Source: Novosphingobium sp. HII-3
GTDB taxonomy: Bacteria; Pseudomonadota; Alphaproteobacteria; Sphingomonadales; Sphingomonadaceae
NCBI RefSeq assembly: GCF_002916655.1
Contig: NZ_PPSM01000009.1
Span: 1-64,000 of the forward strand
Length of the DNA stretch: 64,000 nt
Reading direction: 5' to 3'
The position numbers were made by a program, and so were the translations under genes. The notes under the pieces are model-generated. The model did no database searches, was not told the DNA's origin, and was given only the letters and a program-made list of their open reading frames with translations. Shown piece by piece: positions 1 through 64,000 of the stretch (its first letter is position 1; every line of letters begins with the position of its first letter).

Positions 1-127
1 ACACCTGACGGTGCGCGTCGTCGTCCGTGGGCCCCTCCTATCGACTACCGGGATAACCGCCAGACTACCGAAAGGTGGGGTCAATATTGGACGCCGATAG
101 GGGGTCAGTTTTGCGCGCCGGTTGACA
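1..127. mobile_element. Terminus of an IS21-family-like insertion sequence (partial)
   Basis: Two imperfect 24-bp repeats lie in tandem at about 77-100 and 101-124. Both begin GGGGTCA and carry a GCGCCGR/ACGCCGA core. The block ends in GTTGACA at 121-127. Paired terminal repeats of this kind, with a TTGACA/TGTCAA outer end, are typical of IS21-family elements. The element's transposase genes would lie left of the window, and no coding sequence can be supported in bases 1-76. The element abuts and truncates the integrase gene to its right. The family assignment rests on remembered terminus style, so confidence is moderate. Confidence 0.55.
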
Positions 128-734
128 TGTTGGACATCAGCGAGTTGGCGTTTGCCGCGCTGATGACCTTGATGTCGCCGCGCAGGCGGGCGCGATCTGC
201 CGCCTCGCGCGGCGAGAGCTTGGGGAACAGTTTCCCTGCGTTTGCGGGGAGGAAGCGCAGCACATCCAGCATATCGCGGCAGTGCGCGCGCGAGATCGAC
301 GCGACAGGAACGGCTCCGCCGATCACCGCGATGGCGAGCTTCCGGCTCGTCTCATACGCCTCCCGCGTGTTGGCGGTCCAACCGCGCGTCGGATCGTCGA
401 TGTAACTGCGGTATGCCTCGGCGAGCGTGAGCGGGCTATCAGGCTTGATGCTGGCTACGGTCGAAAGCGCGATCGGGATCGGGCGCTCGACAGGATCGTC
501 TTTCAACGGTTCAATGAGCATCGCATCGACCGGCATGCCCGCCATCGCGCGGGCGTGTTCGATCTCCATTTCGATCCGAGCGACAACTCCCGGTAATCGA
601 CGCACGGCAACGGAAAGGCTGTCAGTCCTCAGCGAGCGCCAGATTTCGAGCCGATTCAGTAGCCGCTGAGCGTCCACCGGGACAGTGTGCCGATAGTAGA
701 GTTTTTGCCCCCGTCGAAGCACGCCACGGGGCAA
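105..734 (-). pseudogene. Truncated tyrosine integrase (N-terminal part only)
   Basis: The reading frame begins with a DUF6538-like N-terminus (LRRGQKLYYRHTVP, then a run of R-x-L-P residues) and a SAM-like core-binding domain (LAEAYRSYIDD, TANTREAYETS). The catalytic R-H-R-Y domain is missing, because the frame runs into the insertion-sequence terminus at 127 and stops at 105. The start is uncertain: no ATG fits, and a TTG at 734 directly before PRGVLRRGQ is my best guess. It sits just downstream of tRNA-Leu(CAG) on the same strand, the usual position for a tRNA-targeting integrase. It therefore marks an old, dead genomic island. Confidence 0.65.
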
Positions 735-736
735 AT

Positions 737-839
737 CCCGTAGCAGCTTACCGTAGCAAACACGTCCCTCAACAGGCACGCTTTTGCGGGATTTTCGGCC
801 CGATGATGGGCCATTTTCCCGTAGCAGTTTGGGGTAGCA
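737..839. repeat. Pair of 22-bp direct repeats between tRNA-Leu and integrase remnant
   Basis: The sequences at 737-758 and 818-839 match at 18 of 22 positions. Each starts CCCGTAGCAG and ends GTAGCA, so every unit holds two GTAGCA half-sites. The repeats lie between the tRNA 3' end and the integrase remnant. That is where arm-type binding sites of a tyrosine recombinase are expected, so they are probably arm sites of the lost island. This is inference from position and spacing. Confidence 0.5.
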
Positions 840-901
840 GATGCTCTCTGGGGACCGTTTTTTGGACGATCCCCGAGAGATTTCAAGCACTTGAGAAGTG
901 C

Positions 902-988
902 TGGTGCCCAGAAGAGGACTCGAACCTCCACGCCCTTGCGAGCGCCGCCACCTGAAGACGGTGCGTCTACCAATTCCGCCATCTGGGC
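902..988 (-). tRNA. tRNA-Leu (anticodon CAG)
   Basis: On the minus strand the acceptor arm GCCCAGA (988-982) pairs with TCTGGGC (912-906). The discriminator A is at 905 and an encoded CCA is at 904-902. The D-loop region reads GGCGGAATTGGTAGACGC. The anticodon stem CCGTC/GGCGG encloses loop TTCAGGT with anticodon CAG. A long variable arm, typical of leucine tRNAs, precedes the GGTTCGAGTCC T-arm. The gene is complete at 87 nt. An integrase remnant lies at its 3' side, so it served as an attachment site. Confidence 0.95.
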
Positions 989-1233
989 ACACATGCGAGG
1001 CGCCGAAGTGCCGTCCTCGCTGGGTAGGAGGGCGCCTCTAAGGGTAGGTCAGCGGCTTGTCAACACAGGCAGGCAACATTTTTCATTTCGTGCGTTTGAC
1101 CCGTGCAGATCCTGCCGGTGCCGCTGAGACGAACTGCCCGGTTGCCCGCTTCGAGGCCTTGTGGCAGGGGCAGACTGCATGTGCTGCTGCGCGGGACACG
1201 GCGCCCGCAGCGACCCGAGGACCGATTTCGACC

Positions 1234-2190
1234 ATGAGCACCCTAGATACCCTCTCCGGCAAGATCGTCACCATTCTGGGTGGCAGCGGCTTCGTGGGCC
1301 GCCACCTGGCGCAGGAGCTGTTCGCCCGGGGCGCCCGGCTGCGGATTGCCGCGCGCCATCCGCGCAGGGCCTTCTCGATCCGCACCCTCGGCAATCTGGG
1401 CTATGCCCAGTTCGTTTCCGTGGACATCACGAAGCCTCAGTCCCTTGCCGCAGTGTTCGCGGGGTCGGACGTTGTGGTGAACCTGGTCGGCGCTTTCTCC
1501 GGCAACCTGGATGCCGTGCAGGGAAAAGGTCTGAACGAGGTGGCAGCCGCCGCCAAGGCAGCAGGTGTCGCCGCCTTCGTCCATGTCTCCGCACTTGGCG
1601 CGGACGCCGGTTCGGACGTCGCTTATTCCCGCACGAAGGCTGAAGGTGAAGCGGCTGTTCGCGCGGGGTTCCCCGAGGCCACGATCATGCGTCCCTCGCT
1701 GATGTTCGGCCCGGACGATCGCTTCCTCAACACCTTCGCGGAACTGATCTCGCGCCTGCCCGCGCTGCCCGTTCTCGCAGCCGGGGCCAGGATCCAGCCG
1801 GTGTTTGTCGATGACGTGGCCCACGCCATTGCCAATGCCCTGTGTGAGCCCGCCGCCCGTGGCAGGACCTTCGAGTTGGCCGGGCCCGAAGTCATCACCA
1901 TGCTGGAGCTCAACCAGCGCATCGCGCGGGCACAGGGCCGATCACGCAAGTTCATCGATTTGTCGGACGGCATGGCCGGCGCATTCGTCAGCGCGACCGG
2001 CTGGTTGCCGGGCGCTCCCATCACCGGCGATCAGTTCAAGCTGCTGCGCGCCGGCAGCGTCGCCAGCGGCTCCGCGGCCGGGATCGAGGAACTCGGCGTC
2101 ACGCCGCGCCCGCTGGGTCTCTTCCTCGACCGCTGGATGGTGCGTTTCCGCAAGCACGGCCGCTTCGGCACCAAAGTGGCCAACGCCTGA
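1234..2190 (+). CDS. NDUFA9-like NAD(P)-binding Rossmann protein (complex I assembly/subunit type)
   Basis: The product has 318 residues. It opens with a Rossmann nucleotide-binding loop (TILGGSGFVGRHLAQ, about residues 12-26) followed by an R-x-A-x-R segment. Then come VNLVGAF, the HVSALGAD strand and a YSRTKAEGE motif that replaces the SDR Tyr-x-x-x-Lys. This order is that of atypical short-chain dehydrogenases related to NDUFA9, a structural accessory protein of respiratory complex I that binds NADPH. The ATG at 1234 is chosen because GAGG precedes it and the Rossmann fold starts right after. Bacterial members are poorly characterised, so the exact role is inferred. Confidence 0.85.
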   Translation: MSTLDTLSGKIVTILGGSGFVGRHLAQELFARGARLRIAARHPRRAFSIRTLGNLGYAQFVSVDITKPQSLAAVFAGSDVVVNLVGAFSGNLDAVQGKGLNEVAAAAKAAGVAAFVHVSALGADAGSDVAYSRTKAEGEAAVRAGFPEATIMRPSLMFGPDDRFLNTFAELISRLPALPVLAAGARIQPVFVDDVAHAIANALCEPAARGRTFELAGPEVITMLELNQRIARAQGRSRKFIDLSDGMAGAFVSATGWLPGAPITGDQFKLLRAGSVASGSAAGIEELGVTPRPLGLFLDRWMVRFRKHGRFGTKVANA

Positions 2191-2193
2191 CCT

Positions 2194-2673
2194 TCAGGAC
2201 GAAGGTTCTTCCCGGGCCGCCCTCGTCGCCGGTAGCACGAAAGTGATCAGCCGCGCGGGGGTGTCCGAAAGATTGCGCCACCCATGAGTGACGCCACGGC
2301 AGATCCCGCAATCGCCCGCCCGCAGGACCACCTCCTCCTGCTCCAGCACCAGCACGACCTCACCTTCGAGCACGTAGAAGTGATCGGCCGTGTCGGTGAA
2401 GTGCATGCCAGGATCGTCCCGTCCCAGCCCCGGTGCATATTCCGCGATCATGAAGCCGTAGACCGGCTCCGACAGCTGCTCGAAGCGGAAGGGAACGCCC
2501 GACCTGCCCTCGGCTGAGGCATTGTCGGTGCGGCATGCGATCGATCCGACCCACGGCTGAGCTATGGAGATGGGCCCCTGGGCCTGTGCCTCAACGGACC
2601 CGTCGCTCACCACCCGGCTGCGTCCGTCTTCCCCCAACCCGGCCACCACGCACCGGTGTCGCGTTATCTCCAT
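2194..2673 (-). CDS. Cupin-domain protein
   Basis: The product has 159 residues. The C-terminal half carries a cupin core: HFTDTADHFYVLEGEV (motif 1, with His and Glu ligands), then VLRAGDCGICRGVTHGWRN (motif 2, with a His). This is a single beta-barrel that normally binds one metal ion. The ATG at 2673 follows a GGGAGAGG ribosome site, which rules out the longer upstream reading. The gene is convergent with the NDUFA9-like gene, with only 3 bases between stops. The substrate is unknown. Motif 1 has two acidic candidates, so a dioxygenase, an isomerase or a simple ligand sensor all remain possible. Confidence 0.75.
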   Translation of the reverse strand: MEITRHRCVVAGLGEDGRSRVVSDGSVEAQAQGPISIAQPWVGSIACRTDNASAEGRSGVPFRFEQLSEPVYGFMIAEYAPGLGRDDPGMHFTDTADHFYVLEGEVVLVLEQEEVVLRAGDCGICRGVTHGWRNLSDTPARLITFVLPATRAAREEPSS

Positions 2674-2771
2674 CGACCTCTCCCTGCTCTTCCCGGAACC
2701 GCTTGCAGCGGCGGGGCATTGTCGTGTGGGCCCCTGGGCGACACGCGCCCCATAGCCAGAGGAGTAATCCC

Positions 2772-3032
2772 GTGAACACCCCAGCAACGCAACCGCCCTT
2801 TTCGCAGGAAGCCTGGACGACTCCTCAGGGCACGATCCGGCGCGGCATGAAGGTCATCGCGGCCGATGGCACATGCATCGGCACGGTGGCGAGGCTGGAG
2901 GGGGACGAACTCATGCTGGAGGAGGGCTCCGGCAGCTTCGTCGCCTTGACGCAGATTGATGGCGTCAGCGCGGACTCGGTCCTTCTGGAAAACCGCGGCG
3001 ACGCGACATTCGGTCTGGGTGCAGAGCCGTAA
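2772..3032 (+). CDS. DUF2171-type small protein
   Basis: The product has 86 residues. The core RRGMKVIAADGTCIGTVARLEGDELML is a PRC-barrel-like DUF2171 pattern: a conserved G-M-x-V, a D-G-x-x-I-G-x-V turn and alternating beta strands. The start is GTG at 2772, preceded by AGAGGAG. A paralog follows 100 bases downstream, so the two are probably co-transcribed. The function of this family is not known. Sphingomonads and rhizobia often carry several copies near stress genes, which is context only. Confidence 0.75.
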   Translation: MNTPATQPPFSQEAWTTPQGTIRRGMKVIAADGTCIGTVARLEGDELMLEEGSGSFVALTQIDGVSADSVLLENRGDATFGLGAEP

Positions 3033-3132
3033 CAGGCGTACCTGACGAGGCGTTTTGGCTCCGGGACGAATGCCGGAACGAGGCCGCTTCCACCTCGTTC
3101 CCTCAGTGAGATTCCGGATTGAAGGAAGCGCC

Positions 3133-3360
3133 ATGTTCGAGAAACTGCGGATTCGTGAACACATGGAAGTCGTCACCAGCACCGGCCAACATGTCGGCAC
3201 TGTAGACGAAGTGAAGAACGACCAGATCAAGCTCACGCGCTCCGACAGTTCGGACGGCGCCCATCATTATATTGCCTTCGAGAACGTGGATCATATCGCC
3301 GAGAACCGCGTGTGCCTGAAAGAGGGGACCCCGGTTCCTATGGGCGCGGGCGCGAACTGA
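3133..3360 (+). CDS. DUF2171-type small protein, second copy
   Basis: The product has 75 residues. It carries the same pattern as its upstream neighbour: REHMEVVTSTGQHVGTVDEV, then IKLTRSDS and a histidine-rich HHYIAFENVDHI. It is a shorter, acidic PRC-barrel-like protein without a signal peptide or membrane segment. The ATG at 3133 follows GAAGGAAG. The pair probably arose by duplication, though the sequences have diverged. A strong hairpin terminator lies 60 bases after the stop. No function can be assigned from sequence. Confidence 0.75.
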   Translation: MFEKLRIREHMEVVTSTGQHVGTVDEVKNDQIKLTRSDSSDGAHHYIAFENVDHIAENRVCLKEGTPVPMGAGAN

Positions 3361-3422
3361 CGGAATCCGACAATCAGCCGCCGAGCGAGCGCCGCGTAAA
3401 TCCCCTTCGCGCGGCGTCTCGA

Positions 3423-3458
3423 AGACCCCGGCCCTCTTCATGAGGGCTGGGGTCTTTT
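3423..3458 (+). terminator. Rho-independent terminator after the DUF2171 pair
   Basis: The arms AGACCCC and GGGGTCT, with inner CCCTC/GAGGG and a TTCAT loop, form a long stem followed directly by TTTTG. It ends the DUF2171 transcription unit. Confidence 0.85.
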
Positions 3459-3588
3459 GTATCGACAAGCGCGCATCCCCCCGGCGATGCCTGCTGCGAT
3501 GTGATACAGTGTGGGTAGCATCTCTTCCCAAAGATATACGGCCTTGATAGGCCTGCGCGTTCAGCACAACGGGGCGAGGGAAGAGCGC

Positions 3589-6009
3589 GTGATCTCTGGT
3601 ATCGGTAGAGTGGCGATCGGGCTTGCGTGTCTGCTGGTTCCTCTTTCCCTCTCATCCTGCAATCGTCACGCTCACCCGGTGGAGGAGCAAACGGTCGTCA
3701 ACCCGGACGAGTGGCCGAGCTGGGGCCGCACGGGAAGTGAGACACACTATTCCCCGCTGGACGAGATCGACACCGGCAACGTGGGCAAGCTCAAGCTCGC
3801 ATGGCATTTCGATCTGGAGCCGGGCTACACCCCATCGACCCCTCTCATGGCAGAAGGCAAGGTGTTCATCACCATCGGGCATTCGCATATCCGGGCTCTC
3901 GACGCCGTGACCGGCAAGCCGCTGTGGGAGTACGATGGCGGCACGCGGGATCGTGCCACATCCTCTCTCCAACTGACATGGGGCAACAAGGGCATCGCTT
4001 ACGATACCGGGCATGTCTTTTTGGTGACCACGGATGGCTTCGTCATCTCCCTGGACGCGAAGACGGGCAAGGAAGTCTGGAAGACGATGGACTTCCCTGA
4101 CACTGCGCCGCGTAACGCAAACGGGGCGCCGCGCGTATTTGGCGGGAAGGTCATCACCGGCTTCGGGGGCGGCGACATCAGTCCGGCGCGCGGCTTTGTC
4201 AGCGCGTACGATGCGGCGACCGGCAAGCTGGCCTGGCGGTTCTACACCACGCCGGGGGATGAGGTGACGCCCACGAACCGCAAGGCCGAAGACCTCATGC
4301 GCAGGACGTGGCCCGGCGGATGGAAAAATCCCGACGGCACCCGGCGGGGCGGTGGCGGAACCGCGTGGAACGCCTTCGCCTACGATGCGGATCTGCGACT
4401 GGTCTATTTGGGCGTTGGCAACGGCTTTCCCTACAACCAGAAGCTGCGCAGTCCGGAAGGGGGAGACAACCTGTTCCTGGCCTCTGTAGTGGCCGTCGAC
4501 GTCGATACCGGCGAATACCGGTGGCACTACCAGATCTGCCCTGCCGAACAGTGGGACTGCACCGCGACCGCCGACATGACCCTCGCCACGGTCGAACTCG
4601 AGGGCAAGGCGCGCAAGGTCCTGATGCAGGCGCCGAAGAACGGCTTCTTCTACGTGCTGGACCGCGCAACGGGTGAATTCCTGTCCGCCGAGAAGATCGC
4701 CAAGGTGACCTGGGCCGAGCGGATCGACGCAAAGACGGGCCGTCCGATCGAGAACCCCGGAATTCGCTACAACGGCAAGCCCGGCATGTTCGAGATGTGG
4801 CCCGGGCCGACCGGCGCCCATTCGTGGCAGCCGCAGGCCTACAGCCCGCAGACGGGGCTCGTCTATGTTCCGATCATGGAACTGCCTGCCCTCATCGGCG
4901 AAGGACAGGAGGGCGGCGGCGAAGTTTCGGCGGGCATGGGCGTGACGCTCATCCCCGAAGTGGAACTGCCCGGCGGCCACAAGAGCTACCTCAAGGCCTG
5001 GAATCCGGCCACTCAGGCGGAAGCCTGGCGCGTGGACCTGCCGGGCACCTGGCCGGGCGGCGTCATGGCCTCGGCCGGTGGCCTGGTCTGGCAGGGCCAG
5101 ATGGACGGCAAGTTCGTGGCCCGCGACGCGAAAACGGGCAAGGAACTCTGGTCCTTCAAGACCGAAAGCCCCATCGTGGGCGCTCCCATCACTTACCGCG
5201 TGAACGGCCGGCAATACGTCACGGTTCTTACCGGAGCGGGCGGTCAGGGCGCGGGGATGCAGACCCTGGGCAACGCGATGTACCGCACCGACTATCGCCT
5301 CCCCCGCCGCGTCCTGACGTTTGCGCTCGATGGTCGGGACAGCATTCCGCCTTTCGAGATGCCGCCACTGGTTCCCGTGTCCGATCCTGACTTCAAGCCC
5401 GACCTTGCCCGCGCGCAGGCCGGTGCCATGCTGTTCGGCACCCGCGCCTGCATCGTCTGCCACGGTTGGAACGCCGTCGCCGGAGGCGCCGCACCGGACC
5501 TGCGGTACTCGCCGGCGATCACGGACGCCGCGACCTTCCGCACGATCGTGAAGGACGGCGGCCTCAAGATGAACGGCATGCCCCCCTTCCCGCAGATCAC
5601 CGATCCCGAACTGGAGACTCTGCGTTTCTACCTGCGCTCCCGCGCCCAGTCTGCGCCTGCGGAACAGAAGGCACTGCTGGAAAAGGCAAAGGCCGCGCGC
5701 CGGAGCAACGCCAAGCCGCAGGACTTCGCGGGCAAGTGGAACATCACGATCCAGTCACCCGTGGGGCCGCAGAAGGCGATCATGGACCTGAATGTCAGCG
5801 GCAACGTCATCACCGGCAAGGTCGTCGCCGAACAGGGTTCAGTAGACCTTGCCGGCGGGTTCAAGAATGGCCGCGCGAAGCTTGAGGGCAAGGCGTCCAT
5901 GCCGATGCCGATCACCATCACCTACGACGTGACGGTCCGCGATGGAGAACTGACCGGCGACAATTCGAACGGCCCGTTCGGAACATTCCCGGTGACAGGC
6001 GTTCGGTGA
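3589..6009 (+). CDS. PQQ-dependent quinohemoprotein dehydrogenase (lipoprotein, C-terminal heme c)
   Basis: The product has about 806 residues. The signal peptide ends in a lipobox (SLSSC), so the mature protein is probably a periplasmic lipoprotein. Repeated TGK-x-x-W blades (AVTGKPLWEYD, AKTGKEVWK, AATGKLAWRF) form the eight-bladed PQQ propeller. The W-D-C-T motif near residue 322 supplies the catalytic Asp. A heme-c site CIVCH is at about 621-625, with Met in the MNGMPPFP segment as likely sixth ligand. About 90 extra residues follow the cytochrome domain (FAGKWNITIQSP onward), probably a beta-sandwich. The GTG at 3589 is chosen because GAGGG precedes it and the signal peptide starts there. 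The usual vicinal Cys-Cys of the family is absent. The substrate, probably an alcohol, is not determined. Confidence 0.88.
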   Translation: MISGIGRVAIGLACLLVPLSLSSCNRHAHPVEEQTVVNPDEWPSWGRTGSETHYSPLDEIDTGNVGKLKLAWHFDLEPGYTPSTPLMAEGKVFITIGHSHIRALDAVTGKPLWEYDGGTRDRATSSLQLTWGNKGIAYDTGHVFLVTTDGFVISLDAKTGKEVWKTMDFPDTAPRNANGAPRVFGGKVITGFGGGDISPARGFVSAYDAATGKLAWRFYTTPGDEVTPTNRKAEDLMRRTWPGGWKNPDGTRRGGGGTAWNAFAYDADLRLVYLGVGNGFPYNQKLRSPEGGDNLFLASVVAVDVDTGEYRWHYQICPAEQWDCTATADMTLATVELEGKARKVLMQAPKNGFFYVLDRATGEFLSAEKIAKVTWAERIDAKTGRPIENPGIRYNGKPGMFEMWPGPTGAHSWQPQAYSPQTGLVYVPIMELPALIGEGQEGGGEVSAGMGVTLIPEVELPGGHKSYLKAWNPATQAEAWRVDLPGTWPGGVMASAGGLVWQGQMDGKFVARDAKTGKELWSFKTESPIVGAPITYRVNGRQYVTVLTGAGGQGAGMQTLGNAMYRTDYRLPRRVLTFALDGRDSIPPFEMPPLVPVSDPDFKPDLARAQAGAMLFGTRACIVCHGWNAVAGGAAPDLRYSPAITDAATFRTIVKDGGLKMNGMPPFPQITDPELETLRFYLRSRAQSAPAEQKALLEKAKAARRSNAKPQDFAGKWNITIQSPVGPQKAIMDLNVSGNVITGKVVAEQGSVDLAGGFKNGRAKLEGKASMPMPITITYDVTVRDGELTGDNSNGPFGTFPVTGVR

Positions 6010-6025
6010 CAGGCGTTCGGTGACG
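5991..6025 (+). repeat. Two-and-a-half copies of a 14-bp tandem repeat at the dehydrogenase stop codon
   Basis: GGTGACAGGCGTTC occurs at 5991-6004 and 6005-6018, and a partial third copy starts at 6019. The stop codon TGA of the dehydrogenase lies in the second copy. This looks like a recent slippage duplication that left the C-terminus unchanged. Confidence 0.8.
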
Positions 6026-6043
6026 GCGCGCGCCAGAACCGAA

Positions 6044-6076
6044 AACGGCCTCCCGGCGAACCGGAAGGCCGTTCTC
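6044..6076 (-). terminator. Bidirectional terminator between dehydrogenase and nrdA
   Basis: AACGGCCT and AGGCCGTT form a strong stem with further GC pairs near the loop. It lies 18 bases past the nrdA stop, and on the minus strand it continues into a short T-containing run (GTTTTCGG). The two genes are convergent, so it can serve both. Confidence 0.75.
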
Positions 6077-6093
6077 GGTGGAACTTTACCGCC

Positions 6094-8079
6094 TTACTGG
6101 CAGGCCAGGCACTCGTCGTAATCGGTGGTCGAGGCCGCCAGTTCGAACTTGGGAAGCTCACTGGTATTGTCCGCTTCCACGCCACCTGCAAACCCGGCGC
6201 GCTGAACCGACTTGGAGCGGAGATAGTAGAGCGACTTGATACCCCTTTCCCAGGCCTGGAAGTGCAGCATCATCAGGTCCCACTTGTCCACGTCCGCAGG
6301 GATGAACAGGTTCAGCGACTGGGCCTGATCGATGTAGGGGGTACGATCCGCCGCGAATTCGAGCAGCCAGCGCTGGTCGATCTCGAAGCTGGTCTTGTAC
6401 ACGGCCTTCTCCTCGGACGTGAGGAAGTCGAGGTGCTGGACCGAGCCGTTATGCTCGAGGATGGAGTTCCACACGTTGGTGGAATCCTTCGACTTCGACG
6501 CCAGCAGCTTCTGGAGATACGGATTCTTCACCACGAAGGAGCCCGAGAGCGTCTTGTGCGTGTAGATGTTCGCCGGGATAGGCTCGATGCAAGCGGAGGT
6601 GCCGCCGCAGATGATCGAGATCGACGCCGTGGGCGCGATCGCCATCTTGCAGCTGAAACGCTCCATCACGCCGGTATCGGCCGCGTCGGGGCAAGGCCCG
6701 CGCTCGTTCGCCAGCAGCATCGAGGCCTCGTTGGCCTTTTGATTGATGTACTGGAACATCTGCAGGTTGAGCGCCTTGGCCATCGCGCTTTCAAAGGCGA
6801 TCCCGCGCTTCTGCAGGTACGAATGGAAGCCCATGACGCCCATGCCCACCGAACGCTCGCGGGCGGCGGAGTACTTGGCGCGCGCCATCTCGTCCGGGGC
6901 CCGGTCGATATAGTCCTGAAGGACGTTGTCGAGGAAGCGCAGCACGTCTTCCACGAAGCGCTTGTCGCCCTTCCACTCTTCCCAGGTCTCCAGGTTGAGC
7001 GAGGACAGGCAGCACACGGCCGTGCGGTCGTTGCCCAGATGGTCCCGGCCAGTGGGCAGCGTGATTTCCGAGCACAGGTTCGACGTCGAGACCTTGAGGC
7101 CAAGATCGCGGTGATGCTTGGGCATCGTGCGGTTCACGGTATCGGAGAAGACGATGTAGGGCTCGCCCGTCGCAAGGCGCACTTCCACCAGCTTCTGGAA
7201 CAGCGAGCGTGCATCAACCTTGCCGCGCACGGAACCGTCACGCGGGCTGCGCAGCGCGAATTCCGCACCGTCACGGACCGCTTCCATGAACTCGTCCGTC
7301 AGCAGCACGCCATGGTGCAGATTGAGCGCCTTGCGGTTGAAGTCACCCGACGGCTTGCGGATCTCGAGGAACTCCTCGATCTCGGGATGAGACACGTCGA
7401 GGTAGCAGGCTGCCGAGCCACGGCGGAGCGACCCTTGCGAAATCGCCAGGGTCAGCGAATCCATCACGCGCACGAAAGGGATGATGCCGCTGGTCTTGCC
7501 GTTGAGGCCCACGGGTTCGCCGATGCCGCGCACCGCGCCCCAGTAGGTGCCGATGCCGCCGCCGCGTGACGCCAGCCACACGTTTTCGTTCCAGGTTGCG
7601 ACGATGCCTTCGAGGCTGTCATCGACGGAGTTGAGGTAGCACGAGATCGGCAGGCCGCGACCAGTTCCGCCGTTCGAGAGAACGGGAGTGGCCGGCATGA
7701 ACCACAGGCGCGAAATGTAATCGTACAGCCGCTGGGCGTGCGCCTCGTCGTCGGCGTAGGCGTCGGCGACGCGGGCGAAGAGATCCTGGTACTTTTCGCC
7801 GGGCAGCAAGTAGCGGTCGTCCAGCGTTTCCTTGCCAAAATCCGTCAGCAGCGCATCGCGCGACGGGTCGGTGACGATGGAAAAGCGCCGCGCATTGATC
7901 GTCTTGGAATCAACGGGCTTCCGGGGTGCGGAGGGAGCCGGCGCAGCTGCTGCCGCAGTCTTTTCCATGGTGACGGCCCGAGCCTCCTTCTTTGCGCGAG
8001 GGGCAGGGTCATGGGAGGCGAGAAGCGCCTCCATGTCGACCTGTCCGGTCTCCGCATAGTTCACATCCGAATCAGACAC
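6094..8079 (-). CDS. nrdA: Ribonucleoside-diphosphate reductase, class I alpha subunit
   Basis: It reduces ribonucleotides to deoxyribonucleotides together with a small NrdB radical subunit, which is not in this window. Visible landmarks are PATPVLSNGGTGRGLPISCYL, with the first redox Cys, and N-L-C-S-E-I, with the active-site Asn/Cys/Glu. PTASISIICGGTSACIEP binds phosphate, a YY pair lies in the C-terminal part (KSLYYLRSKS), and the terminal CLAC Cys pair re-reduces the active site. No ATP-cone is visible at the N-terminus. I chose GTG at 8079 (giving SDSDVNYAETG) because GGAAG precedes it. An in-frame ATG at 8130 is the alternative and lacks a ribosome site. Confidence 0.93.
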   Translation of the reverse strand: MSDSDVNYAETGQVDMEALLASHDPAPRAKKEARAVTMEKTAAAAAPAPSAPRKPVDSKTINARRFSIVTDPSRDALLTDFGKETLDDRYLLPGEKYQDLFARVADAYADDEAHAQRLYDYISRLWFMPATPVLSNGGTGRGLPISCYLNSVDDSLEGIVATWNENVWLASRGGGIGTYWGAVRGIGEPVGLNGKTSGIIPFVRVMDSLTLAISQGSLRRGSAACYLDVSHPEIEEFLEIRKPSGDFNRKALNLHHGVLLTDEFMEAVRDGAEFALRSPRDGSVRGKVDARSLFQKLVEVRLATGEPYIVFSDTVNRTMPKHHRDLGLKVSTSNLCSEITLPTGRDHLGNDRTAVCCLSSLNLETWEEWKGDKRFVEDVLRFLDNVLQDYIDRAPDEMARAKYSAARERSVGMGVMGFHSYLQKRGIAFESAMAKALNLQMFQYINQKANEASMLLANERGPCPDAADTGVMERFSCKMAIAPTASISIICGGTSACIEPIPANIYTHKTLSGSFVVKNPYLQKLLASKSKDSTNVWNSILEHNGSVQHLDFLTSEEKAVYKTSFEIDQRWLLEFAADRTPYIDQAQSLNLFIPADVDKWDLMMLHFQAWERGIKSLYYLRSKSVQRAGFAGGVEADNTSELPKFELAASTTDYDECLACQ

Positions 8080-8384
8080 GTGTCCGTCGCTTCCGTTCCT
8101 GAAATCCACTGGTGCGCCCCCAATGTGCATTCAAATTGATGTCGAACCGCGCCATGCGGCCCAAGCTGCTATTCCGGACGAGCCAGCCGACCGAACCCGA
8201 CTGCGCGAATAGACCTTTCGGATATCCACGCCGCAGGGCCGGTACGAAGAGGGAGGCCTAATCTCCCTGCCGGACCGCCGACGCGCACCTGAGAAAGACA
8301 CTCCTGCAGACCTGAGGCGCGCCAAAGCCGGCCTTTCGGCTCCAGCGCGACGTCCCTAGGTGTTGAGGCCCCTCGATCGGCGCG

Positions 8385-8421
8385 ACACAACCTATAGTGC
8401 CCTTTCCGCCGGAAGGTTCAA
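8385..8421 (-). promoter_or_regulatory. Putative nrdA promoter with NrdR box
   Basis: On the minus strand TTGAAC (8421-8416) and ACTATA (8398-8393) are separated by 17 bases. The 16-mer ACACAACCTATAGTGC at 8385-8400 matches the remembered NrdR-box consensus ACACTATATATAGTGT at 12 positions and covers the -10 hexamer. NrdR represses ribonucleotide reductase genes when dATP is high. NrdR boxes usually come in pairs about 31 bases apart, and I see no good second box. Confidence 0.45.
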
Positions 8422-8711
8422 GAGGGAGGCGTCACGAACCTTCACCCTCCCCTGCCGTCTGCAGACGCCGAACCCGCCTCGCGACGCGCAAGGTTTCTGC
8501 CACCTTCGAGATGCGCAAGAGGATGAATCGCCTCGCGTCCCGCTTATTTTTCCACATCAATTTGCCGACGAGCGGAATCGCGCTTGCGGTGAATGGAGCA
8601 CCGTCAAGCCTCGTAAAGCAGCTATCCCCGCGTGCAGCCACCGAAGCGGCGGAAAAGCCTTTCGCACGCAGGGACGGCAACCCTCAGGGGGGCCAATGTT
8701 TATAGCTGTGC

Positions 8712-8726
8712 TACCCTGCCAGGGTA
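8712..8726 (+). promoter_or_regulatory. Perfect 7-bp-arm palindrome upstream of the glsB-like gene
   Basis: TACCCTG, a single C, then CAGGGTA. It lies 39 bases before the glsB-like start and is a plausible operator for a dimeric regulator, which is not identified. Confidence 0.4.
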
Positions 8727-8764
8727 CAAGCGATCAGACACCGCGAAGGGGGTTTCTCAAGGTC

Positions 8765-9007
8765 ATGCTCAACATCATCGGTGCCATCATCAGCGGCCTC
8801 GTCATCGGCGCTCTGGCGCGCTGGTTCTATCCCGGAACCGTTCCGATGAATTGGCTCACGACGATCCTGCTGGGCATCGGCGGCTCACTGCTGGCCGGTC
8901 TGGTGACGAGCCGCGGCAGCCGCGATTTCAGCCGCGCAGGCTGCCTGGCCTCGGTCATCGGTGCCATCGTGCTGATATTCCTGGGTCGCCTGCTCCACAT
9001 CGGCTGA
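8765..9007 (+). CDS. GlsB/YeaQ/YmgE-family stress membrane protein
   Basis: The product has 80 residues and is almost entirely hydrophobic. It has three predicted membrane segments: NIIGAIISGLVIGALARWFYPG, WLTTILLGIGGSLLAGLV and CLASVIGAIVLIFLGRLL. G-x-x-x-G spacings throughout are typical of the transglycosylase-associated (GlsB/YeaQ/YmgE) family. The start ATG at 8765 follows AAGG. These proteins are small inner-membrane proteins linked to general and acid stress; their molecular role is unknown. The palindrome just upstream is the only regulatory sign. Confidence 0.85.
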   Translation: MLNIIGAIISGLVIGALARWFYPGTVPMNWLTTILLGIGGSLLAGLVTSRGSRDFSRAGCLASVIGAIVLIFLGRLLHIG

Positions 9008-9017
9008 GGCGCTTCAC

Positions 9018-9048
9018 GGCGCGGTTGCCTTTGAGAGGCCGCCGCGCC
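9018..9048. terminator. GC-rich hairpin between convergent glsB-like gene and nadB
   Basis: GGCGCGG..GCCT pairs with AGGC..CCGCGCC over 13 positions with two mismatches, with loop TTGAG. There is no T-run on either side, so it is a weak intrinsic terminator or an mRNA end-protecting hairpin. Confidence 0.5.
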
Positions 9049-9058
9049 GGAACTGTCG

Positions 9059-10660
9059 TCAGGGCACCAGAACCGTGTCCATGGGCTCCGCATCGGCCGC
9101 CGGGTAATCCAGCGTGTAGTGCAGCCCCCGGCTTTCATGACGCTTGAGCGCGGACTCCACGATCAGCTCCGCGCTCTGAAGCAGGTTGCGAAGCTCGATC
9201 AGATCGGTCGAAACCCGGAAATGCCGGTAGTACTCCTCGATCTCGCCGTTCAGCATCTGGATGCGGTGCATGGCGCGCTCCAGCCGCTTGGTCGTGCGCA
9301 CGATGCCGACATAGTTCCACATGAAACGCCGGATCTCCGTCCAGTTCTGCTTGATGACGACTTCCTCGTCCGAGTCCGTCACGCGGCTCTCGTCCCACAC
9401 CCGCACGGGCGGAGGCGCTTCGAAGGTTTCCCAGCGCGCCATGATGTCCGCTGCGGCCGCCTCGCCGAATACCAGGCACTCCAGTAGCGAATTGGAGGCC
9501 AGACGGTTGGCGCCGTGGAGACCGCTTTCCGTGCACTCCCCGGCCGCATAGAGACCCGGCAGGTCCGTCCGCCCGTCAAGGTCGACCAAAATGCCGCCGC
9601 AGGTATAGTGCTGCGCCGGTACGACCGGGATCGGCTCGCGCGTCATGTCGATGCCGAGCCCGATCAGCTTCTCGTAGATGTTCGGGAAATGGGACTTCAC
9701 GAATTCGGGAGGCTGGTGGCTGATGTCGAGGTGGACGCAATCGAGGCCGAAGCGCTTGATCTCGGAATCGATCGCGCGGGCCACGACGTCGCGCGGGGCA
9801 AGCTCCAGCCGCTCCGGGTCGTAGAAGGCCATGAACCGCTTGCCGGTGCGCGGGTTGATGAGGTGTCCACCCTCCCCGCGGACGGCCTCGGTGATAAGGA
9901 AGTTCTTGACCTGAAGATTGTACAGGCAGGTCGGGTGGAACTGCATCATCTCCATGTTTGAGACCCGCGCGCCCGCCCGCCAGGCCATGGCGATGCCGTC
10001 CCCCGTCGCACCGCGCGGGGCCGTGCTGAACTGGTAGACGCGCCCGGCACCACCGGTTGCCATTACCGTGGCGCGGGCCGTGAAGGACTCCACCCGACCC
10101 GTTTCCTCGTTGAGAGCGTAGACGCCCCAGACGCGGCCCGAACCGGAATAGCGCTGCTCATGCCGCCCGGTGATGAGATCGATGCAGGAGCGGCCCGCGA
10201 GCAGGGTGATATTGGGGTGCGCCTCAGCTGCCTGGAGAAGGGCCTGCTGCACCGCCCATCCGGTGGCGTCGGCCACGTGGACGATGCGCCGATGGGAATG
10301 CCCGCCTTCCCGCGTGAGGTGAAGCGCCTCCCCTTCCATGTTGAAGGGTACGCCGAGTTCGACCAGCCGCTGGATCGCGTGCGGCGCACGCTCGATCACG
10401 AATTCCACCGTCTCGCGGCGGTTGAGACCGGCGCCGGCCACCATCGTGTCGCGTATGTGCTCGTCGAACGTGTCGCCGGCGTCCAGCACGGCGGCGATAC
10501 CGCCCTGCGCCCAAGCGGTGGAGCCTCCGGTGAGCGTGCCCTTCGCAAGGACCGCGACCTTGACCTTCTCCGCCAGCGCGAGCGCCGCCGTAAGTCCGGC
10601 CGCACCGGAACCGATCACCAGGACATCGAATGCGCCGCCGGCGCTGGATGGCGTTTCCAT
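9059..10660 (-). CDS. nadB: L-aspartate oxidase
   Basis: The product has 533 residues. It oxidises L-aspartate to iminoaspartate with FAD, the first step of de novo NAD synthesis. The N-terminal FAD loop is VLVIGSGAAGLTAALALA. Other family blocks are GGSTAWAQGGIAA, the catalytic-region HPTCLYN and TEAVRGEGGHL, GGILVDLDGRTDLPGLYAAGE, and GLHGANRLASNSLLE. The C-terminal helical domain (ERAMHRIQMLNGEIEEYYRH) is present, so the protein is full length. The ATG at 10660 is 8 residues before the FAD strand. The partner quinolinate synthase genes are not in the window. Confidence 0.95.
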   Translation of the reverse strand: METPSSAGGAFDVLVIGSGAAGLTAALALAEKVKVAVLAKGTLTGGSTAWAQGGIAAVLDAGDTFDEHIRDTMVAGAGLNRRETVEFVIERAPHAIQRLVELGVPFNMEGEALHLTREGGHSHRRIVHVADATGWAVQQALLQAAEAHPNITLLAGRSCIDLITGRHEQRYSGSGRVWGVYALNEETGRVESFTARATVMATGGAGRVYQFSTAPRGATGDGIAMAWRAGARVSNMEMMQFHPTCLYNLQVKNFLITEAVRGEGGHLINPRTGKRFMAFYDPERLELAPRDVVARAIDSEIKRFGLDCVHLDISHQPPEFVKSHFPNIYEKLIGLGIDMTREPIPVVPAQHYTCGGILVDLDGRTDLPGLYAAGECTESGLHGANRLASNSLLECLVFGEAAAADIMARWETFEAPPPVRVWDESRVTDSDEEVVIKQNWTEIRRFMWNYVGIVRTTKRLERAMHRIQMLNGEIEEYYRHFRVSTDLIELRNLLQSAELIVESALKRHESRGLHYTLDYPAADAEPMDTVLVP

Positions 10661-10765
10661 GACCCGCCTCCTAGCCGCCGTGCCCGCCTCACCGCAACTG
10701 TTTGCGCGGCCGCGTCGCCAGGTACCGTCCAAGGGCAGCAGCAGCCCGGCGACGAGGCAGCTGGC

Positions 10766-11716
10766 TCAGGCCGCAGCGCGCGCCTGGCTGGTGAGCGTGA
10801 CGAACACGTCCTCAAGGTCGGCTTCGCGCGTGCTTACATCGACGATGGCAAAGCCCTGCGCCTGCAAGGCGGACATGATCTCGCCGGCGTTGGCGCGATC
10901 CTGATCGTAGGTGATCTCCAGCACCCGCTCGCTCGCCTGTACGCATTTCACGAAGCCGGGGTGCGCGGGCAATTCGGTGAGGTCACGGTCAAGCGTGAGC
11001 ACGATGATCTTCTCCCGCGCCATGCCGACCAATTCGCGTGTCGGCTTGTTGGCGATCAGTTCACCGTGGTTGATGATCGCGATCCGGTCGCACAACTCCT
11101 CGGCTTCTTCGAGGTAGTGCGTCGTGAGCACGATCGTCGCGCCCTCGCGGTTGAGCTCCGTCACCAGCTCCCACAGCTGTCGCCGCAGTTCGACGTCGAC
11201 GCCTGCCGTGGGTTCGTCAAGGACGAGCACGGGCGGCCGATGCACCAGCGCCTTCGCGATCAGCAGGCGGCGTTTCATGCCGCCCGAGAGCGTGCGGGCA
11301 TAAGCATTGCGCTTGTCCGCAAGGTGGACGGCGCGCAGCAGATCCTCCGAGCGACGCAGCGCCTTGGTGATGCCGTAGAGGCCGGCCTGGATCTCCAGCA
11401 CCTCGAACGGCGTGAAGAACGGGTCGAAGACGATTTCCTGCGGCACGATGCCGATCGCGCGCTTCGCGTTGCGCTGGTCGCGATCGATGTCGAAGCCCCA
11501 GATGTCGACGGAGCCGGACGTTTTCATGACCATCCCCGCCAGGATGTTGATGAGCGTCGACTTGCCGGCTCCGTTGGGACCAAGCAGCCCGAAGATGCCC
11601 CCTTCGGGCACATCGAACGAGACGCCCTTGAGCGCCAGCTTTCCTTCGCCGCCGCCCGCCGGGGCGTAGCGCTTCACAAGATCACGGATGGCGATGGCAG
11701 GCGAGGATGTGCTCAT
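10766..11716 (-). CDS. ABC transporter ATP-binding protein (ABC-2 export type)
   Basis: The product has 316 residues. It has a complete nucleotide-binding domain: Walker A GPNGAGKST, Q-loop VPQE, signature LSGGM, Walker B VLVLDEPTAGVD and switch histidine LTTHYLEEAEELCDRI. A C-terminal extension of about 90 residues (ELPAHPGFVKCVQASERVLEI onward) resembles the DrrA/YadG type that serves ABC-2 exporters. No permease gene is adjacent in the window, which is unusual because the permease normally follows. The exported substrate cannot be inferred. Confidence 0.9.
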   Translation of the reverse strand: MSTSSPAIAIRDLVKRYAPAGGGEGKLALKGVSFDVPEGGIFGLLGPNGAGKSTLINILAGMVMKTSGSVDIWGFDIDRDQRNAKRAIGIVPQEIVFDPFFTPFEVLEIQAGLYGITKALRRSEDLLRAVHLADKRNAYARTLSGGMKRRLLIAKALVHRPPVLVLDEPTAGVDVELRRQLWELVTELNREGATIVLTTHYLEEAEELCDRIAIINHGELIANKPTRELVGMAREKIIVLTLDRDLTELPAHPGFVKCVQASERVLEITYDQDRANAGEIMSALQAQGFAIVDVSTREADLEDVFVTLTSQARAAA

Positions 11717-11843
11717 GAGGGCAGCATGTGGGCCATGATCGTCCGCGCGTAAAGCCCTGCGGATCGGCCCCTGCCCGGAACGTGGGATCGAAACATGTGC
11801 GGCTTCCGAACGTAACTAGCCTGTGTCACGAAAAGGACGATCG

Positions 11844-12392
11844 ATGGGAAAACTCGGCATGGTTGCCGTTGCGCTGGGCGCATCTGCCATCCTTGCAGCC
11901 TGCGCAAAGATCCCGCGCCCGGGCCCGGTCGGCAACCGGGCGGTTCCGGAGCCCGCGAAGCCGGTCTCCGCAGACCGCTACATGGGCCGCTGGTACGAGC
12001 AGTTCCGATACGAAGCCTCGTTCCAAAAAGGGATGGATGGCGTCTTCGCCGACTACAGCCTGAACCCGGACGGTTCGGTAAAAGTGGTGAACAGCGGCCG
12101 CGAGGGCGGGCCCGGCGGGACGCTGAAGGTTTCCAGGGGCAAGGCCAGGATCGTCGATCCAGACACTGGAGCCAAGCTCAAGGTTTCGTTCTTCGGTCCG
12201 TTCTATGGTGACTATTGGGTGCTCGATCACGGCGACGACTACGAGTGGTCGATCGTTGGCGAACCTTCGGGACGCTACCTGTGGGTCCTCACGCGTGAAC
12301 AGCGCCCGGATGCGGTGATGCTCGCCAGCCTTGAGGCGCGGGTGAAACAGCTTGGATATCGCTGGTCGCTGATCCGCCGAACCCGTCAATAA
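11844..12392 (+). CDS. Outer-membrane lipocalin (Blc type)
   Basis: The product has 182 residues. The signal peptide has a lipobox (AILAAC), so this is a lipoprotein. The lipocalin signature GRWYEQFRYEASFQKG opens the barrel. FGPFYGDYWVLD, EWSIVGEPSGRYLWVL and TREQRPD are the later conserved Blc strands. Bacterial lipocalins of this kind bind lysophospholipids or fatty acids at the outer membrane under stress. The ATG at 11844 is chosen over an in-frame start 21 bases upstream because it leaves a normal signal peptide. A terminator follows directly, so it is a single-gene unit. Confidence 0.9.
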   Translation: MGKLGMVAVALGASAILAACAKIPRPGPVGNRAVPEPAKPVSADRYMGRWYEQFRYEASFQKGMDGVFADYSLNPDGSVKVVNSGREGGPGGTLKVSRGKARIVDPDTGAKLKVSFFGPFYGDYWVLDHGDDYEWSIVGEPSGRYLWVLTREQRPDAVMLASLEARVKQLGYRWSLIRRTRQ

Positions 12393-12410
12393 TGACGATC
12401 GCCTCGCAAA

Positions 12411-12443
12411 CGAAAAAGGGCGGTCGTGAGACCGCCCTTTTCG
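12411..12443 (+). terminator. Terminator after lipocalin
   Basis: A perfect stem AAAAGGGCGGTC/GACCGCCCTTTT with loop GTGA. Both strands end in T-runs, so it can also act for the small minus-strand gene beyond it. Confidence 0.9.
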
Positions 12444-12485
12444 TGGGTAATTTGGGTAACTCGGGTATCGTCTCCCAGCCTCGAA

Positions 12486-12566
12486 TCAGGCGAGGGTGAG
12501 CGCGAAGACCAGCGCGCTGGTGCTCAGCGCGGCTGCGATCCCGACCGTCCGGTGGACGAGGGTCAT
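12486..12566 (-). CDS. Very small membrane protein (26 aa)
   Basis: The reading frame gives a 26-residue peptide starting MTLVHRTVG and continuing as one hydrophobic helix (IAAALSTSALVFALTLA). AGGAG lies 6 bases before the ATG at 12566, which is stronger than most sites nearby. It stands between the lipocalin terminator and an AT-rich promoter-like region. Its composition is that of a single-pass small membrane protein, perhaps a stress-induced regulator of a membrane complex. I do not recognise a family. Confidence 0.5.
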   Translation of the reverse strand: MTLVHRTVGIAAALSTSALVFALTLA

Positions 12567-12656
12567 ATAAAACTCCTGCATTTCTTCTTGTTTTGTCGCA
12601 AACAGAGCACTGTTGAACGCGTTCATGCTGCAGGTGCGAAATAGGATGCGTGCGAA

Positions 12657-12680
12657 TTGTTGCAAATGCTCAAGCAACAA
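12657..12680. promoter_or_regulatory. Inverted repeat in AT-rich region upstream of guaA and the small gene
   Basis: TTGTTGC and GCAACAA are perfect 7-bp arms 10 bases apart. They lie in an AT-rich stretch between two divergently oriented genes, so they are a candidate operator. Confidence 0.4.
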
Positions 12681-12841
12681 TATTGCTTGCGTTTTCTGCA
12701 ACTTCTGCAGGAGCGTGATGCGTCGGGAACAATGGGTGTCGTGGGCTCGCCAAGCGGAGTAGCGGCTCACGCGGACCACTTTGGTTGCTGCCATCCTGAT
12801 GGACACTGGACAGCGCGCGCCCGCGCGATTACGTGCCCGCC

Positions 12842-14401
12842 ATGAGTATCCAGACCTCCGAATCCGTCCTGATCGTCGATTTCGGCAGCCAGGTGACGCA
12901 GCTCATTGCGCGCCGCGTGCGTGAAGCCGGCGTCTACTCCGAGATCGCACCGTTCAACGCTGCCGAGGAGGCGTTCCATCGCCTGAACCCGGTGGGCATC
13001 ATCCTGTCCGGTTCGCCCGCTTCGGTTCTGGATGAGAACGGTCCGGGAATCCCGGAGGTCATTCTGGAAAGCGGCCGCCCGATCCTCGGCATCTGCTACG
13101 GCCAGCAGTCGCTCATGCACCAACTCGGCGGCGAGGTACTGGCGGGCGACTCGGGCGAGTTCGGCCGCGCCTTCATCGAGATTGCTGACGAGTGCGCCCT
13201 CTTCAACGGTCTGTGGAAGGTCGGAGAAACGCACCAGGTCTGGATGAGCCATGGCGACAAGGTCACCAGCCTCGCTCCGGGTTTCCGTCCGGTGGCCTCC
13301 AGCCCGGGCGCGCCCTTCGCGGTCATCGCGAACGACGAAAAGCGTATCTACGCGATGCAATTCCACCCCGAAGTCGTGCACACGCCCGATGGGGGCAAGC
13401 TGCTCAAGAACTTCGTACGGCATGTCTGCGGCCTTGCCGGTGACTGGACCATGGCGGAGTTTCGCAAGACCAAGATCGAGGAAATTCGTGCGCAGGTCGG
13501 CAGCGGACGAGTGATCTGCGGCTTGTCCGGCGGTGTCGATTCGGCCGTCGCGGCAGTGCTCATCCACGAAGCCATCGGCGACCAGCTGACCTGCGTCTTC
13601 GTGGACCATGGCCTGATGCGCATGGGCGAGGCCGATCAGGTCGTCAGCCTTTTCCGTGGCCACTACAACATCCCGCTGGTCCATGTGGACGCCTCGACGC
13701 TGTTCCTGAAGGGCCTGGAAGGCGTCACCGACCCCGAAGCCAAGCGCAAGTTCATCGGCAAGACCTTCATCGACGTCTTCGAGGACGAGGCGAAGAAGAT
13801 CGGCGGCGCCGAGTTCCTCGCGCAGGGGACGCTGTACCCCGACGTCATCGAAAGCGTTTCGTTCACCGGTGGCCCCTCGGTCACGATCAAAAGCCACCAC
13901 AACGTCGGTGGCCTTCCCGAACGCATGGACATGAAGCTGGTCGAACCGCTTCGCGAGCTGTTCAAGGACGAAGTCCGTGAACTGGGCCGTGAACTGGGCC
14001 TGCCGGAGATCTTCGTCGGCCGTCACCCGTTCCCCGGGCCGGGCCTGGCGATCCGCATCCCCGGCGAAGTCAGCCGCGAGCGTTGCGATATCCTGCGCAA
14101 GGCGGACGCGATCTACCTTGAGGAAATCCGCACCGCAGGCCTTTACGATGCCATCTGGCAGGCCTTCGCGGTGCTGCTGCCGGTCAAGACCGTTGGCGTC
14201 ATGGGCGATGGCCGCACCTACGACAACGTCTGCGGCCTGCGCGCCGTCACCTCGACCGATGGCATGACCGCAGACATCTATCCCTTCGACGCCGGCTTCC
14301 TCAGCCGCGTTGCCACCCGCATCATCAACGAGGTGAAGGGCATCAACCGCGTGGTTTACGACTACACGTCGAAGCCGCCCGGCACCATCGAGTGGGAATG
14401 A
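12842..14401 (+). CDS. guaA: GMP synthase (glutamine-hydrolysing)
   Basis: The product has 519 residues and converts XMP to GMP with glutamine and ATP. The class I amidotransferase half carries the nucleophile in GICYGQQ (Cys85) and the His/Glu pair in FHPEVVHT. The ATP pyrophosphatase half carries the P-loop SGGVDS at about 228. The C-terminal dimerisation domain ends in PPGTIEWE, the normal family end. So the gene was not damaged although an ICE is inserted immediately after it. I use ATG 12842; a GTG nine bases upstream is possible. The 3' end of guaA is a well-known integration target. Confidence 0.97.
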
Positions 14402-14719
14402 TTCTTACCCCTCCGGCGGTATCCATTTGTACGCTAGGATACGGCATAAGCCGTTGATAGAAAAGGACTATCCTAACTAGGTCTATCGACATCTATCGAG
14501 GGGTAGTGCTCCGATTTGACGGTATAGCGGACGGTATGGGGAATCTTGTTCGATCAGCAAATTCGGGATACCGTCACGGCCAAGAGAGCTGCTGACGGTA
14601 TTTTTTTCTGGCATAACAGACTGATTTCAAAAAGGAATCATGCTTCCAGCATCGTCTGTTTTGGCCTGGCGGTATAATTGGCGCTTCTCCCCGATTTTGG
14701 GACGATTTTGGAGGCCCCC
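14402..14719. other. ICE left-end attachment region with repeated GRCGGTAT motifs
   Basis: This 318-base gap between guaA and the integrase holds no gene. The 8-mer GGCGGTAT or GACGGTAT occurs at 14415-14422, 14518-14525, 14530-14537, 14594-14601 and 14668-14675, and inverted at 14568-14575. Such a cluster beside the integrase gene is what arm-type recombinase sites look like. The crossover core (attL) is expected at the guaA stop codon. The matching right-end core is outside the window, so this is inference. Confidence 0.6.
14568..14608 (+). terminator. Possible terminator of guaA within the attachment region
   Basis: ATACCGTC and GACGGTAT form an 8-bp stem with an 18-base loop, followed by seven T residues. 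It may end guaA transcription, or the arms may simply be two of the recombinase sites. Confidence 0.5.
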
Positions 14720-15976
14720 ATGCTTACTGACATGGCGATTAAGGCGCTGAAAGCACAGAAGAAATTGTATAAGGTGAGCGACCGTGACGGTATGTACGTC
14801 GTGGTGCAGCCGTCGGGTGCGATCGTGTTCCGGTACGACTACCGCCTTAACGGCCGCCGCGAGACGCTAACGCTCGGTCGGTACGGGCCGGAAGGCCTTT
14901 CGCTGGCTCGCGCTCGGGAAAAGCTGATCGATGCCAAGCGGGCCATTTCAGAGGGGCGGTCTCCGGCCCAGGAGAAGCAGCACGACAAGCGGCGACTGAA
15001 GGAGGCAAAGAGGTTCGGCGAGTTCGGCGAGAAATGGTTCCAAGAGTCGCGCATGGCTGATAGCACGCGTGCGATGCGGCGCTCGATCTACGAGCGCGAC
15101 ATCCTACCAACGTTTCGAAACAGGCTTCTGACGGAGATTGCGCCAGACGATCTCCGCGTGATGTGCGGGAAAGTGAAGGAGCGCGGTGCTCCAGCCACGG
15201 CCGTCCATGTGCGGGATATTGTGAAGCTGATCTTTGCGTTCGCGATCCTGCATGGCGAGAAGGTCGCCAATCCGGCGGATGAAGTTGGGCCCGCGTCTAT
15301 CGCGACCTTCGTGCCGAAGGACCGTTCGCTGTCCCCTGGGGAAATCCGCGTCATGCTCGGGCAGCTCGAGCATGTGCCAACGCTGCCGACCATACGGTTG
15401 GGAATGAAGCTCTTCCTTCTGACGATGGTCAGGAAAAGCGAGCTACAGGATGCGACGTGGGATGAAGTCGATTTTGAGAACTCCGTCTGGTCGATCCCAA
15501 AAGAGCGAATGAAGCGGTCGAAGGCACACAACGTCTACCTGTCGCAGCAGGCCATCGACATCTTCATCGCGCTAAAAACCTGTGCGGGCAATTCGCGCTA
15601 TGTCCTTCCTTCGCGATACGACGCTGACGCACCGATGTCGCGGGCGACATTCAATCGGATCACGACCGCGGTCGTCGTCAGGGCAAAAAAAGAGGGGCTG
15701 CCGCTCGAACCGTTCACTGTTCACGATCTGCGGCGCACAGGTTCTACCCTGCTGAATGAGCTGGGCTTCAATAGCGATTGGATCGAGAAGTGCTTGGCGC
15801 ATGAGGACGGAAGGTCGTCGCGTGGCGTCTACAACAAGGCGGAGTACGAGCATCAACGCCGCCATATGATGCAGGAGTGGTCCAACCTGTTGGACGCGTG
15901 GGTTTTGGGTCAGAAGTATCGTCCGATGCTGCTCCCGGCCACGATGGAGTTGCTTGAGTTGGAGCCTAGTGTTTGA
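14720..15976 (+). CDS. P4-type tyrosine integrase of the ICE
   Basis: The product has 418 residues. An N-terminal DUF4102 arm-binding domain (MLTDMAIKALK, YDYRLNGRRETLTLGRYG) is followed by a core-binding domain and the catalytic domain. The catalytic residues are visible: Arg in LTMVRKSELQDATW, H-x-L-R in VHDLRRTGST, a following His in LAHE, and a Tyr in GVYNKAEY. The ATG at 14720 has GGAGG seven bases upstream. It should insert and excise the element at guaA. It overlaps the AlpA-like gene on the opposite strand by 11 bases at its 3' end. Confidence 0.93.
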   Translation: MLTDMAIKALKAQKKLYKVSDRDGMYVVVQPSGAIVFRYDYRLNGRRETLTLGRYGPEGLSLARAREKLIDAKRAISEGRSPAQEKQHDKRRLKEAKRFGEFGEKWFQESRMADSTRAMRRSIYERDILPTFRNRLLTEIAPDDLRVMCGKVKERGAPATAVHVRDIVKLIFAFAILHGEKVANPADEVGPASIATFVPKDRSLSPGEIRVMLGQLEHVPTLPTIRLGMKLFLLTMVRKSELQDATWDEVDFENSVWSIPKERMKRSKAHNVYLSQQAIDIFIALKTCAGNSRYVLPSRYDADAPMSRATFNRITTAVVVRAKKEGLPLEPFTVHDLRRTGSTLLNELGFNSDWIEKCLAHEDGRSSRGVYNKAEYEHQRRHMMQEWSNLLDAWVLGQKYRPMLLPATMELLELEPSV

Positions 15977-16235
15977 CGGGCCGCGAACGGCGCAGCCTCA
16001 CGTCGGGGCTTGGAGCACGTTTGACGGCATTTGCGCGAGAGGCATGGCGCCGAGCGTCGAGCCAGGCTTCGACCTCTGCCAAGTCCCAGACGACGCAGCG
16101 TGAGGTGAGATAGAAGCGCTGCGGGAATTCTCCTCGCTGCTCCATGTCGTAGATCGTGCTGTCGGCAAGCGGCACGATCTCTCGTAACTGCTGCCGGCGA
16201 ATTGTTCTTCGGGCGACATGTGGGGCAGCGCTCAT
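15966..16235 (-). CDS. AlpA-family DNA-binding regulator / excisionase-like protein
   Basis: The product has 89 residues. A winged-helix AlpA/MerR-type core reads RRQQLREIVPLADSTIYDMEQRGEFPQRF, followed by VVWDLAEVEAWLDARR, the standard wing and closing helix. AlpA-like proteins control or assist phage and ICE integrases. It is convergent with the integrase and overlaps it, so transcription of one could interfere with the other. The basic tail after residue 70 is not part of the fold. A second excisionase-like gene exists at 42916-43197, so this one may instead be a regulator. Confidence 0.85.
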   Translation of the reverse strand: MSAAPHVARRTIRRQQLREIVPLADSTIYDMEQRGEFPQRFYLTSRCVVWDLAEVEAWLDARRHASRANAVKRAPSPDVRLRRSRPVKH

Positions 16236-16640
16236 ACGGTATCTCCACTTCTTTGCTCTTGTGGAGATAGAAGGCGATAGATCTTCCGCTTTGAAGCCCG
16301 CGCGTGAACGTGTGCGGTAATATCGGGCTATAGCGTGTAAATCGGACGGGTGGTCTCAACGGGCAAGTGTCGTCTGGGAGCGTCGGCGGACCCTTCGGCT
16401 CTTGTTCGAACCGGCGCCAACCGTGGAATTTCAATCCGGTGGAACCCGCGATTCACTTCAAAATCCAGTTCCGAGAGGAGTGCCGGTTCGACCCCGGCCA
16501 CCCGCACCATCACTTAGTGTTGCTCTCCGAAAATGGAGGCCACACGTTCGAATCGTGGCGGGCTTAGCCACTCAAATATGTCACCGCCTGGTCGCTATCG
16601 GCGGTTCCCAGCTTCATTGCTGAACTGACGGCAGCCGCCT
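16236..16640. other. Gene-free region holding a tRNA remnant
   Basis: About 400 bases without a supportable gene. The only recognisable content is the tRNA-Leu(CAA) 3' fragment at 16455-16509. A weak T-arm-like sequence (GTTCGAAT) lies about 50 bases further on. Confidence 0.6.
16455..16509 (+). pseudogene. 3' fragment of a tRNA-Leu(CAA) gene (old attachment site)
   Basis: From the anticodon loop onward the sequence is that of a leucine tRNA. It has ACTTCAAAATCCAG with anticodon CAA, a variable arm CCGAGAGGAGT, a T-arm GCCGGTTCGACCCCGGC, acceptor strand CACCCGC, discriminator A and CCA at 16507-16509. The 5' half is missing: no GCGGGTG acceptor strand and no D-arm precede it. Elements that integrate at tRNA genes leave exactly such 3' duplicates, so this marks a former or nested integration event. 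Confidence 0.7.
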
Positions 16641-16940
16641 ATGATTTCGGCGATGCCAGCAACTGAAACCATTGGACGCTGGAGCTTCGATGTAAGCGAA
16701 GCCGTGGTGCGCAGCGGCGGGGAGGAACGACGACTCGAGAACCGTGCTGCCCGGACGCTGGCTCTTCTTTGCGAGCACAGGGGTCGTGTCGCCGGCAAGG
16801 AAGAACTCATCTCTTTAGTTTGGCAGGGGCGCACCGTCAGTCCGAACTGCGTCGCGGTCGTCATCGGGAACCTGCGTCGCGTGATCGAGGATGATCCCGG
16901 CTCACCCATACACATCGTCACCGTCAACAAGCGGGGCTAG
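16641..16940 (+). CDS. Stand-alone OmpR/CadC-type winged-helix DNA-binding protein
   Basis: The product has 99 residues and consists only of a trans_reg_C winged helix. Strands come first ([19 protein letters not shown]), then helices ([27 protein letters not shown]), the recognition helix ([18 protein letters not shown]) and the wing ([10 protein letters not shown]). A CadC-like protein would continue into a membrane segment and a sensor domain. Here the frame stops right after the wing, so it is a truncated or minimal regulator. Its last 39 bases overlap the 3' end of the opposing hisI gene. The start could be the ATG at 16641 or at 16653. Confidence 0.65.
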
Positions 16941-17303
16941 CCGTTGGAGCGTCTGGCCCTCCGACCCGGTCACGATTCGGCGATAGAAACAACTGGTCCG
17001 GCCGGTGTGACAACAGCCGCCGTTGCCCGCGACGCGCACCTTGAGCCAGACCGCGTCCTGATCACAGTCGATGCGCAGTTCTTCGACCTGTTGGATCTGC
17101 CCGCTGGTCGCGCCCTTATGCCAGAGACGCTGGCGGGACCGGCTCCAGTACCAGGCCTGGCCGGTCTCGATCGTCTTGTTCAACGCCTCCGCATTCATCC
17201 ACGCTAGCATCAGCACCACTCCACTCGCGAGGTCTGTCGCGACAGCGGGAATGAGCCCGTCCTCATTGAACCCTGGCAACAGGTCCGAGCATTCTTCGAT
17301 CAT
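16902..17303 (-). CDS. hisI: Phosphoribosyl-AMP cyclohydrolase, accessory copy
   Basis: The product has 133 residues and hydrolyses the ring of phosphoribosyl-AMP in histidine synthesis. Family blocks are complete: [29 protein letters not shown], the metal-binding D-C-D in [11 protein letters not shown], and [14 protein letters not shown] with Zn-binding Cys. It lies on a metal-resistance ICE, far from any other his gene. It follows the small CC membrane protein on the same strand. Extra hisI copies in such places are known as spare enzymes for metal-stress conditions; that role here is inferred. Confidence 0.88.
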
Positions 17304-17447
17304 CTCCGCAGGGTCCGCTCTTAATGGGTCAGGTCGCTGATCTTCCAGCGCATTGGCATTTCTTGATTGGGACGTACAAGTTCTACGGATGATCGTCCGG
17401 CCTGAGCGATCGCCACCGTGCGCTGCGGACCGCCCGAATCCTTGCGA

Positions 17448-17762
17448 TTAACGGGTCTGCCGTTCGGTCGCAGGCTTGACGACATCAAGCTCGACGTCCT
17501 GCCGCACCTCAGATACATCGCATGCGCAAGTCGGGCCGGCATTCACTCGATTGGATGAAGCCCTGCGCCAACGCATCACGGCGTAGCCGATGGCTGCGGC
17601 CAAGAATGCCAGCACGGCGGTCAATGCAAGACCCTGTCCGCTAAGCCAGCTCACGACACCACCTACTGCCGAGCCGATAAAAAGCGGCCCAAGGCAGCAA
17701 AGCGCGACCAATGGCGCGACGACAATCGCGGTCACAAGCCCGGCTGCTGGCTTTTCGTTCAC
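17448..17762 (-). CDS. Small MerT/MerF-like membrane protein
   Basis: The product has 104 residues. Two membrane segments are clear: AGLVTAIVVAPLVALCCLGP with a vicinal Cys-Cys, and LALTAVLAFLAAAIGYAVMRW. A cytosolic tail carries a CAC motif (GPTCACDVSEV). A Cys pair in the first helix plus a cytosolic Cys pair is the plan of mercury importers of the MerF/MerT type. Sequence similarity to classical MerT is limited to this plan. A MerR-type promoter lies about 90 bases upstream on the same strand. The metal carried is not certain. Confidence 0.6.
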   Translation of the reverse strand: MNEKPAAGLVTAIVVAPLVALCCLGPLFIGSAVGGVVSWLSGQGLALTAVLAFLAAAIGYAVMRWRRASSNRVNAGPTCACDVSEVRQDVELDVVKPATERQTR

Positions 17763-18068
17763 GAGACCTCACTTTCCGCGCTGGTGGCGCCGCCAAGCCA
17801 TCTGTGCGGCGCTGCTCGTTGGTTCACATTGACGATCATCACATTAGGACTGCTACACCCTGTACTAAATACAGGGTCAATACGGAAGTTTGATCCGATT
17901 GGCTGGCCCACGAGCTTCGCCATGTGTGCGCCCGCGCTCTTGGTTTGGCGCATCGCCGACGAAGCGTCTAGCTACATCGAAGCTCCGCGTGTGCCGGTTC
18001 GGCGTCCTTCAATGAGTAATAGAGCCAGATGCGTCCGTCCTCGATGATTACAGAAGACGCAAAGGCAT
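17763..18068. other. Intergenic region with MerR-type promoter and a coding remnant
   Basis: This 306-base gap contains the promoter at 17850-17880. On the minus strand from about 18068 to 17968 an open frame without a start encodes a short tail (NAFASSVIIEDGRIWLYYSL and more, ending in TAG). It looks like the last 35 residues of a lost gene. The family is not certain. Confidence 0.4.
17850..17880 (-). promoter_or_regulatory. MerR-type promoter with 19-bp spacer
   Basis: On the minus strand TTGACC (17880-17875) and TAGCAG (17855-17850) are 19 bases apart. A perfect dyad, ACCCTGTA and TACAGGGT with 5 bases between them, spans 17857-17877. An over-long spacer with a central dyad is the hallmark of promoters activated by MerR-family proteins. 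It faces the small CC membrane protein gene and hisI. Confidence 0.65.
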
Positions 18069-19415
18069 TCAGAGCATGTAGCCGATATCCGAGGCGCCGG
18101 TGGGATACGCGAACATCGTCGTCTTCAGATTGTCGGCCGTTAGGTCGTGGCGGATCGCAAGGGCAAACAGATTGATCACTTCATCGGCGTGCGGTCCGAC
18201 AAGATGTGCGCCTAGGATACGCCCGGTGTCGTCCTCCACTATCACCTTGAAGCCATAGGTCTTCTCTGCGGCCTGGCGGGCAGTAAACCAGTCGGACGCC
18301 TTCTGGGACTTGGTCTGGAATTTCAGGCCCTGCTGACGTGCTTCGTCCTCGCTCAGTCCGACAGCAGCGATCGGCGGGATCGTGAAGGCCACGCTCGGCA
18401 CACCGCGATAGTCGGGTGTATGCCGATTACCCTCCAGAAGGTTAGCGGCGACCATCTTGGCGTCGTGGCTAGAGACAGGAGTGAGCGGAGGCCCCTTTTG
18501 TGCCGCATCGCCGGCGGCGTACACGGCTGGGTTGGAGACGCTCTGCAGGTGCTCATTCAGCTTGAGCCGGCCGTTCTCCGTGGCGATGCCGCCGACCTCA
18601 AGATCAAGCCCGTCCAGCGAGGGTGCCCGGCCGGCCGCATGAACAACGAGGTCGGCCTCAAAGATTGCGCCTCCACCTTCTGATGAGGTGTGGACGACAA
18701 AGCCCGCTCCGTTCTTCTCAATCGCCTCTACGGTGGTCCGCAGGCGCACATCGACCCCGATCTCGGCGAATTTGTCCATGAGCCAGCCGACAAGGTCAGG
18801 ATCAAAGTGCGTAAGCATCCGCTCGCCACGTTGAAGAATGGTCACTTGCGCGCCTGCGCGAGCGGCGATGTGGGAGAATTCTGACGCTATATAGCCGCCG
18901 CCGACCAATACGATGCGTTGGGGCAGCCGCTCCATTGCCAGAAAATCCTCATTGGTGGCGAAATACTCTTCACCGGGAATGTGCAGCTTTATCGGCTCGG
19001 CGCCCGCAGCAATCAGAACGTGACGGGCTTCAAGGCTCTCACCACCCACTGTCAGACTGTTCTGGCCTACGAAGCGCGCATGACCATGATAGCTATGGAT
19101 GCCCTTTTCTTTGTAACGATGTTCGTGCTTTTCGGGGACCGGGTCGGTGAAGGTGCGCTTGAAGGCGATCAATTCGGGCCAGGCGATATGGACGTCGCCG
19201 GCAACGCCATTGCCGCTCATGCGCCGGACATGGTCGACAGCCGAGGCGCCGCCGACAAGCATCTTTTTCGGGTCGCAGCCCCGCAGGGCGCAGGTGCCGC
19301 CGAAAGGCCGGTGGTCGATGACAGCCACGCTCCAGCCCGCTGCGCGCACGCGCATCGCGGCGACCATGGCTGCCGTGCCGGTTCCTATGACTACAAGGTC
19401 GAATTGGTTCGCCAT
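18069..19415 (-). CDS. Pyridine nucleotide-disulfide oxidoreductase (MerA/glutathione-reductase-like)
   Basis: The product has 448 residues. The FAD site is LVVIGTGTAAMVAAM, and a redox-active pair lies in GGTCALRGCDPKK, with five residues from Cys to Cys as in MerA and glutathione reductase. The NAD(P)H loop is VLVGGGYIASEFSHIA, followed by VYAAGDAAQKG. The dimerisation domain carries HLVGPHADEVINLFALAIR. The C-terminus ends in DIGYML and has no terminal Cys-Cys, so unlike true MerA it cannot hand Hg(II) to the active site in the usual way. It is co-directional with merR and lies 98 bases downstream of it. The substrate is unknown; a thiol or disulfide reductase that supports metal stress is likely. 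Confidence 0.85.
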   Translation of the reverse strand: MANQFDLVVIGTGTAAMVAAMRVRAAGWSVAVIDHRPFGGTCALRGCDPKKMLVGGASAVDHVRRMSGNGVAGDVHIAWPELIAFKRTFTDPVPEKHEHRYKEKGIHSYHGHARFVGQNSLTVGGESLEARHVLIAAGAEPIKLHIPGEEYFATNEDFLAMERLPQRIVLVGGGYIASEFSHIAARAGAQVTILQRGERMLTHFDPDLVGWLMDKFAEIGVDVRLRTTVEAIEKNGAGFVVHTSSEGGGAIFEADLVVHAAGRAPSLDGLDLEVGGIATENGRLKLNEHLQSVSNPAVYAAGDAAQKGPPLTPVSSHDAKMVAANLLEGNRHTPDYRGVPSVAFTIPPIAAVGLSEDEARQQGLKFQTKSQKASDWFTARQAAEKTYGFKVIVEDDTGRILGAHLVGPHADEVINLFALAIRHDLTADNLKTTMFAYPTGASDIGYML

Positions 19416-19513
19416 TCGTCTCTCCTACTTATTCGTCGTGGGCGCATTACCGAGCTGACTTTCGCAGCCGCAACCAGGCTCCAACGGCGAAACGGCCGAC
19501 AATTTCCGCGGCC

Positions 19514-19957
19514 TCAACGGTGCCCCGCATCGCCAACGTCTGGATATGACGAAAGCGCATCGAGGATCGGGCATTCCGGAACGGCGTCACCCGAACACTG
19601 TGCGGCGGTTTGGGCTAGAATTTTTTCGATCCGCCTGAGGTCTGCGATCTTTGCGCGAACATCACTGAGGTGGTGCTCGGTGCGCTCTTTGACCTCCCCG
19701 CACGTCTGTTTGCCGCCGTCGACCAACTCCAAAAGGCCGCGGATTTCCTCGATGCTGAAACCGAGTTCGCGTCCACGCATGACGAAGCGGAGGCGCCGGA
19801 CATGGGCTTCGTCATAAATGCGGTAGTCGTTGGCGCTGCGCGGCGGCTCGGGAATAAGCCCAATTTTTTCGTAGTAGCGGACTGTCTCTAAATTAGACCC
19901 GGTCCGACGCGCTAACTCACCACGTTTGAAACCCCGTCCGATCGCGCGATCCGTCAT
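19514..19957 (-). CDS. merR: Mercury-responsive MerR-family regulator
   Basis: The product has 147 residues. The N-terminal winged helix is GFKRGELARRTGSNLETVRYYEKIGLI, followed by a dimerisation coiled coil and a metal loop. Three Cys sit at 86, 121 and 129 (TCGEV and QCSGDAVPECPIL), the same layout as the three Hg(II) ligands of MerR. ATG 19957 is chosen because the winged helix starts about ten residues later. It is divergent from merT, and the shared promoter carries a dyad with a 19-bp spacer. It should repress and, with Hg(II), activate merTPFAB. Confidence 0.88.
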   Translation of the reverse strand: MTDRAIGRGFKRGELARRTGSNLETVRYYEKIGLIPEPPRSANDYRIYDEAHVRRLRFVMRGRELGFSIEEIRGLLELVDGGKQTCGEVKERTEHHLSDVRAKIADLRRIEKILAQTAAQCSGDAVPECPILDALSSYPDVGDAGHR

Positions 19958-19973
19958 CGCCAAAAAAAACCTC

Positions 19974-20004
19974 TTGAGCCTGTAGTCACTACAGACCTTA
20001 TCGT
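19974..20004 (+). promoter_or_regulatory. mer promoter (MerR-type, 19-bp spacer)
   Basis: TTGAGC at 19974-19979 and TATCGT at 19999-20004 are 19 bases apart. The dyad CTGTAGT-C-ACTACAG fills 19980-19994. It drives merT rightwards. The dyad core resembles CadR/PbrR operators more than the GTACATGAGTAC core of classical mer operators. Confidence 0.75.
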
Positions 20005-20034
20005 ATGCTCGACTCAAATTGAAGGGCTTTTTTC

Positions 20035-20427
20035 ATGAGCGATATCAGTACCAAACCGGTCGACTCGCCGGATGCGGGAAAGGTTAAGACGCAGGGGTGG
20101 CTTGCAGCTGGTGGGGTCATCGGTGCGATCCTTGCGTCTAGCTGCTGCGTGGTACCTTTCGCCTTGTTCACGTTGGGAATCAGCGGCGCCTGGATTAGCA
20201 ACCTGACGGCCCTCGAGCCCTATCAGCCCATCTTCGCCGCCGTGACGATCGGTTTCCTAGGCTACGGATTCTATCTCGTTTACCGGAAGCCTAGAGTCGC
20301 CTGCGCCGAAGGCTCCTACTGCGCCAAACCCAGCTCGAGTCGCATCGCAAAGATCGGGCTTTGGACGGCTACTGTGCTCGTTATCGTCGCACTCGGCTTC
20401 CCGAAACTGGCGCCCTTGTTCCTCTGA
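20035..20427 (+). CDS. merT: Mercuric ion transport protein MerT
   Basis: The product has 130 residues. It is an inner-membrane importer of Hg(II) that takes the ion from MerP and passes it to MerA. Helix 1 (GWLAAGGVIGAILASSCCVVPFALF) holds the vicinal Cys pair. Helix 2 is YQPIFAAVTIGFLGYGFYLVYR. The cytosolic loop carries a second Cys pair (ACAEGSYCAK), and helix 3 is LWTATVLVIVALGFPKLAPLF. All four transport cysteines of the family are present. The first 20 residues are a polar extension. It is first in the mer operon, 30 bases after the promoter -10 box. Confidence 0.93.
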   Translation: MSDISTKPVDSPDAGKVKTQGWLAAGGVIGAILASSCCVVPFALFTLGISGAWISNLTALEPYQPIFAAVTIGFLGYGFYLVYRKPRVACAEGSYCAKPSSSRIAKIGLWTATVLVIVALGFPKLAPLFL

Positions 20428-20456
20428 CCGACCGCTTAACCTGAAGGAGAAAATCT

Positions 20457-20756
20457 ATGTTCCGACGTATCCTCGCAGCGACTGCACTTATTGTCATGCT
20501 TTCGCCTTTCGCGGCCCAAGCCGCCGAAAGAACCATTGTCCTAAACGTCGATAACGCGACGTGCGAACTCTGTGCCCCGATTGTCAAGAAAACGCTCTCC
20601 CGCGTCTCGGGCGTAAAGGCAGTAATGGTCCAGGAGGCGAATGGAACGTCGCCCGCCGTGGCGACGGTCACCTTCGACGATGCAGTCACTAATGTCGCGA
20701 CGCTCATTGCGGCGTCGACCAATGCTGGATATCCGGCGCGCGCGACAAAAGGCTGA
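20457..20756 (+). CDS. merP: Periplasmic mercuric ion-binding protein MerP
   Basis: The product has 99 residues. A cleavable signal peptide (RRILAATALIVMLSPFAAQA) is followed by one HMA fold. The metal site is NATCELCAPIVKKTL, with both Cys present. The usual Met before Thr is replaced by Ala. The rest (VSGVKAVMVQEANGTSPAVATVTFDD, written here in two conserved stretches VSGVKAV and VATVTFDD) matches the family. It scavenges Hg(II) in the periplasm and feeds MerT. GAAGGAG precedes the ATG, and it lies 29 bases after merT. Confidence 0.9.
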   Translation: MFRRILAATALIVMLSPFAAQAAERTIVLNVDNATCELCAPIVKKTLSRVSGVKAVMVQEANGTSPAVATVTFDDAVTNVATLIAASTNAGYPARATKG

Positions 20757-20760
20757 TGAC

Positions 20761-21020
20761 GTGAATAGTCGCGCCCTTTTTCGAACCGGCATCATTGGGG
20801 CGGTTGTGGCGGCGCTCTGCTGCGCGACTCCAATCCTTGGCTTGCGCTAGCAGCGATCGGGCTTTCGGCGCTCGCGGGCAAAGCCGATTATGTCCTGATT
20901 CCGGTTCTTGTCGCCTCGCTCGGGCTGGTCGGGATCGGGCTCTACCGACGCAACGCATCTACCCCGGCCGTCATCGACTGCTGTGAGACGGATAAGAACA
21001 CAGGAAAGTTCAAGTCATGA
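20761..21020 (+). pseudogene. merF: merF interrupted by a frameshift
   Basis: From a GTG at 20761 the frame reads NSRALFRTGIIGAVVAALCC and ATPILG, the first MerF helix with its Cys pair. It then meets TAG at 20848-20850. In another frame the protein continues: LAAIGLSALAGKADYVL, IPVLVASLGLVGIGLYRR and VIDCCETDK, with the C-terminal Cys pair, up to TGA at 21018-21020. Together they make one normal MerF of about 80 residues, so a small indel lies near 20840-20848. It may be a true loss of function or a sequencing error. MerT is intact, so mercury uptake need not suffer. Confidence 0.8.
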
Positions 21021-22450
21021 GTGATTGCTGCGCTCCGAGCGCAAAGAACGGGAACGGCCGCTACGACCTCATCGTCGTCGGCGCCGGCTCGGCCGGGTTC
21101 TCGGCCGCGATCACGGCGGCCGAACAGGGGGCGCAAGTTGCGTTGATCGGCCACGGCACGATCGGAGGGACGTGCGTCAATGTCGGCTGCGTCCCGTCGA
21201 AGGCCCTTATCCGGGCCGCAGAAGCGGTGCACCACGCCAACGCCGCACCCAGGTTTGCCGGGATCGCCGCGCAGGCGCGGGTGGCAGACTGGGGTGCGCA
21301 GGTCGCCCAAAAGGATGAACTGGTCGCGGGTCTGCGTCAGGCGAAGTACGCCGATCTCCTGCCATCTTATAACAGCGTCGCATATCATGAAGGCCGTGCC
21401 CGCCTCATCGATGGCGGCGTCGAAGCCGGTGGCAAGAGCTTCGCGGCGGATCGTATCATCATCGCCACCGGGACCCGGCCTGCGTTGCCAGCGATCCCGG
21501 GCATAACGGACATCTCAATCCTCGATAGCACCACGGCGCTGGAGCTGACCGCGCTGCCACGCTCGATGATCGTGCTCGGCGGCGGCTACATCGGCGCTGA
21601 GCTGGCGCAAACCTTCGCTCGAGTGGGGGTCGAGGTGACGCTAGTCTTCCGCAGCCGCCTCCTGCCGGAAGCGGAGCCTGAGATCGGGGCGGCTCTCGCC
21701 GGCTATCTCGCCGACGAGGGTATCAAGATCGTCGGCGGTCTGACCTACGAGTCGATCCGTCGGACGGAGGATGGCGTCGCCCTCACGGTGGTTCGGGACG
21801 GACACGCGGAGACGCTTGCGGCCGAGCGGGTCCTCGTCGCGACCGGTCGCGCCCCGAACACCGAAAGCCTTGGCCTTGAACGAGCTGGTATCGCCCGGAC
21901 GCCCGTGGGCGCCATCGTGGTCGACGACCGGATGCGCACCTCCAAAGTGGGCGTCTACGCGGCCGGCGATGTGACGGGCAAGGACCAATTCGTCTACATG
22001 GCGGCCTACGGCGCGAAGCTCGCGGCGAAGAACGCGCTGAATGGCGACAGCCTGCGCTACGATAACGCGGCGATGCCCGCCGTGGTCTTCACCGATCCGC
22101 AGGTCGGAAGCGTCGGGCTTACGGAGGCGCAGGCGCGCGCCGTCGGGCACAACGTCCGTACTTCGGTGCTTTCACTCGATAACCTGCCTCGCGCGCTTGC
22201 CGCCCGGGACACACGCGGGCTGATCAAGCTTGTGGCGGATGGCGTCACCCGCAAGCTGCTTGGAGCACATATCCTTGCGCCTGAGGGCGCGGACAGCATC
22301 CAGACGGCGGCGATGGCAATTCGGTGCGGTCTGACGATTGATGACCTCGTGGAGATGATTTTTCCCTATCTGACCACGGTCGAGGGCCTCAAACTTGCTG
22401 CGCAGACGTTCGACCGGGATGTCAAGATGCTGTCCTGTTGCGCCGGCTGA
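21017..22450 (+). CDS. merA: Mercuric reductase
   Basis: The product has 477 residues and reduces Hg(II) to volatile Hg(0) with NADPH in the cytosol. The FAD loop is LIVVGAGSAGFSAAI. The redox pair is Cys53/Cys58 in GGTCVNVGCVPSK. The NADPH loop is VLGGGYIGAELAQTFA. The C-terminal Cys pair (474/475, in LSCCAG) delivers Hg(II) to the active site. The N-terminal HMA domain of longer MerA proteins is absent, leaving only a short CC at residues 4-5. The ATG overlaps the stop of the broken merF (ATGA), so translation may have been coupled. Confidence 0.96.
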   Translation: MSDCCAPSAKNGNGRYDLIVVGAGSAGFSAAITAAEQGAQVALIGHGTIGGTCVNVGCVPSKALIRAAEAVHHANAAPRFAGIAAQARVADWGAQVAQKDELVAGLRQAKYADLLPSYNSVAYHEGRARLIDGGVEAGGKSFAADRIIIATGTRPALPAIPGITDISILDSTTALELTALPRSMIVLGGGYIGAELAQTFARVGVEVTLVFRSRLLPEAEPEIGAALAGYLADEGIKIVGGLTYESIRRTEDGVALTVVRDGHAETLAAERVLVATGRAPNTESLGLERAGIARTPVGAIVVDDRMRTSKVGVYAAGDVTGKDQFVYMAAYGAKLAAKNALNGDSLRYDNAAMPAVVFTDPQVGSVGLTEAQARAVGHNVRTSVLSLDNLPRALAARDTRGLIKLVADGVTRKLLGAHILAPEGADSIQTAAMAIRCGLTIDDLVEMIFPYLTTVEGLKLAAQTFDRDVKMLSCCAG

Positions 22451-22483
22451 CGATTGGCCGGGCAATCAGTCGAGGATGACGTG

Positions 22484-23302
22484 ATGGCGATCGACGCGAC
22501 AACATCGGAAGAGTTCAGTGTCGAGATCAGGCCGGGCGTATGCCGCCCGGACTGGTCGGCCGTCACCACGCCGGCCGCGCGGCATGCGCTTAGCGGGTGC
22601 ATGGCGGCGCGGGCGGGACTTCTGGACAAGTGGTCGCAAGCGCTCGAACCGAATGAGGATCTGGTGTGGCGGATGGCCCTCGGCCTCTACGCCGAAAACG
22701 GTCGGCCGCCTCGCGCCAGCGAGATCGCCGCCTGCTCGGACATCCCAGAGGAACGCGTGCGCGTCGTTCTGCACAAGCTGCAACTGCGCGATCTCGTGGG
22801 CCTTGAACCCGGCACGGACGCGATCCGCTATGCCTACCCTTTCACGGAGACACAGACAGGTCACCACGTCGCACTGAAGAGCCACACCTTGAACAGCCTC
22901 TGCGCCATCGACGCGCTCGGGGTCGCTAGGATGTATCGCAGCGACGTCACGGTCGAGTCCCGCTGCCGGCTAAGTGGTAGAAGCGTCCGGGTGACGACAG
23001 GCGATGAGGGTCGTACCTTGCGTAACGTGTCTCCCGCTGGCGCCGTAGTCTGGTACGACTTTGCCTATGAAGGAGGTGCGGCGGCAAACTCTTGTTGCCC
23101 GTCGATCGCCTTCTTTTGTTCGGAAGAGCAATTGCGGCGTTGGCTTGATCAGCAGACGCCATCCCGGCACGGCGTCACGTTGGTGATGGAAGAGGCCCTG
23201 GAAGTCGGCAGCGCGATCTTTGGTCCAGTTCTGACAGTGCCCGGCCCAGTGTCGGATGAAGAGTCGCAACCACCTTCTAAGTCGAGGAAGGTGGTTCGCT
23301 GA
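22484..23302 (+). CDS. merB: Alkylmercury (organomercurial) lyase
   Basis: The product has 272 residues and splits the carbon-mercury bond of compounds such as methylmercury, handing Hg(II) to MerA. The catalytic set Cys-Asp-Cys is visible: Cys140 and Asp143 in NSLCAIDALG, and Cys205 in NSCCPSIAFF. It is longer than the roughly 212 residues of plasmid R831b MerB because of an N-terminal extension of about 40 residues. The HTH-like part is ASEIAACSDIPEERVRVVLHKL. The ATG at 22484 is preferred to GTG codons 30 bases upstream. The stop overlaps the start of the lysR gene. Confidence 0.93.
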   Translation: MAIDATTSEEFSVEIRPGVCRPDWSAVTTPAARHALSGCMAARAGLLDKWSQALEPNEDLVWRMALGLYAENGRPPRASEIAACSDIPEERVRVVLHKLQLRDLVGLEPGTDAIRYAYPFTETQTGHHVALKSHTLNSLCAIDALGVARMYRSDVTVESRCRLSGRSVRVTTGDEGRTLRNVSPAGAVVWYDFAYEGGAAANSCCPSIAFFCSEEQLRRWLDQQTPSRHGVTLVMEEALEVGSAIFGPVLTVPGPVSDEESQPPSKSRKVVR

Positions 23303-24240
23303 CAATCGAGCTGCGCCATCTTCGCTACGTTGTTGCCGCTGCAGAGAGCGGGAGCTTTCGACGCGCAGCGAAGGCGCTTAAGATTCAGGAGTCCGCCATC
23401 AGCCGGCGTATTCGGGATCTGGAAGATGAACTAGGAGCGGCTCTATTCATTCGCCACCATGGTGGTGTGCATCTCACGCAAGCCGGCCAGAGATTTCTCG
23501 TCCGCGCTCGCAAGGCCATCGCTCAGATCGGTCATGCCGCCATGGACGTTGGTTCGTTTGGGCGCGGCGAAGCGGGCACCGTGCGCATCGGGATATTTTC
23601 GTCGCTCGCATCCGGCTTTCTCGCCGATCTCCTCCGCGCCTATGCTACGGCAAACCCAACCATCCGCCCCGATCTGATTGAAGGCGGGCCCTCCGGCCAC
23701 ATTGCCGCGATTCAACGGCATCACTTGGATGTCGCCTTCCTTACCGGTGAGCCGGTCGCGGACGGGTGCGATCTGGCGCATCTTTGGAATGAACGTGTCT
23801 TCGTAGCATTGCCGAGCGATGACGTCCTGTCTCGGAAGCGCGAGATTTCTTGGACGGACCTGCGAGACCGACACTTCATCGTCAGTGAGACCGACCCGGG
23901 TCCGGAGATCCACGACTACCTGGTGAAGCACCTCGCTGACCTTGGGCATCGCCCCAACGTCGAACGCTACCGTGTCGGTCGAGACAACCTCATGAATCTC
24001 GTCGCCATGGGTCAGGGCCTCACGCTGACCAGCGAAGCGACTATCGCGGCGCGCTTTCCCGGAGTCATCTACCGCCCACTCAGCGAAGAGATTCTGCCGT
24101 TCTGCGCGATTTGGTCGCCGCACAATGACAATCCGGCTCTACGGCGGTTGCTGAGCCTGGCCAGGACAATGTCGCGACGATCAAGCGCCGTCACAGTGCC
24201 GGGACTGATCGCTAATTCTGCGACGTCGAGCCTGAGCTAG
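23299..24240 (+). CDS. LysR-family regulator with probable CTG start
   Basis: The product has 313 residues. The N-terminal helix-turn-helix is complete only if translation starts upstream of the first ATG: ELRHLRYVVAAAESGSFRRA, then AAKALKIQESAISRRIRDLE. The frame is open back to a TAA just before, and no ATG, GTG or TTG is available there. CTG at 23299 has AGGAAGG seven bases upstream and overlaps the merB stop as CTGA. The effector-binding domain runs from GTVRIGIFSSLASGFL to the C-terminus. A LysR protein at the end of a mer operon is unusual; its target is unknown. Confidence 0.8.
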   Translation: MTIELRHLRYVVAAAESGSFRRAAKALKIQESAISRRIRDLEDELGAALFIRHHGGVHLTQAGQRFLVRARKAIAQIGHAAMDVGSFGRGEAGTVRIGIFSSLASGFLADLLRAYATANPTIRPDLIEGGPSGHIAAIQRHHLDVAFLTGEPVADGCDLAHLWNERVFVALPSDDVLSRKREISWTDLRDRHFIVSETDPGPEIHDYLVKHLADLGHRPNVERYRVGRDNLMNLVAMGQGLTLTSEATIAARFPGVIYRPLSEEILPFCAIWSPHNDNPALRRLLSLARTMSRRSSAVTVPGLIANSATSSLS

Positions 24241-24475
24241 CGGACGGGCGCCTGCGTTCGCCGTCGCGTCGCGCCTTCGCGAAACCTCGGTCGGTCGCCA
24301 TGAATCGCTCGATCATCGGCGAAATCAGCTTCACCGGATCGCCCACGGATCTTCCTGTCTCGCGGGCGAGTACCTGGGCATAGGCCACGAGATCGCGGTG
24401 AACCGTGGCCGGCAGTTCGAGCGAGACCTTGACCGGCTTGTCATCGGTGATCGGGCCGAGTTTCAACTTCGCCAC
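24212..24475 (-). CDS. DUF2274 protein at the end of the trb operon
   Basis: The product has 87 residues. Its family pattern is KLKLGPITDDKPVKVSLELP, then DLVAYAQVLARETG and LISPMIERFMATDRGF. The predicted fold is a ribbon-helix-helix-like strand followed by helices. This family regularly follows trbI in alphaproteobacterial ICEs; its job is unknown. It starts 1 base after the trbI stop. Its 3' end overlaps the lysR gene from the mer module by 29 bases, so it marks the joint between two modules. Confidence 0.8.
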   Translation of the reverse strand: MAKLKLGPITDDKPVKVSLELPATVHRDLVAYAQVLARETGRSVGDPVKLISPMIERFMATDRGFAKARRDGERRRPSASSGSTSQN

Positions 24476-24476
24476 G

Positions 24477-25718
24477 TCAGCCTCCGTAGGGTTCGAGCAC
24501 CAGATCGCGGGTGACGATCACGCGGACCGGGTATCCAGGTCGAATGGTGAGCGTCGGCGCAATGTTGAGCTGGCGGCTAACGATCTGCTGACCGGTCTGA
24601 TTGACGCTGTCCGATGCGCCTTGACGCAGCGCCCGCACGATGTCGCTGTCTTGGCCAGACGATCCTGCCTCTGCACCGACGCTAAGGATGGTGGAGAGCG
24701 CGGCGGCCTTGAACAGTTCGCCCCAGTGATAGTCGACACCATCCTCTAGGCCGGCATATCCCTCGGAGTCGGTGCCTGGTTGGCGTTCCAGTACGATCGA
24801 GCGTCCGTTCGGCATGATGAGCCGGTTCCAGACCAGCAGCACGCGGCGCTGGCCGAAGCCCACGCCGTTATCGTACTGGCCGATCAATCTGGTGCCTTGG
24901 GGCACAAGCAGGATGCGGCCGGTCGGGCTGTCATAGATGTTCTCAGTGACCTGAGCAGTGATCTGGCCGGGCAGATCGGAGCGGATGCCGGTAATCAGCG
25001 CGGCCGAGATCACCGCGCCGCCCTGAAGAATGTTGGGCGATGCCGGCGCCATGACGCGGTCCGGGGAGACAGTCCGCCGATCGGCGGCAGCGTTGAGGAA
25101 AGCGAGTTGGCGATCCTGCGCGGTCGGCGTGGCCGGCTGCGGCGCAAGGCCGAGGCGTGTTAGATCGGGCAGAGGCAATTGGGCATTTGCGGGCGGCGTC
25201 CCGCTTGGTGATGTCGCTGTCGGCGTGGACGTCGGTCGTGTCTCGGTCGAGGCGAACAGTCGTGCCGTCCGTGCCGCTTCTAGCTCCTGAAGCCGGCGCT
25301 GTTCCTCGGCGTTGAGGCCGGGGGTGGGTGTCGCCATGCCAGGAACCGGGACGGGTTGGCCCCGGTTCTGCGCGTCGAGGATGGGACGGCCAAGGTCGCC
25401 GGGCAGCGGAGGACCCAACACCGGCCCCGTATAATCACGCGGCAGGCCGGCAAGGCCATCGGCGGTCGCCCGATTGTCGGTCGAATATAGCTCCTCATTC
25501 GCGCGGCCGCCGTCGCGGGTCTGGAGAGCGTAGATCAGTGCGCCGCCGATCCCGACGCTGGCGACGAGACCGAGACCGGCCAACACCTTCCTCGACAAGC
25601 GCGTGACACGCGGCGCCTCGGCGCGCAGCCGCATTGGCGCCGCCGGTTCGCCGGTCAGGGGTTGCTCGACGTTTTCCGGCTCAGGCCCTTCCTCTTTCCG
25701 GGGATCGATGTCGCTCAC
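24477..25718 (-). CDS. trbI: Conjugal transfer protein TrbI (VirB10-like)
   Basis: The product has 413 residues. It forms the channel that links inner and outer membrane in the type IV secretion system. A cytosolic N-terminus is followed by one membrane helix (VLAGLGLVASVGIGGALIYAL) and a Pro-rich periplasmic stretch. The VirB10 beta-barrel domain follows: VISAALITGIRSDLPGQ, LLVPQGTRLIGQYDN, and ALSTILSVGAEAGSS, which carries the antenna region. The start overlaps the trbG stop by ATGA. It works with TrbG and the lipoprotein parts of the core complex. Confidence 0.92.
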   Translation of the reverse strand: MSDIDPRKEEGPEPENVEQPLTGEPAAPMRLRAEAPRVTRLSRKVLAGLGLVASVGIGGALIYALQTRDGGRANEELYSTDNRATADGLAGLPRDYTGPVLGPPLPGDLGRPILDAQNRGQPVPVPGMATPTPGLNAEEQRRLQELEAARTARLFASTETRPTSTPTATSPSGTPPANAQLPLPDLTRLGLAPQPATPTAQDRQLAFLNAAADRRTVSPDRVMAPASPNILQGGAVISAALITGIRSDLPGQITAQVTENIYDSPTGRILLVPQGTRLIGQYDNGVGFGQRRVLLVWNRLIMPNGRSIVLERQPGTDSEGYAGLEDGVDYHWGELFKAAALSTILSVGAEAGSSGQDSDIVRALRQGASDSVNQTGQQIVSRQLNIAPTLTIRPGYPVRVIVTRDLVLEPYGG

Positions 25719-26764
25719 GATGCCGGCCTCCCGTCGGTGCGGGTGATGCGCACGCGCTTCTGGCGGTCGCCCGCGCCGAAGCGCAGCTCGGCGGCGGCGA
25801 ACAGGCGATCGACAATCATGTGGTTTCCGCGAACCCGGTAGTTCACCAACTCGGACGTGTTGCCTTCAGGGCCGACGACGAAGAGCGGCGGGATCTCTCC
25901 CTGACCAATGCCGCGCGGAAATTCGATGAACACCTGGCGGCCATCATCGAAGGCGCGGAGCGGTCGCCACGGCGCGCGGTCGCCGTCGATCTCGTAGCGG
26001 AAATTGACGCGGGAAATGTCGATGCCGGTGGCGACTGGCTGGACTGCTTGGGCCTCGGTGTTCTGACGGCGCAGCGCGATGAGCTGATCCTGCGGATACT
26101 GCCAGGAGACGGACGCCATATATGTCCGCTCGGTCGAGCGCAGCTCCATGTAGTAGGTGCGCAAGTTGGTGTTGATGACCAGGTTGGTCATCAGCTCGGC
26201 GCGGGTCGGTTTCACCAAAATATGGATCTGTCGCGTCGCGCCCGTTCCGCTTTCGGTGTCACCGATGATCCAGCGCACGGTGTCGCCCGCGGCGACGGGA
26301 CCGGAGCCGACGAGCTGCTCGCCGGGCTGGAGCGCGATGTCGGTGATCTGCCCGACGGCGGTGTAGACCTGATACAGTGCGCCTTGTGTGAACGGATAGA
26401 CCTGCATCGAGTTGATGAAGCCGTTGCGTACTGGCTGAATGCGAGCAGCGGCGTTGGCCTGGTTGACCCGCGCTGTCGGATCGGACGCCTCAGGCGCGCT
26501 CCGCGTCGTCTCGACCGGCTTCATCTGGCCGGGTAGCGGCAGTGGCCGGGGAAGTTCGACCACGGTGACCGGCGCCGGCGGATCGACCGTCTGCACGGCC
26601 GGCGCGGCGTCGTCATAGCTGATCTCGGGCGGTTTCTGCGTCGTGGCGCAGCCGGCGAGTGCGGTTGTCGCGAGGAGAATGAGCGGCAACCCGGCTTTGC
26701 GCAAAACCGACGATGCGGATGTATGTGAAGCCGGGTTTCCGGCTTTACGGAAAGACGACTTCAT
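25715..26764 (-). CDS. trbG: Conjugal transfer protein TrbG (VirB9-like)
   Basis: The product has 349 residues. A signal peptide ends in a lipobox (ATTALAGC), which is unusual for VirB9 but common in TrbG. The VirB9 domain carries VYPFTQGALYQVYTAVGQITDIALQPGE (here in two parts, VYPFTQGALYQVYTAVG and ITDIALQPGE), YYMELRSTERTYMASVSW, and the C-terminal VNYRVRGNHMIVDRLF. It forms the outer-membrane ring of the transfer channel with TrbI. I chose ATG 26764, which overlaps the trbF stop (ATGA) and has GGGAG upstream, over a start 21 bases earlier. Confidence 0.9.
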   Translation of the reverse strand: MKSSFRKAGNPASHTSASSVLRKAGLPLILLATTALAGCATTQKPPEISYDDAAPAVQTVDPPAPVTVVELPRPLPLPGQMKPVETTRSAPEASDPTARVNQANAAARIQPVRNGFINSMQVYPFTQGALYQVYTAVGQITDIALQPGEQLVGSGPVAAGDTVRWIIGDTESGTGATRQIHILVKPTRAELMTNLVINTNLRTYYMELRSTERTYMASVSWQYPQDQLIALRRQNTEAQAVQPVATGIDISRVNFRYEIDGDRAPWRPLRAFDDGRQVFIEFPRGIGQGEIPPLFVVGPEGNTSELVNYRVRGNHMIVDRLFAAAELRFGAGDRQKRVRITRTDGRPAS

Positions 26765-27450
26765 TGTCCCAACTCCCGTGACCAATTGATGGCGTTGACG
26801 TAGATTCCGAGTGGATTGGCCCGGAGTTTTTCGGCGTCGCGCGGCGGCTGCACGACGATGGTGAGGATGGCAGTCCAGCGTGATGTCTCGGCAAGCGCGC
26901 CGTCCTGATAGCGGCGCTCGACCCAGGCGACGCGGAAACTCGTGGGCGACGCGCGGATGACCGACGAGACATCGACCGAGATCTGCTGCTTGCCGACCTT
27001 GGTGAAGGGGTCGTTGGCGCGGGCATAGTCGTTGAGCGCCATCGCGCCAGCAGAGGTCGTGAACTCATAGGCGCGCAGCCAGTTCTGCCGCACAATGATG
27101 GCGTCGGCCGGGATCGAGCGAACCTGCTCGATGAAGCGGGCGAGATGCCAGGCCATCTGCGGATCGGTCGGTTGATAGTCGGCGGTGGCGGGCGCGACGG
27201 CTTGCGCCTGCCCGAGGCGATCGATCTGCACCACCCAGGGCACGATCGTTCCGCGCGCCGACTGCCAGACCAGCGCCGAAGCGAAGCCGGCCGAGAGGAT
27301 CAGCGAGCCGAACGCCATCCAACGCCAGTTCTTCGCCTGCACACGGGCCGAGCCGATGCGTTCGTCCCAGACCTGGCCGGCGCGCTGGTAGGGCGTCTCG
27401 GGCCCGGGTGATTTGCCATAGTGGGTTGCCGGTCGTTTGAAGAGGCTCAT
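26761..27450 (-). CDS. trbF: Conjugal transfer protein TrbF (VirB8-like)
   Basis: The product has 229 residues. A short cytosolic N-terminus (THYGKSPGPETPYQRAGQVW) is followed by one membrane helix (WMAFGSLILSAGFASALVW). The periplasmic VirB8 fold includes WVVQIDRLGQAQAV, VRQNWLRAYEFTTSAG and FRVAWVERRYQDGAL. VirB8-type proteins nucleate the assembly of the secretion channel. Its start overlaps the trbL stop (TGATG). Confidence 0.92.
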   Translation of the reverse strand: MSLFKRPATHYGKSPGPETPYQRAGQVWDERIGSARVQAKNWRWMAFGSLILSAGFASALVWQSARGTIVPWVVQIDRLGQAQAVAPATADYQPTDPQMAWHLARFIEQVRSIPADAIIVRQNWLRAYEFTTSAGAMALNDYARANDPFTKVGKQQISVDVSSVIRASPTSFRVAWVERRYQDGALAETSRWTAILTIVVQPPRDAEKLRANPLGIYVNAINWSRELGQ

Positions 27451-28820
27451 CAGCGTTCGCTTTCGGATAGGTTGATGGAAGAGCCGCCGCCATGGCTGTC
27501 GCCGGAGCGGACGGCATGCGCGGCGGCCTGGACGCCGTGCGTGATGTTCTGAGAGCGCTTCATGCGCTTGGCCCAGTCGGGCGGCCCCTGACGGGAAGAC
27601 GCGCTCTGACTGGTAGAGGAGTCGTTAGCCGTCTCGGTGTCGCCGCCGATCGTGCCTGCGGTCGAAGAGCCGCCGGTTGCCTCGAAGGCGGACTTGGCGC
27701 CGGCGGAAAAGCTCGACTTCATACTGTCTGCCGTACGCGACGCGGCGCGTTTCAGCGGAGAGGCTGCAGCGGACGCGCCGGCGCGGGCAACGCCACCGAG
27801 GCCGGAAGCGACACCCGCCGCACCGGACTGGCCAGCCGCGCCGAGGCTGTAGGCGCTGGACGCTCCACCTGCGATAGCGGCTCCGCCGCGCGCGGCGGCG
27901 GCCGCGCCACCGATCGCGGCAGCACCTCCGGAAGCAACAGCTCCCACGGTGGCGGCGCCGGCGGCGACCATGCCCCCGGCGGCAAGGCCGGTGCCGATCG
28001 CCGCGCCCGCGCCGAGCTGCGGTCCACCGGAGACGAGGCCGTTGGCGACGCCGGGACCGAAGATGCCGAGGCCCAGCAGCGAGAGCGCTGCGAGCACGAT
28101 CGCCATGGCCTGGTCGATCGTCGGTGTCGCGCCACCGAAGCCAGCGGTGAATTCTGAGAACAAGGTGGAGCCGATACCGATGATGACGGCGAGCACGAGC
28201 ACCTTGATGCCGGACGAGATGACGTTGCCGAGGACCCGCTCCGCCATGAAGGCGGATTTGCCGAAGAGGCCAAAGGGAATGAGAACAAAGCCAGCGAGCG
28301 TCGTCAGCTTGAACTCTATGAGCGTCACGAAGAGCTGGATAGCGAGGATGAAGAAGGCGAGTAGCACCAGTGCCCAAGCGAAGAACATGCAGGCGATTTG
28401 GATGAAATTCTCGAAGAAGCTCCAATAGCCCATCAGGCCGGAGATAGAATCGAGGAGCGGCCGACCAGCATCGAGCCCGGTTTGCGCCACCTTGCCGGGA
28501 CGCAGCAAATCGGCGGTCGTGAAGCCGGTGCCGCTCGCCTTCAGACCGAGCCCGGCGAAACTCTCGAAAACGATGCGGGCGAGATTGTTCCAGTTGCCGA
28601 TGATGTAGGCGAACACCCCGACGAACAGGGTCTTCTTCACCAGCCGCGCAATGATGTCGTCGTCGGCACCCCAGCTCCAGAACAGGGCGGCGAGCGTCAC
28701 GTCGATGACGATCAGCGTCGTGGCGATGAACGCGACTTCACCGCTCAGCAGCCCAAAGCCTGTATCGATGTAGCGGGTGAAGACCTCCAGGAAGTGGTCG
28801 ATGACGCCGGTGCCGCCCAT
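27450..28820 (-). CDS. trbL: Conjugal transfer protein TrbL (VirB6-like)
   Basis: The product has 456 residues. The N-terminal half has at least six membrane segments (for example AFIATTLIVIDVTLAALFW, IACMFFAWALVLLAFFILAI and TLAGFVLIPFGLFG), the polytopic VirB6 core. The C-terminal half is a long Gly/Ala/Ser-rich low-complexity tail, then a hydrophilic end, as in other TrbL proteins. It forms part of the inner-membrane pore for DNA. The ATG at 28820 starts MGGTGVIDHFLEVF; a longer upstream frame lies within trbK and is not real. Confidence 0.92.
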   Translation of the reverse strand: MGGTGVIDHFLEVFTRYIDTGFGLLSGEVAFIATTLIVIDVTLAALFWSWGADDDIIARLVKKTLFVGVFAYIIGNWNNLARIVFESFAGLGLKASGTGFTTADLLRPGKVAQTGLDAGRPLLDSISGLMGYWSFFENFIQIACMFFAWALVLLAFFILAIQLFVTLIEFKLTTLAGFVLIPFGLFGKSAFMAERVLGNVISSGIKVLVLAVIIGIGSTLFSEFTAGFGGATPTIDQAMAIVLAALSLLGLGIFGPGVANGLVSGGPQLGAGAAIGTGLAAGGMVAAGAATVGAVASGGAAAIGGAAAAARGGAAIAGGASSAYSLGAAGQSGAAGVASGLGGVARAGASAAASPLKRAASRTADSMKSSFSAGAKSAFEATGGSSTAGTIGGDTETANDSSTSQSASSRQGPPDWAKRMKRSQNITHGVQAAAHAVRSGDSHGGGSSINLSESER

Positions 28821-28824
28821 GATG

Positions 28825-29166
28825 TTACCTGACTTCTTCGGGTTGAAGCGGAACGGCGGTCGCCGTCGGGTGCGGCGACTGCGGCGCGTCGGGCAACCGC
28901 TCGGCGGGGCGAGATCCGGGAGCCAGGAAGCGGCGACGGTTCTCGGCCCAGGCGCGCAGACAGGATGGGTCGCGCGGACCGGCCTCGCCGATCCCTGCGC
29001 AGCGGATGAGTTCGGCCCGCAGAGGATCGGCGGCCTCGTCACCGGGGCGATCGACACTTCGATAGATCGGCGCGTCCTCGTGTCGGGTCATCTCGACCGC
29101 CGTGGCCGTCACTGCCACGGCGATGAAGACGATGGCGCCGAGGCGAGCGAACATCTTTCCATCCAT
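28825..29166 (-). CDS. trbK: TrbK-alt entry-exclusion-type protein
   Basis: The product has 113 residues. An N-terminal membrane helix (FARLGAIVFIAVAVTATAV) is followed by a polar periplasmic part with two Cys (LRAELIRCAGIGEAGPRD, then PSCLRAW). This is the TrbK-alt pattern found between trbJ and trbL; the classical member blocks entry of a second, identical plasmid. The ATG at 29166 has GAGG upstream. The stop lies 4 bases before the trbL start. Low sequence constraint in this family limits certainty about its function. Confidence 0.75.
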   Translation of the reverse strand: MDGKMFARLGAIVFIAVAVTATAVEMTRHEDAPIYRSVDRPGDEAADPLRAELIRCAGIGEAGPRDPSCLRAWAENRRRFLAPGSRPAERLPDAPQSPHPTATAVPLQPEEVR

Positions 29167-29176
29167 GATCGCACCC

Positions 29177-29941
29177 TCAGTTGCCGCTCTGGAACATCCG
29201 GGCGTTGCCGGGCTGATAGCCGGAGCCGGGGGTAAGGAAACGACGGCGCTGCTCGCGGCCCTGTTCGGCCGCCGTGGCTTGCTCGGCGGACTGGAGCGCC
29301 TGCGCCCGGCCATTGGCGGCGACGACGGCCGTGAGGTCGGCGAGTTGCTGCGCCTGCAGCGCGAGGAGCTGGTTGCCGGCCTGCGTCGCCTGAAGGGCGC
29401 CGGTCGCGCCCTGGCTTTGACCGACCAGCGCCGACATCTGTGTCCGGTTGCTGTCGATGTTGCCGACGACGCCGGCCTGGACGCGCATGGAGTCCTGCAG
29501 GCCTCCGACCGTGTTCTGCCAGCGCGAACGCGCGTCAGCGACAAGCTGTTGGTCAGATGCTGATAGTGAGATGTTGCCGTATTTGGTCTGGAATGCCTTG
29601 TCGATATCTTGGACGCTGTAGGCGATGTTCTGCGCTTGGGTGAGGAGCTGTTGCGTTCGCTGGACGGATTGCTGAAGCTGCTGGAGCGATGAGAAGGGCA
29701 GACTTGCGAGATTGCGGGCTTGGTTGATCAGCATCGTCGCTTGATTTTGCAACGAGGTGATCTGGTTGTTGATCTGCTCAAGCGCGCGGGCCGCCTGAAG
29801 GACATTTTGCGCGTAGTTGGTGGGATCGTAGACGATGATGGCGTGCGCCGGCGTGGTCAGCAGCGGCGACAGCGCTATCGGCGCCGCCAGGATGGAGAAG
29901 GCGAGCCGAGCGCCGTGCGTGCGGGAGCGAAAACGGTTCAT
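29177..29941 (-). CDS. trbJ: Conjugal transfer protein TrbJ (VirB5-like)
   Basis: The product has 254 residues. The signal peptide is RLAFSILAAPIALSPLLTTPAHA. The mature part is a long Gln-rich helical coil (ALEQINNQITSLQNQATMLI, LQQLQQSVQRTQQLLTQAQN), the typical TrbJ/VirB5 minor-pilus shape. It is secreted to the pilus tip or periplasm. The ATG at 29941 overlaps the trbE stop by ATGA, which decides the start against a longer frame. Confidence 0.9.
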   Translation of the reverse strand: MNRFRSRTHGARLAFSILAAPIALSPLLTTPAHAIIVYDPTNYAQNVLQAARALEQINNQITSLQNQATMLINQARNLASLPFSSLQQLQQSVQRTQQLLTQAQNIAYSVQDIDKAFQTKYGNISLSASDQQLVADARSRWQNTVGGLQDSMRVQAGVVGNIDSNRTQMSALVGQSQGATGALQATQAGNQLLALQAQQLADLTAVVAANGRAQALQSAEQATAAEQGREQRRRFLTPGSGYQPGNARMFQSGN

Positions 29942-32406
29942 GACGATACCTCCTGGCTGGTGGGAACGACGGTCTGAGGAATGACGTTGGTGAGATCGGC
30001 GATGACATCCGCCGCCCAGCCGAGCGAACATTCGGCGAGCCACTCGTGCAGGAAGCCGTCACGGCCGGACCGGGCGAACACTTCGGCGATCAGCGCCTGG
30101 TGCTGCTTCGAGGACGCGGCGCAGAGCGCCAACGCGACGTCGGACAGGCCCAGCTCGAACAGTCGGTTGCCGCGCCGTGACTGGCAGTAATAGTCGCGCT
30201 TCGGCGTGGCCCGGGCGAGAATCTCGATCTGGCGATCGTTGAGACCGAAGCGGCGATAGATCGCGGTGATCTGCGGCTCGATTGCCCGTTCGTTCGGCAG
30301 CAGCAGGCGGGTCGGGCAACTTTCGATGATCGCCGGCGCGATGGCAGAATTGTCGATGTCCGACAGCGACTGCGTGGCGAAGATGACGCTGGCGTTCTTT
30401 TTGCGCAGCGTTTTCAGCCACTCGCGGAGCTGGCCGGCGAAGCCCTCGTCGTCGAGGGCGAGCCAGCCTTCATCAACAATGAGCAGTGTCGGCCGTCCGT
30501 CGAGCCGGTCCTCGATGCGATGGAACAGATAGGCGAGAACGGCAGGCGCGGCGCCGGTGCCGATCAGGCCCTCGGTCTCGAAGGCCTGCACCGACGCTTC
30601 ACCCAGATACTCGGCTTCAGCGTCGAGCAGCCGGCCATAGGGGCCACCGACGCAATAGGGCCGCAGCGCCTGTTTCAGGTCGTTCGATTGCAGGAGGACG
30701 GCGAGGCCTGTGATGGTCCGCTCGTTGACGGGAGCGGAGGCCAATGAGGTCAGTGCCGACCAGAGATGCTCCTTAACGTCGGGCGTGATCGGAACGCCCT
30801 CGCGCAGGAGGATCGCGGCGATCCAATCCGCGGCCCAGGCGCGCTCCTGTACCTCGTGGACTCCCGCCAGCGGCTGGAGCGAGACGGAGGTGTCCGGTGC
30901 CTCGGTCAGGCCACCGCCGAGATCGTGCCAGTCGCCGCGCATGGCGAGCGCCGCCGCGCGGATCGAGCCGCCGAAGTCGAAGGCGAAAACCTGGGCTCCG
31001 GCGTAGCGGCGGAACTGCAACGCCATGAGCGCCAGCAGCACTGACTTGCCGGCGCCGGTCGGGCCGACGACAAGCGTGTGGCCGACATCGCCGACATGAA
31101 GGGAAAACCGGAACGGGGTACTTCCCTCGGTCTTGCCGTAGAGCAAGGGGGGCGACCCGAAGTGCTCATCCCGTTCCGGCCCCGCCCACACCGCCGAAAG
31201 CGGAATCATGTGGGCGAGATTGAGCGTGGAGATCGGCGGTTGCCGCACGTTTGCGTAGACGTGCCCGGGCAACGACCCGAGCCAGGCATCCACCGCGTTG
31301 ATCGTCTCGGGCATCGCCGTGAAGTCACGGCCCTGGACGATCTTCTCGACCAGTCGGAGCTTTTCGGCGGCGATGCGCGGATCTTCGTCCCAGACCGTGA
31401 CGGTCGCCGTCACATAGGCCTGACCGGCATAGTCTGCGCCGAGTTCCTGGAGGGCGAGATCCGCGTCCGCCGCCTTGTTGGCAGCGTCGGTGTCCACCAG
31501 GACGGACGCCTCGTTGGTCATCACCTCCTTCAGGATGGCGGCGATCGACTTGCGCTTGGCGAACCATTGCCGCCGAATCTTCGTCAGCAGCTTGGTCGCA
31601 TCGGTCTTGTCGAGCAGGATTGCGCGGGTGGACCAACGATAGGGAAAGGCGAGTCGATTGAGATCGTCGAGCAATCCGGGCGTGGTCGCTGTCGGAAAGC
31701 CGACGACGGTGAGCACGCGCACATGCGCGGTGCCCAGTCTCGGCTCCAACCCGCCAGTGAGCGTCTGGTCAGCGATCAGGGCATCGAGATACATCGGTGT
31801 CTCGGGAACGCGCACGCGGTGGCGTTTGGTCGAGACGCAGGAGTGGAGGTAGGTCAGCGTCTCGCCGTCGTCGAGCCAGACACATTCGGGCATAAAACCT
31901 TCGACGAGCTGCAGCACGCGATCGGTGCGGTCGATGAAGCCGCGCAGGATCTCATGGGCATCGACGCCCGACTGCTCGCGGCCTTCGTAGAGCCAAGCCT
32001 CGGCGCGCGCGGCATCCTCGGCCGGCGGTAGATAGAGGAAGGTCAGGAAGTAGCTGGACTCGAAGTGCGTGCCCGCCTCCTCGAAGTCGGCCTTGCGCTC
32101 GGCATCCAACAGACCCGACGCTGAATCCGGAAACATGCCGAAGGGATAGGTAGCGGCGGCATGGCGCTGCGCTTCGACGAAAATCGACCAGCCGGAGCCG
32201 AGACGCCGGAAGGCGTTGTTGAGGCGGCCGGCGACGGCGACCAGTTCGGCCGGCACGGCGGAATCCATATCGGGGCCGCGGAAGCGGGCTGTGCGCTGGA
32301 ACGATCCGTCCTTGTTGAGAACGACGCCTTCGCCGACCAGGGCGACCCAAGGCAGGAAGTCGGCAAGCCGGGTGTTGCGATTGCGATATTCAGCAAGGTT
32401 CAACAT
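29938..32406 (-). CDS. trbE: Conjugal transfer ATPase TrbE (VirB4-like)
   Basis: The product has 822 residues. It is the large cytosolic ATPase that powers pilus assembly and DNA transfer. The N-terminal CagE/TrbE domain covers residues 1-400. Walker A is VVGPTGAGKSVLLALMALQF and Walker B is LLIVDEGWLALDD. ASVIFATQSLSDIDNS is the conserved sensor loop. The length is normal for the family. Its start lies 12 bases after the trbD stop, and it overlaps trbJ at the other end. Confidence 0.95.
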   Translation of the reverse strand: MLNLAEYRNRNTRLADFLPWVALVGEGVVLNKDGSFQRTARFRGPDMDSAVPAELVAVAGRLNNAFRRLGSGWSIFVEAQRHAAATYPFGMFPDSASGLLDAERKADFEEAGTHFESSYFLTFLYLPPAEDAARAEAWLYEGREQSGVDAHEILRGFIDRTDRVLQLVEGFMPECVWLDDGETLTYLHSCVSTKRHRVRVPETPMYLDALIADQTLTGGLEPRLGTAHVRVLTVVGFPTATTPGLLDDLNRLAFPYRWSTRAILLDKTDATKLLTKIRRQWFAKRKSIAAILKEVMTNEASVLVDTDAANKAADADLALQELGADYAGQAYVTATVTVWDEDPRIAAEKLRLVEKIVQGRDFTAMPETINAVDAWLGSLPGHVYANVRQPPISTLNLAHMIPLSAVWAGPERDEHFGSPPLLYGKTEGSTPFRFSLHVGDVGHTLVVGPTGAGKSVLLALMALQFRRYAGAQVFAFDFGGSIRAAALAMRGDWHDLGGGLTEAPDTSVSLQPLAGVHEVQERAWAADWIAAILLREGVPITPDVKEHLWSALTSLASAPVNERTITGLAVLLQSNDLKQALRPYCVGGPYGRLLDAEAEYLGEASVQAFETEGLIGTGAAPAVLAYLFHRIEDRLDGRPTLLIVDEGWLALDDEGFAGQLREWLKTLRKKNASVIFATQSLSDIDNSAIAPAIIESCPTRLLLPNERAIEPQITAIYRRFGLNDRQIEILARATPKRDYYCQSRRGNRLFELGLSDVALALCAASSKQHQALIAEVFARSGRDGFLHEWLAECSLGWAADVIADLTNVIPQTVVPTSQEVSS

Positions 32407-32418
32407 CGATGCCGCTCC

Positions 32419-32700
32419 TCAGACCGCCAAGTGGCCGGGGATGCGCAGATGGCGGCGCACCACATCGACGAACTGCGGATCGCGTTTCGCCGCCCAGACG
32501 GCGGCGAAGTGGCCGATGGCCCAAAGGCCGAGGCCGACCAGCCAGAGACGCAGCCCGAGACCGAGCGCCGCCGCCAGTGTGCCGTTGAGGATCGCGATCG
32601 CGCGAGGGGCGCCGCCGAGCAGGATGTGCTCGGTCAGCGCCCGGTGGACCGGAACAGAGAAGCCCGGCACCTCGCCGGCATGATCGGCAGGACCTGCCAT
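32419..32700 (-). CDS. trbD: Conjugal transfer protein TrbD (VirB3-like)
   Basis: The product has 93 residues. Family hallmarks are GFSVPVHRALTEHILLGGAPR near the N-terminus, here read as FSVPVHRALTE plus ILLGGAPRAIAI, two closely spaced membrane helices (LNGTLAAALGLGLRLWLVGLG) and the D-P-x-x-x-D-V-x-x-R-H end (RDPQFVDVVRRHLR). VirB3-type proteins partner the TrbE ATPase at the inner membrane. Its start overlaps the trbC stop (TGATG). Confidence 0.9.
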   Translation of the reverse strand: MAGPADHAGEVPGFSVPVHRALTEHILLGGAPRAIAILNGTLAAALGLGLRLWLVGLGLWAIGHFAAVWAAKRDPQFVDVVRRHLRIPGHLAV

Positions 32701-33032
32701 CAGACGAGCGCCCCACCGCCGAACGAGAAGAACGACAGGAAGAACGAGCTGGCAGCGAACGCGATCGACAGGCCGAAGACGATCTGGATCAGTCGGCGGA
32801 AGCCACCCGACGTATCACCGAACGCCAGCGTCAGACCGGTGACGATAATGATGATCACCGCGAGAATCTTCGCCACCGGGCCTTCAATCGACTGGAGGAT
32901 CTGCTGGAGCGGCTGTTCCCACGGCATGGATGAGCCCGACGCGTGCGCAGCGGGCGCCAAAACGATCGACAAAAGGGTGACGGACGCCGCTGTCGCGATG
33001 TGACGGCGTATGCGGAGCGGATGATGGATCAT
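32700..33032 (-). CDS. trbC: Conjugal transfer pilin TrbC (VirB2-like)
   Basis: The product has 110 residues. A long signal peptide (ATAASVTLLSIVLAPAAHA) is followed by SMPWEQPLQQILQSIEGPVA. Two hydrophobic helices then follow (KILAVIIIIVTGLTLAFGD and IQIVFGLSIAFAASSFFLSF), the standard pilin plan. In RP4 the mature TrbC is circularised by TraF, and a TraF gene is present further upstream in this element. The start overlaps the trbB stop (ATGA). Confidence 0.9.
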   Translation of the reverse strand: MIHHPLRIRRHIATAASVTLLSIVLAPAAHASGSSMPWEQPLQQILQSIEGPVAKILAVIIIIVTGLTLAFGDTSGGFRRLIQIVFGLSIAFAASSFFLSFFSFGGGALV

Positions 33033-34012
33033 GCTGGATCTCCCGATGGCTCGGATGCTGCGAGGGTGATTGCGTAGTCGCCGGTCGGGCCGAGCCCATC
33101 GACACGCGCGAGTTCGGTCAGGCGTCGCTGGGCGCCACGGCCGGAAAGGACGGCGACGAGATCGATGGTCTCGGCGATCAGCGCGCGCGAGACGGTGACG
33201 ACGGCTTCCTGGATGAGTTGCTCGAGGCGGCGCACTGCACCGATCGCCGTGCCGGCGTGGATGGTGCCGATGCCGCCCGGATGGCCGGTGCCCCAGGCTT
33301 TCAAAAGGTCGAGGGCTTCAGCGCCGCGGACCTCGCCGATCGGGATCCGGTCGGGGCGGAGCCGTAGGCTGGAGCGCACCAGATCGGAGAGCGAGACCAC
33401 GCCGTCCTTGGTGCGGAGCGCCACGAGGTTGGGTGCGGCGCATTGCAGCTCGCGCGTGTCCTCGATCAGGACGACGCGATCGTCCGTCTTGGCGACTTCG
33501 GCCAGGAGCGCGTTGGTGAGTGTCGTCTTGCCGGTCGAGGTGCCGCCAGCGACTAGGATGTTTTGCCGAGACGCCACGGCGTCGCGTAGCGCCTTGGATT
33601 GCGCCTTCGTCATGATGCCGGCGGCGACGTAATCATCGAGAGTAAAGACGGCGACCGCGGGCTTGCGAATTGCGAATGCGGGCGACGAAACGACAGGGGG
33701 CAGCAGGCCTTCAAACCGCTCTCCCGTCTCGGGCAGTTCGGCCGAGACGCGCGGGCTACCCGCATGGACCTCGGCGCCGACATGGTGCGCGACCAGGCGC
33801 ACGATGCGCTCGCCATCGGCGGGCGAGAGCCGCTCTCCCGTCTCGGAAAGCCCTTCGGACAGTCGGTCGATCCAGAGCCGCCCGTCGGGGTTGAGCATCA
33901 CCTCGACGATCGCGGGATCTTCCAGGAACCGTGCGATCGCGGGGCCAAGGGCGGTGCGCAACATGCGCGCGCCCCGCACGATCGCTTCGGATTTCTGGTG
34001 AGTTGTCGCCAC
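33029..34012 (-). CDS. trbB: Conjugal transfer ATPase TrbB (VirB11-like)
   Basis: The product has 327 residues. It is a hexameric secretion ATPase. The N-terminal domain carries [15 protein letters not shown]. Walker A is [20 protein letters not shown]. The Asp box is [12 protein letters not shown], Walker B-like [12 protein letters not shown] follows, and the His box is [14 protein letters not shown]. All family blocks are in place. It heads the trbBCDEJKLFGI run. A 168-base gap separates it from the upstream ribbon-helix-helix gene, so an internal promoter is possible there. Confidence 0.95.
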
Positions 34013-34180
34013 GTCGTCCCCGTTCTTTCGCGGGCGCGCACAACACGCGCCCTGGATCGGGGAGATTAAAAGAGCCAGAAATCAGGCCGGTTCAACAAGA
34101 TTAGATCGTCGTAGTAGCCTAGCGTGCAAATACAGGAGAACGGCGGAATCGGCTCGGACTTGATTGGCTACAGGCAGACA

Positions 34181-34621
34181 TTATCGGTCCTCTGGTGGCG
34201 AATCCTCGTCGCGAGGCCTTCCGGCAACATCGTCCGGGATTTCGCGAAGAAAGCTCTGGCCCTTCTGGAGCCTTTTGCCGAGCGTCTCGACGAAACCCTC
34301 AAATCGCTCGCGACCCTTGATCTGCGCAGCCGCTTGCGCATCGCCCGGCAATGGCGGCGTGATCGTCAGCCAGAAGCGCACGAACAGCGCCAGCGTTTCG
34401 GCCGTGACACCGAGATCGCGCTCGATGCGTTGTGCCTGGCGCGAGAGCCGATCCATCCGGCGGGTGAAGGCGGCCTCGCGTCGATCGGCGGCGTCGGGCG
34501 ACAGGAACGACGCCACGGCCGCCTCGACGATGGCCGATCGCGGTATCTTCTTGCGCTCTGACAGCTCGTTGATCCGCGAGATCATCTCGACGGGCAAGGT
34601 GAGGTTTAGACGGTCGCGCAT
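34181..34621 (-). CDS. CopG/ribbon-helix-helix regulator of the transfer region
   Basis: The product has 146 residues. The N-terminus is a ribbon-helix-helix: RLNLTLPVEMISRINELSER, then IPRSAIVEAAVASFLS. A helical region follows (RRMDRLSRQAQRIERDLGVT), with FVRFWLTITPPLP and an acidic tail. Members of this family sit between traG and trbB in many alphaproteobacterial ICEs. They probably bind DNA as regulators or auxiliary relaxosome factors; neither is proven here. It lies 8 bases after the traG stop. Confidence 0.8.
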   Translation of the reverse strand: MRDRLNLTLPVEMISRINELSERKKIPRSAIVEAAVASFLSPDAADRREAAFTRRMDRLSRQAQRIERDLGVTAETLALFVRFWLTITPPLPGDAQAAAQIKGRERFEGFVETLGKRLQKGQSFLREIPDDVAGRPRDEDSPPEDR

Positions 34622-34629
34622 CGATCCCC

Positions 34630-36621
34630 CTACAGGTCCATTCCGTCATTGGGATCGAGGGAGACCTGGCGCGCCACCCCGGTCATCTGGCGACGCAGCG
34701 CCTGACGCTGGCGCGCAACATCTTCCGGCTCGTCGTCTAGCAGAGCCGCGAATTCCTCCGTTGGAGCTTGGTCGGTCGTCTCCTTGACGATAGCGACATG
34801 GTCGGGAAGCTCGGGTTCGCGGCGCAGGCCGCTATTGGCCGGATCGCCCTCCGCCTTTTCCATCTCGGCTAATAGCACGGCATCTGGCTTCTGGGGGACA
34901 AGAGCCGACCATCCGTCTGCGCGGGGGGGTCGCCCGGACTTCTGCGGATCGGGCGGCGACAGCACGCGCTCCTTGAAGCGGGCGTCCTCATAATAGCGCG
35001 CCTTTTGCGCGTGGATCGGCGCGGTTCCAGCGATCATGACGATTTCTTCGGTCGGCGGAAGCTGCATCACCTCGCCTGGGGTCATCAGCGGGCGAGCGGT
35101 TTCGGAGCGCGAAACCATGAGGTGGCCGAGCCAAGGCGAAAGCCGGTGCCCGGCATAGTTCTTCATGGCCTTCATCTCGGTCGCGGTGCCCAGCGCATCG
35201 GAGACGCGCTTCGCCGTCCGCTCGTCGTTGGTCGCGAAGCTGACTCGGACATGGCAGTTGTCGAGGATCGAGTTGTTGGCCCCGTAAGCCTTCTCGATCT
35301 GGTTCAGCGACTGCGCGATCAAAAAGCTCTTGATGCCATAGCCCGCCATGAAGGCGAGTGCGGACTCGAAGAAGTCGAGGCGACCGAGCGCCGGGAACTC
35401 GTCGAGCATCATCAGTACGCGATGCTTGCGCTCCTTGGCGTGCAGGTCCTCCGTCAGACGGCGGCCGATCTGGTTCAGCACAAGACGGATGAGCGGCTTG
35501 GTCCGCGAGATGTCGGATGGCGGCACCACGAGGTAGAGCGTCGCCGGACGCGGATCGGCGATCAGGTCGGCGATGCGCCAGTCGCAGCGTCGCGTCACCT
35601 GGGCGACGACGGGATCGCGATAGAGGCCGAGAAACGACATGGCGGTGGAGAGCACACCGGAGCGCTCGTTGTCGGATTTGTTCAAGAGCTCGCGCGCCGT
35701 GGACGCGACCACGGGATGCGGCCCGGCTTCGCCGAGATGCGGCGTCGTCATCATCGCCTTCAGTGTCGTCTCGATCGGCCGCTTCGGATCGGACAGGAAG
35801 CCGGCGACGCCGGCGAGCGTCTTGTCCGCCTCCGAGTACAGGACATGCAGGATTGCACCGACCAGCAACGAGTGGCTGGTCTTCTCCCAGTGATTGCGCT
35901 TGTCGAGCGAGCCTTCCGGGTCGACCAGCACGTCGGCGACGTTCTGGACGTCGCGGACCTCCCAATCGCCGCGGCGCACCTCGAGCAACGGATTGTACGC
36001 GGCGGATTTCGGGTTGGTCGGATCGAACAGCAGCACGCGGCCGTGCTTCGCCCGGAAGCCGGCGGTGAGCTGCCAGTTCTCGCCCTTGATGTCGTGGACG
36101 ATGGCCGAACCCGGCCAGGTTAAGAGCGACGGCACGACCAGGCCGACGCCCTTGCCGGAGCGTGTCGGCGCGAAGCACAGCACATGCTCGGGCCCATCAT
36201 GTCGGAGATAGTCGCGCTCCAGCTTGCCAAGTACCACGCCATCCGGGCCGAGCAGCCCGGCCGCCTTCACCTCTTCCTTCGCGGCCCAGCGCGCCGAGCC
36301 ATAGGTCTCGACATTCTTGGCTTCTCGCGCCCGCCACACCGACATCCCGATGGCGACCGCGATCGCGATGAAGCCGCCTGAGGCGGCGATGAAGGCGCCG
36401 TGTGTGAAGATCTCCGGCGCATAGGCGTCATAGGAGAACCACCAGGCGAAAAAGGCCGGCGGGAAATAGACCGGCATGCCGGCGAGCCTGAACCAGGGCG
36501 CTCCGAGCTGGGCCTGAAAGCCGAGCTGCCAGGCGACATACTGCGTCGCGCCCCAGGTCGTGGTCAGCACGATCAGGAAGACGATGATGATCTGGCCCCA
36601 CAGGATTTTGGTCGCGGACAT
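34630..36621 (-). CDS. traG: Conjugal transfer coupling protein TraG (VirD4-like)
   Basis: The product has 663 residues. It links the relaxase-DNA complex to the secretion channel. Membrane helices near the N-terminus are ILWGQIIIVFLIVLTTTWGA and AFIAASGGFIAIAVAIGMSV. Walker A is APTRSGKGVGLVVPSLL, Walker B is VLMMLDEFPALGRLD, and the sensor is KSFLIAQSLNQIEKAYG. The ATG at 36621 starts MSATKILWG, with AAAGG upstream. It lies 26 bases after the relaxase gene on the same strand. Confidence 0.95.
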   Translation of the reverse strand: MSATKILWGQIIIVFLIVLTTTWGATQYVAWQLGFQAQLGAPWFRLAGMPVYFPPAFFAWWFSYDAYAPEIFTHGAFIAASGGFIAIAVAIGMSVWRAREAKNVETYGSARWAAKEEVKAAGLLGPDGVVLGKLERDYLRHDGPEHVLCFAPTRSGKGVGLVVPSLLTWPGSAIVHDIKGENWQLTAGFRAKHGRVLLFDPTNPKSAAYNPLLEVRRGDWEVRDVQNVADVLVDPEGSLDKRNHWEKTSHSLLVGAILHVLYSEADKTLAGVAGFLSDPKRPIETTLKAMMTTPHLGEAGPHPVVASTARELLNKSDNERSGVLSTAMSFLGLYRDPVVAQVTRRCDWRIADLIADPRPATLYLVVPPSDISRTKPLIRLVLNQIGRRLTEDLHAKERKHRVLMMLDEFPALGRLDFFESALAFMAGYGIKSFLIAQSLNQIEKAYGANNSILDNCHVRVSFATNDERTAKRVSDALGTATEMKAMKNYAGHRLSPWLGHLMVSRSETARPLMTPGEVMQLPPTEEIVMIAGTAPIHAQKARYYEDARFKERVLSPPDPQKSGRPPRADGWSALVPQKPDAVLLAEMEKAEGDPANSGLRREPELPDHVAIVKETTDQAPTEEFAALLDDEPEDVARQRQALRRQMTGVARQVSLDPNDGMDL

Positions 36622-36647
36622 GGGTGGTGAACCTTTCTTGTTGGTGG

Positions 36648-38417
36648 CTAGAGACCGAGATCGCGCTTGCGCCCGAGGCTCCACTCGATGCCGCCGCCGC
36701 GAGCGACGCCGGTGATGTGCTGGCCGAGCTTGCGTTCGATCTCGCGCGACCAGGGCACGAGCTGGAAGCCGAGGCCCCCATCTGGTCCCGCGCCTTCGAT
36801 CATGGCGAAGCGGCCCGAGGAGAGCGTCAGGCGCTGGCGATATGTGCCCGAGACATTCTCGCCGGCTGCGACCTTCACATGCGGCAGACCCGTCTCGGCC
36901 GAGAGCTTCTCGCCCACGGCGTCCAAGTCGCGGCGGCGCAGCGTGCTGAGAAGATCGCGCTGGAGCATGATGCGCTGGCCTTGGCGGCGACCGAGCCCTT
37001 CGTCAGCGAGATGTTCGGCACGGGCCTGCATGGCGTCGCGCACCTCGCGGCCGAAGCCACCCATGGAGAGAGGCATCTGCTCGCGCTCCACGAGACGATG
37101 GTCGATCCAGGTGGCGCCCGGCGCGGTGATCTGTGTGCGCAGATCCAGATCGGAACGGGTAGCGAGCACGAGTGTCGGCCGCTGCTCCTCCGGCGACCCG
37201 AAGCGGCGGACCTCGACGATGCCACCGACAGGGGGAGCCTGTTCGAAGGCCTCGATGCCACGGAAGCGGACATGATGGGCGCGGCCGTCGGTGCCGTCGA
37301 TCACGGCATAGGCTTCGCCGGTCAGCTCATCATGCAGGCCCTTGTCGACCAGACGCCCGATGATCGGTGAGCCAGCGCCGCCGTCGGTCACATAGTCTGC
37401 GACGCTCCGATCCTGGCCGCGCTCGGTGAAGGCGCGGTGCATGGTCTTGATGACGTCACCGCGCATGCCGAGATCGCGAAGATGCCGCTCGGCTTCCAGA
37501 CCGACCATCCACTCCCCGGAGCCAGTCGAGGTGGCGAGCCCCATCTTCTCCAGACGCTGAAGACGGCCGATCATCAGGCGGCGGATCTCGGAATCCGCCG
37601 GGCCGTCTGATCCAGGGCGCAGGTCGATGGCGCCGACGTCGTCGGCATGGCTACGGATCTCGACATCGAGGCGGGTCCACCGCTCGGCGGTGACTTCCTT
37701 CTCCAGGGCGCTGCGAATTTCGTGCTCGGGTTTTGGCCCAAGCTCGATCGCCACCAGATCCTCGGCGCGGGACCGAAGGCCGCGGCTTATATAATCGCGC
37801 GAGATGACGAGATCAGCGCCGGCCTCATCCACACCGCGCACGAGCAGATGGACGTGCGGATTGTCGGTGTTCCAGTGATCGACGGCGACCCAGTCGAGCC
37901 GTGTCCCCAGATCGGCTTCCATTTGGCTCGCAAGATCGCGCGTGAACGCCTTCAGGTCGGTCATCTCGCTGGCGTCCTCAGGCGAGACGATGAAGCGGAA
38001 ATGGTGCCGGTCGTCCTTGCACCGGTCGGCAAAGGCGAGATCGTCGGTGCGATCGACGCCGGCATCGAACATGACGCCCTTCTCGCCGTCCCGGTTGACG
38101 CCGTCGCGCTTCAGGTAGGACAGATGCGCGGACAGCGGCGCGGACCGAAAGGACCGGCCCTGATGACGCACAACGCGCGCCTTGACGACGACGCGGCGCG
38201 TCGATGAGTACAGGCGGCTGCGGCTGAAACTGCCGCGCCCCCGGCCGAAGGTCGAGCGGCCATAGCCGGGTGCGCGTCTGCCGGACGCCGGCGCACCGGT
38301 ATGGCCAGCCTTCTTCGCGGCCCGCAGTACCCGATTGAGGAAGCTCTTCGCCTTCGGTGCGCGCGTGGTTTTGACGCGGCCAGGCCGGATCCGAAAATCG
38401 CTGTCGCCCTCGCTCAT
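36648..38417 (-). CDS. rlxS: Relaxase (VirD2/RlxS-like, DUF3363)
   Basis: The product has 589 residues. A basic, Gly/Arg-rich N-terminus is followed by the relaxase domain. AHLSYLKRDGV could hold a catalytic Tyr. The metal-binding His motif lies in VAVDHWNTDNPHVHLLVRG, with HHFRFIVSPED before it. The C-terminal half is the DUF3363 domain (EQRPTLVLATRSDLDLRTQ onward). It nicks oriT and pilots the strand into the recipient. The same architecture is found in RlxS of Mesorhizobium symbiosis ICEs. Confidence 0.9.
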   Translation of the reverse strand: MSEGDSDFRIRPGRVKTTRAPKAKSFLNRVLRAAKKAGHTGAPASGRRAPGYGRSTFGRGRGSFSRSRLYSSTRRVVVKARVVRHQGRSFRSAPLSAHLSYLKRDGVNRDGEKGVMFDAGVDRTDDLAFADRCKDDRHHFRFIVSPEDASEMTDLKAFTRDLASQMEADLGTRLDWVAVDHWNTDNPHVHLLVRGVDEAGADLVISRDYISRGLRSRAEDLVAIELGPKPEHEIRSALEKEVTAERWTRLDVEIRSHADDVGAIDLRPGSDGPADSEIRRLMIGRLQRLEKMGLATSTGSGEWMVGLEAERHLRDLGMRGDVIKTMHRAFTERGQDRSVADYVTDGGAGSPIIGRLVDKGLHDELTGEAYAVIDGTDGRAHHVRFRGIEAFEQAPPVGGIVEVRRFGSPEEQRPTLVLATRSDLDLRTQITAPGATWIDHRLVEREQMPLSMGGFGREVRDAMQARAEHLADEGLGRRQGQRIMLQRDLLSTLRRRDLDAVGEKLSAETGLPHVKVAAGENVSGTYRQRLTLSSGRFAMIEGAGPDGGLGFQLVPWSREIERKLGQHITGVARGGGIEWSLGRKRDLGL

Positions 38418-38664
38418 ATCGAGCCTCCGGGCAGCGGCAATTCAGGGCCGTGCATATGGAAGCCTTGGAAACCCTCACTAAAATTGGGCTTCATGCCCAC
38501 GACCGACCGCCATGCACAGGAAAACACGAGCCTCTTCAGAGGCTTGGAGTTTTTCGGGCATGCGCTTTTATCTCGCCGTCTGTTGGTCGTGTTTCCCTGA
38601 CATCCCCATCCTTCCGCCCAACCTGACCAGAAGCCCGCCACGGTGCGCCAGAGCGCGAATGGCA
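38418..38664. other. Intergenic region beside the relaxase, candidate oriT
   Basis: A 247-base gap just upstream of the relaxase gene, the usual neighbourhood of an origin of transfer. It contains the hairpin described at 38529-38554 and short palindromic stretches. I cannot identify a nick site, so oriT is only a positional guess. Confidence 0.3.
38529..38554 (+). terminator. Hairpin with T-run near the relaxase gene
   Basis: AGCCTC-TTCA-GAGGCT forms a perfect 6-bp stem, and TTTTT follows 5 bases later on the plus strand. It may act as a terminator or be part of oriT. Confidence 0.45.
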
Positions 38665-39441
38665 TCATCGCGGCTCTCCCGGTTGATTGCGGGCGACGAA
38701 GAGGCCGGCCGATTGCGGAACAGAGGCTGAGGCATCGCGCGCAGACGTTGTTGTTGGGGCATCGTCTGGAGCACCGCCGCGCTGCACAGAATCTGCAACC
38801 GGTGTGCGCTCGGGCTGCGCGATGAACAGCGGCGCTCTGGTCCAGGCTTGCGGATCGGCGGCGGCAACGACGGACGCAGGAGCGGTCAGATCACCGCCGC
38901 CGATGATAGGGAGGAGCGCAGCCACATAGGTGCGGGTCTCCACCGGCAAGGGACGGCCGGCGAGATATTCCTCATATCGGCCGGGACCCGCATTGTAGGC
39001 GGCGAGAAAGCCGGGTGACCCGTATCGATCGTACATTTCGCTCAGATACGCCGCGCCTGCCAGAATGTTGTCGCGCGGATTGAAGGGGTCTAAACCCAGC
39101 GCGTATCGGGCACGCAAAGCCGTCCATGTCACGGGCATGATCTGCATCAGGCCCATCGCGCCCTTTGGCGAGACGGCGCGCACGGCATTCGCGCTCTCGA
39201 CGCGCATCACCGCCCTGATCCATGCCGCCGGAATGCCGAAGCGTTGTGCGGCCTCCGCAATGTAGGCGGCATAAGGATCGGTCGGATCCGGACGTTCCAT
39301 CGGCGCGCTCTGCGCCAGCGTGACAGCCGATGGCGCGCCAACAAGAAACAGGCCGGAAAGGAGAAGGAGACCGGCTTGCCGGGCGACGCGATGACGCCCG
39401 GCAGCGGTGACACGGCGGCGGAATGGGACGTGCCAGAGCAT
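38665..39441 (-). CDS. Lytic transglycosylase (VirB1-like)
   Basis: The product has 258 residues. It has a signal peptide (AGLLLLSGLFLVGAPSAVTLA) and then an SLT domain. AAWIRAVMRVESANAV holds the catalytic Glu, KGAMGLMQIMPVTW is the substrate loop, and PRDNILAGAAYLSEM and FLAAYNAGPGRYEEY are further family motifs. It opens the peptidoglycan so that the transfer channel can be built. The Ser/Pro-rich C-terminal tail is not conserved. ATG 39441 lies 4 bases before the end of the DUF736 gene. Confidence 0.9.
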   Translation of the reverse strand: MLWHVPFRRRVTAAGRHRVARQAGLLLLSGLFLVGAPSAVTLAQSAPMERPDPTDPYAAYIAEAAQRFGIPAAWIRAVMRVESANAVRAVSPKGAMGLMQIMPVTWTALRARYALGLDPFNPRDNILAGAAYLSEMYDRYGSPGFLAAYNAGPGRYEEYLAGRPLPVETRTYVAALLPIIGGGDLTAPASVVAAADPQAWTRAPLFIAQPERTPVADSVQRGGAPDDAPTTTSARDASASVPQSAGLFVARNQPGEPR

Positions 39442-39445
39442 CGGC

Positions 39446-39781
39446 TCAATCCCGCTCGCCGCGCTTCGGCGGGCGGTTCCAGTGTAGTCCCCAAGCGCTC
39501 TTATCGTCGCCCGACTGGAACAGGTTGGCGCGGATCGGATGGGCGAAGACGGGATCGTCGAGCTGCAAAGAGACGTAGTCCCCGGCACGTTCGCCGGTCC
39601 GTTTCCAACCGGCGCCGACCTCCGGCCCGTCTTCATCGCGGATGTGGATACGATAGTCGGGCGCGTTCTCGGCATCAGACGGTTCGGCTGGAACGACCGT
39701 CAGTTCGATGTCGAGTGAGAGGGTGCGGATACGACCGGAATAGCCGGACGTCGTGCGGGAGAATTCTCCGATCTGAGGCAT
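39446..39781 (-). CDS. DUF736 protein
   Basis: The product has 111 residues. The family pattern is IGEFSRTTSGYSGRIRTLSL, then APDYRIHIRDEDGPEVGAGW, YVSLQLDDPVF, and a final FQSGDDKSAWGLHWNRP. It is a small beta-rich protein without membrane segments. DUF736 genes occur with transfer and replication genes on alphaproteobacterial plasmids and ICEs; their role is unknown. A second copy is at 56293-56619. ATG 39781 is the start that gives the conserved N-terminus. Confidence 0.85.
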   Translation of the reverse strand: MPQIGEFSRTTSGYSGRIRTLSLDIELTVVPAEPSDAENAPDYRIHIRDEDGPEVGAGWKRTGERAGDYVSLQLDDPVFAHPIRANLFQSGDDKSAWGLHWNRPPKRGERD

Positions 39782-39828
39782 GACAAGGCTCCTTTGTTGT
39801 GCGGTGGAGGACGGGATGGACGCGCGCG

Positions 39829-40374
39829 TCACCGCGTCGGTGCGTGCCATTCGAAGCGGCCGTTGCCGTCTTCATCGGTGTAGAGAGGCGTCGCCCGGCC
39901 GATGACCGTGTCGGTCGAGACAGGGCCGAAGTAGCGGCCGTCCAGACTGTCGCGGACCTGCCAGTTCATCAGGAAGATCTCGCCAACGCCGAGCAGTCGG
40001 CAGCCTTGCCAGCTTGGCAGGGTCCGGCCCAATCGGTCGCGCTCAAGCGCCTCGGCCATGTCGATGCCGTCGACCGACACCATGCGGCCTGTGCGACAGA
40101 CGCGCTGCCCGGCGATACCGGCGACGCGCTTCATCAGCGGCACGCCGCGCGGCAGATAACCGCGATCGGCGAGGAAGGTCGCGAGCGGTTCGGGCGCATC
40201 GACGGCGACCAGGTCGGTAACCTCGGGCAGCTCGTCGGAATCGATCGAGTAGAGGCCGATCGGCACGCTCGCGGACGCGTTCCAGATGAGTTTCAGCGGC
40301 AGCGGGAGGACGGCTGCCATGACGATGCCCATCGTCGCGAAATACGTCGCCATGACGTAGCTGAAGCGGCTCAT
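39829..40374 (-). CDS. traF: TraF-type S26 signal peptidase
   Basis: The product has 181 residues. The membrane anchor is YFATMGIVMAAVLPLPLKLI. The catalytic Ser lies in NASASVPIGLYSID and the Lys in GVPLMKRVAGIAGQRV. The C-terminal box is DSLDGRYFGPVSTDTVIG. In RP4, TraF processes and circularises the TrbC pilin, and the same is expected here. The start at 40374 overlaps the stop of the DUF2840 gene (ATGA). Confidence 0.9.
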   Translation of the reverse strand: MSRFSYVMATYFATMGIVMAAVLPLPLKLIWNASASVPIGLYSIDSDELPEVTDLVAVDAPEPLATFLADRGYLPRGVPLMKRVAGIAGQRVCRTGRMVSVDGIDMAEALERDRLGRTLPSWQGCRLLGVGEIFLMNWQVRDSLDGRYFGPVSTDTVIGRATPLYTDEDGNGRFEWHAPTR

Positions 40375-40889
40375 GGCTCTGCCCTCCGGCGCAGCAGGAA
40401 GGCGCGATGCTGCTCGGCGCTGTAGGCGCGCGGCTCCTCGCCAGCGGTCAAGCGGTTGTGAACGTGGCGCCAGTGATCGGACGATATATCCGCCGGATCG
40501 ACGCCGATCGCCTCGATCGCGTCGACCGCCTGCAGCACCCGCTCCACCTTGGGCCAGCCTTCGATCTTCAGCAGGATGTCGCCGCCGGGCCGCACGAAGG
40601 GCAGCGTCTGGAACGGTTCGCCGGCGCCGACAGCGCGCACGATGTCGATGCGCGAGATGATTGTGCCGAACGCGTTCGACGCCCAGCGGACGAAGGCGAA
40701 AACGCTGTTCGGCGCAAAGCCCATGACGCGGCGGCGACGATCGAGGATCTGTTCGTGGATGTCGCGACCGAAGCGGATCCAGTTCTCTTGTTTCTTCTCG
40801 ATCCAGGTCAGCTCCACCAGCGTTGTGGACGCAGGCGGAATGGCCGGCGCAGCGCCGCTGCGCAGGCGCGGGCGCGCGATGCCGGTCAT
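40371..40889 (-). CDS. DUF2840 protein
   Basis: The product has 172 residues. The family pattern includes TLVELTWIEKKQENWIRFG, RRVMGFAPNSVFAFVRWASN, FGTIISRIDIVRAV and DILLKIEGWPKVERVLQAVD. DUF2840 genes lie between parA and traF in many alphaproteobacterial ICEs, where the whole block is one operon. No enzymatic motif is visible. It overlaps both neighbours by 4 bases. Confidence 0.85.
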   Translation of the reverse strand: MTGIARPRLRSGAAPAIPPASTTLVELTWIEKKQENWIRFGRDIHEQILDRRRRVMGFAPNSVFAFVRWASNAFGTIISRIDIVRAVGAGEPFQTLPFVRPGGDILLKIEGWPKVERVLQAVDAIEAIGVDPADISSDHWRHVHNRLTAGEEPRAYSAEQHRAFLLRRRAEP

Positions 40890-41140
40890 GACGGGTCTCC
40901 TTTGACGGTGGGAAATTCACGCGCGAGCAGCTCGCGCAGCATGTCGGCAACGGTGACGCCGCGCTGGAAGGCGGCGATCTTGATGCGCGCGCGCTGATCC
41001 GATGTGACATCGATGGTCAGTCGGGCGCTGAACCCGCCATCGTTCGAAGCGCGTATGGAGGACGCGTCGGAAGCCTTGACCCAACTTTCGGGGTCGGCGG
41101 GACGCGCGGCGAAACCGCGCTTGCGCGGTCGCTCGGTCAT
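40886..41140 (-). CDS. Ribbon-helix-helix partition-type protein
   Basis: The product has 84 residues. The C-terminal part is a ribbon-helix-helix: ARLTIDVTSDQRARIKIAAFQ, then GVTVADMLRELLAREF. The N-terminus is basic and flexible. It directly follows parA with an ATGA overlap. So it is probably the DNA-binding partner of ParA in stabilising the excised circular ICE. This is inference from position and fold. Confidence 0.8.
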   Translation of the reverse strand: MTERPRKRGFAARPADPESWVKASDASSIRASNDGGFSARLTIDVTSDQRARIKIAAFQRGVTVADMLRELLAREFPTVKGDPS

Positions 41141-41775
41141 GGCGCGATCCTCCCGATCTCGGCGCAGAGCGCGGCGATCTCACGGGCGGCGGGGCTATCC
41201 TCATCGACTTCGGAAACGAGGCGGCCGGATTGCGCGGCGTCCGCGAAGGCAACGCGCTGGCCGATGGTGGCGGCGAGCACTGGCGGATCGTGATCGGCAA
41301 GCGTCTCGGCCGTCGCGCGGGCGATGACGGTGCGCGCGCCACAGCGGTTCAGCACGAAGCGGGCGACGAGTTGCGGGCGATAGATACGGGCCTCGCCAAG
41401 CAGCGACAGCATCTCGGCCGAGGCCCAGCCGTCGAACGGCGAAGGCTGCACCGGGATCAGCACCAGGTCGGCGGCGAGCAGCGCCGAGCGCATCAACCCG
41501 GCGACACGCGGCGGACCGTCGATGACGATGTGATCGACGTCGCGCGCCAGCTCCGGAGCCTCGCGATGCAGTGTGTCGCGCGCAAGGCCGACGACGCCGA
41601 AGAGCCTCGGAAGGGCTTCGCGAGCGCGCTGCTGTGACCAGTCCAGCGCGGAGCCTTGTGGATCCGCGTCGATCAGCGTGACGCGCTTCCCCTTGGCGGC
41701 CCATTCGCCAGCGAGATGCAGGGCCAGCGTCGTCTTGCCGACGCCGCCCTTTTGATTGAGGAGCGCGACGATCAT
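41137..41775 (-). CDS. parA: ParA-family partition ATPase
   Basis: The product has 212 residues. The deviant Walker A is NQKGGVGKTTLALHLA, followed by VTLIDADPQGSALDW and the switch region VIDGPPRVAGLMRSAL. This short single-domain ParA type is typical of plasmids and ICEs. Together with RepA and the ribbon-helix-helix protein it suggests that the excised element can be maintained and segregated. The start overlaps the repA stop (ATGA). Confidence 0.93.
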   Translation of the reverse strand: MIVALLNQKGGVGKTTLALHLAGEWAAKGKRVTLIDADPQGSALDWSQQRAREALPRLFGVVGLARDTLHREAPELARDVDHIVIDGPPRVAGLMRSALLAADLVLIPVQPSPFDGWASAEMLSLLGEARIYRPQLVARFVLNRCGARTVIARATAETLADHDPPVLAATIGQRVAFADAAQSGRLVSEVDEDSPAAREIAALCAEIGRIAP

Positions 41776-42896
41776 TCCGACTCTCCCGATGCTTGATCGA
41801 GAGGGAGTTGCGGCGTGCTGGAGGGATCGATGCGCGTGCGTTTCGACGGTGTCGCGGATGGTTTTTCAGCACGGCCGGCGATGTTTTCCACATCGCGCGC
41901 GCGTCTTCTAATGTTAGATTCTTGGTTAGACTCTAAGTTAAGGGCGCGATTCCGGGCGTGTTTTCCGGGGCTTAACCGCTGTTTGGGTTCCTGATAGCAC
42001 GAGCCTGCGGTTCCCGATGGCACGATAGTCCGGGTTCCTGATAGCACGAGGCCATCCACAGTTTGTCCACAGGGTGCCGAGGGTTCGAAGGCGAGCAGTA
42101 CGCGGCCGCCGCGCTCGACCTCGATGAACAGCGTGTAGCCCGGCAGTGGCTGGCGGCGGATGATGTCGCGCAGCTCGAAGGCGAAGCGTTTGAATGGGGA
42201 GAGGCTGCCGGACTTCTGATAGAGATGGCGGAAGTCGAAACGCCAACCGTTGCGCTGCTTGCCGCCGTGTTTGCGCACCAGGCGGTAGAGCCAGCGGTCG
42301 AGACCGCCGGTGAGACCGAAATAGGCTCGTTCGATGGTGAGCACGAGCGCGTCATCGAGAACGGCGCGGTAGAACCAGTCGGGCACGATCAGCTCGATAC
42401 CAGCGGGTCTGCCGCTACGATCGGTGCGCTCCTGCCATTCGTTGATCCAGGAGAAGCGATGCCGGCGACCTTCGGCCGGCTGGCGGATCGAGGTGGCGAC
42501 GGTCGTCGACTGGAGCCGATCGAGCGCGGCCTTGAGCCGCTGGTAATCACGTAGGCCGACGCCGCGGCCTATGAAGTTCAGGATCTCATAGGGCGTCGCG
42601 GCCATCAGGCGCGAGGTGCGCAAACCGGCGTCGCGTGCCTCGACGATCTGGCTTGCCGCCCAGATCAGGATGTCGGCGTCCCAGATGGTGGCCATGCCAT
42701 GATCGGGCACTGCCTCGACGCGGATCGACACGTCGCCGGCAACGAAGTCGATCGGCGCTGTGCGATGGGATTTGGAGAGGGAAAAGAACGGATAGGCCAT
42801 CAGATCCTGCGCGTCGCGAGGCGCGAAATCCCCGGGGAGCGCGTGGAACAGATCGAGCTGTCCGCGCTCCGAGATCGGGCGATGTCGCGCTGTCAT
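41772..42896 (-). CDS. repA: Replication initiator RepA-like protein
   Basis: The product has 374 residues. The N-terminal winged-helix region has the initiator family pattern: LMAYPFFSLSKSHRTAPIDF, YEILNFIGRGVGLRDYQRLK, FSWINEWQER, PDWFYRAVLDDALVLTIERAYFGLTG (in two stretches PDWFYRAVLDD and LTIERAYFGLTG) and SPFKRFAFELRDIIR. The C-terminal 100 residues are low-complexity, because the DNA there also carries iterons, DnaA-box-like sites and an AT-rich stretch. The ATG at 42896 follows the excisionase-like gene by 19 bases. It could let the excised ICE replicate. Confidence 0.88.
   Translation of the reverse strand: MTARHRPISERGQLDLFHALPGDFAPRDAQDLMAYPFFSLSKSHRTAPIDFVAGDVSIRVEAVPDHGMATIWDADILIWAASQIVEARDAGLRTSRLMAATPYEILNFIGRGVGLRDYQRLKAALDRLQSTTVATSIRQPAEGRRHRFSWINEWQERTDRSGRPAGIELIVPDWFYRAVLDDALVLTIERAYFGLTGGLDRWLYRLVRKHGGKQRNGWRFDFRHLYQKSGSLSPFKRFAFELRDIIRRQPLPGYTLFIEVERGGRVLLAFEPSAPCGQTVDGLVLSGTRTIVPSGTAGSCYQEPKQRLSPGKHARNRALNLESNQESNIRRRARDVENIAGRAEKPSATPSKRTRIDPSSTPQLPLDQASGESE
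41900..42071. other. Candidate replication origin inside repA: iterons, DnaA-like boxes and AT-rich stretch
   Basis: A 17-bp unit GGTTCCTGATAGCACGA occurs at 41986-42002 and 42033-42049, with a 2-mismatch copy at 42009-42025. Starts are 23 and 24 bases apart, about two helical turns. A DnaA-box-like TTGTCCACA lies at 42063-42071, with CCATCCACA just before it. On the other side, around 41905-41942, is an AT-rich run with TCTAA/TTAGA inverted repeats. All lie within the 3' part of repA. This is the layout of an iteron origin. Confidence 0.65.
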
Positions 42897-42915
42897 TGAG
42901 AGAGAGCCCGAGCGG

Positions 42916-43197
42916 TCAGCGCGCGAAGCGGCTGGCGTTCGCGGACGGCGCGCTCTCTTGGCGTTTAGCGGGCAGCACAGCGCCGCGCGGATCGGAGGTC
43001 GAGGTGACCGCGCCGCGTTCGGTCCAGGCCTGGAGATCATCGACCGCGTAGACGACACGGCCGCCGAGCTTGCGATAGGACGGGCCGGTCCCGTAGGTGC
43101 GATGCTTCTCTAGCGTGCGCGCGGACAGGCCCAGGAAATGGGCAGCTTCCTTGGTGCGTAGAAAACGCGGCGGCAATGCGCTGAGATTGGGTGTCAT
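42916..43197 (-). CDS. RdfS-like excisionase / helix-turn-helix protein
   Basis: The product has 93 residues. The DNA-binding core is PRFLRTKEAAHFLGLSARTLEKHR, with a wing (GPSYRKLGGRVVYAVDDLQAW), the MerR/Xis-like fold. In ICEMlSymR7A the directionality factor RdfS heads the operon of replication, partition and transfer genes, and this gene has the same position ahead of repA-parA. GGAGG lies 7 bases before the ATG. It probably drives excision by the guaA-site integrase, under control of the FseA-like activator just upstream. Confidence 0.75.
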   Translation of the reverse strand: MTPNLSALPPRFLRTKEAAHFLGLSARTLEKHRTYGTGPSYRKLGGRVVYAVDDLQAWTERGAVTSTSDPRGAVLPAKRQESAPSANASRFAR

Positions 43198-43337
43198 GAT
43201 CGGGCCTCCGTGGTGTCCGTGGGTGCCGCGGGCGTTCAGCGGCTGACGAAGGTCACGATGGCGAAGGGAAACCGGCGAGTTGCAGCGGGATTTTGGGGGG
43301 TACTAAATCCCCACACCAAGAGACGCGTGCGATCCGG

Positions 43338-43895
43338 CTAGGATCGGCGGCGATGACGAAGCAGTTTGCGATAGCCACCCGAGATCATGGCGCGGGCATC
43401 CCCGAGGAGGCCTGCGACGACGTGGCGGGCGGAAGCGGCTTGCCATTCATCACGGGTGAGTTTGCCGATGCGGAGGATGACCTCGGCGATCTCCTGCTGG
43501 GTCGCTCCGGCGCGATATCCATCGATTGTTTGCAGCATGCGCCGCGCGCGGGCCAGTTGCTGACGCGTGAGGCGCGTGTCGGGTGGAATGGCGCGGCCGT
43601 GAAGAGAGGCAAGCAGCCGAGCAACGGCTTCCATACGATCGAACCCCTCCATGCCGAGTGGGATCACCGCTACGAGTCGCTGCTCGGCCGATCCGTCGCG
43701 GGGAAGCGCCAGATGCAGGCGCTGGCCGTTTCTCAAATCATGCAGGACATGAGGGCTGTGTTCGGGTGAAATCTGTCGGAGGGGCGTGCTAGCCGCAGCG
43801 ACGGACGCTGGCGCCGGTGTCAGTATAACCGATCCGGTATCTTCCTCCGGAAGCCAGAACACCTGCGCCTCGGTGGACTTGAGAGCTGGGGCAAC
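43338..43895 (-). CDS. DUF2285 part of an FseA-like excision activator (expressed by +1 frameshift)
   Basis: This frame continues the DUF6499 frame after a +1 slip at CCC-U. It encodes VAPALKSTEAQVFWLPEE, then the DUF2285 helices (LTRQQLARARRMLQTIDGYR, ATQQEIAEVILRIGKL, DEWQAASARHVVAGLLGD) to the stop at 43338. DUF2285 is a helix-turn-helix-like domain. Only weak TTG starts exist in this frame, so independent translation is unlikely. The joined protein would be 62 plus 185 residues. In ICEMlSymR7A the same two domains are joined by programmed frameshifting to give FseA, which activates rdfS. Confidence 0.75.
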   Translation of the reverse strand, partial: VAPALKSTEAQVFWLPEEDTGSVILTPAPASVAAASTPLRQISPEHSPHVLHDLRNGQRLHLALPRDGSAEQRLVAVIPLGMEGFDRMEAVARLLASLHGRAIPPDTRLTRQQLARARRMLQTIDGYRAGATQQEIAEVILRIGKLTRDEWQAASARHVVAGLLGDARAMISGGYRKLLRHRRRS

Positions 43896-44082
43896 AGGGA
43901 AATCGCAACCCCCACCGCGTACCGACGCGTTCGATCGGCGATGGTGACTCAAAGAGTTCGGCGTAATCGCGCTGATAATCCTCGTTCCGTCGCAACCATT
44001 CCCAACCGATATCGGGGGCAGTGAGCTGGTCGACGTAATCGTAACTTGATGACGATCGCCACCGGGATGTGTTGGGCGACAT
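43789..44082 (-). CDS. DUF6499 part of an FseA-like excision activator
   Basis: The zero-frame product has 97 residues. The first 62 are the conserved DUF6499 domain (SSSYDYVDQLTAPDIGWEWL, RRNEDYQRDYAEL, ERVGTRWGLRFP). After codon 62 (CCC at 43899-43897) the zero frame becomes meaningless (CCPSSQVHRG). The DUF2285 sequence resumes in the +1 frame with GTT at 43895. GGAGG lies 7 bases before the ATG at 44082. Slippage of the Pro-tRNA from CCC to CCU is a known +1 mechanism. It could alternatively be a simple frameshift mutation. Confidence 0.8.
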   Translation of the reverse strand: MSPNTSRWRSSSSYDYVDQLTAPDIGWEWLRRNEDYQRDYAELFESPSPIERVGTRWGLRFPCCPSSQVHRGAGVLASGGRYRIGYTDTGASVRRCG

Positions 44083-44199
44083 CGAAATCCTCCTAGCTCG
44101 CATTATTCGTGCGTTTTGAGCTAGATACGATTCCGAGTTGAGCGACAGTAAGGAAGTGCCTGAACCGGCAACGGGTGTTGCCGTGGCGGCATCACCGCC

Positions 44200-44466
44200 T
44201 CAGTGGCGGAGGCCTTCACGCACGAGTTCGCGGTAGCCGTGGGTTGTCATCCAGCGGGCGCGGGCGAGATGGGTGTCGTGGACGCGCCGCGCGCGGTCAG
44301 GATCGCATTCGGGATCGAGACCGAAGAGAATATGGACGGCTTCGCGCCAGTCCGCGCCGTCCGTCGCAGCGTCGAGCAGGCGCAGATAGAGCGTCATGTG
44401 CTCGCGATCATATGTCGTGAGCCCCACACTCTCTGGCGGCTCATCTGAAAAGTCTGTCTTGGTCAC
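44200..44466 (-). CDS. Small DUF2285 protein, QseM-like antiactivator
   Basis: The product has 88 residues. A single DUF2285 domain is visible: DREHMTLYLRLLDAATDGAD, WREAVHILFGLDPECD, and ARRVHDTHLARARWMTTHGY. Stand-alone DUF2285 proteins of this size act as antiactivators (QseM) that bind FseA and block ICE excision. Here it lies just upstream of the split FseA-like gene on the same strand, as expected. The start is a GTG at 44466. Function is inferred by analogy with ICEMlSymR7A. Confidence 0.75.
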   Translation of the reverse strand: MTKTDFSDEPPESVGLTTYDREHMTLYLRLLDAATDGADWREAVHILFGLDPECDPDRARRVHDTHLARARWMTTHGYRELVREGLRH

Positions 44467-44589
44467 AACCGTCCCCTGGAATCATTCTTATCCATTCCGG
44501 AGGGATTTGTTAACCGTTCGCGGGTTGCACCGCAGCGCAACCCGCGCCGCCGGTGGCAACGCCAAGGCGAGCCAATGGCCAAAGGGGCT

Positions 44590-44835
44590 CTATCGCTTGT
44601 CAGTTTTCCCACGGACCACCATCACTCCTTCGCCCTGGTCGGTCGTCAGGAGGAGGATGCCGTGGCTTTCAAGAGCCCGCCGGACCTGATCGCGCGTGGT
44701 CTCATACACCTCGAGACCGCTTAAGGATTCGAGGCGTTTCAGCGCGGTCAGCGATACCTGGGCCTTGTCAGCGAGCGTCTCCTGGTTCCAACCGAGCAAC
44801 GCGCGTGCAGCCCGCGATTGGTGGGCGGTGATCAT
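44590..44835 (-). CDS. Helix-turn-helix regulator
   Basis: The product has 81 residues. The HTH is QSRAARALLGWNQETLADKA, then VSLTALKRLESLSGL, an XRE-like fold. A second part (TTRDQVRRALESHGILLLTT, then GEGVMVVRGK) is typical of small transcriptional regulators that bind ICE control regions. The ATG at 44835 follows GGAGG. It is divergent from the XRE gene at 44992, and the intergenic space carries a perfect palindrome and a TTTACA-18-TATAGT promoter directed at this gene. Confidence 0.75.
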   Translation of the reverse strand: MITAHQSRAARALLGWNQETLADKAQVSLTALKRLESLSGLEVYETTRDQVRRALESHGILLLTTDQGEGVMVVRGKTDKR

Positions 44836-44936
44836 GCATTGATCACCTCCCACCGATACGAACGCGCACGCCAGAACTACGACTTCTCTATTCGGGCCAA
44901 TCGGATAGCGAGGCTTCCCGCGCGCTCCGCTGGCTC

Positions 44937-44975
44937 ATTTACATACTATAGTTGATAAACTCAAAGTATGTAAAT
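44937..44975. promoter_or_regulatory. Operator palindrome and promoter between two regulators
   Basis: ATTTACATACT at 44937-44947 and AGTATGTAAAT at 44965-44975 are perfect 11-bp inverted copies with 17 bases between. On the minus strand TTTACA and TATAGT are separated by 18 bases, a good promoter for the left-hand regulator gene. The XRE protein is the likely ligand. Confidence 0.6.
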
Positions 44976-44991
44976 CACGATCCTCCTGCGC

Positions 44992-45210
44992 ATGGATATG
45001 CGCAAATTGGTCGGCCGGAACTTCGCCCGCCTGCGTCGGGAGAAAGGCCTGACCCAGGAAGAGGTCGAAGCGCGCTCCGGTTTCAGTCAACAGTATCTCA
45101 GCAGCCTTGAACGCGGCCGGAGGAACCCGACCGTGATCACGCTTTATGAATTGGCTCAGGCCCTCGGCGTCAGCCACATGGAATTGGTCCGGCCCGACGA
45201 TCAGCTTTGA
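44992..45210 (+). CDS. XRE-family repressor-like protein (QseC-like position)
   Basis: The product has 72 residues. It is essentially one Cro/CI helix-turn-helix: GRNFARLRREKGLTQEEVEA, SGFSQQYLSSLERGRRNPTV, and TLYELAQALGVSHMELV. Such minimal repressors often control their own promoter. It is divergent from the helix-turn-helix and QseM-like genes across a perfect palindrome, the arrangement of QseC and QseM in Mesorhizobium ICEs. No clear ribosome site precedes ATG 44992 or the second ATG at 44998, so a leaderless mRNA is possible. Confidence 0.8.
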   Translation: MDMRKLVGRNFARLRREKGLTQEEVEARSGFSQQYLSSLERGRRNPTVITLYELAQALGVSHMELVRPDDQL

Positions 45211-45409
45211 GCCGTATTCCCGCGAGGATCATGCTTCTCTTCGTGGTCGGCACGAGGCCGCCACAGGATGGGATCAGAAGAGCCGGCGGAGCAATCTATA
45301 ATGCGGCTTCGCGTTGGACATGCCGACGCTGCCAAGTCGTATTTGCGAACTCACCGTCCCTCGTCCCCTCGCAGGGAGACGCCTCAGTCAGACTTGCGCC
45401 TGACCGAAC
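45211..45409 (-). ncRNA. Candidate IS1111-type guide (bridge-like) RNA region
   Basis: About 199 bases downstream of the transposase carry no gene. In transposase orientation they include a hairpin-prone stretch (GTCTCCC-TGCGA-GGGGAC) near 45360-45385. IS110-family transposases use an RNA made from the long non-coding end. Assignment is by position only. Confidence 0.35.
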
Positions 45410-46456
45410 CTATGTCAGAGGAGCGGCGGCCTCTGGCCGCTTACCCCAGTCGAACTCAGTTCCATCCACCCACATGCGATGCAGTATGACACCGATGCGG
45501 CGAGCGAGGGCGACGATCGCCTTCTTGTGGCCTCGACGTCGCGAGACCTGAGCAGCCCAAGCCTTTAGGGTGGACCAGCGTTTTACGCGAGTCAGTAGCA
45601 CCTGTGCTGCCTCGTAGAGCGCGCTGCGCGTCATGGCGTCACCCCATCTCGAAATGCGGCCGGTGCGATCCACTTCGCCGGATTGGTGCTTGCGCGGCGT
45701 CAGACCAAAATGGGCACCAACGGTTCGCGACCGAGTGAAGCGAGATGGGACATCGACCGTTGCCCGGAAGATGAGCGCTACGAGCGGGCCGACCCCCGGC
45801 ACCGTCATAAACCGGCGCGAAACAGTGTCGTCCCGCGCGAGACGGACAAGCAAATCGTCCAACCGACCGAACTGCTCCCGCAGCGATCGCCGCGCCAACA
45901 GGAGCGTATCAGCGACTATGTGTAGGTCGCTTCCTGCGATCAGTTCCCGTACTCGCGGCTCGAAATCGCGCGCCGTGACTTTGCCGAGGTGATATCCGAA
46001 GTTTCGGATGAGACCACGGATTTCATTTTCAACATCCTGGAGCTTGTTTCGCAGGAGTTGGCGGGCCGTCAGGACGGTCCGAAGGCGCTGGCTTGTCGGC
46101 GTCTTGACGTGGACGGGTTTGAAGAGGCCGACGCGCATCATCTGCGCGATTCCGCGCGCATCATGCCGGTCGGTCTTGTTGAGTTGCGCGGAGAGAGCCG
46201 CCTTCATGTGCCGGGTCTCTACACACACGATGGGAATGCCGGCTTCGGCTAAATGCCCATAAATGTGCTGAGACAGCATCCCTGCTTCGAGACCGACGCG
46301 GACGACTGGAAGCGGGAGCGACAGGATATGCTGCGCAATCTCTTCCGGATTGGATGAAAGCTTTCGTTCATGCGCTACCTGCCCATCGGCGTTGACAACG
46401 CAGAGATTGATTGTTCGGGCGGAAACATCCAGCCCAATATAATAGCTTTGAGACAT
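45410..46456 (-). CDS. IS110-family transposase (DEDD type)
   Basis: The product has 348 residues. The N-terminal RuvC-like domain shows the DEDD set: Asp in YIGLDVSARTINL, Glu in VGLEAGMLSQH, and Asp/Asp in NKTDRHDARGIAQ. The C-terminal domain (FMTVPGVGPLVALIFRATVD, then GLTPRKHQSGEVDRTG, and GDAMTRSALYEAA with the catalytic Ser) is the Tnp_IS116/IS110/IS902 domain. GGAGGAG precedes the ATG at 46456. It appears intact. Confidence 0.93.
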   Translation of the reverse strand: MSQSYYIGLDVSARTINLCVVNADGQVAHERKLSSNPEEIAQHILSLPLPVVRVGLEAGMLSQHIYGHLAEAGIPIVCVETRHMKAALSAQLNKTDRHDARGIAQMMRVGLFKPVHVKTPTSQRLRTVLTARQLLRNKLQDVENEIRGLIRNFGYHLGKVTARDFEPRVRELIAGSDLHIVADTLLLARRSLREQFGRLDDLLVRLARDDTVSRRFMTVPGVGPLVALIFRATVDVPSRFTRSRTVGAHFGLTPRKHQSGEVDRTGRISRWGDAMTRSALYEAAQVLLTRVKRWSTLKAWAAQVSRRRGHKKAIVALARRIGVILHRMWVDGTEFDWGKRPEAAAPLT

Positions 46457-46530
46457 GCCGAACTCCTCCGAATCAAGAGTCGACACGTCTCATAACCAAT
46501 CTACAGACCATTTTGTAAACTACGACTATT

Positions 46531-47187
46531 TCAGTCGTTCTCGGGACTAGACTGGCCCTTGGGCCGCGACGAGCCATCACCTATTGCATCGTGCGCCTCC
46601 TTCAGGATATTCCAGCCACCCTTGAGCACGATGCCGCCAACCAGCAACCCGATGATTAGGTCAGGCAGCGGGGACGCGAAGAACATGACCGCGGCACCCG
46701 ACGCGACAATGCCGGCGTTCGCCAGCATATCGTTCGTCGTAAAGATCCAGGACGCTTTGAGATGCACACCTCGATCCCGATGCGACCGCAGCAGTTTTAA
46801 GCAAACTACATTCAGCGCGGCATTGGCGAGAGCCGTGACGATCATGGCGAGGCCGATTGGCTCGGCACCCACGAAGAAACGGCGAAGCACCTCCACGAAC
46901 AATGCAAGTCCAAAGGCGATCAGAAGCAAACCCGAAAGACGCGCCACTCGCACCTTTGCCACGATCGTCCGGCCGACGGCATAAAGGCTGACGGCATAAA
47001 CGCCGGCATCTCCCAAATTATCCAGGGCGGCACCCAAGAGACCTGTCGAGTCTGCGATAACGCCGACGACACCGGCCACGATCACCTGCAAGAAGTTTAT
47101 GGCAAGAACCCAGATAAGAGTCCTGCGTTCGGCGGCATTGCTCGCGTCAAGCTCGATTTCACCTTCTTCTTGTTGTTTTTCACTCAT
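46531..47187 (-). CDS. Cation diffusion facilitator (CDF) transporter
   Basis: The product has 218 residues. About six membrane helices are present (LIWVLAINFLQVIVAGVVGV, LLLIAFGLALFVEVL, MIVTALANAALNVVCLKLL and others). Metal-site helices carry ADSTGLLGAALDNLGDAG and TTNDMLANAGIVASG, in which the usual His of the CDF zinc site is replaced by Asn. The C-terminal cytosolic domain is almost absent, so it is a short CDF. Metal specificity cannot be read. It ends the metal operon and lies 23 bases after uppP. The IS110 element sits immediately downstream. Confidence 0.85.
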   Translation of the reverse strand: MSEKQQEEGEIELDASNAAERRTLIWVLAINFLQVIVAGVVGVIADSTGLLGAALDNLGDAGVYAVSLYAVGRTIVAKVRVARLSGLLLIAFGLALFVEVLRRFFVGAEPIGLAMIVTALANAALNVVCLKLLRSHRDRGVHLKASWIFTTNDMLANAGIVASGAAVMFFASPLPDLIIGLLVGGIVLKGGWNILKEAHDAIGDGSSRPKGQSSPEND

Positions 47188-47210
47188 ACACGTTTCCGAT
47201 ATTTTGCATC

Positions 47211-48083
47211 TCAAGTGAAATAGCCCAAAGCAACCGCCCAGATGAGTACGATACCGAGAACACCTCGGTAAATAACAAACGGCCAGGCGGAAAAACGCTC
47301 GAGAACGCGCATCAGCCCCCAAATCGCACAGAACGCGGAAATAGAAGCCACGACGAGCCCGACAAGAAGTAGTGACCAGCCGTCGGCGGAAAGCTGCACT
47401 TTGTGGAGTTCCCAGAGCTCCTTGAAGCCAGCCAGGGCGATTGCCGGCAGGCCAAGAAGGAATGAGAACCGCGCCGCCTCATCTCGCTTCAGGCCGAGGG
47501 CGAGCGCCGCAGTCAAAGTCGAGCCTGAACGCGAAACGCCAGGAATCAGCGCTCCGATTTGAGCAATTCCCACGATCATTGCATCGATGGCCGATGTGTT
47601 CTCAAGCGTTCGTCGGTGCCGGGCAAAAATCTCCGCGAGCGCCAGGAGGACAGCCATGACGATGCACGCCCAGCCGATGACTTCGAGAGTACGAAGCGGC
47701 GAGCCGCACGCGTTCAACGCTCCAGACAAGGAAAGGCCGGCAATACCGATCGGGATCGTGGCAAGGAGAATTCCGACCGAGAAGCGGAAGTGTCGATCTC
47801 GGAAATCCCGATTTGCGACGGCACGCAGCGAATTGGTGGCTAGTTGGCTCACGTCGCTCCAGAAATAACTGACGACTGCAGTAAGCGCTGCAAGCTGCAT
47901 GGCGGCTGAAAAGGCTGAGCCAGGATCCTGCCAACCGAGCAGCGCAGGCACGATCCGCATATGGGCGGTCGAAGAGATCGGTAGCAACTCGGTGATGCCT
48001 TGGACAAGTCCGAGCAGGGCGACCTTGCCATAGCCTAGCGCCACGAATCCGGTGTCGACGCCTTGAGTACACGCTCCCGTCAT
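47211..48083 (-). CDS. uppP: Undecaprenyl-diphosphatase (PbrB-like)
   Basis: The product has 290 residues and is an integral membrane protein. Family motifs are GLVQGITELLPISSTAH and ALIPGVSRSGSTLTAALALG, the two phosphatase boxes. It removes a phosphate from undecaprenyl diphosphate. In pbr-type lead operons this enzyme (PbrB) is thought to supply periplasmic phosphate that precipitates Pb(II) pumped out by the P-type ATPase. The presence of lspA and the ATPase in the same operon supports that role. ATG 48083 is chosen; a longer frame upstream lacks a ribosome site. Confidence 0.9.
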   Translation of the reverse strand: MTGACTQGVDTGFVALGYGKVALLGLVQGITELLPISSTAHMRIVPALLGWQDPGSAFSAAMQLAALTAVVSYFWSDVSQLATNSLRAVANRDFRDRHFRFSVGILLATIPIGIAGLSLSGALNACGSPLRTLEVIGWACIVMAVLLALAEIFARHRRTLENTSAIDAMIVGIAQIGALIPGVSRSGSTLTAALALGLKRDEAARFSFLLGLPAIALAGFKELWELHKVQLSADGWSLLLVGLVVASISAFCAIWGLMRVLERFSAWPFVIYRGVLGIVLIWAVALGYFT

Positions 48084-48201
48084 TCTGGCTCCCGGTTGTT
48101 GCGCGGCGCGGGCGCGCCCCGATGAATCACGCGCCAAAGTTCGGCGGGGGTTCTGAAGCCGACTGACGAGTCGCAGCAATTCGCGGCAGCCAGCGAGTCC
48201 C

Positions 48202-48936
48202 TCAACCGATCGCTCCCAGCATCGGAAACGTCATCAGCATCCAAATGGCGATCTCCTGCAACCTCCCGGTCATCATCAAAACGCCGACGCCGATCATGAC
48301 CGCACCACCGCCGATGTTCAGCGCGGCACCGACGCGGCGCATGCGCTTCAATGCGGCTGCCGCGTTTCCCATGAAGAGGGCCGTGAGGAGAAACGGCACA
48401 CCGAGGCCGAGGCCGTAAGTTCCGAGAAGAATCGCGCCGTTGCCTGATGACGTCGCGGTTACCGTGAGGATGGAGCCCAATACCGGGCCAATGCAGGGCG
48501 TCCAGCCGAAGGCAAAGGCGACACCCAGCAGGAAGGCGCCGACCGGTCCATTGACCTGGCGCGGTCCGTTCCATCGGCGGTCGGTCATGAGTATCGGGAG
48601 GCGAAGGAGCCCCGTCATCGCCAAACCGAAGACAATGACCAGAGCTCCGCCGATCAGGTTGGTTTCCATCTGGAAGCGTTGGAGAAGGCCGCCGAGGGCC
48701 ATCGCGCTGACTCCAAGCAGCACGAATATGGTCGTGAACCCGAGCACGAACAGCAGCGCAGGGCGGAAGATGTGAAGCCGGGATACCGCATCACTGCTGC
48801 CGGTCGTGCCGGCGCCACCAGCGACATAGGACAGGTAGCCCGGCACGAGCGGCAGGACGCAGGGTGAAAGGAAGGAGATAGCGCCGGCAGCGGCCGCTGT
48901 CGCCAGCCCGAGCAACGATATTTCCAGCGCCGCCAT
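48202..48936 (-). CDS. ccdA: CcdA-family thiol-reductant transporter
   Basis: The product has 244 residues with six membrane helices. The redox Cys lie in ISFLSPCVLPLVPGYLSYVAG (Cys in SPCVLP) and FAFGWTPCIGPVLGSILTV (TPCIGP). CcdA carries electrons from cytosolic thioredoxin to the periplasm. In a metal-resistance operon it may keep periplasmic thiols reduced, which is inference. It lies 2 bases after the lspA stop and 118 before uppP. Confidence 0.9.
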   Translation of the reverse strand: MAALEISLLGLATAAAAGAISFLSPCVLPLVPGYLSYVAGGAGTTGSSDAVSRLHIFRPALLFVLGFTTIFVLLGVSAMALGGLLQRFQMETNLIGGALVIVFGLAMTGLLRLPILMTDRRWNGPRQVNGPVGAFLLGVAFAFGWTPCIGPVLGSILTVTATSSGNGAILLGTYGLGLGVPFLLTALFMGNAAAALKRMRRVGAALNIGGGAVMIGVGVLMMTGRLQEIAIWMLMTFPMLGAIG

Positions 48937-48938
48937 GC

Positions 48939-49499
48939 TCAGCGCTTCCCGTTGCTAAGCGGCTCCTGCGTGCGAAGCACCGGTTGGGTCGAAAAAAGCG
49001 ATCCAGCCAGGAGCAGCGCGACGCCAATGCTGATTGCAACATCCGCCATGTTGAAGGTCGGCCAATGCCAGTTGCCTATGTGAAAATCGAGAAAGTCTGT
49101 CACCGCGCCTTGATGCACGCGGTCAACGATGTTGCCGGCGGCGCCGCCGGCGATCAAACCGAGAGCCGTTGCTTCAATGGTCCTGCGGGTCCGCATTGCC
49201 CAAACGAGAAGACCGACCGTGATCGCCACTTTGATCCCGGCCAACACCAACGGATGCTCGAGGAAGACATCTTGGAACATCCCGAAGCTGACTCCGGTGT
49301 TGAAGCCGAGCGTCAGGTTGAAAAAGGGCACAACCTCGATCACGCGTGGCGGGACCATGACGGCATTTATGATCAACCACTTCGTAGCAACGTCGAAAAG
49401 AAGCGCGGCCACAAATGCGCCGCCAACCCATATCGCGATATTTCTAGCGGGACGTTCGGCCACGATGATTCCTTGTGTTCTTCGGGTTCTGATCGGCAT
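48939..49499 (-). CDS. lspA: Lipoprotein signal peptidase (PbrC-like)
   Basis: The product has 186 residues. Four membrane helices carry the catalytic Asp pair: AAGNIVDRVHQGAVTDFLDF and FNMADVAISIGVALLLAG. It cleaves prolipoproteins after diacylglycerol transfer. An extra copy on a mobile element, next to a P-type ATPase and uppP, matches pbrC of Cupriavidus lead-resistance operons. ATG 49499 is used; an upstream in-frame ATG at 49523 is possible. A 45-base gap follows the ATPase gene. Confidence 0.92.
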   Translation of the reverse strand: MPIRTRRTQGIIVAERPARNIAIWVGGAFVAALLFDVATKWLIINAVMVPPRVIEVVPFFNLTLGFNTGVSFGMFQDVFLEHPLVLAGIKVAITVGLLVWAMRTRRTIEATALGLIAGGAAGNIVDRVHQGAVTDFLDFHIGNWHWPTFNMADVAISIGVALLLAGSLFSTQPVLRTQEPLSNGKR

Positions 49500-49544
49500 T
49501 TCTGTCGTCAGCGGCCGCCCCAATACAGGGCGGCCGCTATTGGC

Positions 49545-52500
49545 TCAATGCGCAGTTGCAGGGCGAGCCACAGTGGAATGCTGGCGCTCCTGTGCTCGAA
49601 CCTTTGCGCCGCCGACTGGGCCACCATCTCTCTGGCGCTGTTCCCGATTGAGGAGCCGCAAACCGTTGAGAACGACCAGCAGGGAGGCCCCAACATCGGC
49701 GGCGATCGCGCCCCAAAGGGATGCGAGACCGATCACCGTCAGCACTGTGAACAACAGCTTCACGGCGATCGAGAAGGCGATATTCTGCCGAATGACGGCG
49801 AGCGTGGCTCGTGAATGGCGCACGAGCCAGGGAAGTCTGGAGAGGTCGTCCGACATCAGGGCGACGTCTGCCGTTTCGATGGCTGCGTCGCTCCCCATTG
49901 CGCCCATGGCAATGCCGAGATTGGCGCGGCCCATGGCAGGGGCGTCATTGACCCCGTCACCCACCATGGCGACGACGCCATAGCGCCGAACCAGGTCCTC
50001 GACGGCCGTGACCTTGTCGCCGGGCAGAAGTTCCGCGCGAACTTCATCAATGCCGGTCTGCTTGGCAATCGCCTCGGCGGTGGCCCGATTGTCGCCTGTC
50101 AGCATCACCACTTTTTCCACGCCCGCCCGATGCAGCGCGGTGACGATATCCTTGGCTTCAGCCCTCACAGCATCGGCAACAGCGATCAGTCCCCAGACTT
50201 CCTGGCCGTCGCCAACGGCGACAATGGTCCGGCCAGCGCCGGAAAGTGTGTCGGCGCGTTCCAGGATGGCCGGTGAGCCGACCGCGCGTTCATCGAGGTA
50301 GCGGCGTGACCCAAGCCAGACTTCGCGACCGGAGACGCGGCCGGTCATGCCGCGACCCGTGATGGCCTGGACGGCCTCGGCCGGTTGTGCGGCAATGCCG
50401 TTTTCTGTTGCCCTCGCCAAAATAGCGCGGGCGATGGGGTGCTCGCTGCGCGCCTCGAGGGCTGCTGCTAACCGAAGAAGGTCATCCTCGTTTCGGCTGC
50501 CGAGCGCCAAGATCTCCACGACCTGAGGACGTCCTTCGGTGAGCGTCCCCGTCTTGTCCATGGCGATTGCTTTCAAGCGCGCCGGCGTCTCGAGATGGAC
50601 GCCGCCTTTCACCAACACGCCCTGCTTCGCAGCTCCCGCAAGGGCAGCCACAATGGTCACGGGCGTCGAGATGACAAGGGCGCAGGGGCAGGCGATCACG
50701 AGCAATACGAGGGCGCGATAGAACCAAACCTCCCAGCCACCACCGAGCAACAGCGGCGGCACCAAAAAAACGGCTATCGCGAGCGCCATAACGACGGGCG
50801 TATAGACGCGTGCAAATTTCTCGACCCACTGCTCGCTGGGAGCCCGCCGGCCCTGCGCGGAGCCGACCATGCGGATGATCTGCGCGAGCGTGGTATCGCT
50901 TGACGCCTTGGTGGTCACGACGTCCAGCGCGCCTTCGCCGTTGATGGTGCCTGCAAAAACGTCGTCTCCTTCCGATTTGAAGACCGGGACGCTTTCGCCG
51001 GTGATCGGTGCCTGGTTGACCTCACTCTCTCCGGCGGCCACACGGCCGTCGAGCGGTACTTTATCGCCAGGTCGAATAATGATGTGCGAACCGACACGGA
51101 CTTCGGCTGCCGGCACGTCTCTCTCCGTGCCGTCTTCAAGCATGATGCGCGCGGTCGGCGGCGCGAGCTCCATCAGGGCCGCCACGGCCCGCCGCGCTCG
51201 GCCGAGGCTCCAGGCCTCGAGAGCAAGGGCGAGCGCGAAGAAGAACGAAACCGTTGCGGCTTCGAACCAAGCGCCAATTCCGATCGCACCCACGACGGCG
51301 ATCACCATCAGGAGGTTCATGTCGGGACGCAGGCGCCTGGCCGCGAGCCAAGCCTTCGGGGCCACGTAACGCACAGCACAAAGCGCGGCGAGCGTATAGA
51401 GAATGACGCTTAGCAGCGGCGTTGCACCTGCACCATGTTCGCCTGCCTCGAAGGCCGCGATGATTCCACCTCCGACCCAGGCGTGAACCGCAAATCCGAT
51501 CGCGACGAACAGGCCGCTCGCAGCAGTCAGCCATGATTGAATGCGTCTGCGCCGCTCTTCTGCCCGTGCCCCTTCGCTGGTGGCGCCCTCGGTCCAGGGC
51601 TCCGCCTGCAGGCCGGCGCGTACAACGGCCTTCTCGATCTTGGCCTCCAAGGCGGCGTCAGGCGCCATGTCGATCGACATGCGGCCGTTAAGAAGGTCGA
51701 AAGCGAGCTTGTCCTCACCAACGAGCGGGCCGACTTCGCGCTTCAGGGCGGCGATCTCGTCGGCACAATCCATGCCATGGATTCGATAGACAACGCCGCC
51801 AGGCAGATTGATCGGCGGCGGGCTGAGGGCTTCCTTCACGTTGGTCGCGCAACCGCACGCGGATCCTGCGGCATCGCAGGTTGCCTGCTCAGCAACGGCC
51901 GGCGCTGTCCACAGCTCAGCCCGCATCCCGGTTCGCGCGACCGCCTGTTCGATCTCTTGGAGGGTTGTCCCGCTCTGAGGTGCAATGGTCATCGCACCCT
52001 GCGAAGTGTCGAAGGCGAGCTTATCCTCGCCAACGAGCGGTCCCAGTTCCCTGGTCAGAGCAGCCACCTCATTCTTGCAGTCGAGGCCGCGCACACGCAG
52101 GAGCATGGTTTCGGCCGAACCATCCTGGATGAGAGAGCCTGACATCCCGGTTCTTGAGATGCCGCTCACGAGTTCGTCGATCGAGGCACGGTGCTGAGGC
52201 GCGACCGTCATCAACCCCTTTGCTGTGTCGAAGGCGAGCCAGTCCTCACCGCCAACCAGAGGGCCGATTTCGCGCTTGAGCATCGCGACCTCGTTTTTGC
52301 AATCGAGGCCCTCGACCTTGAACAGCCACGCCGACGCGGAGGACTTATCCAGCTCAGCCAGCAATTGTGCCCTCATTCCAGTGGTAGCGACCGCCTGCTC
52401 AATGGTATCGAGTGCCGGAGCGGTCAGGCCCGCGACCTCCATGACACCGCCCTTGGTGTCGAACGACAACTTGTCCTCGCCACCGACGACGGGACCGACC

Positions 52501-52598
52501 GCGGCACGAAGCATCCGAACTTCGTTCTGACAATCCAAGCCCTCAACCTTGAAGCGTAACGTGCCTAAGGTGCTTCTAGCCTCGGCTTCAATAGTCAT
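49545..52598 (-). CDS. P1B-type heavy-metal ATPase (ZntA/PbrA-like) with four N-terminal HMA-like repeats
   Basis: The product has 1017 residues. Four tandem HMA-like repeats occupy residues 15-350. Their metal loops are GLDCQNE (Cys23), GLDCKNE (Cys100), GLDCKNE (Cys174) and GMDCADE (Cys278), so each is C-x-x-E, not C-x-x-C. A Cys cluster (241, 248, 250) lies between repeats three and four. The pump core has the CPC motif (VIACPCALVIS), DKTGTLTEG, SEHPIA and GDGVNDAPA. The last membrane helix carries DVGASLLVVLNGLRLL, the Asp used by Zn/Cd/Pb pumps. It exports Zn, Cd or Pb. Its promoter is MerR-type. Confidence 0.95.
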   Translation of the reverse strand: MTIEAEARSTLGTLRFKVEGLDCQNEVRMLRAAVGPVVGGEDKLSFDTKGGVMEVAGLTAPALDTIEQAVATTGMRAQLLAELDKSSASAWLFKVEGLDCKNEVAMLKREIGPLVGGEDWLAFDTAKGLMTVAPQHRASIDELVSGISRTGMSGSLIQDGSAETMLLRVRGLDCKNEVAALTRELGPLVGEDKLAFDTSQGAMTIAPQSGTTLQEIEQAVARTGMRAELWTAPAVAEQATCDAAGSACGCATNVKEALSPPPINLPGGVVYRIHGMDCADEIAALKREVGPLVGEDKLAFDLLNGRMSIDMAPDAALEAKIEKAVVRAGLQAEPWTEGATSEGARAEERRRRIQSWLTAASGLFVAIGFAVHAWVGGGIIAAFEAGEHGAGATPLLSVILYTLAALCAVRYVAPKAWLAARRLRPDMNLLMVIAVVGAIGIGAWFEAATVSFFFALALALEAWSLGRARRAVAALMELAPPTARIMLEDGTERDVPAAEVRVGSHIIIRPGDKVPLDGRVAAGESEVNQAPITGESVPVFKSEGDDVFAGTINGEGALDVVTTKASSDTTLAQIIRMVGSAQGRRAPSEQWVEKFARVYTPVVMALAIAVFLVPPLLLGGGWEVWFYRALVLLVIACPCALVISTPVTIVAALAGAAKQGVLVKGGVHLETPARLKAIAMDKTGTLTEGRPQVVEILALGSRNEDDLLRLAAALEARSEHPIARAILARATENGIAAQPAEAVQAITGRGMTGRVSGREVWLGSRRYLDERAVGSPAILERADTLSGAGRTIVAVGDGQEVWGLIAVADAVRAEAKDIVTALHRAGVEKVVMLTGDNRATAEAIAKQTGIDEVRAELLPGDKVTAVEDLVRRYGVVAMVGDGVNDAPAMGRANLGIAMGAMGSDAAIETADVALMSDDLSRLPWLVRHSRATLAVIRQNIAFSIAVKLLFTVLTVIGLASLWGAIAADVGASLLVVLNGLRLLNREQRQRDGGPVGGAKVRAQERQHSTVARPATAH

Positions 52599-52652
52599 TG
52601 CGGTCTCCTAAATTTGCTTATTCTCTCGAGCCCGGCTCGAATCCTTTCACGC

Positions 52653-52683
52653 ACCATACATTCTGTAGTGGCTACAGGAGCAA
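52653..52683 (-). promoter_or_regulatory. MerR-type promoter of the P-type ATPase operon
   Basis: TTGCTC (52683-52678) and TATGGT (52658-52653) are 19 bases apart on the minus strand. The dyad CTGTAGCCACTACAG fills 52677-52663. It differs from the mer dyad by only two bases at its centre. The CadR/PbrR-like regulator at 55673-56086 is the likely activator. Confidence 0.75.
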
Positions 52684-52727
52684 GAGGCCTTTCAATCGTT
52701 TTTTGCCGTCCAAGCGAGCGACAGACG

Positions 52728-53276
52728 TCAGCGTCCGGCGGCTATCAGCCCGACCACAATTCCATAGCTCGCGATTATTGAGGCGCCGGTGAGCGCCATG
52801 CCAAAAGCCCGGCCTGAGACTCGTTTGGCGTAGCCGAATGCAAAGGTGATGCGGCCAACCAGAAACAGAGCAACCAGCAGCGGTATGAGCACCAGTTCGG
52901 TTTCTCGCAGAAGCGCTGCTAGGGTCAGATGTGCGCCAAAAGCCAGTACTGTCTGCTCCAATGAATTCTGCAGCACCGCGGCACGCACGGCGATTGCCGG
53001 GCTGGGTTTGCCGAACGCCGAGCCCCGTATATCCGCCGGCGAATAGAACCTGCCTCTGCTCACCGCGCCGACGCAGCCGGCCAGCCAGAGAAACATGAGA
53101 ATACTCGCCTTCAACGTGAACGCGATCCGCTCACCGAAGTCCATCTCTGGGCTGAGGCCGAACAATTCAGGAGGCAGCCAGGCATAGCCAACCACAAGGA
53201 CGACCGCCGCGAAGGCGAGCGCGACGGCTGAGGCTCGGACAATGCCCACCTGGTCAGAACTGAGCCTCTTGAACAC
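52728..53276 (-). CDS. MAPEG-like membrane protein
   Basis: The product has 182 residues with four membrane helices. The MAPEG-type block is RGSAFGKPSPAIAVRAAVLQ, NSLEQTVLAFGAHLTLAALL, and RITFAFGYAKRVSGRAFGMA. MAPEG proteins are glutathione-linked membrane enzymes or scaffolds. I place the start at GTG 53276, which has AAGGAG upstream; a longer frame to 53339 is possible. A MerR-type promoter with a 19-bp spacer lies upstream, so expression should be metal-induced. Confidence 0.7.
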   Translation of the reverse strand: MFKRLSSDQVGIVRASAVALAFAAVVLVVGYAWLPPELFGLSPEMDFGERIAFTLKASILMFLWLAGCVGAVSRGRFYSPADIRGSAFGKPSPAIAVRAAVLQNSLEQTVLAFGAHLTLAALLRETELVLIPLLVALFLVGRITFAFGYAKRVSGRAFGMALTGASIIASYGIVVGLIAAGR

Positions 53277-53374
53277 TGTCCTTGCTCCTTGTCGTCCTCC
53301 GCCGCCTGCCTGTGGTGATGAAAGACCGGGGGCGACCACTCATCGCGCGTGGGTTCACACGCCCCGATCATAGG

Positions 53375-53405
53375 TATATAAATCCTGTAGTAACTACAGA
53401 ATCAA
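53375..53405 (-). promoter_or_regulatory. MerR-type promoter of the MAPEG-like gene
   Basis: TTGATT (53405-53400) and TATATA (53380-53375) are 19 bases apart on the minus strand. The dyad CTGTAGTTACTACAG fills 53399-53385. It is the third copy of nearly the same operator in this window. Confidence 0.75.
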
Positions 53406-53512
53406 CCCTTGCGAGGGGTCGAGGCCGTGACTGAACCCGGTCGCCGTAACAGCGGTCACGGCCACTTGGTGCCGAGATCGGGCACCGCAAGAACACGAGA
53501 TGAGACCGGCGG

Positions 53513-55558
53513 ATGAGCTTCTATTCGATTTATCAGCAGGGTTTCGTTCGCGTGGCTGCCTGTACACCGAAATGCGAAGTCGCCGATCCCAGCTACAATG
53601 TCGCTGAGACGCTCGCGCTCGCCCGCGACGGTGCGCGCCAGGGTGTTGCGCTGATGGTGTTCCCGGAATTGGGCCTCTGCGGTTACGCGGTTGACGATCT
53701 TCTCGGCCAAGCCGCGTTGCTGCAGCGGGTGGAACAAGCGATCGAGGAAGTCGCGGCCGCGAGCCGCGAGCTTTCGCCGGTTCTGCTCATCGGCGCGCCG
53801 CTGGTGCGGGAAGGACGACTCTACAATTGCGCTGTCGCCGTCCATCGTGGGCGCATTTTGGGTGTTGTTCCCAAAGGACATCTGCCGAATTATCGGGAAT
53901 TCTACGAAAAGCGTTGGTTCGCTTCGGGCCGAAACTTGAAAGGCGCTACCATCGAGATCGCTGGTCAGTCCGTCCCCTTCGGAATGGATATGATTTTCGC
54001 GGCCGAGGATTTGCCAGGCTTCGTCTTCCACGTCGAGCTGTGCGAGGACGTATGGGGACCGGCTCCGCCCAGCGACTTTGCCGCGCTCGCTGGCGCTCTC
54101 ATCCTTACCAACCTCTCGGCCAGCAACATCACTGTCGGCAAGGCCGAAACCCGCCGGCTGCTCTGCGCAACCCAATCGGCGCGGTGCTGGGCTGCATACA
54201 TCTATTCCGCGGCCGGTCCGGGCGAGTCGACGACGGACCTCGCTTGGGACGGTCAAGCCTGCATTTATGAACTCGGGCAGCTGCTGGCAGAGACCGAACG
54301 GTTCCCGCAGGACTCGCAAATGGCCATCGCCGATGTCGACGTTGATAGGCTCAGACTGGAGCGCCTGCGCACCGGCACCTTCAACGAGGCGGCCATCGCA
54401 CAAGCTATGCCTGAAGACAGGTTCCGGCGTATCGGCTTCCGGTTCGAGCCGTCGATGACGGACCTCGGGCTGCGCAGGGCCGTCGCGCGCTTCCCCTATG
54501 CTCCAGCCGATCCGGCACGCCTCGACCAGGACTGTTATGAGGCCTACAGCATCCAGGTCCAGGGGTTGATGAAGCGCCTTCAGGCGACGGGCATCCGCCG
54601 CGTCTGCATCGGGGTCTCCGGTGGTCTGGACTCCACTCACGCGCTGATCGTGGCGGCGAAAGCGTTCGACCGGCTAGGCTGGCCCCGGTCCGACATTCTC
54701 GGCTTCACGATGCCGGGCTTCGCGACGGGGGAGGCCACCAAGGCAAATGCCTGGACGCTGATGCGTAGTCTCGGCGTCACCGCCGAGGAGATCGACATCA
54801 AGCCGTTGGCGCAGCAGATGCTGGCGTCACTTCAGCATCCGTTCGCGCAAGGCGAGCCGGTTTACGACGTGACGTTCGAGAACGTGCAGGCGGGCCTGCG
54901 CACGGACATCTTGTTCCGTGCAGCCAACCAGCGAGGCGCCATGGTGCTTGGCACTGGCGATCTGTCCGAAATCGCGCTCGGCTGGTCGACCTACGGTGTC
55001 GGCGACCATATGAGCCACTACAACGTCAACGCGTCGGTGCCGAAAACACTCATCCAGCATTTGATCCGCTGGGTGGCACAGTCAGCCGCCTTCGATGAGG
55101 CAACGAACGGCACGTTGCTCTCCATTCTTGACACTGTGATTTCGCCAGAACTCGTGCCGGCCGGCGAAGGCGGCGCCTTACAAAGTACGGAGGAGAAGAT
55201 TGGGCCTTATGAACTGCAGGATTTTACCCTGTTTTATTTGACGCGCTATGGCCTGAAGCCGTCGAAGATCGCTTTCCTGGCCTTCCATGCCTGGCGTGAC
55301 GCCACCGCCGGAGCTTGGCCTCCACAGTATCCGGAAGAGCGCCGTCGCGCATATGATCTGCCCACAATCAGATCGTGGATGGAGGTGTTCCTCTATCGCT
55401 TCTTCACGATCAGCCAGTTCAAGCGCTCGGCGTCGCCGAACGGCCCCAAAGTCACTGCTGGCGGCTCGCTGTCGCCGCGCGGCGATTGGCGCGCTCCGTC
55501 GGATGGCAACGCCCGCCTCTGGTTGGAGGAGTTGCGCGCTCACACGCCGTCGGAATGA
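53513..55558 (+). CDS. nadE: NAD+ synthetase, glutamine-dependent
   Basis: The product has 681 residues. The N-terminal nitrilase-type glutaminase holds the Glu-Lys-Cys triad: Glu52 in [14 protein letters not shown], Lys121 in VVPKGHLPN and Cys177 in [12 protein letters not shown]. The C-terminal synthetase has the ATP loop [12 protein letters not shown] at about 370. It carries [20 protein letters not shown] and [15 protein letters not shown] further on. It makes NAD from deamido-NAD. Such a long NadE is normally chromosomal, so its presence in a metal-resistance segment is unexpected. It is divergent from the MAPEG-like gene. Confidence 0.93.
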
Positions 55559-55672
55559 ACGTGCCCTGAGGGTTGGCGCTCAGCGGCCAACGGCAATCGG
55601 CGCACGGATGCCGATGACGCTTCCGCCCAGTTGTTATCCCTACTCGAACCACCGTTACGGAATGAATTCGCC

Positions 55673-56086
55673 ATGATCACCATCGGAGCCTTGTCACAAC
55701 GGACAGGCGTCAATATCGAGACAATCCGCTACTACGAGCGGATCAATCTCATCCCGCCGCCGCCCCGCACAGAGAGCAGGCGGCGCCTCTATGAAGCAGA
55801 GGATGTTCGGCGACTGACGTTCATACGCCATTCCAGGGATCTCGGCTTCGACATCCCGGCTATTAAGACGATGCTCGCTCTGCAGGAAAGGCCAGAGTCC
55901 TCTTGTGAGCAGGTGAGCCGAATTGCCACCGATCAGCTCGAAGCCGTCGAGGTGCGGATCCGACGCCTTCTCGGACTTAAGAGCGAGCTCACTCGGATGA
56001 TCAAATCGTGCGACAATGGGAAAGTCGCATCGTGCCGGATCATAGAAGTTTTAGCTGACTCACCCAACTCGCATGATGCCCCCTGA
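55673..56086 (+). CDS. CadR/PbrR-type MerR regulator
   Basis: The product has 137 residues. The DNA-binding region is MITIGALSQRTGVNIETIRY, followed by RRRLYEAEDVRRLTFIRHSR and a dimerisation helix. Cys residues are at 78, 113 and 121 (SSCEQVS and KSCDNGKVASC), the spacing seen in lead/cadmium sensors. ATG 55673 is chosen because the helix-turn-helix starts there. It lies 115 bases after nadE in the same direction. It probably controls the two MerR-type promoters at 52653-52683 and 53375-53405. Confidence 0.88.
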   Translation: MITIGALSQRTGVNIETIRYYERINLIPPPPRTESRRRLYEAEDVRRLTFIRHSRDLGFDIPAIKTMLALQERPESSCEQVSRIATDQLEAVEVRIRRLLGLKSELTRMIKSCDNGKVASCRIIEVLADSPNSHDAP

Positions 56087-56250
56087 ATCGCTGAGGAATT
56101 CAGGAACATCCACGACTTTGTTGGCTAGGGAGTGCCCGAATACCCCATCTATAATAGTCGTTCTAGTTGGCTGACGCTACCTGATACTGCCTTCTGAAGT
56201 CCGAACGCGCGCCTTTAGGCGGAAACTGATTCGGTCGCCCCAGGCGGAAG

Positions 56251-56280
56251 GCCCCGCCCGGTTCGATCCGGGCGGGGCTT
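56251..56280 (-). terminator. Strong hairpin downstream of the second DUF736 gene
   Basis: GCCCCGCCCGG and CCGGGCGGGGC form an 11-bp perfect stem with loop TTCGAT. It lies between convergent genes, so it may stop both. Confidence 0.75.
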
Positions 56281-56292
56281 CGCGCGGGGACG

Positions 56293-56619
56293 TCAGTCCC
56301 CGTTGCGGCGATTGGGGCGGGACCAGATCAGGCTGTAGGTGTCTGCGTCCTCGTCGTCGAAGAGGTTGGCGAAGATCGGGGCGTTGAAGCTCGGATCGTC
56401 GAGCTTGAGGCCGAGATAGTCGCGACCCTCGTTGGAGCGCTTGGCCCAGGCGGCGCCGATCTCGGCGCGGCCGACGAGGATGCGGTGGCTAGGGGCGTTC
56501 TCGCCGGCAGAGCGGGTTTCGGGGACGATGCGGACGCCCTTGGCCTGGACGCTGAGGGTGACGATTTCGCCGGTGAACTCGTTCGAGCCGGTCTTCTTGA
56601 AGGTGCCGATGGTCGCCAT
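56293..56619 (-). CDS. DUF736 protein, second copy
   Basis: The product has 108 residues. The pattern IGTFKKTGSNEFTGEIVTLS, ENAPSHRILVGRAEIGAAW, RDYLGLKLDDPSFNAPIFAN and DADTYSLIWSRPNRR is that of DUF736. It is clearly a paralog of 39446-39781. This one sits at the head of the accessory region of the ICE and not in the transfer operon. It may have a separate function. The role of the family is unknown. Confidence 0.85.
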   Translation of the reverse strand: MATIGTFKKTGSNEFTGEIVTLSVQAKGVRIVPETRSAGENAPSHRILVGRAEIGAAWAKRSNEGRDYLGLKLDDPSFNAPIFANLFDDEDADTYSLIWSRPNRRNGD

Positions 56620-57180
56620 TGTAAGTCTCCGTTTTCCGTTCCCGAGCCCGCACCATTGCGGCCTCGATGGCGATCGGTTGGCCGGAGGCGATTGACGGCG
56701 CACCCCACAGGGGCCTGACAGCTAAGGAGGGCTTTCTTGTCTCGCGAGGAATGGCGGCGCAGCCGGCAGGGGAAGAAAGCTCGACGCCGCTGTTGCGTCA
56801 TAGGCGATCGAGGCGCAGCCGACCTTCGGCCAGATCAGGCCATTGAAGAGGCCGTTTGGAGCGGTCGAGGCACGGTAAGAAAACGGAGAAGATGGCGGCC
56901 CTCCGCATCGGCAACCGGCGTCGCAACAATGCTCACCCGCTTCGCCTCCTTCCGGCAGGGCACGGCGCTGCATCCTGACCCTTTACCGCCATTGGGGAGA
57001 TCGCCGCGCCGGACGTGCGGTGTGCCGCCGAGACATGTTCCTGCTACGGCAGCGCTCCAATGAAAGCCGCTTCCCGGGCTCAGCTCGATCCGCACCCCAC
57101 GCTTCAATCCCAACGGCCCCAGACAACGTGGGCGGCCGTGGCCCACCGCTGGTCTGCTCTCGCAACGGCGATGACGACGA
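56620..57180. other. Gene-free stretch
   Basis: About 560 bases in which no open frame has both a ribosome site and a recognisable or protein-like composition. I see no strong repeat. A promoter for the DUF736 gene is expected near 56640-56720. Confidence 0.5.
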
Positions 57181-57624
57181 TCAGGCTCGCGCGAGATTCC
57201 GGCCGGACGGGCCTGGGGCCGCCGCCATTCCTGCGACCCGCGCGAAGGCGGTGATGCCGACAGCGACCGCGCCGATGACGGAGAAGGTGATCTGCCATCC
57301 GTCGGACGGCATGAGGTGCTTCACGATGCCATGGGTCGCATGGAAACCGGCGATCGCCGCCGGCGCGACAAAGGCGGCGGCCACGATCAGCTTCAGCCAC
57401 ATCGGGCGGATGAAGGTGATCAGGAGATGGCCGACCGCCAGCGTGAAAGCGGCGGCAACGGCACCGACCAGAACCGCGCCGGGGATGCCGGCTCCGGTGC
57501 CGTGCGCCCAGGCGCCCGCGGTCACACCGACGAACGCCGGCAGCGAGAAGACGGCCAGCGTGAACAGCAGCCAGCAAAGCAGGCCGATGGCCGCGAGCGA
57601 TGCAAGTATTGCGAGGATGATCAT
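57181..57624 (-). CDS. Small membrane protein of unknown function
   Basis: The product has 147 residues and four to five hydrophobic segments (MIILAILASLAAIGLLCWLL, VFSLPAFVGVTAGAWAHG, GAVLVGAVAAAFTLAVGHLL, LIVAAAFVAPAAIAGFHA, ITFSVIGAVAVGITAFARVA). Similar polytopic proteins are common accessory genes on sphingomonad ICEs. I recognise no catalytic or metal-binding motif. The His-containing loop THGIVKHLMP is the only polar feature. Confidence 0.65.
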   Translation of the reverse strand: MIILAILASLAAIGLLCWLLFTLAVFSLPAFVGVTAGAWAHGTGAGIPGAVLVGAVAAAFTLAVGHLLITFIRPMWLKLIVAAAFVAPAAIAGFHATHGIVKHLMPSDGWQITFSVIGAVAVGITAFARVAGMAAAPGPSGRNLARA

Positions 57625-57763
57625 GATGGTGGCCTCCGTGAGAAAAGGTCTGACGGTTGCGCCTCCACCACCACCACGGCGCGATCAAACTATAGCGGAA
57701 ATCGACTGTGCCGGGAGCGGAAATCGCGTGCGACTTCCGCGCGGCGGCGCCGGTTCGCCCCGG

Positions 57764-57931
57764 TTATGGGGCGAAGGGATCGATCTCATGGACGATCGCG
57801 GCCATGTCGCCGTCGTACTCGCTGGCGGGCGTCACCGAGAGGGTGCCGTCGCCGGCCTGGAAGATGATGATAGCGGCCATCAGGGTGGTGGCGAGGCTGA
57901 AGGCGAAGGCGTGCGCGTCGTTGAGGGACAT
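57764..57931 (-). CDS. Small membrane-anchored protein of unknown function
   Basis: The product has 55 residues. A single hydrophobic helix (AFAFSLATTLMAAIIIFQAG) is followed by an acidic tail (SEYDGDMAAIVHEIDPF). AGGAG lies upstream of the ATG at 57931. No family is recognised. It lies 139 bases upstream of the membrane protein gene on the same strand, so the two may be co-transcribed. Confidence 0.6.
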   Translation of the reverse strand: MSLNDAHAFAFSLATTLMAAIIIFQAGDGTLSVTPASEYDGDMAAIVHEIDPFAP

Positions 57932-58156
57932 CGATCCGGCTCCTGTTTGAGCGGAGGACCATCCCCCGCTGACAGGCGCCCGAAGTGTCGGACTGAACGC
58001 TGCAATCACCGCGCAGGCGCAGCCGAAGCGGCGGCATGCTCGCATAGCCGACCCTTTACGGGTTGATGGCGTCAGGCGATCAGTCTGACCAAGGATCAGC
58101 GCAGATAAGCGGGGGTGGTTTTCGCGTCAGGAGCCGCGGTGAAACCGGGAAAACCG

Positions 58157-58735
58157 TCAGTCGAGTTCAATCGTCTTGCCATGGTTCTTTTCGAGCCGGT
58201 TCAAATATTTGTTCAGGCTGATCGTGGCGAAGTGCTCGGTGTGAGCGACAGCTTCCAGGAAATCCGCGATCTCGTTGACGGGGACAGCCATCGTCCACAG
58301 GTGCCGTATGACGAGACGTTCGGGCTCGTCCTTCACTGCGAGAGTGAGGCGAACGATGTCCGACGCGTCCGTGTGCGCGGCGATCGAGTTACGGAGGCCG
58401 ATGAGACGTTCATGGACCTGTTTTCCGTCGTCTGATCCTTCGTAGACCTTCTTTGCATCGAGTATCGGAATTCCAGATCCCGACGATGCGTAGCAGCGAC
58501 AATAGGCCATGATTCCGGCGACGAAGAACGCCTGCTGGCGCAGCGAGTTTTCCAGCTCGCCGAGTTCGACAGGGTGGTCACGCACCCACTCGAAGTTGGT
58601 GTGCGCGTTGACGAGGTGCATCAGCATGTGCGTCCACGACGAAAGACGTTCAAATCCGGGGGGATCGAGCGTGAAGCCCTCGGCGACTACAGTTGCAATA
58701 TGGGTTTTATAGTCGTCGTCCGTGATTGTGCTCAT
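58157..58735 (-). CDS. Unknown soluble helical protein
   Basis: The product has 192 residues and looks mainly alpha-helical, without signal peptide or membrane segments. Notable stretches are FERLSSWTHMLMHLVNAHTN, FFVAGIMAYCRCYASSGSG and LIGLRNSIAAHTDASDIVRL. RNSIAAH resembles the R-x-x-x-x-x-H/HEPN-like motif R-N-x-x-x-H found in some toxin or RNase proteins, but with only this one match I do not assign it. It stands alone between accessory genes. Confidence 0.65.
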   Translation of the reverse strand: MSTITDDDYKTHIATVVAEGFTLDPPGFERLSSWTHMLMHLVNAHTNFEWVRDHPVELGELENSLRQQAFFVAGIMAYCRCYASSGSGIPILDAKKVYEGSDDGKQVHERLIGLRNSIAAHTDASDIVRLTLAVKDEPERLVIRHLWTMAVPVNEIADFLEAVAHTEHFATISLNKYLNRLEKNHGKTIELD

Positions 58736-58822
58736 CGAATCCTCGCTGTCCGTTCAGTGCTTTAAGTAGAAACGCTGCGCGGTGCGATCCAGCGTTTCAG
58801 TCGCCTTGCGGGCAGGCGGCGC

Positions 58823-59746
58823 TCACGCGCCGCCGAACTTCCAGACCGGGATGCCGAGCTTCTTGGCCTTGTCTGCAAGGTTGTCATTGATGCCGGTGCC
58901 GGGGAAGTGCATCACGCCTTTGGGCAGGATTTCCAGCATCTCGTCGTTGCGCTTAAAGGGCGCTGCGCGGCCGTGTTTCGTCCAGTCGGGAGCGAAACCG
59001 ATTTGCGGCACGTTGCGGTTCGTAGCCCACAGCGAGGCGATCTTCTCGGCGCCTTTCGGCGACTTGCCGTGCATCAGCACCATGTCCGGGTGCTTCTCGT
59101 GCACCTGATCGAGCTTGGCCCAGATCAACCGGTGATCGTTGAAGTCGAGACCGCCGGTGACGAGGATCTTCGGACCGGGCGGAAGGAGGATCGTCTGCTC
59201 GGCGCGCCGTTTCGCTGCCAAGAAGTCGCGGCTATCGATCATCGCAGAGGTGAGATTGCGGTGGTTGACCTTTGATCCGCTGCGCGGAAGCCAGGTCTTG
59301 CCGACGTGGCGCTCGTAATGTTCGGCCGCCTGGTCGCGCATCAGCTCGAAGGCGTTCTGACGTTCGATCAGGGTCTGCCCCTCGGCGATATGGCGCTCGA
59401 GTTCGACCGCCTTCACTTCGCTGCCGTCTTGTTCACGCTGTCCGCGGCGTTGCGCCTGCTCGTTGTCGTCGAGTTCGCGCGCGATCCGGTCGGTGGCGCG
59501 GTGGAAGACGTTGACCGTCGACCAAAGGAGATCGTCGAGGTCGGGTTCGAGGCGAGTGTCCTCCAGCGTCCCGATCAGGGCGTCGAAGATGTCAGCGATG
59601 GCGCCTGCAACCGCATTGCCGTCGGGCAAGAGCCGCTGGTCGGGTTCATCCTCGAAGGGACGGTAGCCGTGGAGCTGAAGTTCGTTGAGGACATGGTCGG
59701 TCGGTGATGAGGCGTGATGCGGTTCGAAGTCGTCGTGCTCGCTCAT
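58823..59746 (-). CDS. DUF2493 protein (SLOG-like nucleotide-binding)
   Basis: The product has 307 residues. The C-terminal third is DUF2493: GPKILVTGGLDFNDHRLIWA, MVLMHGKSPKGAEKIASLWA and GVMHFPGTGINDNLADKAKK. This is a Rossmann-like SLOG fold, thought to bind nucleotides. The N-terminal two thirds are acidic and helical. It is a regular member of the accessory set on alphaproteobacterial ICEs and plasmids. The ligand is unknown. It follows a 316-base gap that carries a nested inverted repeat. Confidence 0.88.
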   Translation of the reverse strand: MSEHDDFEPHHASSPTDHVLNELQLHGYRPFEDEPDQRLLPDGNAVAGAIADIFDALIGTLEDTRLEPDLDDLLWSTVNVFHRATDRIARELDDNEQAQRRGQREQDGSEVKAVELERHIAEGQTLIERQNAFELMRDQAAEHYERHVGKTWLPRSGSKVNHRNLTSAMIDSRDFLAAKRRAEQTILLPPGPKILVTGGLDFNDHRLIWAKLDQVHEKHPDMVLMHGKSPKGAEKIASLWATNRNVPQIGFAPDWTKHGRAAPFKRNDEMLEILPKGVMHFPGTGINDNLADKAKKLGIPVWKFGGA

Positions 59747-60062
59747 GGGATGCTCCGTCGATTGGACCGCGACCGTCGCGGCCTTCATGGCGACGAAAGC
59801 CGGCGGGCGGGCCAGCCCTGCACCCGGAGCGCAGCGCAGGGCCGGAGCGTCAGCGAAGGATGGCGAAGGCCGGCGATTTTGCCTCGCGATGGAAAGGCGC
59901 GGCACGCGCCGCCGGAAAATCGTTGGCCGCAGCCATTGTCGGGCGGGCCCGTTTGCTGGCCGATCGCCCTCTCGAAGGCCGAGGCGCGGTCCCCCTTCGA
60001 CGGTTGGTGCATCCGCGCGAGCATGACGACACACCGTCTCATTGCCGCTCTCGCGTGCCGGT
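59747..60062. other. Intergenic region with nested inverted repeats
   Basis: No gene is supported in these 316 bases. An outer pair of arms, GGCCGGCGATTTT at 59868-59880 and AAAATCGTTGGCC at 59916-59928, matches at 11 of 13 positions. It encloses an inner perfect hairpin, GGCGCG-GCA-CGCGCC, at 59896-59910. The structure would sit in the leader of the DUF2493 gene. Confidence 0.5.
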
Positions 60063-61100
60063 CTATGCCGCGAGCGCCATGAACCTTGCGATGTCCTGGG
60101 GTGCAATCTGAATCCGCGACTGCTGCCGGAGATGATCGATGCCCAAGGTGCGGAGATCCTCGTTGAAGTCGCCGAGAGTCGGCGAGATGACAATCGCCTC
60201 GATCCCGACCGCGTTCGCCCGTTCGATCAGGCTGTCACGCGCACCGTCACCGGCCGGATCATTGTCGCGCACGATGTAGAGCCGTCGGAGCGTATAGGGG
60301 AATAGGATGGCGGAGAGATGCGCTGCCGAGAGCGCCGCCAGCATCGGCATGTCGGGAAGCACCTGTCGGAGCGAAAGGACGGTCTCGATGCCTTCGCCGG
60401 CCGCCATGACCTCGCCGCCGGCGCTGAAGCGCACCGCGTTGCCGAGCAGGTCGCCCATTGCTCGCCTCGGCGTGCCGATCGGTGCCTTGTCACGCGATCC
60501 GGGATCGAGCCAGGTTCGGTGCGCTCCCGTGATCCTGTCGTCGAGATCGGTTACAGCGGCGATCATCGCCGGCCAGGTCTCGGTCGGCGCGTGCTCGTCG
60601 GGCCGATAATAGCAGCGTGGATGGAAGCGAAGGCTTCCGGTTCCGTGTAAATCCGTAATGCCGCGTTTCCGTAAATACGCTTGCACGATCGTGCCTGTTA
60701 TCGGCTGCGACATGGCGATGAGACGTCTGGCTGCTTCCGGCGAGCCGCTTGGTGCCTGCCGTTGGCGCTCCGGAAATCGCGGCTCCGGCTCGGGGGGCGG
60801 CATGCTGAGGAAGGTCCGGGCCTCATCGGCCACGTCCTTGAAGTCGATCAGGCCGCAGCTTTCACGGATGACATCGAGGAGATCGCCATGTTCGCCGGTG
60901 GCGGCGTCGGTCCATTTGCCCGCGACACCTTTCGGCGAATCCTTCAGCCGCACATACATCGAGCGGCCGGGCGTGTTGCGCACGTCGCCTACCAGCCAGT
61001 AGCGGCCCTCGCGACGCCCGCTATAGAGATAATGCCGGCACACCGCCTCGGCCTGCCGGCCAAGACTGTGCGCAAGGTCGGAGGCGTCCTGCCGGGCCAT
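60063..61100 (-). CDS. Toprim-domain primase-like protein
   Basis: The product has 345 residues. The N-terminal part (EAVCRHYLYSGRREGRYWLV, GKWTDAATGEHGDLLDVIRE) resembles the DUF7146/CHC2-like region of plasmid primases. The toprim domain carries the Glu in EVMAAGEGIETVLSLRQV and the Asp pair in LRRLYIVRDNDPAGDGARD. It is probably used in DNA replication or repair of the ICE. Its ATG at 61100 overlaps the helicase stop (TGATG), so the two are translationally coupled. Confidence 0.88.
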   Translation of the reverse strand: MARQDASDLAHSLGRQAEAVCRHYLYSGRREGRYWLVGDVRNTPGRSMYVRLKDSPKGVAGKWTDAATGEHGDLLDVIRESCGLIDFKDVADEARTFLSMPPPEPEPRFPERQRQAPSGSPEAARRLIAMSQPITGTIVQAYLRKRGITDLHGTGSLRFHPRCYYRPDEHAPTETWPAMIAAVTDLDDRITGAHRTWLDPGSRDKAPIGTPRRAMGDLLGNAVRFSAGGEVMAAGEGIETVLSLRQVLPDMPMLAALSAAHLSAILFPYTLRRLYIVRDNDPAGDGARDSLIERANAVGIEAIVISPTLGDFNEDLRTLGIDHLRQQSRIQIAPQDIARFMALAA

Positions 61101-64000
61101 CACGCGGCCTCCCGTTCGGCGATGCGGGCGATCGGGAAGGTGTCGAGCAGCTTGGTGAGGATGGCGGGCCCTGACGCATCGATGGGCACGAAGAAGCGCA
61201 GCTTCCACGAGATGATCTCGCTGAACAGGCCATAGGCCCGCAGTCGATCCCGCATCGCATCGGTGAAGCCCGACAGCTCGATGCGGTTGGTCCCCATCAC
61301 GCGGGCGCGGCGCAACTGCATGCCGTCAGTGAGATCGAGAATAGTCGTGCCGCCGATCAGCGCTGTGAAGGCGGCGTCTGGCGTCAGGGTGCTGGCGCCC
61401 ATGGTGCCGGCGTTCGCGGCCCAGGCGGGGGATACGCGGCGACCGATGATGCGCTCGCCCGCGTCGGTCTGGAGCCGATAGACCCGCGTCGACTCGTTGG
61501 GCAGACGCTTCCAGATCGGCAGCAGCAGGCCGGCGACGATGTGGATAGTGCTGTCGGAGAACTCCGGCACCTCGGCCAGTTCGGTATCCCAGGCGGTTGC
61601 GAAGGTGCGGCGGTCGGCTTCCTCCCAATGGCTCTCGTCCATCATGCGCAGTGGCGCGTAGTGCTGCTCCATCGGCCGGATCAGGCAGACGCGCCGTTCG
61701 ATCTCGCCATCGTCGAGCATCATGGATGGCGCCGGGATCTGCACGGCGGCCCGGCCGGATCGGCCGTTGACGAGGAGCCGCGCGCGGGGATCGGCGAGAT
61801 GGTCGATTGCCGTGTCCAGCGTGGTCGGCCGGTTGCGCTCTCGCCGCATGATGGTGAGCAACCGCGTCTCCGCAGCCGTGCCTGGATGGGTGTGGATCAC
61901 CTGGCTGTCGGTGACGACGAAGCTTTCGGCCTGCAGCGTCTCCAACCCGACATCATAGACGCCGCTCCGGACCGCGCCCTCGATCTTGGCAGTGAGGAGC
62001 TGCTCAAACGCCGTGAAGAGCACGCCCTGCAGATCGATGGTCAGCGCGAGGAGCCTGTTGAGGAAGGTGGTGATCGGCGGCAACTCGTCCTTGATGCCGT
62101 TGTCGTCCATCAGCTTCAGGCCGGTGGCGGATTCGAAGCGGTCGAGCGAGCAGCCGTCGACCTTGCCGCTCACGAGCAGGAGATAGAGCTGCCGGAGCGC
62201 ATCGCGCGCATAGTGCGATTCCAGATTGTCCTCGGGTCGGAAGAGGCCCTGTCCGCCCGTCTGGCGCTGGCCGCGTGTGATCGCGCCCAGCGTGTCGAGC
62301 CGGCGCGCGATAGTCGAGAGGAAGCGCTTCTCGGCCTTCACGTTGGTGGCGATCGGCCGGAAGAGCGGCGGCTGCGCCTGGTTCGTCCGGTTGGTGCGGC
62401 CCAGGCCCTGGATGGCGGCATCGGCCTTCCAGCCCGGCTCGAGCAGATAGTGGACGCGCAGGCGCTGGTTCCGCGCCGCGAGATCGGCGTGGTAGCTGCG
62501 GCCGGTGCCGCCCGCTTCCGAGAACACGAGCACGCGCTTCTGGTCATCCATGAACGCGGCGGCTTCGGCAAGATTGGCGGAGGCGGCGCGGTTCTCGACG
62601 GCAAGCCGCTCGCCCTTGCGCACCACGCGGCGCGAGCGGCCCGTCACCTCGGCCACTATGTCGGTGCCGAAACGCTGGACAATCTGGTCAAGCGCGCCCG
62701 GCACGGGCTCAAGCGATGCGAGCCGTTCGATCAGCTCGTCGCGCCGGGCGGCGGCTTCGCGGCTTTCGACGGGCTGGCCGTCGCGAAAGACCGGACGCGA
62801 TGACAGATTGCCCTCGCTGTCGGTGAACGGCTCGTAGAGCTGCACCGGGAAGGAATGGGCGAGGTAATCCAGGACATATTCCCTCGGCGTGATGTCTACC
62901 CGGACGTCGTTCCACTCCTCGGTGGGAATCTCTGCGAGACGCCGTTCCATCAGCGCTTCGCCGGTCGATACGATCTGAATCACAGCCGAATGACCTTCGG
63001 CCAGGTCCTGCTCGATCGAGCGGACCAGTGTCGGGGTCTTCATGCTGGTCAGCAGATGGCCGAAGAAGCGCTGCTTGGCGGATTCGAAGGCAGAGCGTGC
63101 GGCCGACTTCGCCTGCCGGTTCAGCGTGCCGCTGTCGCCGGTGATGTTGGCGGCCTGCATCGCCGCGTCGAGATGATTGTGGATGATGGCGAAAGCGCCG
63201 GCATAGGCATCGTAGATGCGCGTCTGCTCGGGCGTGAGCTGGTGTTCGAGCAACTCATATTCGACGCCGTCGTAGGACAGCGATCGTGATGTGTAGAGGC
63301 CGAGCGAGCGCAGATCGCGCGCCAGCACTTCCATGGCCGCGACGCCGCCATTCTCGACCGCCTCGACGAATTCGGCACGATTGGCGAAGGGGAAATCCTC
63401 GCCGCCCCACAGGCCGAGCCGCTGGGCATAGGCGAGATTGTGGACGGTGGTCGCGCCGGTCGCCGAAACGTACACGACGCGCGCGTTCGGCAAAGCGTGC
63501 TGGAGGCGCAAGCCCGCACGGCCCTGCTGCGAAGGAGCGACATCGCCCCGTTCTCCCTTGCCGCCACCGGCGTTCTGCATGGCGTGGCTTTCGTCGAAAA
63601 TGATCACTCCGTCGAAATCGGAGCCCAACCATTCGACGATCTGCTTGACCCGCGAAAGCTTCTCGCCGCGGTCGTCGGACCGTAGCGTGGCGTAGGTGGT
63701 GAAAAGGACGCCTTCCGCGAGACGGATCGCGGTCCCTTGGGGGAAGCGCGACAGCGGTGTGACCAGCAGCCGCTCCATGCCGAGCGCGGACCAGTCGCGT
63801 TGGGCGTCCTCGAGCAGCTTGTCGGATTTGGAGATCCAGACCGCCTTGCGCCGGCCCTGGAGCCAGTTGTCGAGGATGATCCCGGCCGACTGGCGGCCCT
63901 TGCCGGCGCCGGTGCCGTCGCCGAGCATGAAGCCCTTGCGGAAGCGAACGGCATTTTCCGCGTCGTCCGGCGCGGCCGAGACGAGGTCGAAGGTTTCGTC
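61100..64000 (-). CDS. Strawberry-notch-type DEAD/SNF2-like helicase (5' end outside the window)
   Basis: At least 966 residues are in the window; the frame is open to base 64000, so the N-terminus lies beyond. Walker A is GDGTGAGKGRQSAGIILDNW, and the Walker B/DEAH-like motif is VIIFDESHAMQNAGGG. VVYVSATGATTVHNLAYAQR is motif III, and AIQGLGRTNRTNQAQPPLF is motif VI. The C-terminal half is the SBNO-helicase-like extension. Large proteins of this type are fixed members of plasmid and ICE accessory regions. They are often adjacent to toprim and DUF2493 genes. Their role may be in DNA processing or antirestriction; that is inference. Confidence 0.9.
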   Translation of the reverse strand, partial: DETFDLVSAAPDDAENAVRFRKGFMLGDGTGAGKGRQSAGIILDNWLQGRRKAVWISKSDKLLEDAQRDWSALGMERLLVTPLSRFPQGTAIRLAEGVLFTTYATLRSDDRGEKLSRVKQIVEWLGSDFDGVIIFDESHAMQNAGGGKGERGDVAPSQQGRAGLRLQHALPNARVVYVSATGATTVHNLAYAQRLGLWGGEDFPFANRAEFVEAVENGGVAAMEVLARDLRSLGLYTSRSLSYDGVEYELLEHQLTPEQTRIYDAYAGAFAIIHNHLDAAMQAANITGDSGTLNRQAKSAARSAFESAKQRFFGHLLTSMKTPTLVRSIEQDLAEGHSAVIQIVSTGEALMERRLAEIPTEEWNDVRVDITPREYVLDYLAHSFPVQLYEPFTDSEGNLSSRPVFRDGQPVESREAAARRDELIERLASLEPVPGALDQIVQRFGTDIVAEVTGRSRRVVRKGERLAVENRAASANLAEAAAFMDDQKRVLVFSEAGGTGRSYHADLAARNQRLRVHYLLEPGWKADAAIQGLGRTNRTNQAQPPLFRPIATNVKAEKRFLSTIARRLDTLGAITRGQRQTGGQGLFRPEDNLESHYARDALRQLYLLLVSGKVDGCSLDRFESATGLKLMDDNGIKDELPPITTFLNRLLALTIDLQGVLFTAFEQLLTAKIEGAVRSGVYDVGLETLQAESFVVTDSQVIHTHPGTAAETRLLTIMRRERNRPTTLDTAIDHLADPRARLLVNGRSGRAAVQIPAPSMMLDDGEIERRVCLIRPMEQHYAPLRMMDESHWEEADRRTFATAWDTELAEVPEFSDSTIHIVAGLLLPIWKRLPNESTRVYRLQTDAGERIIGRRVSPAWAANAGTMGASTLTPDAAFTALIGGTTILDLTDGMQLRRARVMGTNRIELSGFTDAMRDRLRAYGLFSEIISWKLRFFVPIDASGPAILTKLLDTFPIARIAEREAA

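What the first reader, a model, noticed from the sequence alone, without database searches (positions are those of the whole stretch)
43338..44082. Split DUF6499-DUF2285 activator joined by a +1 shift at CCC-U
The DUF6499 frame and the DUF2285 frame abut at codon 62 (CCC at 43899-43897, next base U). A single +1 slip of the Pro-tRNA from CCC to CCU makes RFP-VAPALK, a seamless 247-residue protein. In the Mesorhizobium element ICEMlSymR7A the excision activator FseA is known to be made from the same two domains by programmed frameshifting. This ICE belongs to another lineage and inserts at guaA, so it would extend that control device.
Basis: partly seen in the sequence, partly recalled or inferred. 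Interest (0 to 1): 0.75.

Follow-up and report, generated by a model that had tools for sequence, protein, structure and literature searches.

The report
FseA-type transfer activator needing frameshift

Summary
On the minus strand a DUF6499 frame (from 44082) and a DUF2285 frame (to 43338) join by one +1 shift into 247 residues.

It is an ordinary FseA-family member. PMC10359603 (2023) describes 4709 FseA homologues, about 61% split by a conserved +1 site. The usual neighbours are present: a QseM-like antiactivator (PDB 7uqt, E 1.4e-20), an RdfS-like gene (8dgl, 3.7e-11) behind an inverted repeat, and an RlxS-like relaxase. FseA-bearing ICEs, guaA among their sites, are described in Mesorhizobium (PMC8627217), so 'another lineage' is not supported.

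The slip site CCC-U is probably wrong. Of 139 distinct +1-split loci, 138 keep TTT followed by C or T one codon upstream; CCC-T is in 7 of 137. The five nearest named relatives lack CCC-U but keep TTT-C. UUU to UUC gives the same protein here. Codon choice before the slip is skewed (GGG, TTG/TTA, CGA) against the same genes' DUF2285 domains.

Novelty is low. What remains is a sharper slip signal, UGG-GGN-YUR-CGA-UUU-Y (CGA frequent, not fixed), with no general stop trigger and no enriched RNA fold. I could not read the primary 2015 paper, so this may be in print. Frameshifting itself was not tested.

The parts
43789..44082 (-). 0-frame ORF, 97 aa, DUF6499 (PF20109); residues 1-61 belong to FseA, the rest is an apparently unconstrained tail
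43338..43898 (-). +1-frame part of FseA after the slip, middle region and DUF2285 (PF10074)
43909..43914 (-). UGGGGG, Shine-Dalgarno-like word encoding W57-G58 just before the slip
   Evidence: the word is noted as RBS-like in PMC10359603
43899..43905 (-). CGA UUU C: proposed E-site and P-site codons plus the base used in the +1 slip (Phe-tRNA UUU to UUC)
   Evidence: TTT-Y in 138 of 139 split loci; CGA in 50 of 57 loci with Arg at this place
43896..43899 (-).
   Evidence: CCC-T in 7 of 137
44200..44466 (-). QseM-like lone DUF2285 protein, 88 aa, net charge -5, likely antiactivator
   Evidence: PDB 7uqt QseM, 1.4e-20
43286..43312 (-). FseA-box-like inverted repeat GGGGAT-15-ATCCCG between fseA and the rdfS-like gene
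42916..43197 (-). RdfS-like protein (recombination directionality factor), expected target of FseA
   Evidence: PDB 8dgl RdfS, 3.7e-11; PF12728 1.6e-9
44992..45210 (+). HTH_3 regulator divergent from the qseM side; candidate QseC counterpart, not tested
44590..44853 (-). small HTH protein upstream of the qseM-like gene
   Evidence: HTH_3 1.9e-4, below cut-off
36648..38417 (-). RlxS-like relaxase of the ICE
   Evidence: (NF041267 1.4e-168, below its curated cut-off)
14678..15976 (+). tyrosine recombinase just 3' of guaA (12833-14401)
   Evidence: GMP synthase domains of guaA

Best explanation
The gene is a member of the FseA family, made as one protein only when the ribosome shifts +1 at the end of the DUF6499 domain. 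The ribosome translates MSPN...WGLR in frame 0. With Phe-tRNA on UUU (43902-43900), it slips forward so that the anticodon re-pairs with UUC, and reading continues CCU GUU GCC in the +1 frame into DUF2285. The likely helpers are the Shine-Dalgarno-like UGGGGG, which ends two codons before UUU, and the CGA codon just before UUU; a stop codon or downstream RNA fold does not seem to be needed. The low yield of full-length FseA keeps the element quiet. FseA then binds an inverted repeat in front of the rdfS-like gene and switches on excision and transfer. A QseM-like protein encoded next door would hold it in check by binding the DUF6499 domain. Shown by sequence: the two frames, their coding constraint, the conserved UUU-Y, the neighbours and an inverted repeat. 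Inferred from the family: frameshifting in vivo, its rate, DNA binding, the role of the repeat and antiactivation.
For: Both domains match over their full Pfam models in the two frames and in the joined protein. The +1 arrangement is in 139 of 172 distinct loci, TTT-Y in 138 of 139 and in 5 of 5 named plasmid copies. Codon choice at the site against the DUF2285 domains of the same 137 loci: GGG 90 of 133 Gly vs 164 of 1227; CGA 50 of 57 Arg vs 222 of 2516; TTG/TTA 77 of 129 Leu vs 270 of 2163. Phe TTT is 135 of 404 in that control and 131 of 136 at the site in the unselected count. In-frame homologues use GGG in 5 of 29 and TTC in 12 of 16. Substitution and indel pattern. The QseM-like neighbour hits PDB 7uqt at 1.4e-20 and the RdfS-like one 8dgl at 3.7e-11; charges -5 and +10. 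An inverted repeat lies at a fixed place before the rdfS-like gene in 29 of 58 loci vs 3.7 on average (max 10) in shuffles. The published family does all this (PMC10359603, PMC11963761, PMC5882170; passages read).
Against: No expression, peptide or reporter data for this locus. One split locus (L010) has TGT-C instead of TTT-Y. TTT-C alone does not mark a split gene: three single-frame homologues (L088, L092, L130) also read TTT CAC at this place. UGGGGG is not strict: GGC, GGT or GGA follow W in 43 of 133. The window's codon after UUU is CCC-U, so a second slip place cannot be excluded there. The window's inverted repeat has one mismatch, and its near arm lies 89-94 bases before the ATG, whereas the paper's legend puts it at 62-67; other repeat peaks exist in the same count (26 of 58 at 60-64 bases, 11 at 210-214). 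The loci are related, so counts are not independent events. Quorum-sensing control, part of the R7A system, was not found: no LuxI-type match in the genome (whose controls also did not ring), one LuxR-type match on another contig.
Confidence: 0.9

Rival explanations
1. The same FseA homologue, but with the slip on Pro CCC to CCU.
For: CCC-U is present in the window and gives the same 247-aa product.
Against: CCC-T in 7 of 137 split loci; CGC, which cannot re-pair in this way, is the most common codon there (63 of 137). The five nearest named relatives have CCT at this place.
Confidence: 0.07
2. Two separate proteins: DUF2285 is translated from its own start, without fusion. A paper on Azorhizobium says this of its homologues (PMC9601964, passage).
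For: NCBI annotation calls two CDS in 4 of the 5 plasmid records fetched (the fifth has no annotation there).
Against: Third-position constraint in the +1 frame begins at the slip. UUU-Y and the codon bias before it have no role if there is no fusion. 32 homologues are one frame. Fusion in R7A is reported by others (PMC10359603 introduction).
Confidence: 0.04
3. A decayed gene or sequencing error (single-base indel).
For: An odd frame is what an indel looks like; L103, L100 and L043 do carry an extra frame break or stop.
Against: The same frame change at the same word in 138 of 139 split loci; only 12- and 18-base indels and mostly third-position changes against close relatives.
Confidence: 0.01
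4. Transcriptional slippage in the G run instead of ribosomal slippage.
For: A five-G run lies in UGGGGG.
Against: 43 of 133 loci break the run (GGC, GGT, GGA). A shift there would replace the WGLxF that many in-frame homologues also carry in part.
Confidence: 0.02

Closest known systems
FseA (msi172-msi171) of ICEMlSymR7A, Mesorhizobium japonicum
   Same: DUF6499 + DUF2285 split by a +1 programmed frameshift beside WGL/UGGGGG; QseM-type neighbour; RdfS-like gene behind an inverted repeat; RlxS-like relaxase
   Different: Host not named by any search (nearest named copies: Phyllobacterium sp. 628, Sphingobium scionense, Sphingomonas trueperi); integrase beside guaA rather than tRNA-Phe; qseM-like gene directly upstream; no LuxR/LuxI-type match in the window; repeat lies further from the rdfS start. 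The R7A gene itself was not compared.
FseA-carrying ICEs of Mesorhizobium, some at guaA (PMC8627217)
   Same: Integration beside guaA and an fseA-regulated transfer system
   Different: No sequence of these was compared here; the right end of this element is not on the contig
RovC of Yersinia (PF10074 name, PDB 6xz5)
   Same: Same Pfam DNA-binding domain; the 2023 paper finds FseA models similar to RovC; weak match here, E 0.11
   Different: RovC is described as activating a type VI secretion system; whether its gene needs a frameshift was not looked up
prfB (release factor 2) +1 frameshift
   Same: Shine-Dalgarno-like word upstream of a +1 slip (prfB details recalled, no call)
   Different: prfB slips at CUU before a UGA stop with a 3-nt spacer (recalled); here there is no stop trigger and 6 nt separate UGGGGG from UUU

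Membership tests
FseA | N-terminal DUF6499 with AWEFLRRN-type helix | tested here: met
   PF20109 7.3e-21; GWEWLRRN at residues 26-33
FseA | C-terminal DUF2285 with positive charge | tested here: met
   PF10074 4.2e-29; net charge +10 at pH 7
FseA | Conserved +1 frameshift site next to WGL/UGGGGG | tested here: met
   (sequence only)
FseA | rdfS-type gene as target | tested here: met
   the next gene matches solved RdfS 8dgl at 3.7e-11; that it is the target is inferred
FseA | FseA box (inverted hexamers, 15 or 16 bp apart) before rdfS | tested here: inconclusive
   GGGGAT-15-ATCCCG, one mismatch; place shared by 29 of 58 loci, but near arm 89-94 bases before ATG against 62-67 in the paper's legend; the published box letters were not available to compare
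FseA | QseM antiactivator on the element | tested here: met
   1.4e-20 to QseM 7uqt; charge -5
FseA | Transcription switched on by TraR quorum sensing (as in R7A; not a general family feature) | tested here: inconclusive
   no tra-box search made
FseA | Activates rdfS and is made by frameshifting in cells | not testable with these tools
   needs bench work
ICEMlSymR7A-type conjugation system | RlxS relaxase | tested here: inconclusive
   NF041267 1.4e-168, 562.6 bits against a curated cut-off of 850
ICEMlSymR7A-type conjugation system | Trb transfer apparatus | tested here: met
   TrbB TIGR02782 2.3e-135, above cut-off

The most novel reading that the evidence does not exclude
The FseA sites form a class of +1 frameshift signal of their own: UGG-GGN-YUR-CGA-UUU-Y. 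A Shine-Dalgarno-like pull, an unusual CGA codon in the E site and a Phe-tRNA that prefers UUC over UUU together drive the slip. No stop codon, starved codon or RNA structure is needed, and lineages switch back and forth between this signal and a single frame.
Probability: 0.4. Interest if true: 0.45.

Novelty: new member of a known kind. Interest (0 to 1): 0.2.

Why it matters
The locus adds one more case to a widespread, published control of conjugative transfer. Its use is practical. Gene finders call such activators as two genes, and the sharper word (TTT followed by C or T, after TGG-GGN-YTR, often CGA) marks where to join them and which codons to test. If CGA in the E site and UUU-to-UUC re-pairing are shown to drive the slip, it would be a simple, stop-free +1 signal that can be taken apart at the bench.

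Tried and rejected
Rejected: CCC-U as the conserved slip site; G-run transcriptional slippage; sequencing error; independent start of DUF2285. A downstream RNA stimulator was looked for and not seen: mean z -0.25 over 124 less redundant loci, window z +0.98 (60 nt folded, 30 dinucleotide shuffles each). A stop-codon trigger is not general: 2 to 237 codons of 0 frame follow TTT, median 18, in the 124 less redundant loci. A right-hand att repeat of the guaA 3' end was looked for on contig C9 (70,056 bases); only 11-12-base matches were found, and the contig ends close behind an IS21-type transposase pair, so the far end of the element is not visible. A tree of concatenated domain alignments needs at least 13 changes between split and single-frame states (5 forced by well-supported branches; shuffled mean 29.6), but it is a quick tree with long branches and cannot tell gain from loss. 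PDB search with the DUF2285 frame alone found nothing up to E 0.1; the joined protein found only RovC at E 0.11. The joined protein was not modelled in 3D.

Not seen: Ramsay et al. 2015 PNAS and 2013 Mol Microbiol (primary papers; the 2015 one asked for twice and not held; the 2013 one not asked for). Whether they already give the UUU-Y site is unknown to me. Searches that did not turn up a paper stating it: and finds in PMC10359603, PMC5009743, PMC5882170, PMC9601964, PMC11963761.

Full report
What is there. On the minus strand, ATG at 44082 opens a 97-codon frame with a full DUF6499 domain, and a second frame, one base on, ends at 43338 with a full DUF2285 domain. A single +1 step joins them into 247 residues with both domains.

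It is real coding, in two frames. Not every match listed was fetched; those left out are mostly weaker ones. My profile found 184 DUF6499 hits in these loci (none in L027); 8 had no DUF2285 partner. After removing exact duplicates 172 pairs were left: 139 at +1, 32 in one frame, 1 at +2. All 12 loci from named genomes are +1. Against five close relatives (86-87% DNA identity for three, 78-80% for two) the two indels in each pair are 12 and 18 bases. Changes fall on third positions of the 0 frame before the site (15-23 of 25-41) and of the +1 frame after it (26-69 of 43-126). In the 0-frame tail most changes (7-13 of 10-19) sit on position 1, which is position 3 of the +1 frame. So the 0-frame tail looks unconstrained as protein and the +1 frame does not.

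Where the slip is. In the 139 split loci the constant word is not CCC-U but TTT followed by C or T, one codon upstream. One search found TTT in 131 of the 136 loci aligned on W[GRC][LVIM] (next base C 122, T 9). Of the other five, L021, L059, L060 and L069 have it when read at the right W or one codon later (for L021, for the rest), and L010 has TGT-C. The three not aligned (L043, L100, L172) all show TTT-C. That makes 138 of 139. With the added demand of an open +1 frame, 137 remain; L010 and L100 drop out. The codon after TTT is CGC in 63, CCC in 41 and CCT in 13 of these 137; CCC-T occurs in 7. The five nearest named relatives read TTT CCT TGT or TTT CCT CGT. Five of five named plasmid copies fetched (Paracoccus, Mesorhizobium twice, Sinorhizobium, Shinella; of 43 plasmid records with a match) have TTT-C. 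A Phe-tRNA moving from UUU to UUC or UUU explains all split loci but L010; a Pro-tRNA on CCC-U explains few. The word alone does not make a gene split: three single-frame homologues (L088, L092, L130) also read TTT CAC there.

Nucleotide-level signal. Within the same 137 loci, codon choice just before the slip departs from that in the DUF2285 domain: Gly GGG 90 of 133 vs 164 of 1227; Leu TTG/TTA 77 of 129 vs 270 of 2163; Arg CGA 50 of 57 vs 222 of 2516. Phe TTT in that control is 135 of 404 (at the site TTT was a condition of the set; the unselected count is 131 of 136). Thinning to 124 less redundant loci changes little (GGG 80 of 121, CGA 43 of 49). Single-frame homologues do not share the bias: GGG 5 of 29 and first Phe TTC 12 of 16. 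Loci are related, so these are not independent events. UGGGGG is already noted as ribosome-binding-site-like by PMC10359603. The CGA preference and UUU-Y were not stated in the passages I could read, but I could not read the primary 2015 paper. No downstream fold is enriched (mean z -0.25, window +0.98, n 124) and the 0-frame stop lies 2 to 237 codons on, so neither is a general trigger.

Surroundings. Directly upstream, 44200-44466 is a lone DUF2285 protein that matches the solved QseM (7uqt) at 1.4e-20. Its net charge is -5 against +10 for the FseA DUF2285 part, in line with the negative QseM and positive FseA surfaces of PMC10359603. Downstream, 42916-43197 matches the solved RdfS (8dgl) at 3.7e-11. 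Between them lies GGGGAT-15-ATCCCG at 43312-43286. An inverted hexamer pair with 15 or 16 bases between arms (one mismatch allowed) sits 143-147 bases before the same protein landmark in 29 of the 58 loci with a recognised rdfS-like landmark (of 172), against a mean of 3.7 and a maximum of 10 in 200 mononucleotide shuffles. Its letters differ between loci while the pairing is kept (for example TGCGAT-16-ATCGCA, TGTCGA-16-TCGACA). Two cautions: other peaks exist in the same count (26 of 58 at 60-64 bases, 11 at 210-214), and the window's near arm lies 89-94 bases before the ATG where the paper's legend gives 62-67. I therefore call it FseA-box-like. The relaxase matches RlxS, though below that model's curated cut-off, and TrbB is clear; a tyrosine recombinase sits just after guaA. 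The element looks to be of the ICEMlSymR7A conjugation type, not another kind.

What is known. PMC10359603 (abstract, section 18, first part of section 19 and found passages read): FseA from msi172-msi171 by low-frequency +1 frameshift; the conserved site in alpha-, beta- and gamma-proteobacteria; 4709 homologues, about 61% split. PMC8627217 (passages, part of the abstract among them): all ICEs identified in 41 Mesorhizobium genomes are said to carry fseA and rdfS, and guaA is among their integration sites. PMC5882170 and PMC11963761 (passages): the FseA to RdfS cascade. The finding is thus a further member of a published family.

Against and uncertain. Nothing here shows frameshifting in cells. 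CCC-U in the window could add a second slip place. Quorum sensing was not found: one LuxR-type match on another contig and no LuxI-type match (where the control genomes also did not ring). In my sample the 10 paired loci from outside the window's class are all single-frame (of 12 fetched; L119 and L121 did not pair). This small sample neither confirms nor contradicts the published statement about beta- and gamma-proteobacteria. The tree is rough and tells only that the state changed several times.

Noticed in passing
upstream of rdfS-like genes in L016, L051, L052, L058, L065, L097, L099, L131, L139, L157 and others: A second inverted pair, CCTCCT-15-AGGAG, about 60 bases before the protein landmark overlaps the likely ribosome-binding site; 26 of 58 loci have some pair at 60-64, of more than one type. 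It could hide the ribosome-binding site of rdfS. Not in the window.
   Followed up: no
L017, L031, L066, L113, L114, L156: Split loci whose 0 frame stays open for about 165-240 codons from W, across much of DUF2285, so two long frames overlap.
   Followed up: no
L177: Single-frame homologue with TGG GGG CTG CGG TTC GGC: the FseA site with TTC in place of TTT-C, a natural joined version.
   Followed up: no
L088, L092, L130: Single-frame homologues that still read TTT CAC after TGG GGN ATC AGC; they may leak a little +1 product or be a comparison set for what else the slip needs.
   Followed up: no
PMC9601964 (Azorhizobium caulinodans rihF1b/rihF1a): The paper says frameshifting is absent because the two parts have their own start and end codons; that is also how annotation shows split loci here, so it deserves a second look.
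   Followed up: no
window 45410-46486 and contig C9 67725-69957: An IS110-type transposase lies between the control region and a metal-transport block, and an IS21-type pair lies near the contig end, which hides the right end of the element.
   Followed up: partly
window 18069-22450 and 46531-52598: Likely metal cargo: two pyridine-nucleotide-disulphide oxidoreductases with a MerR-type regulator (mercury reductase is a guess from memory), a cation-efflux protein and a heavy-metal P-type ATPase.
   Followed up: partly
L010, L043, L100, L103: Loci with an extra lesion (TGT-C at the slip, an early TAG, a later stop, a second frame change), possibly decaying copies.
   Followed up: partly
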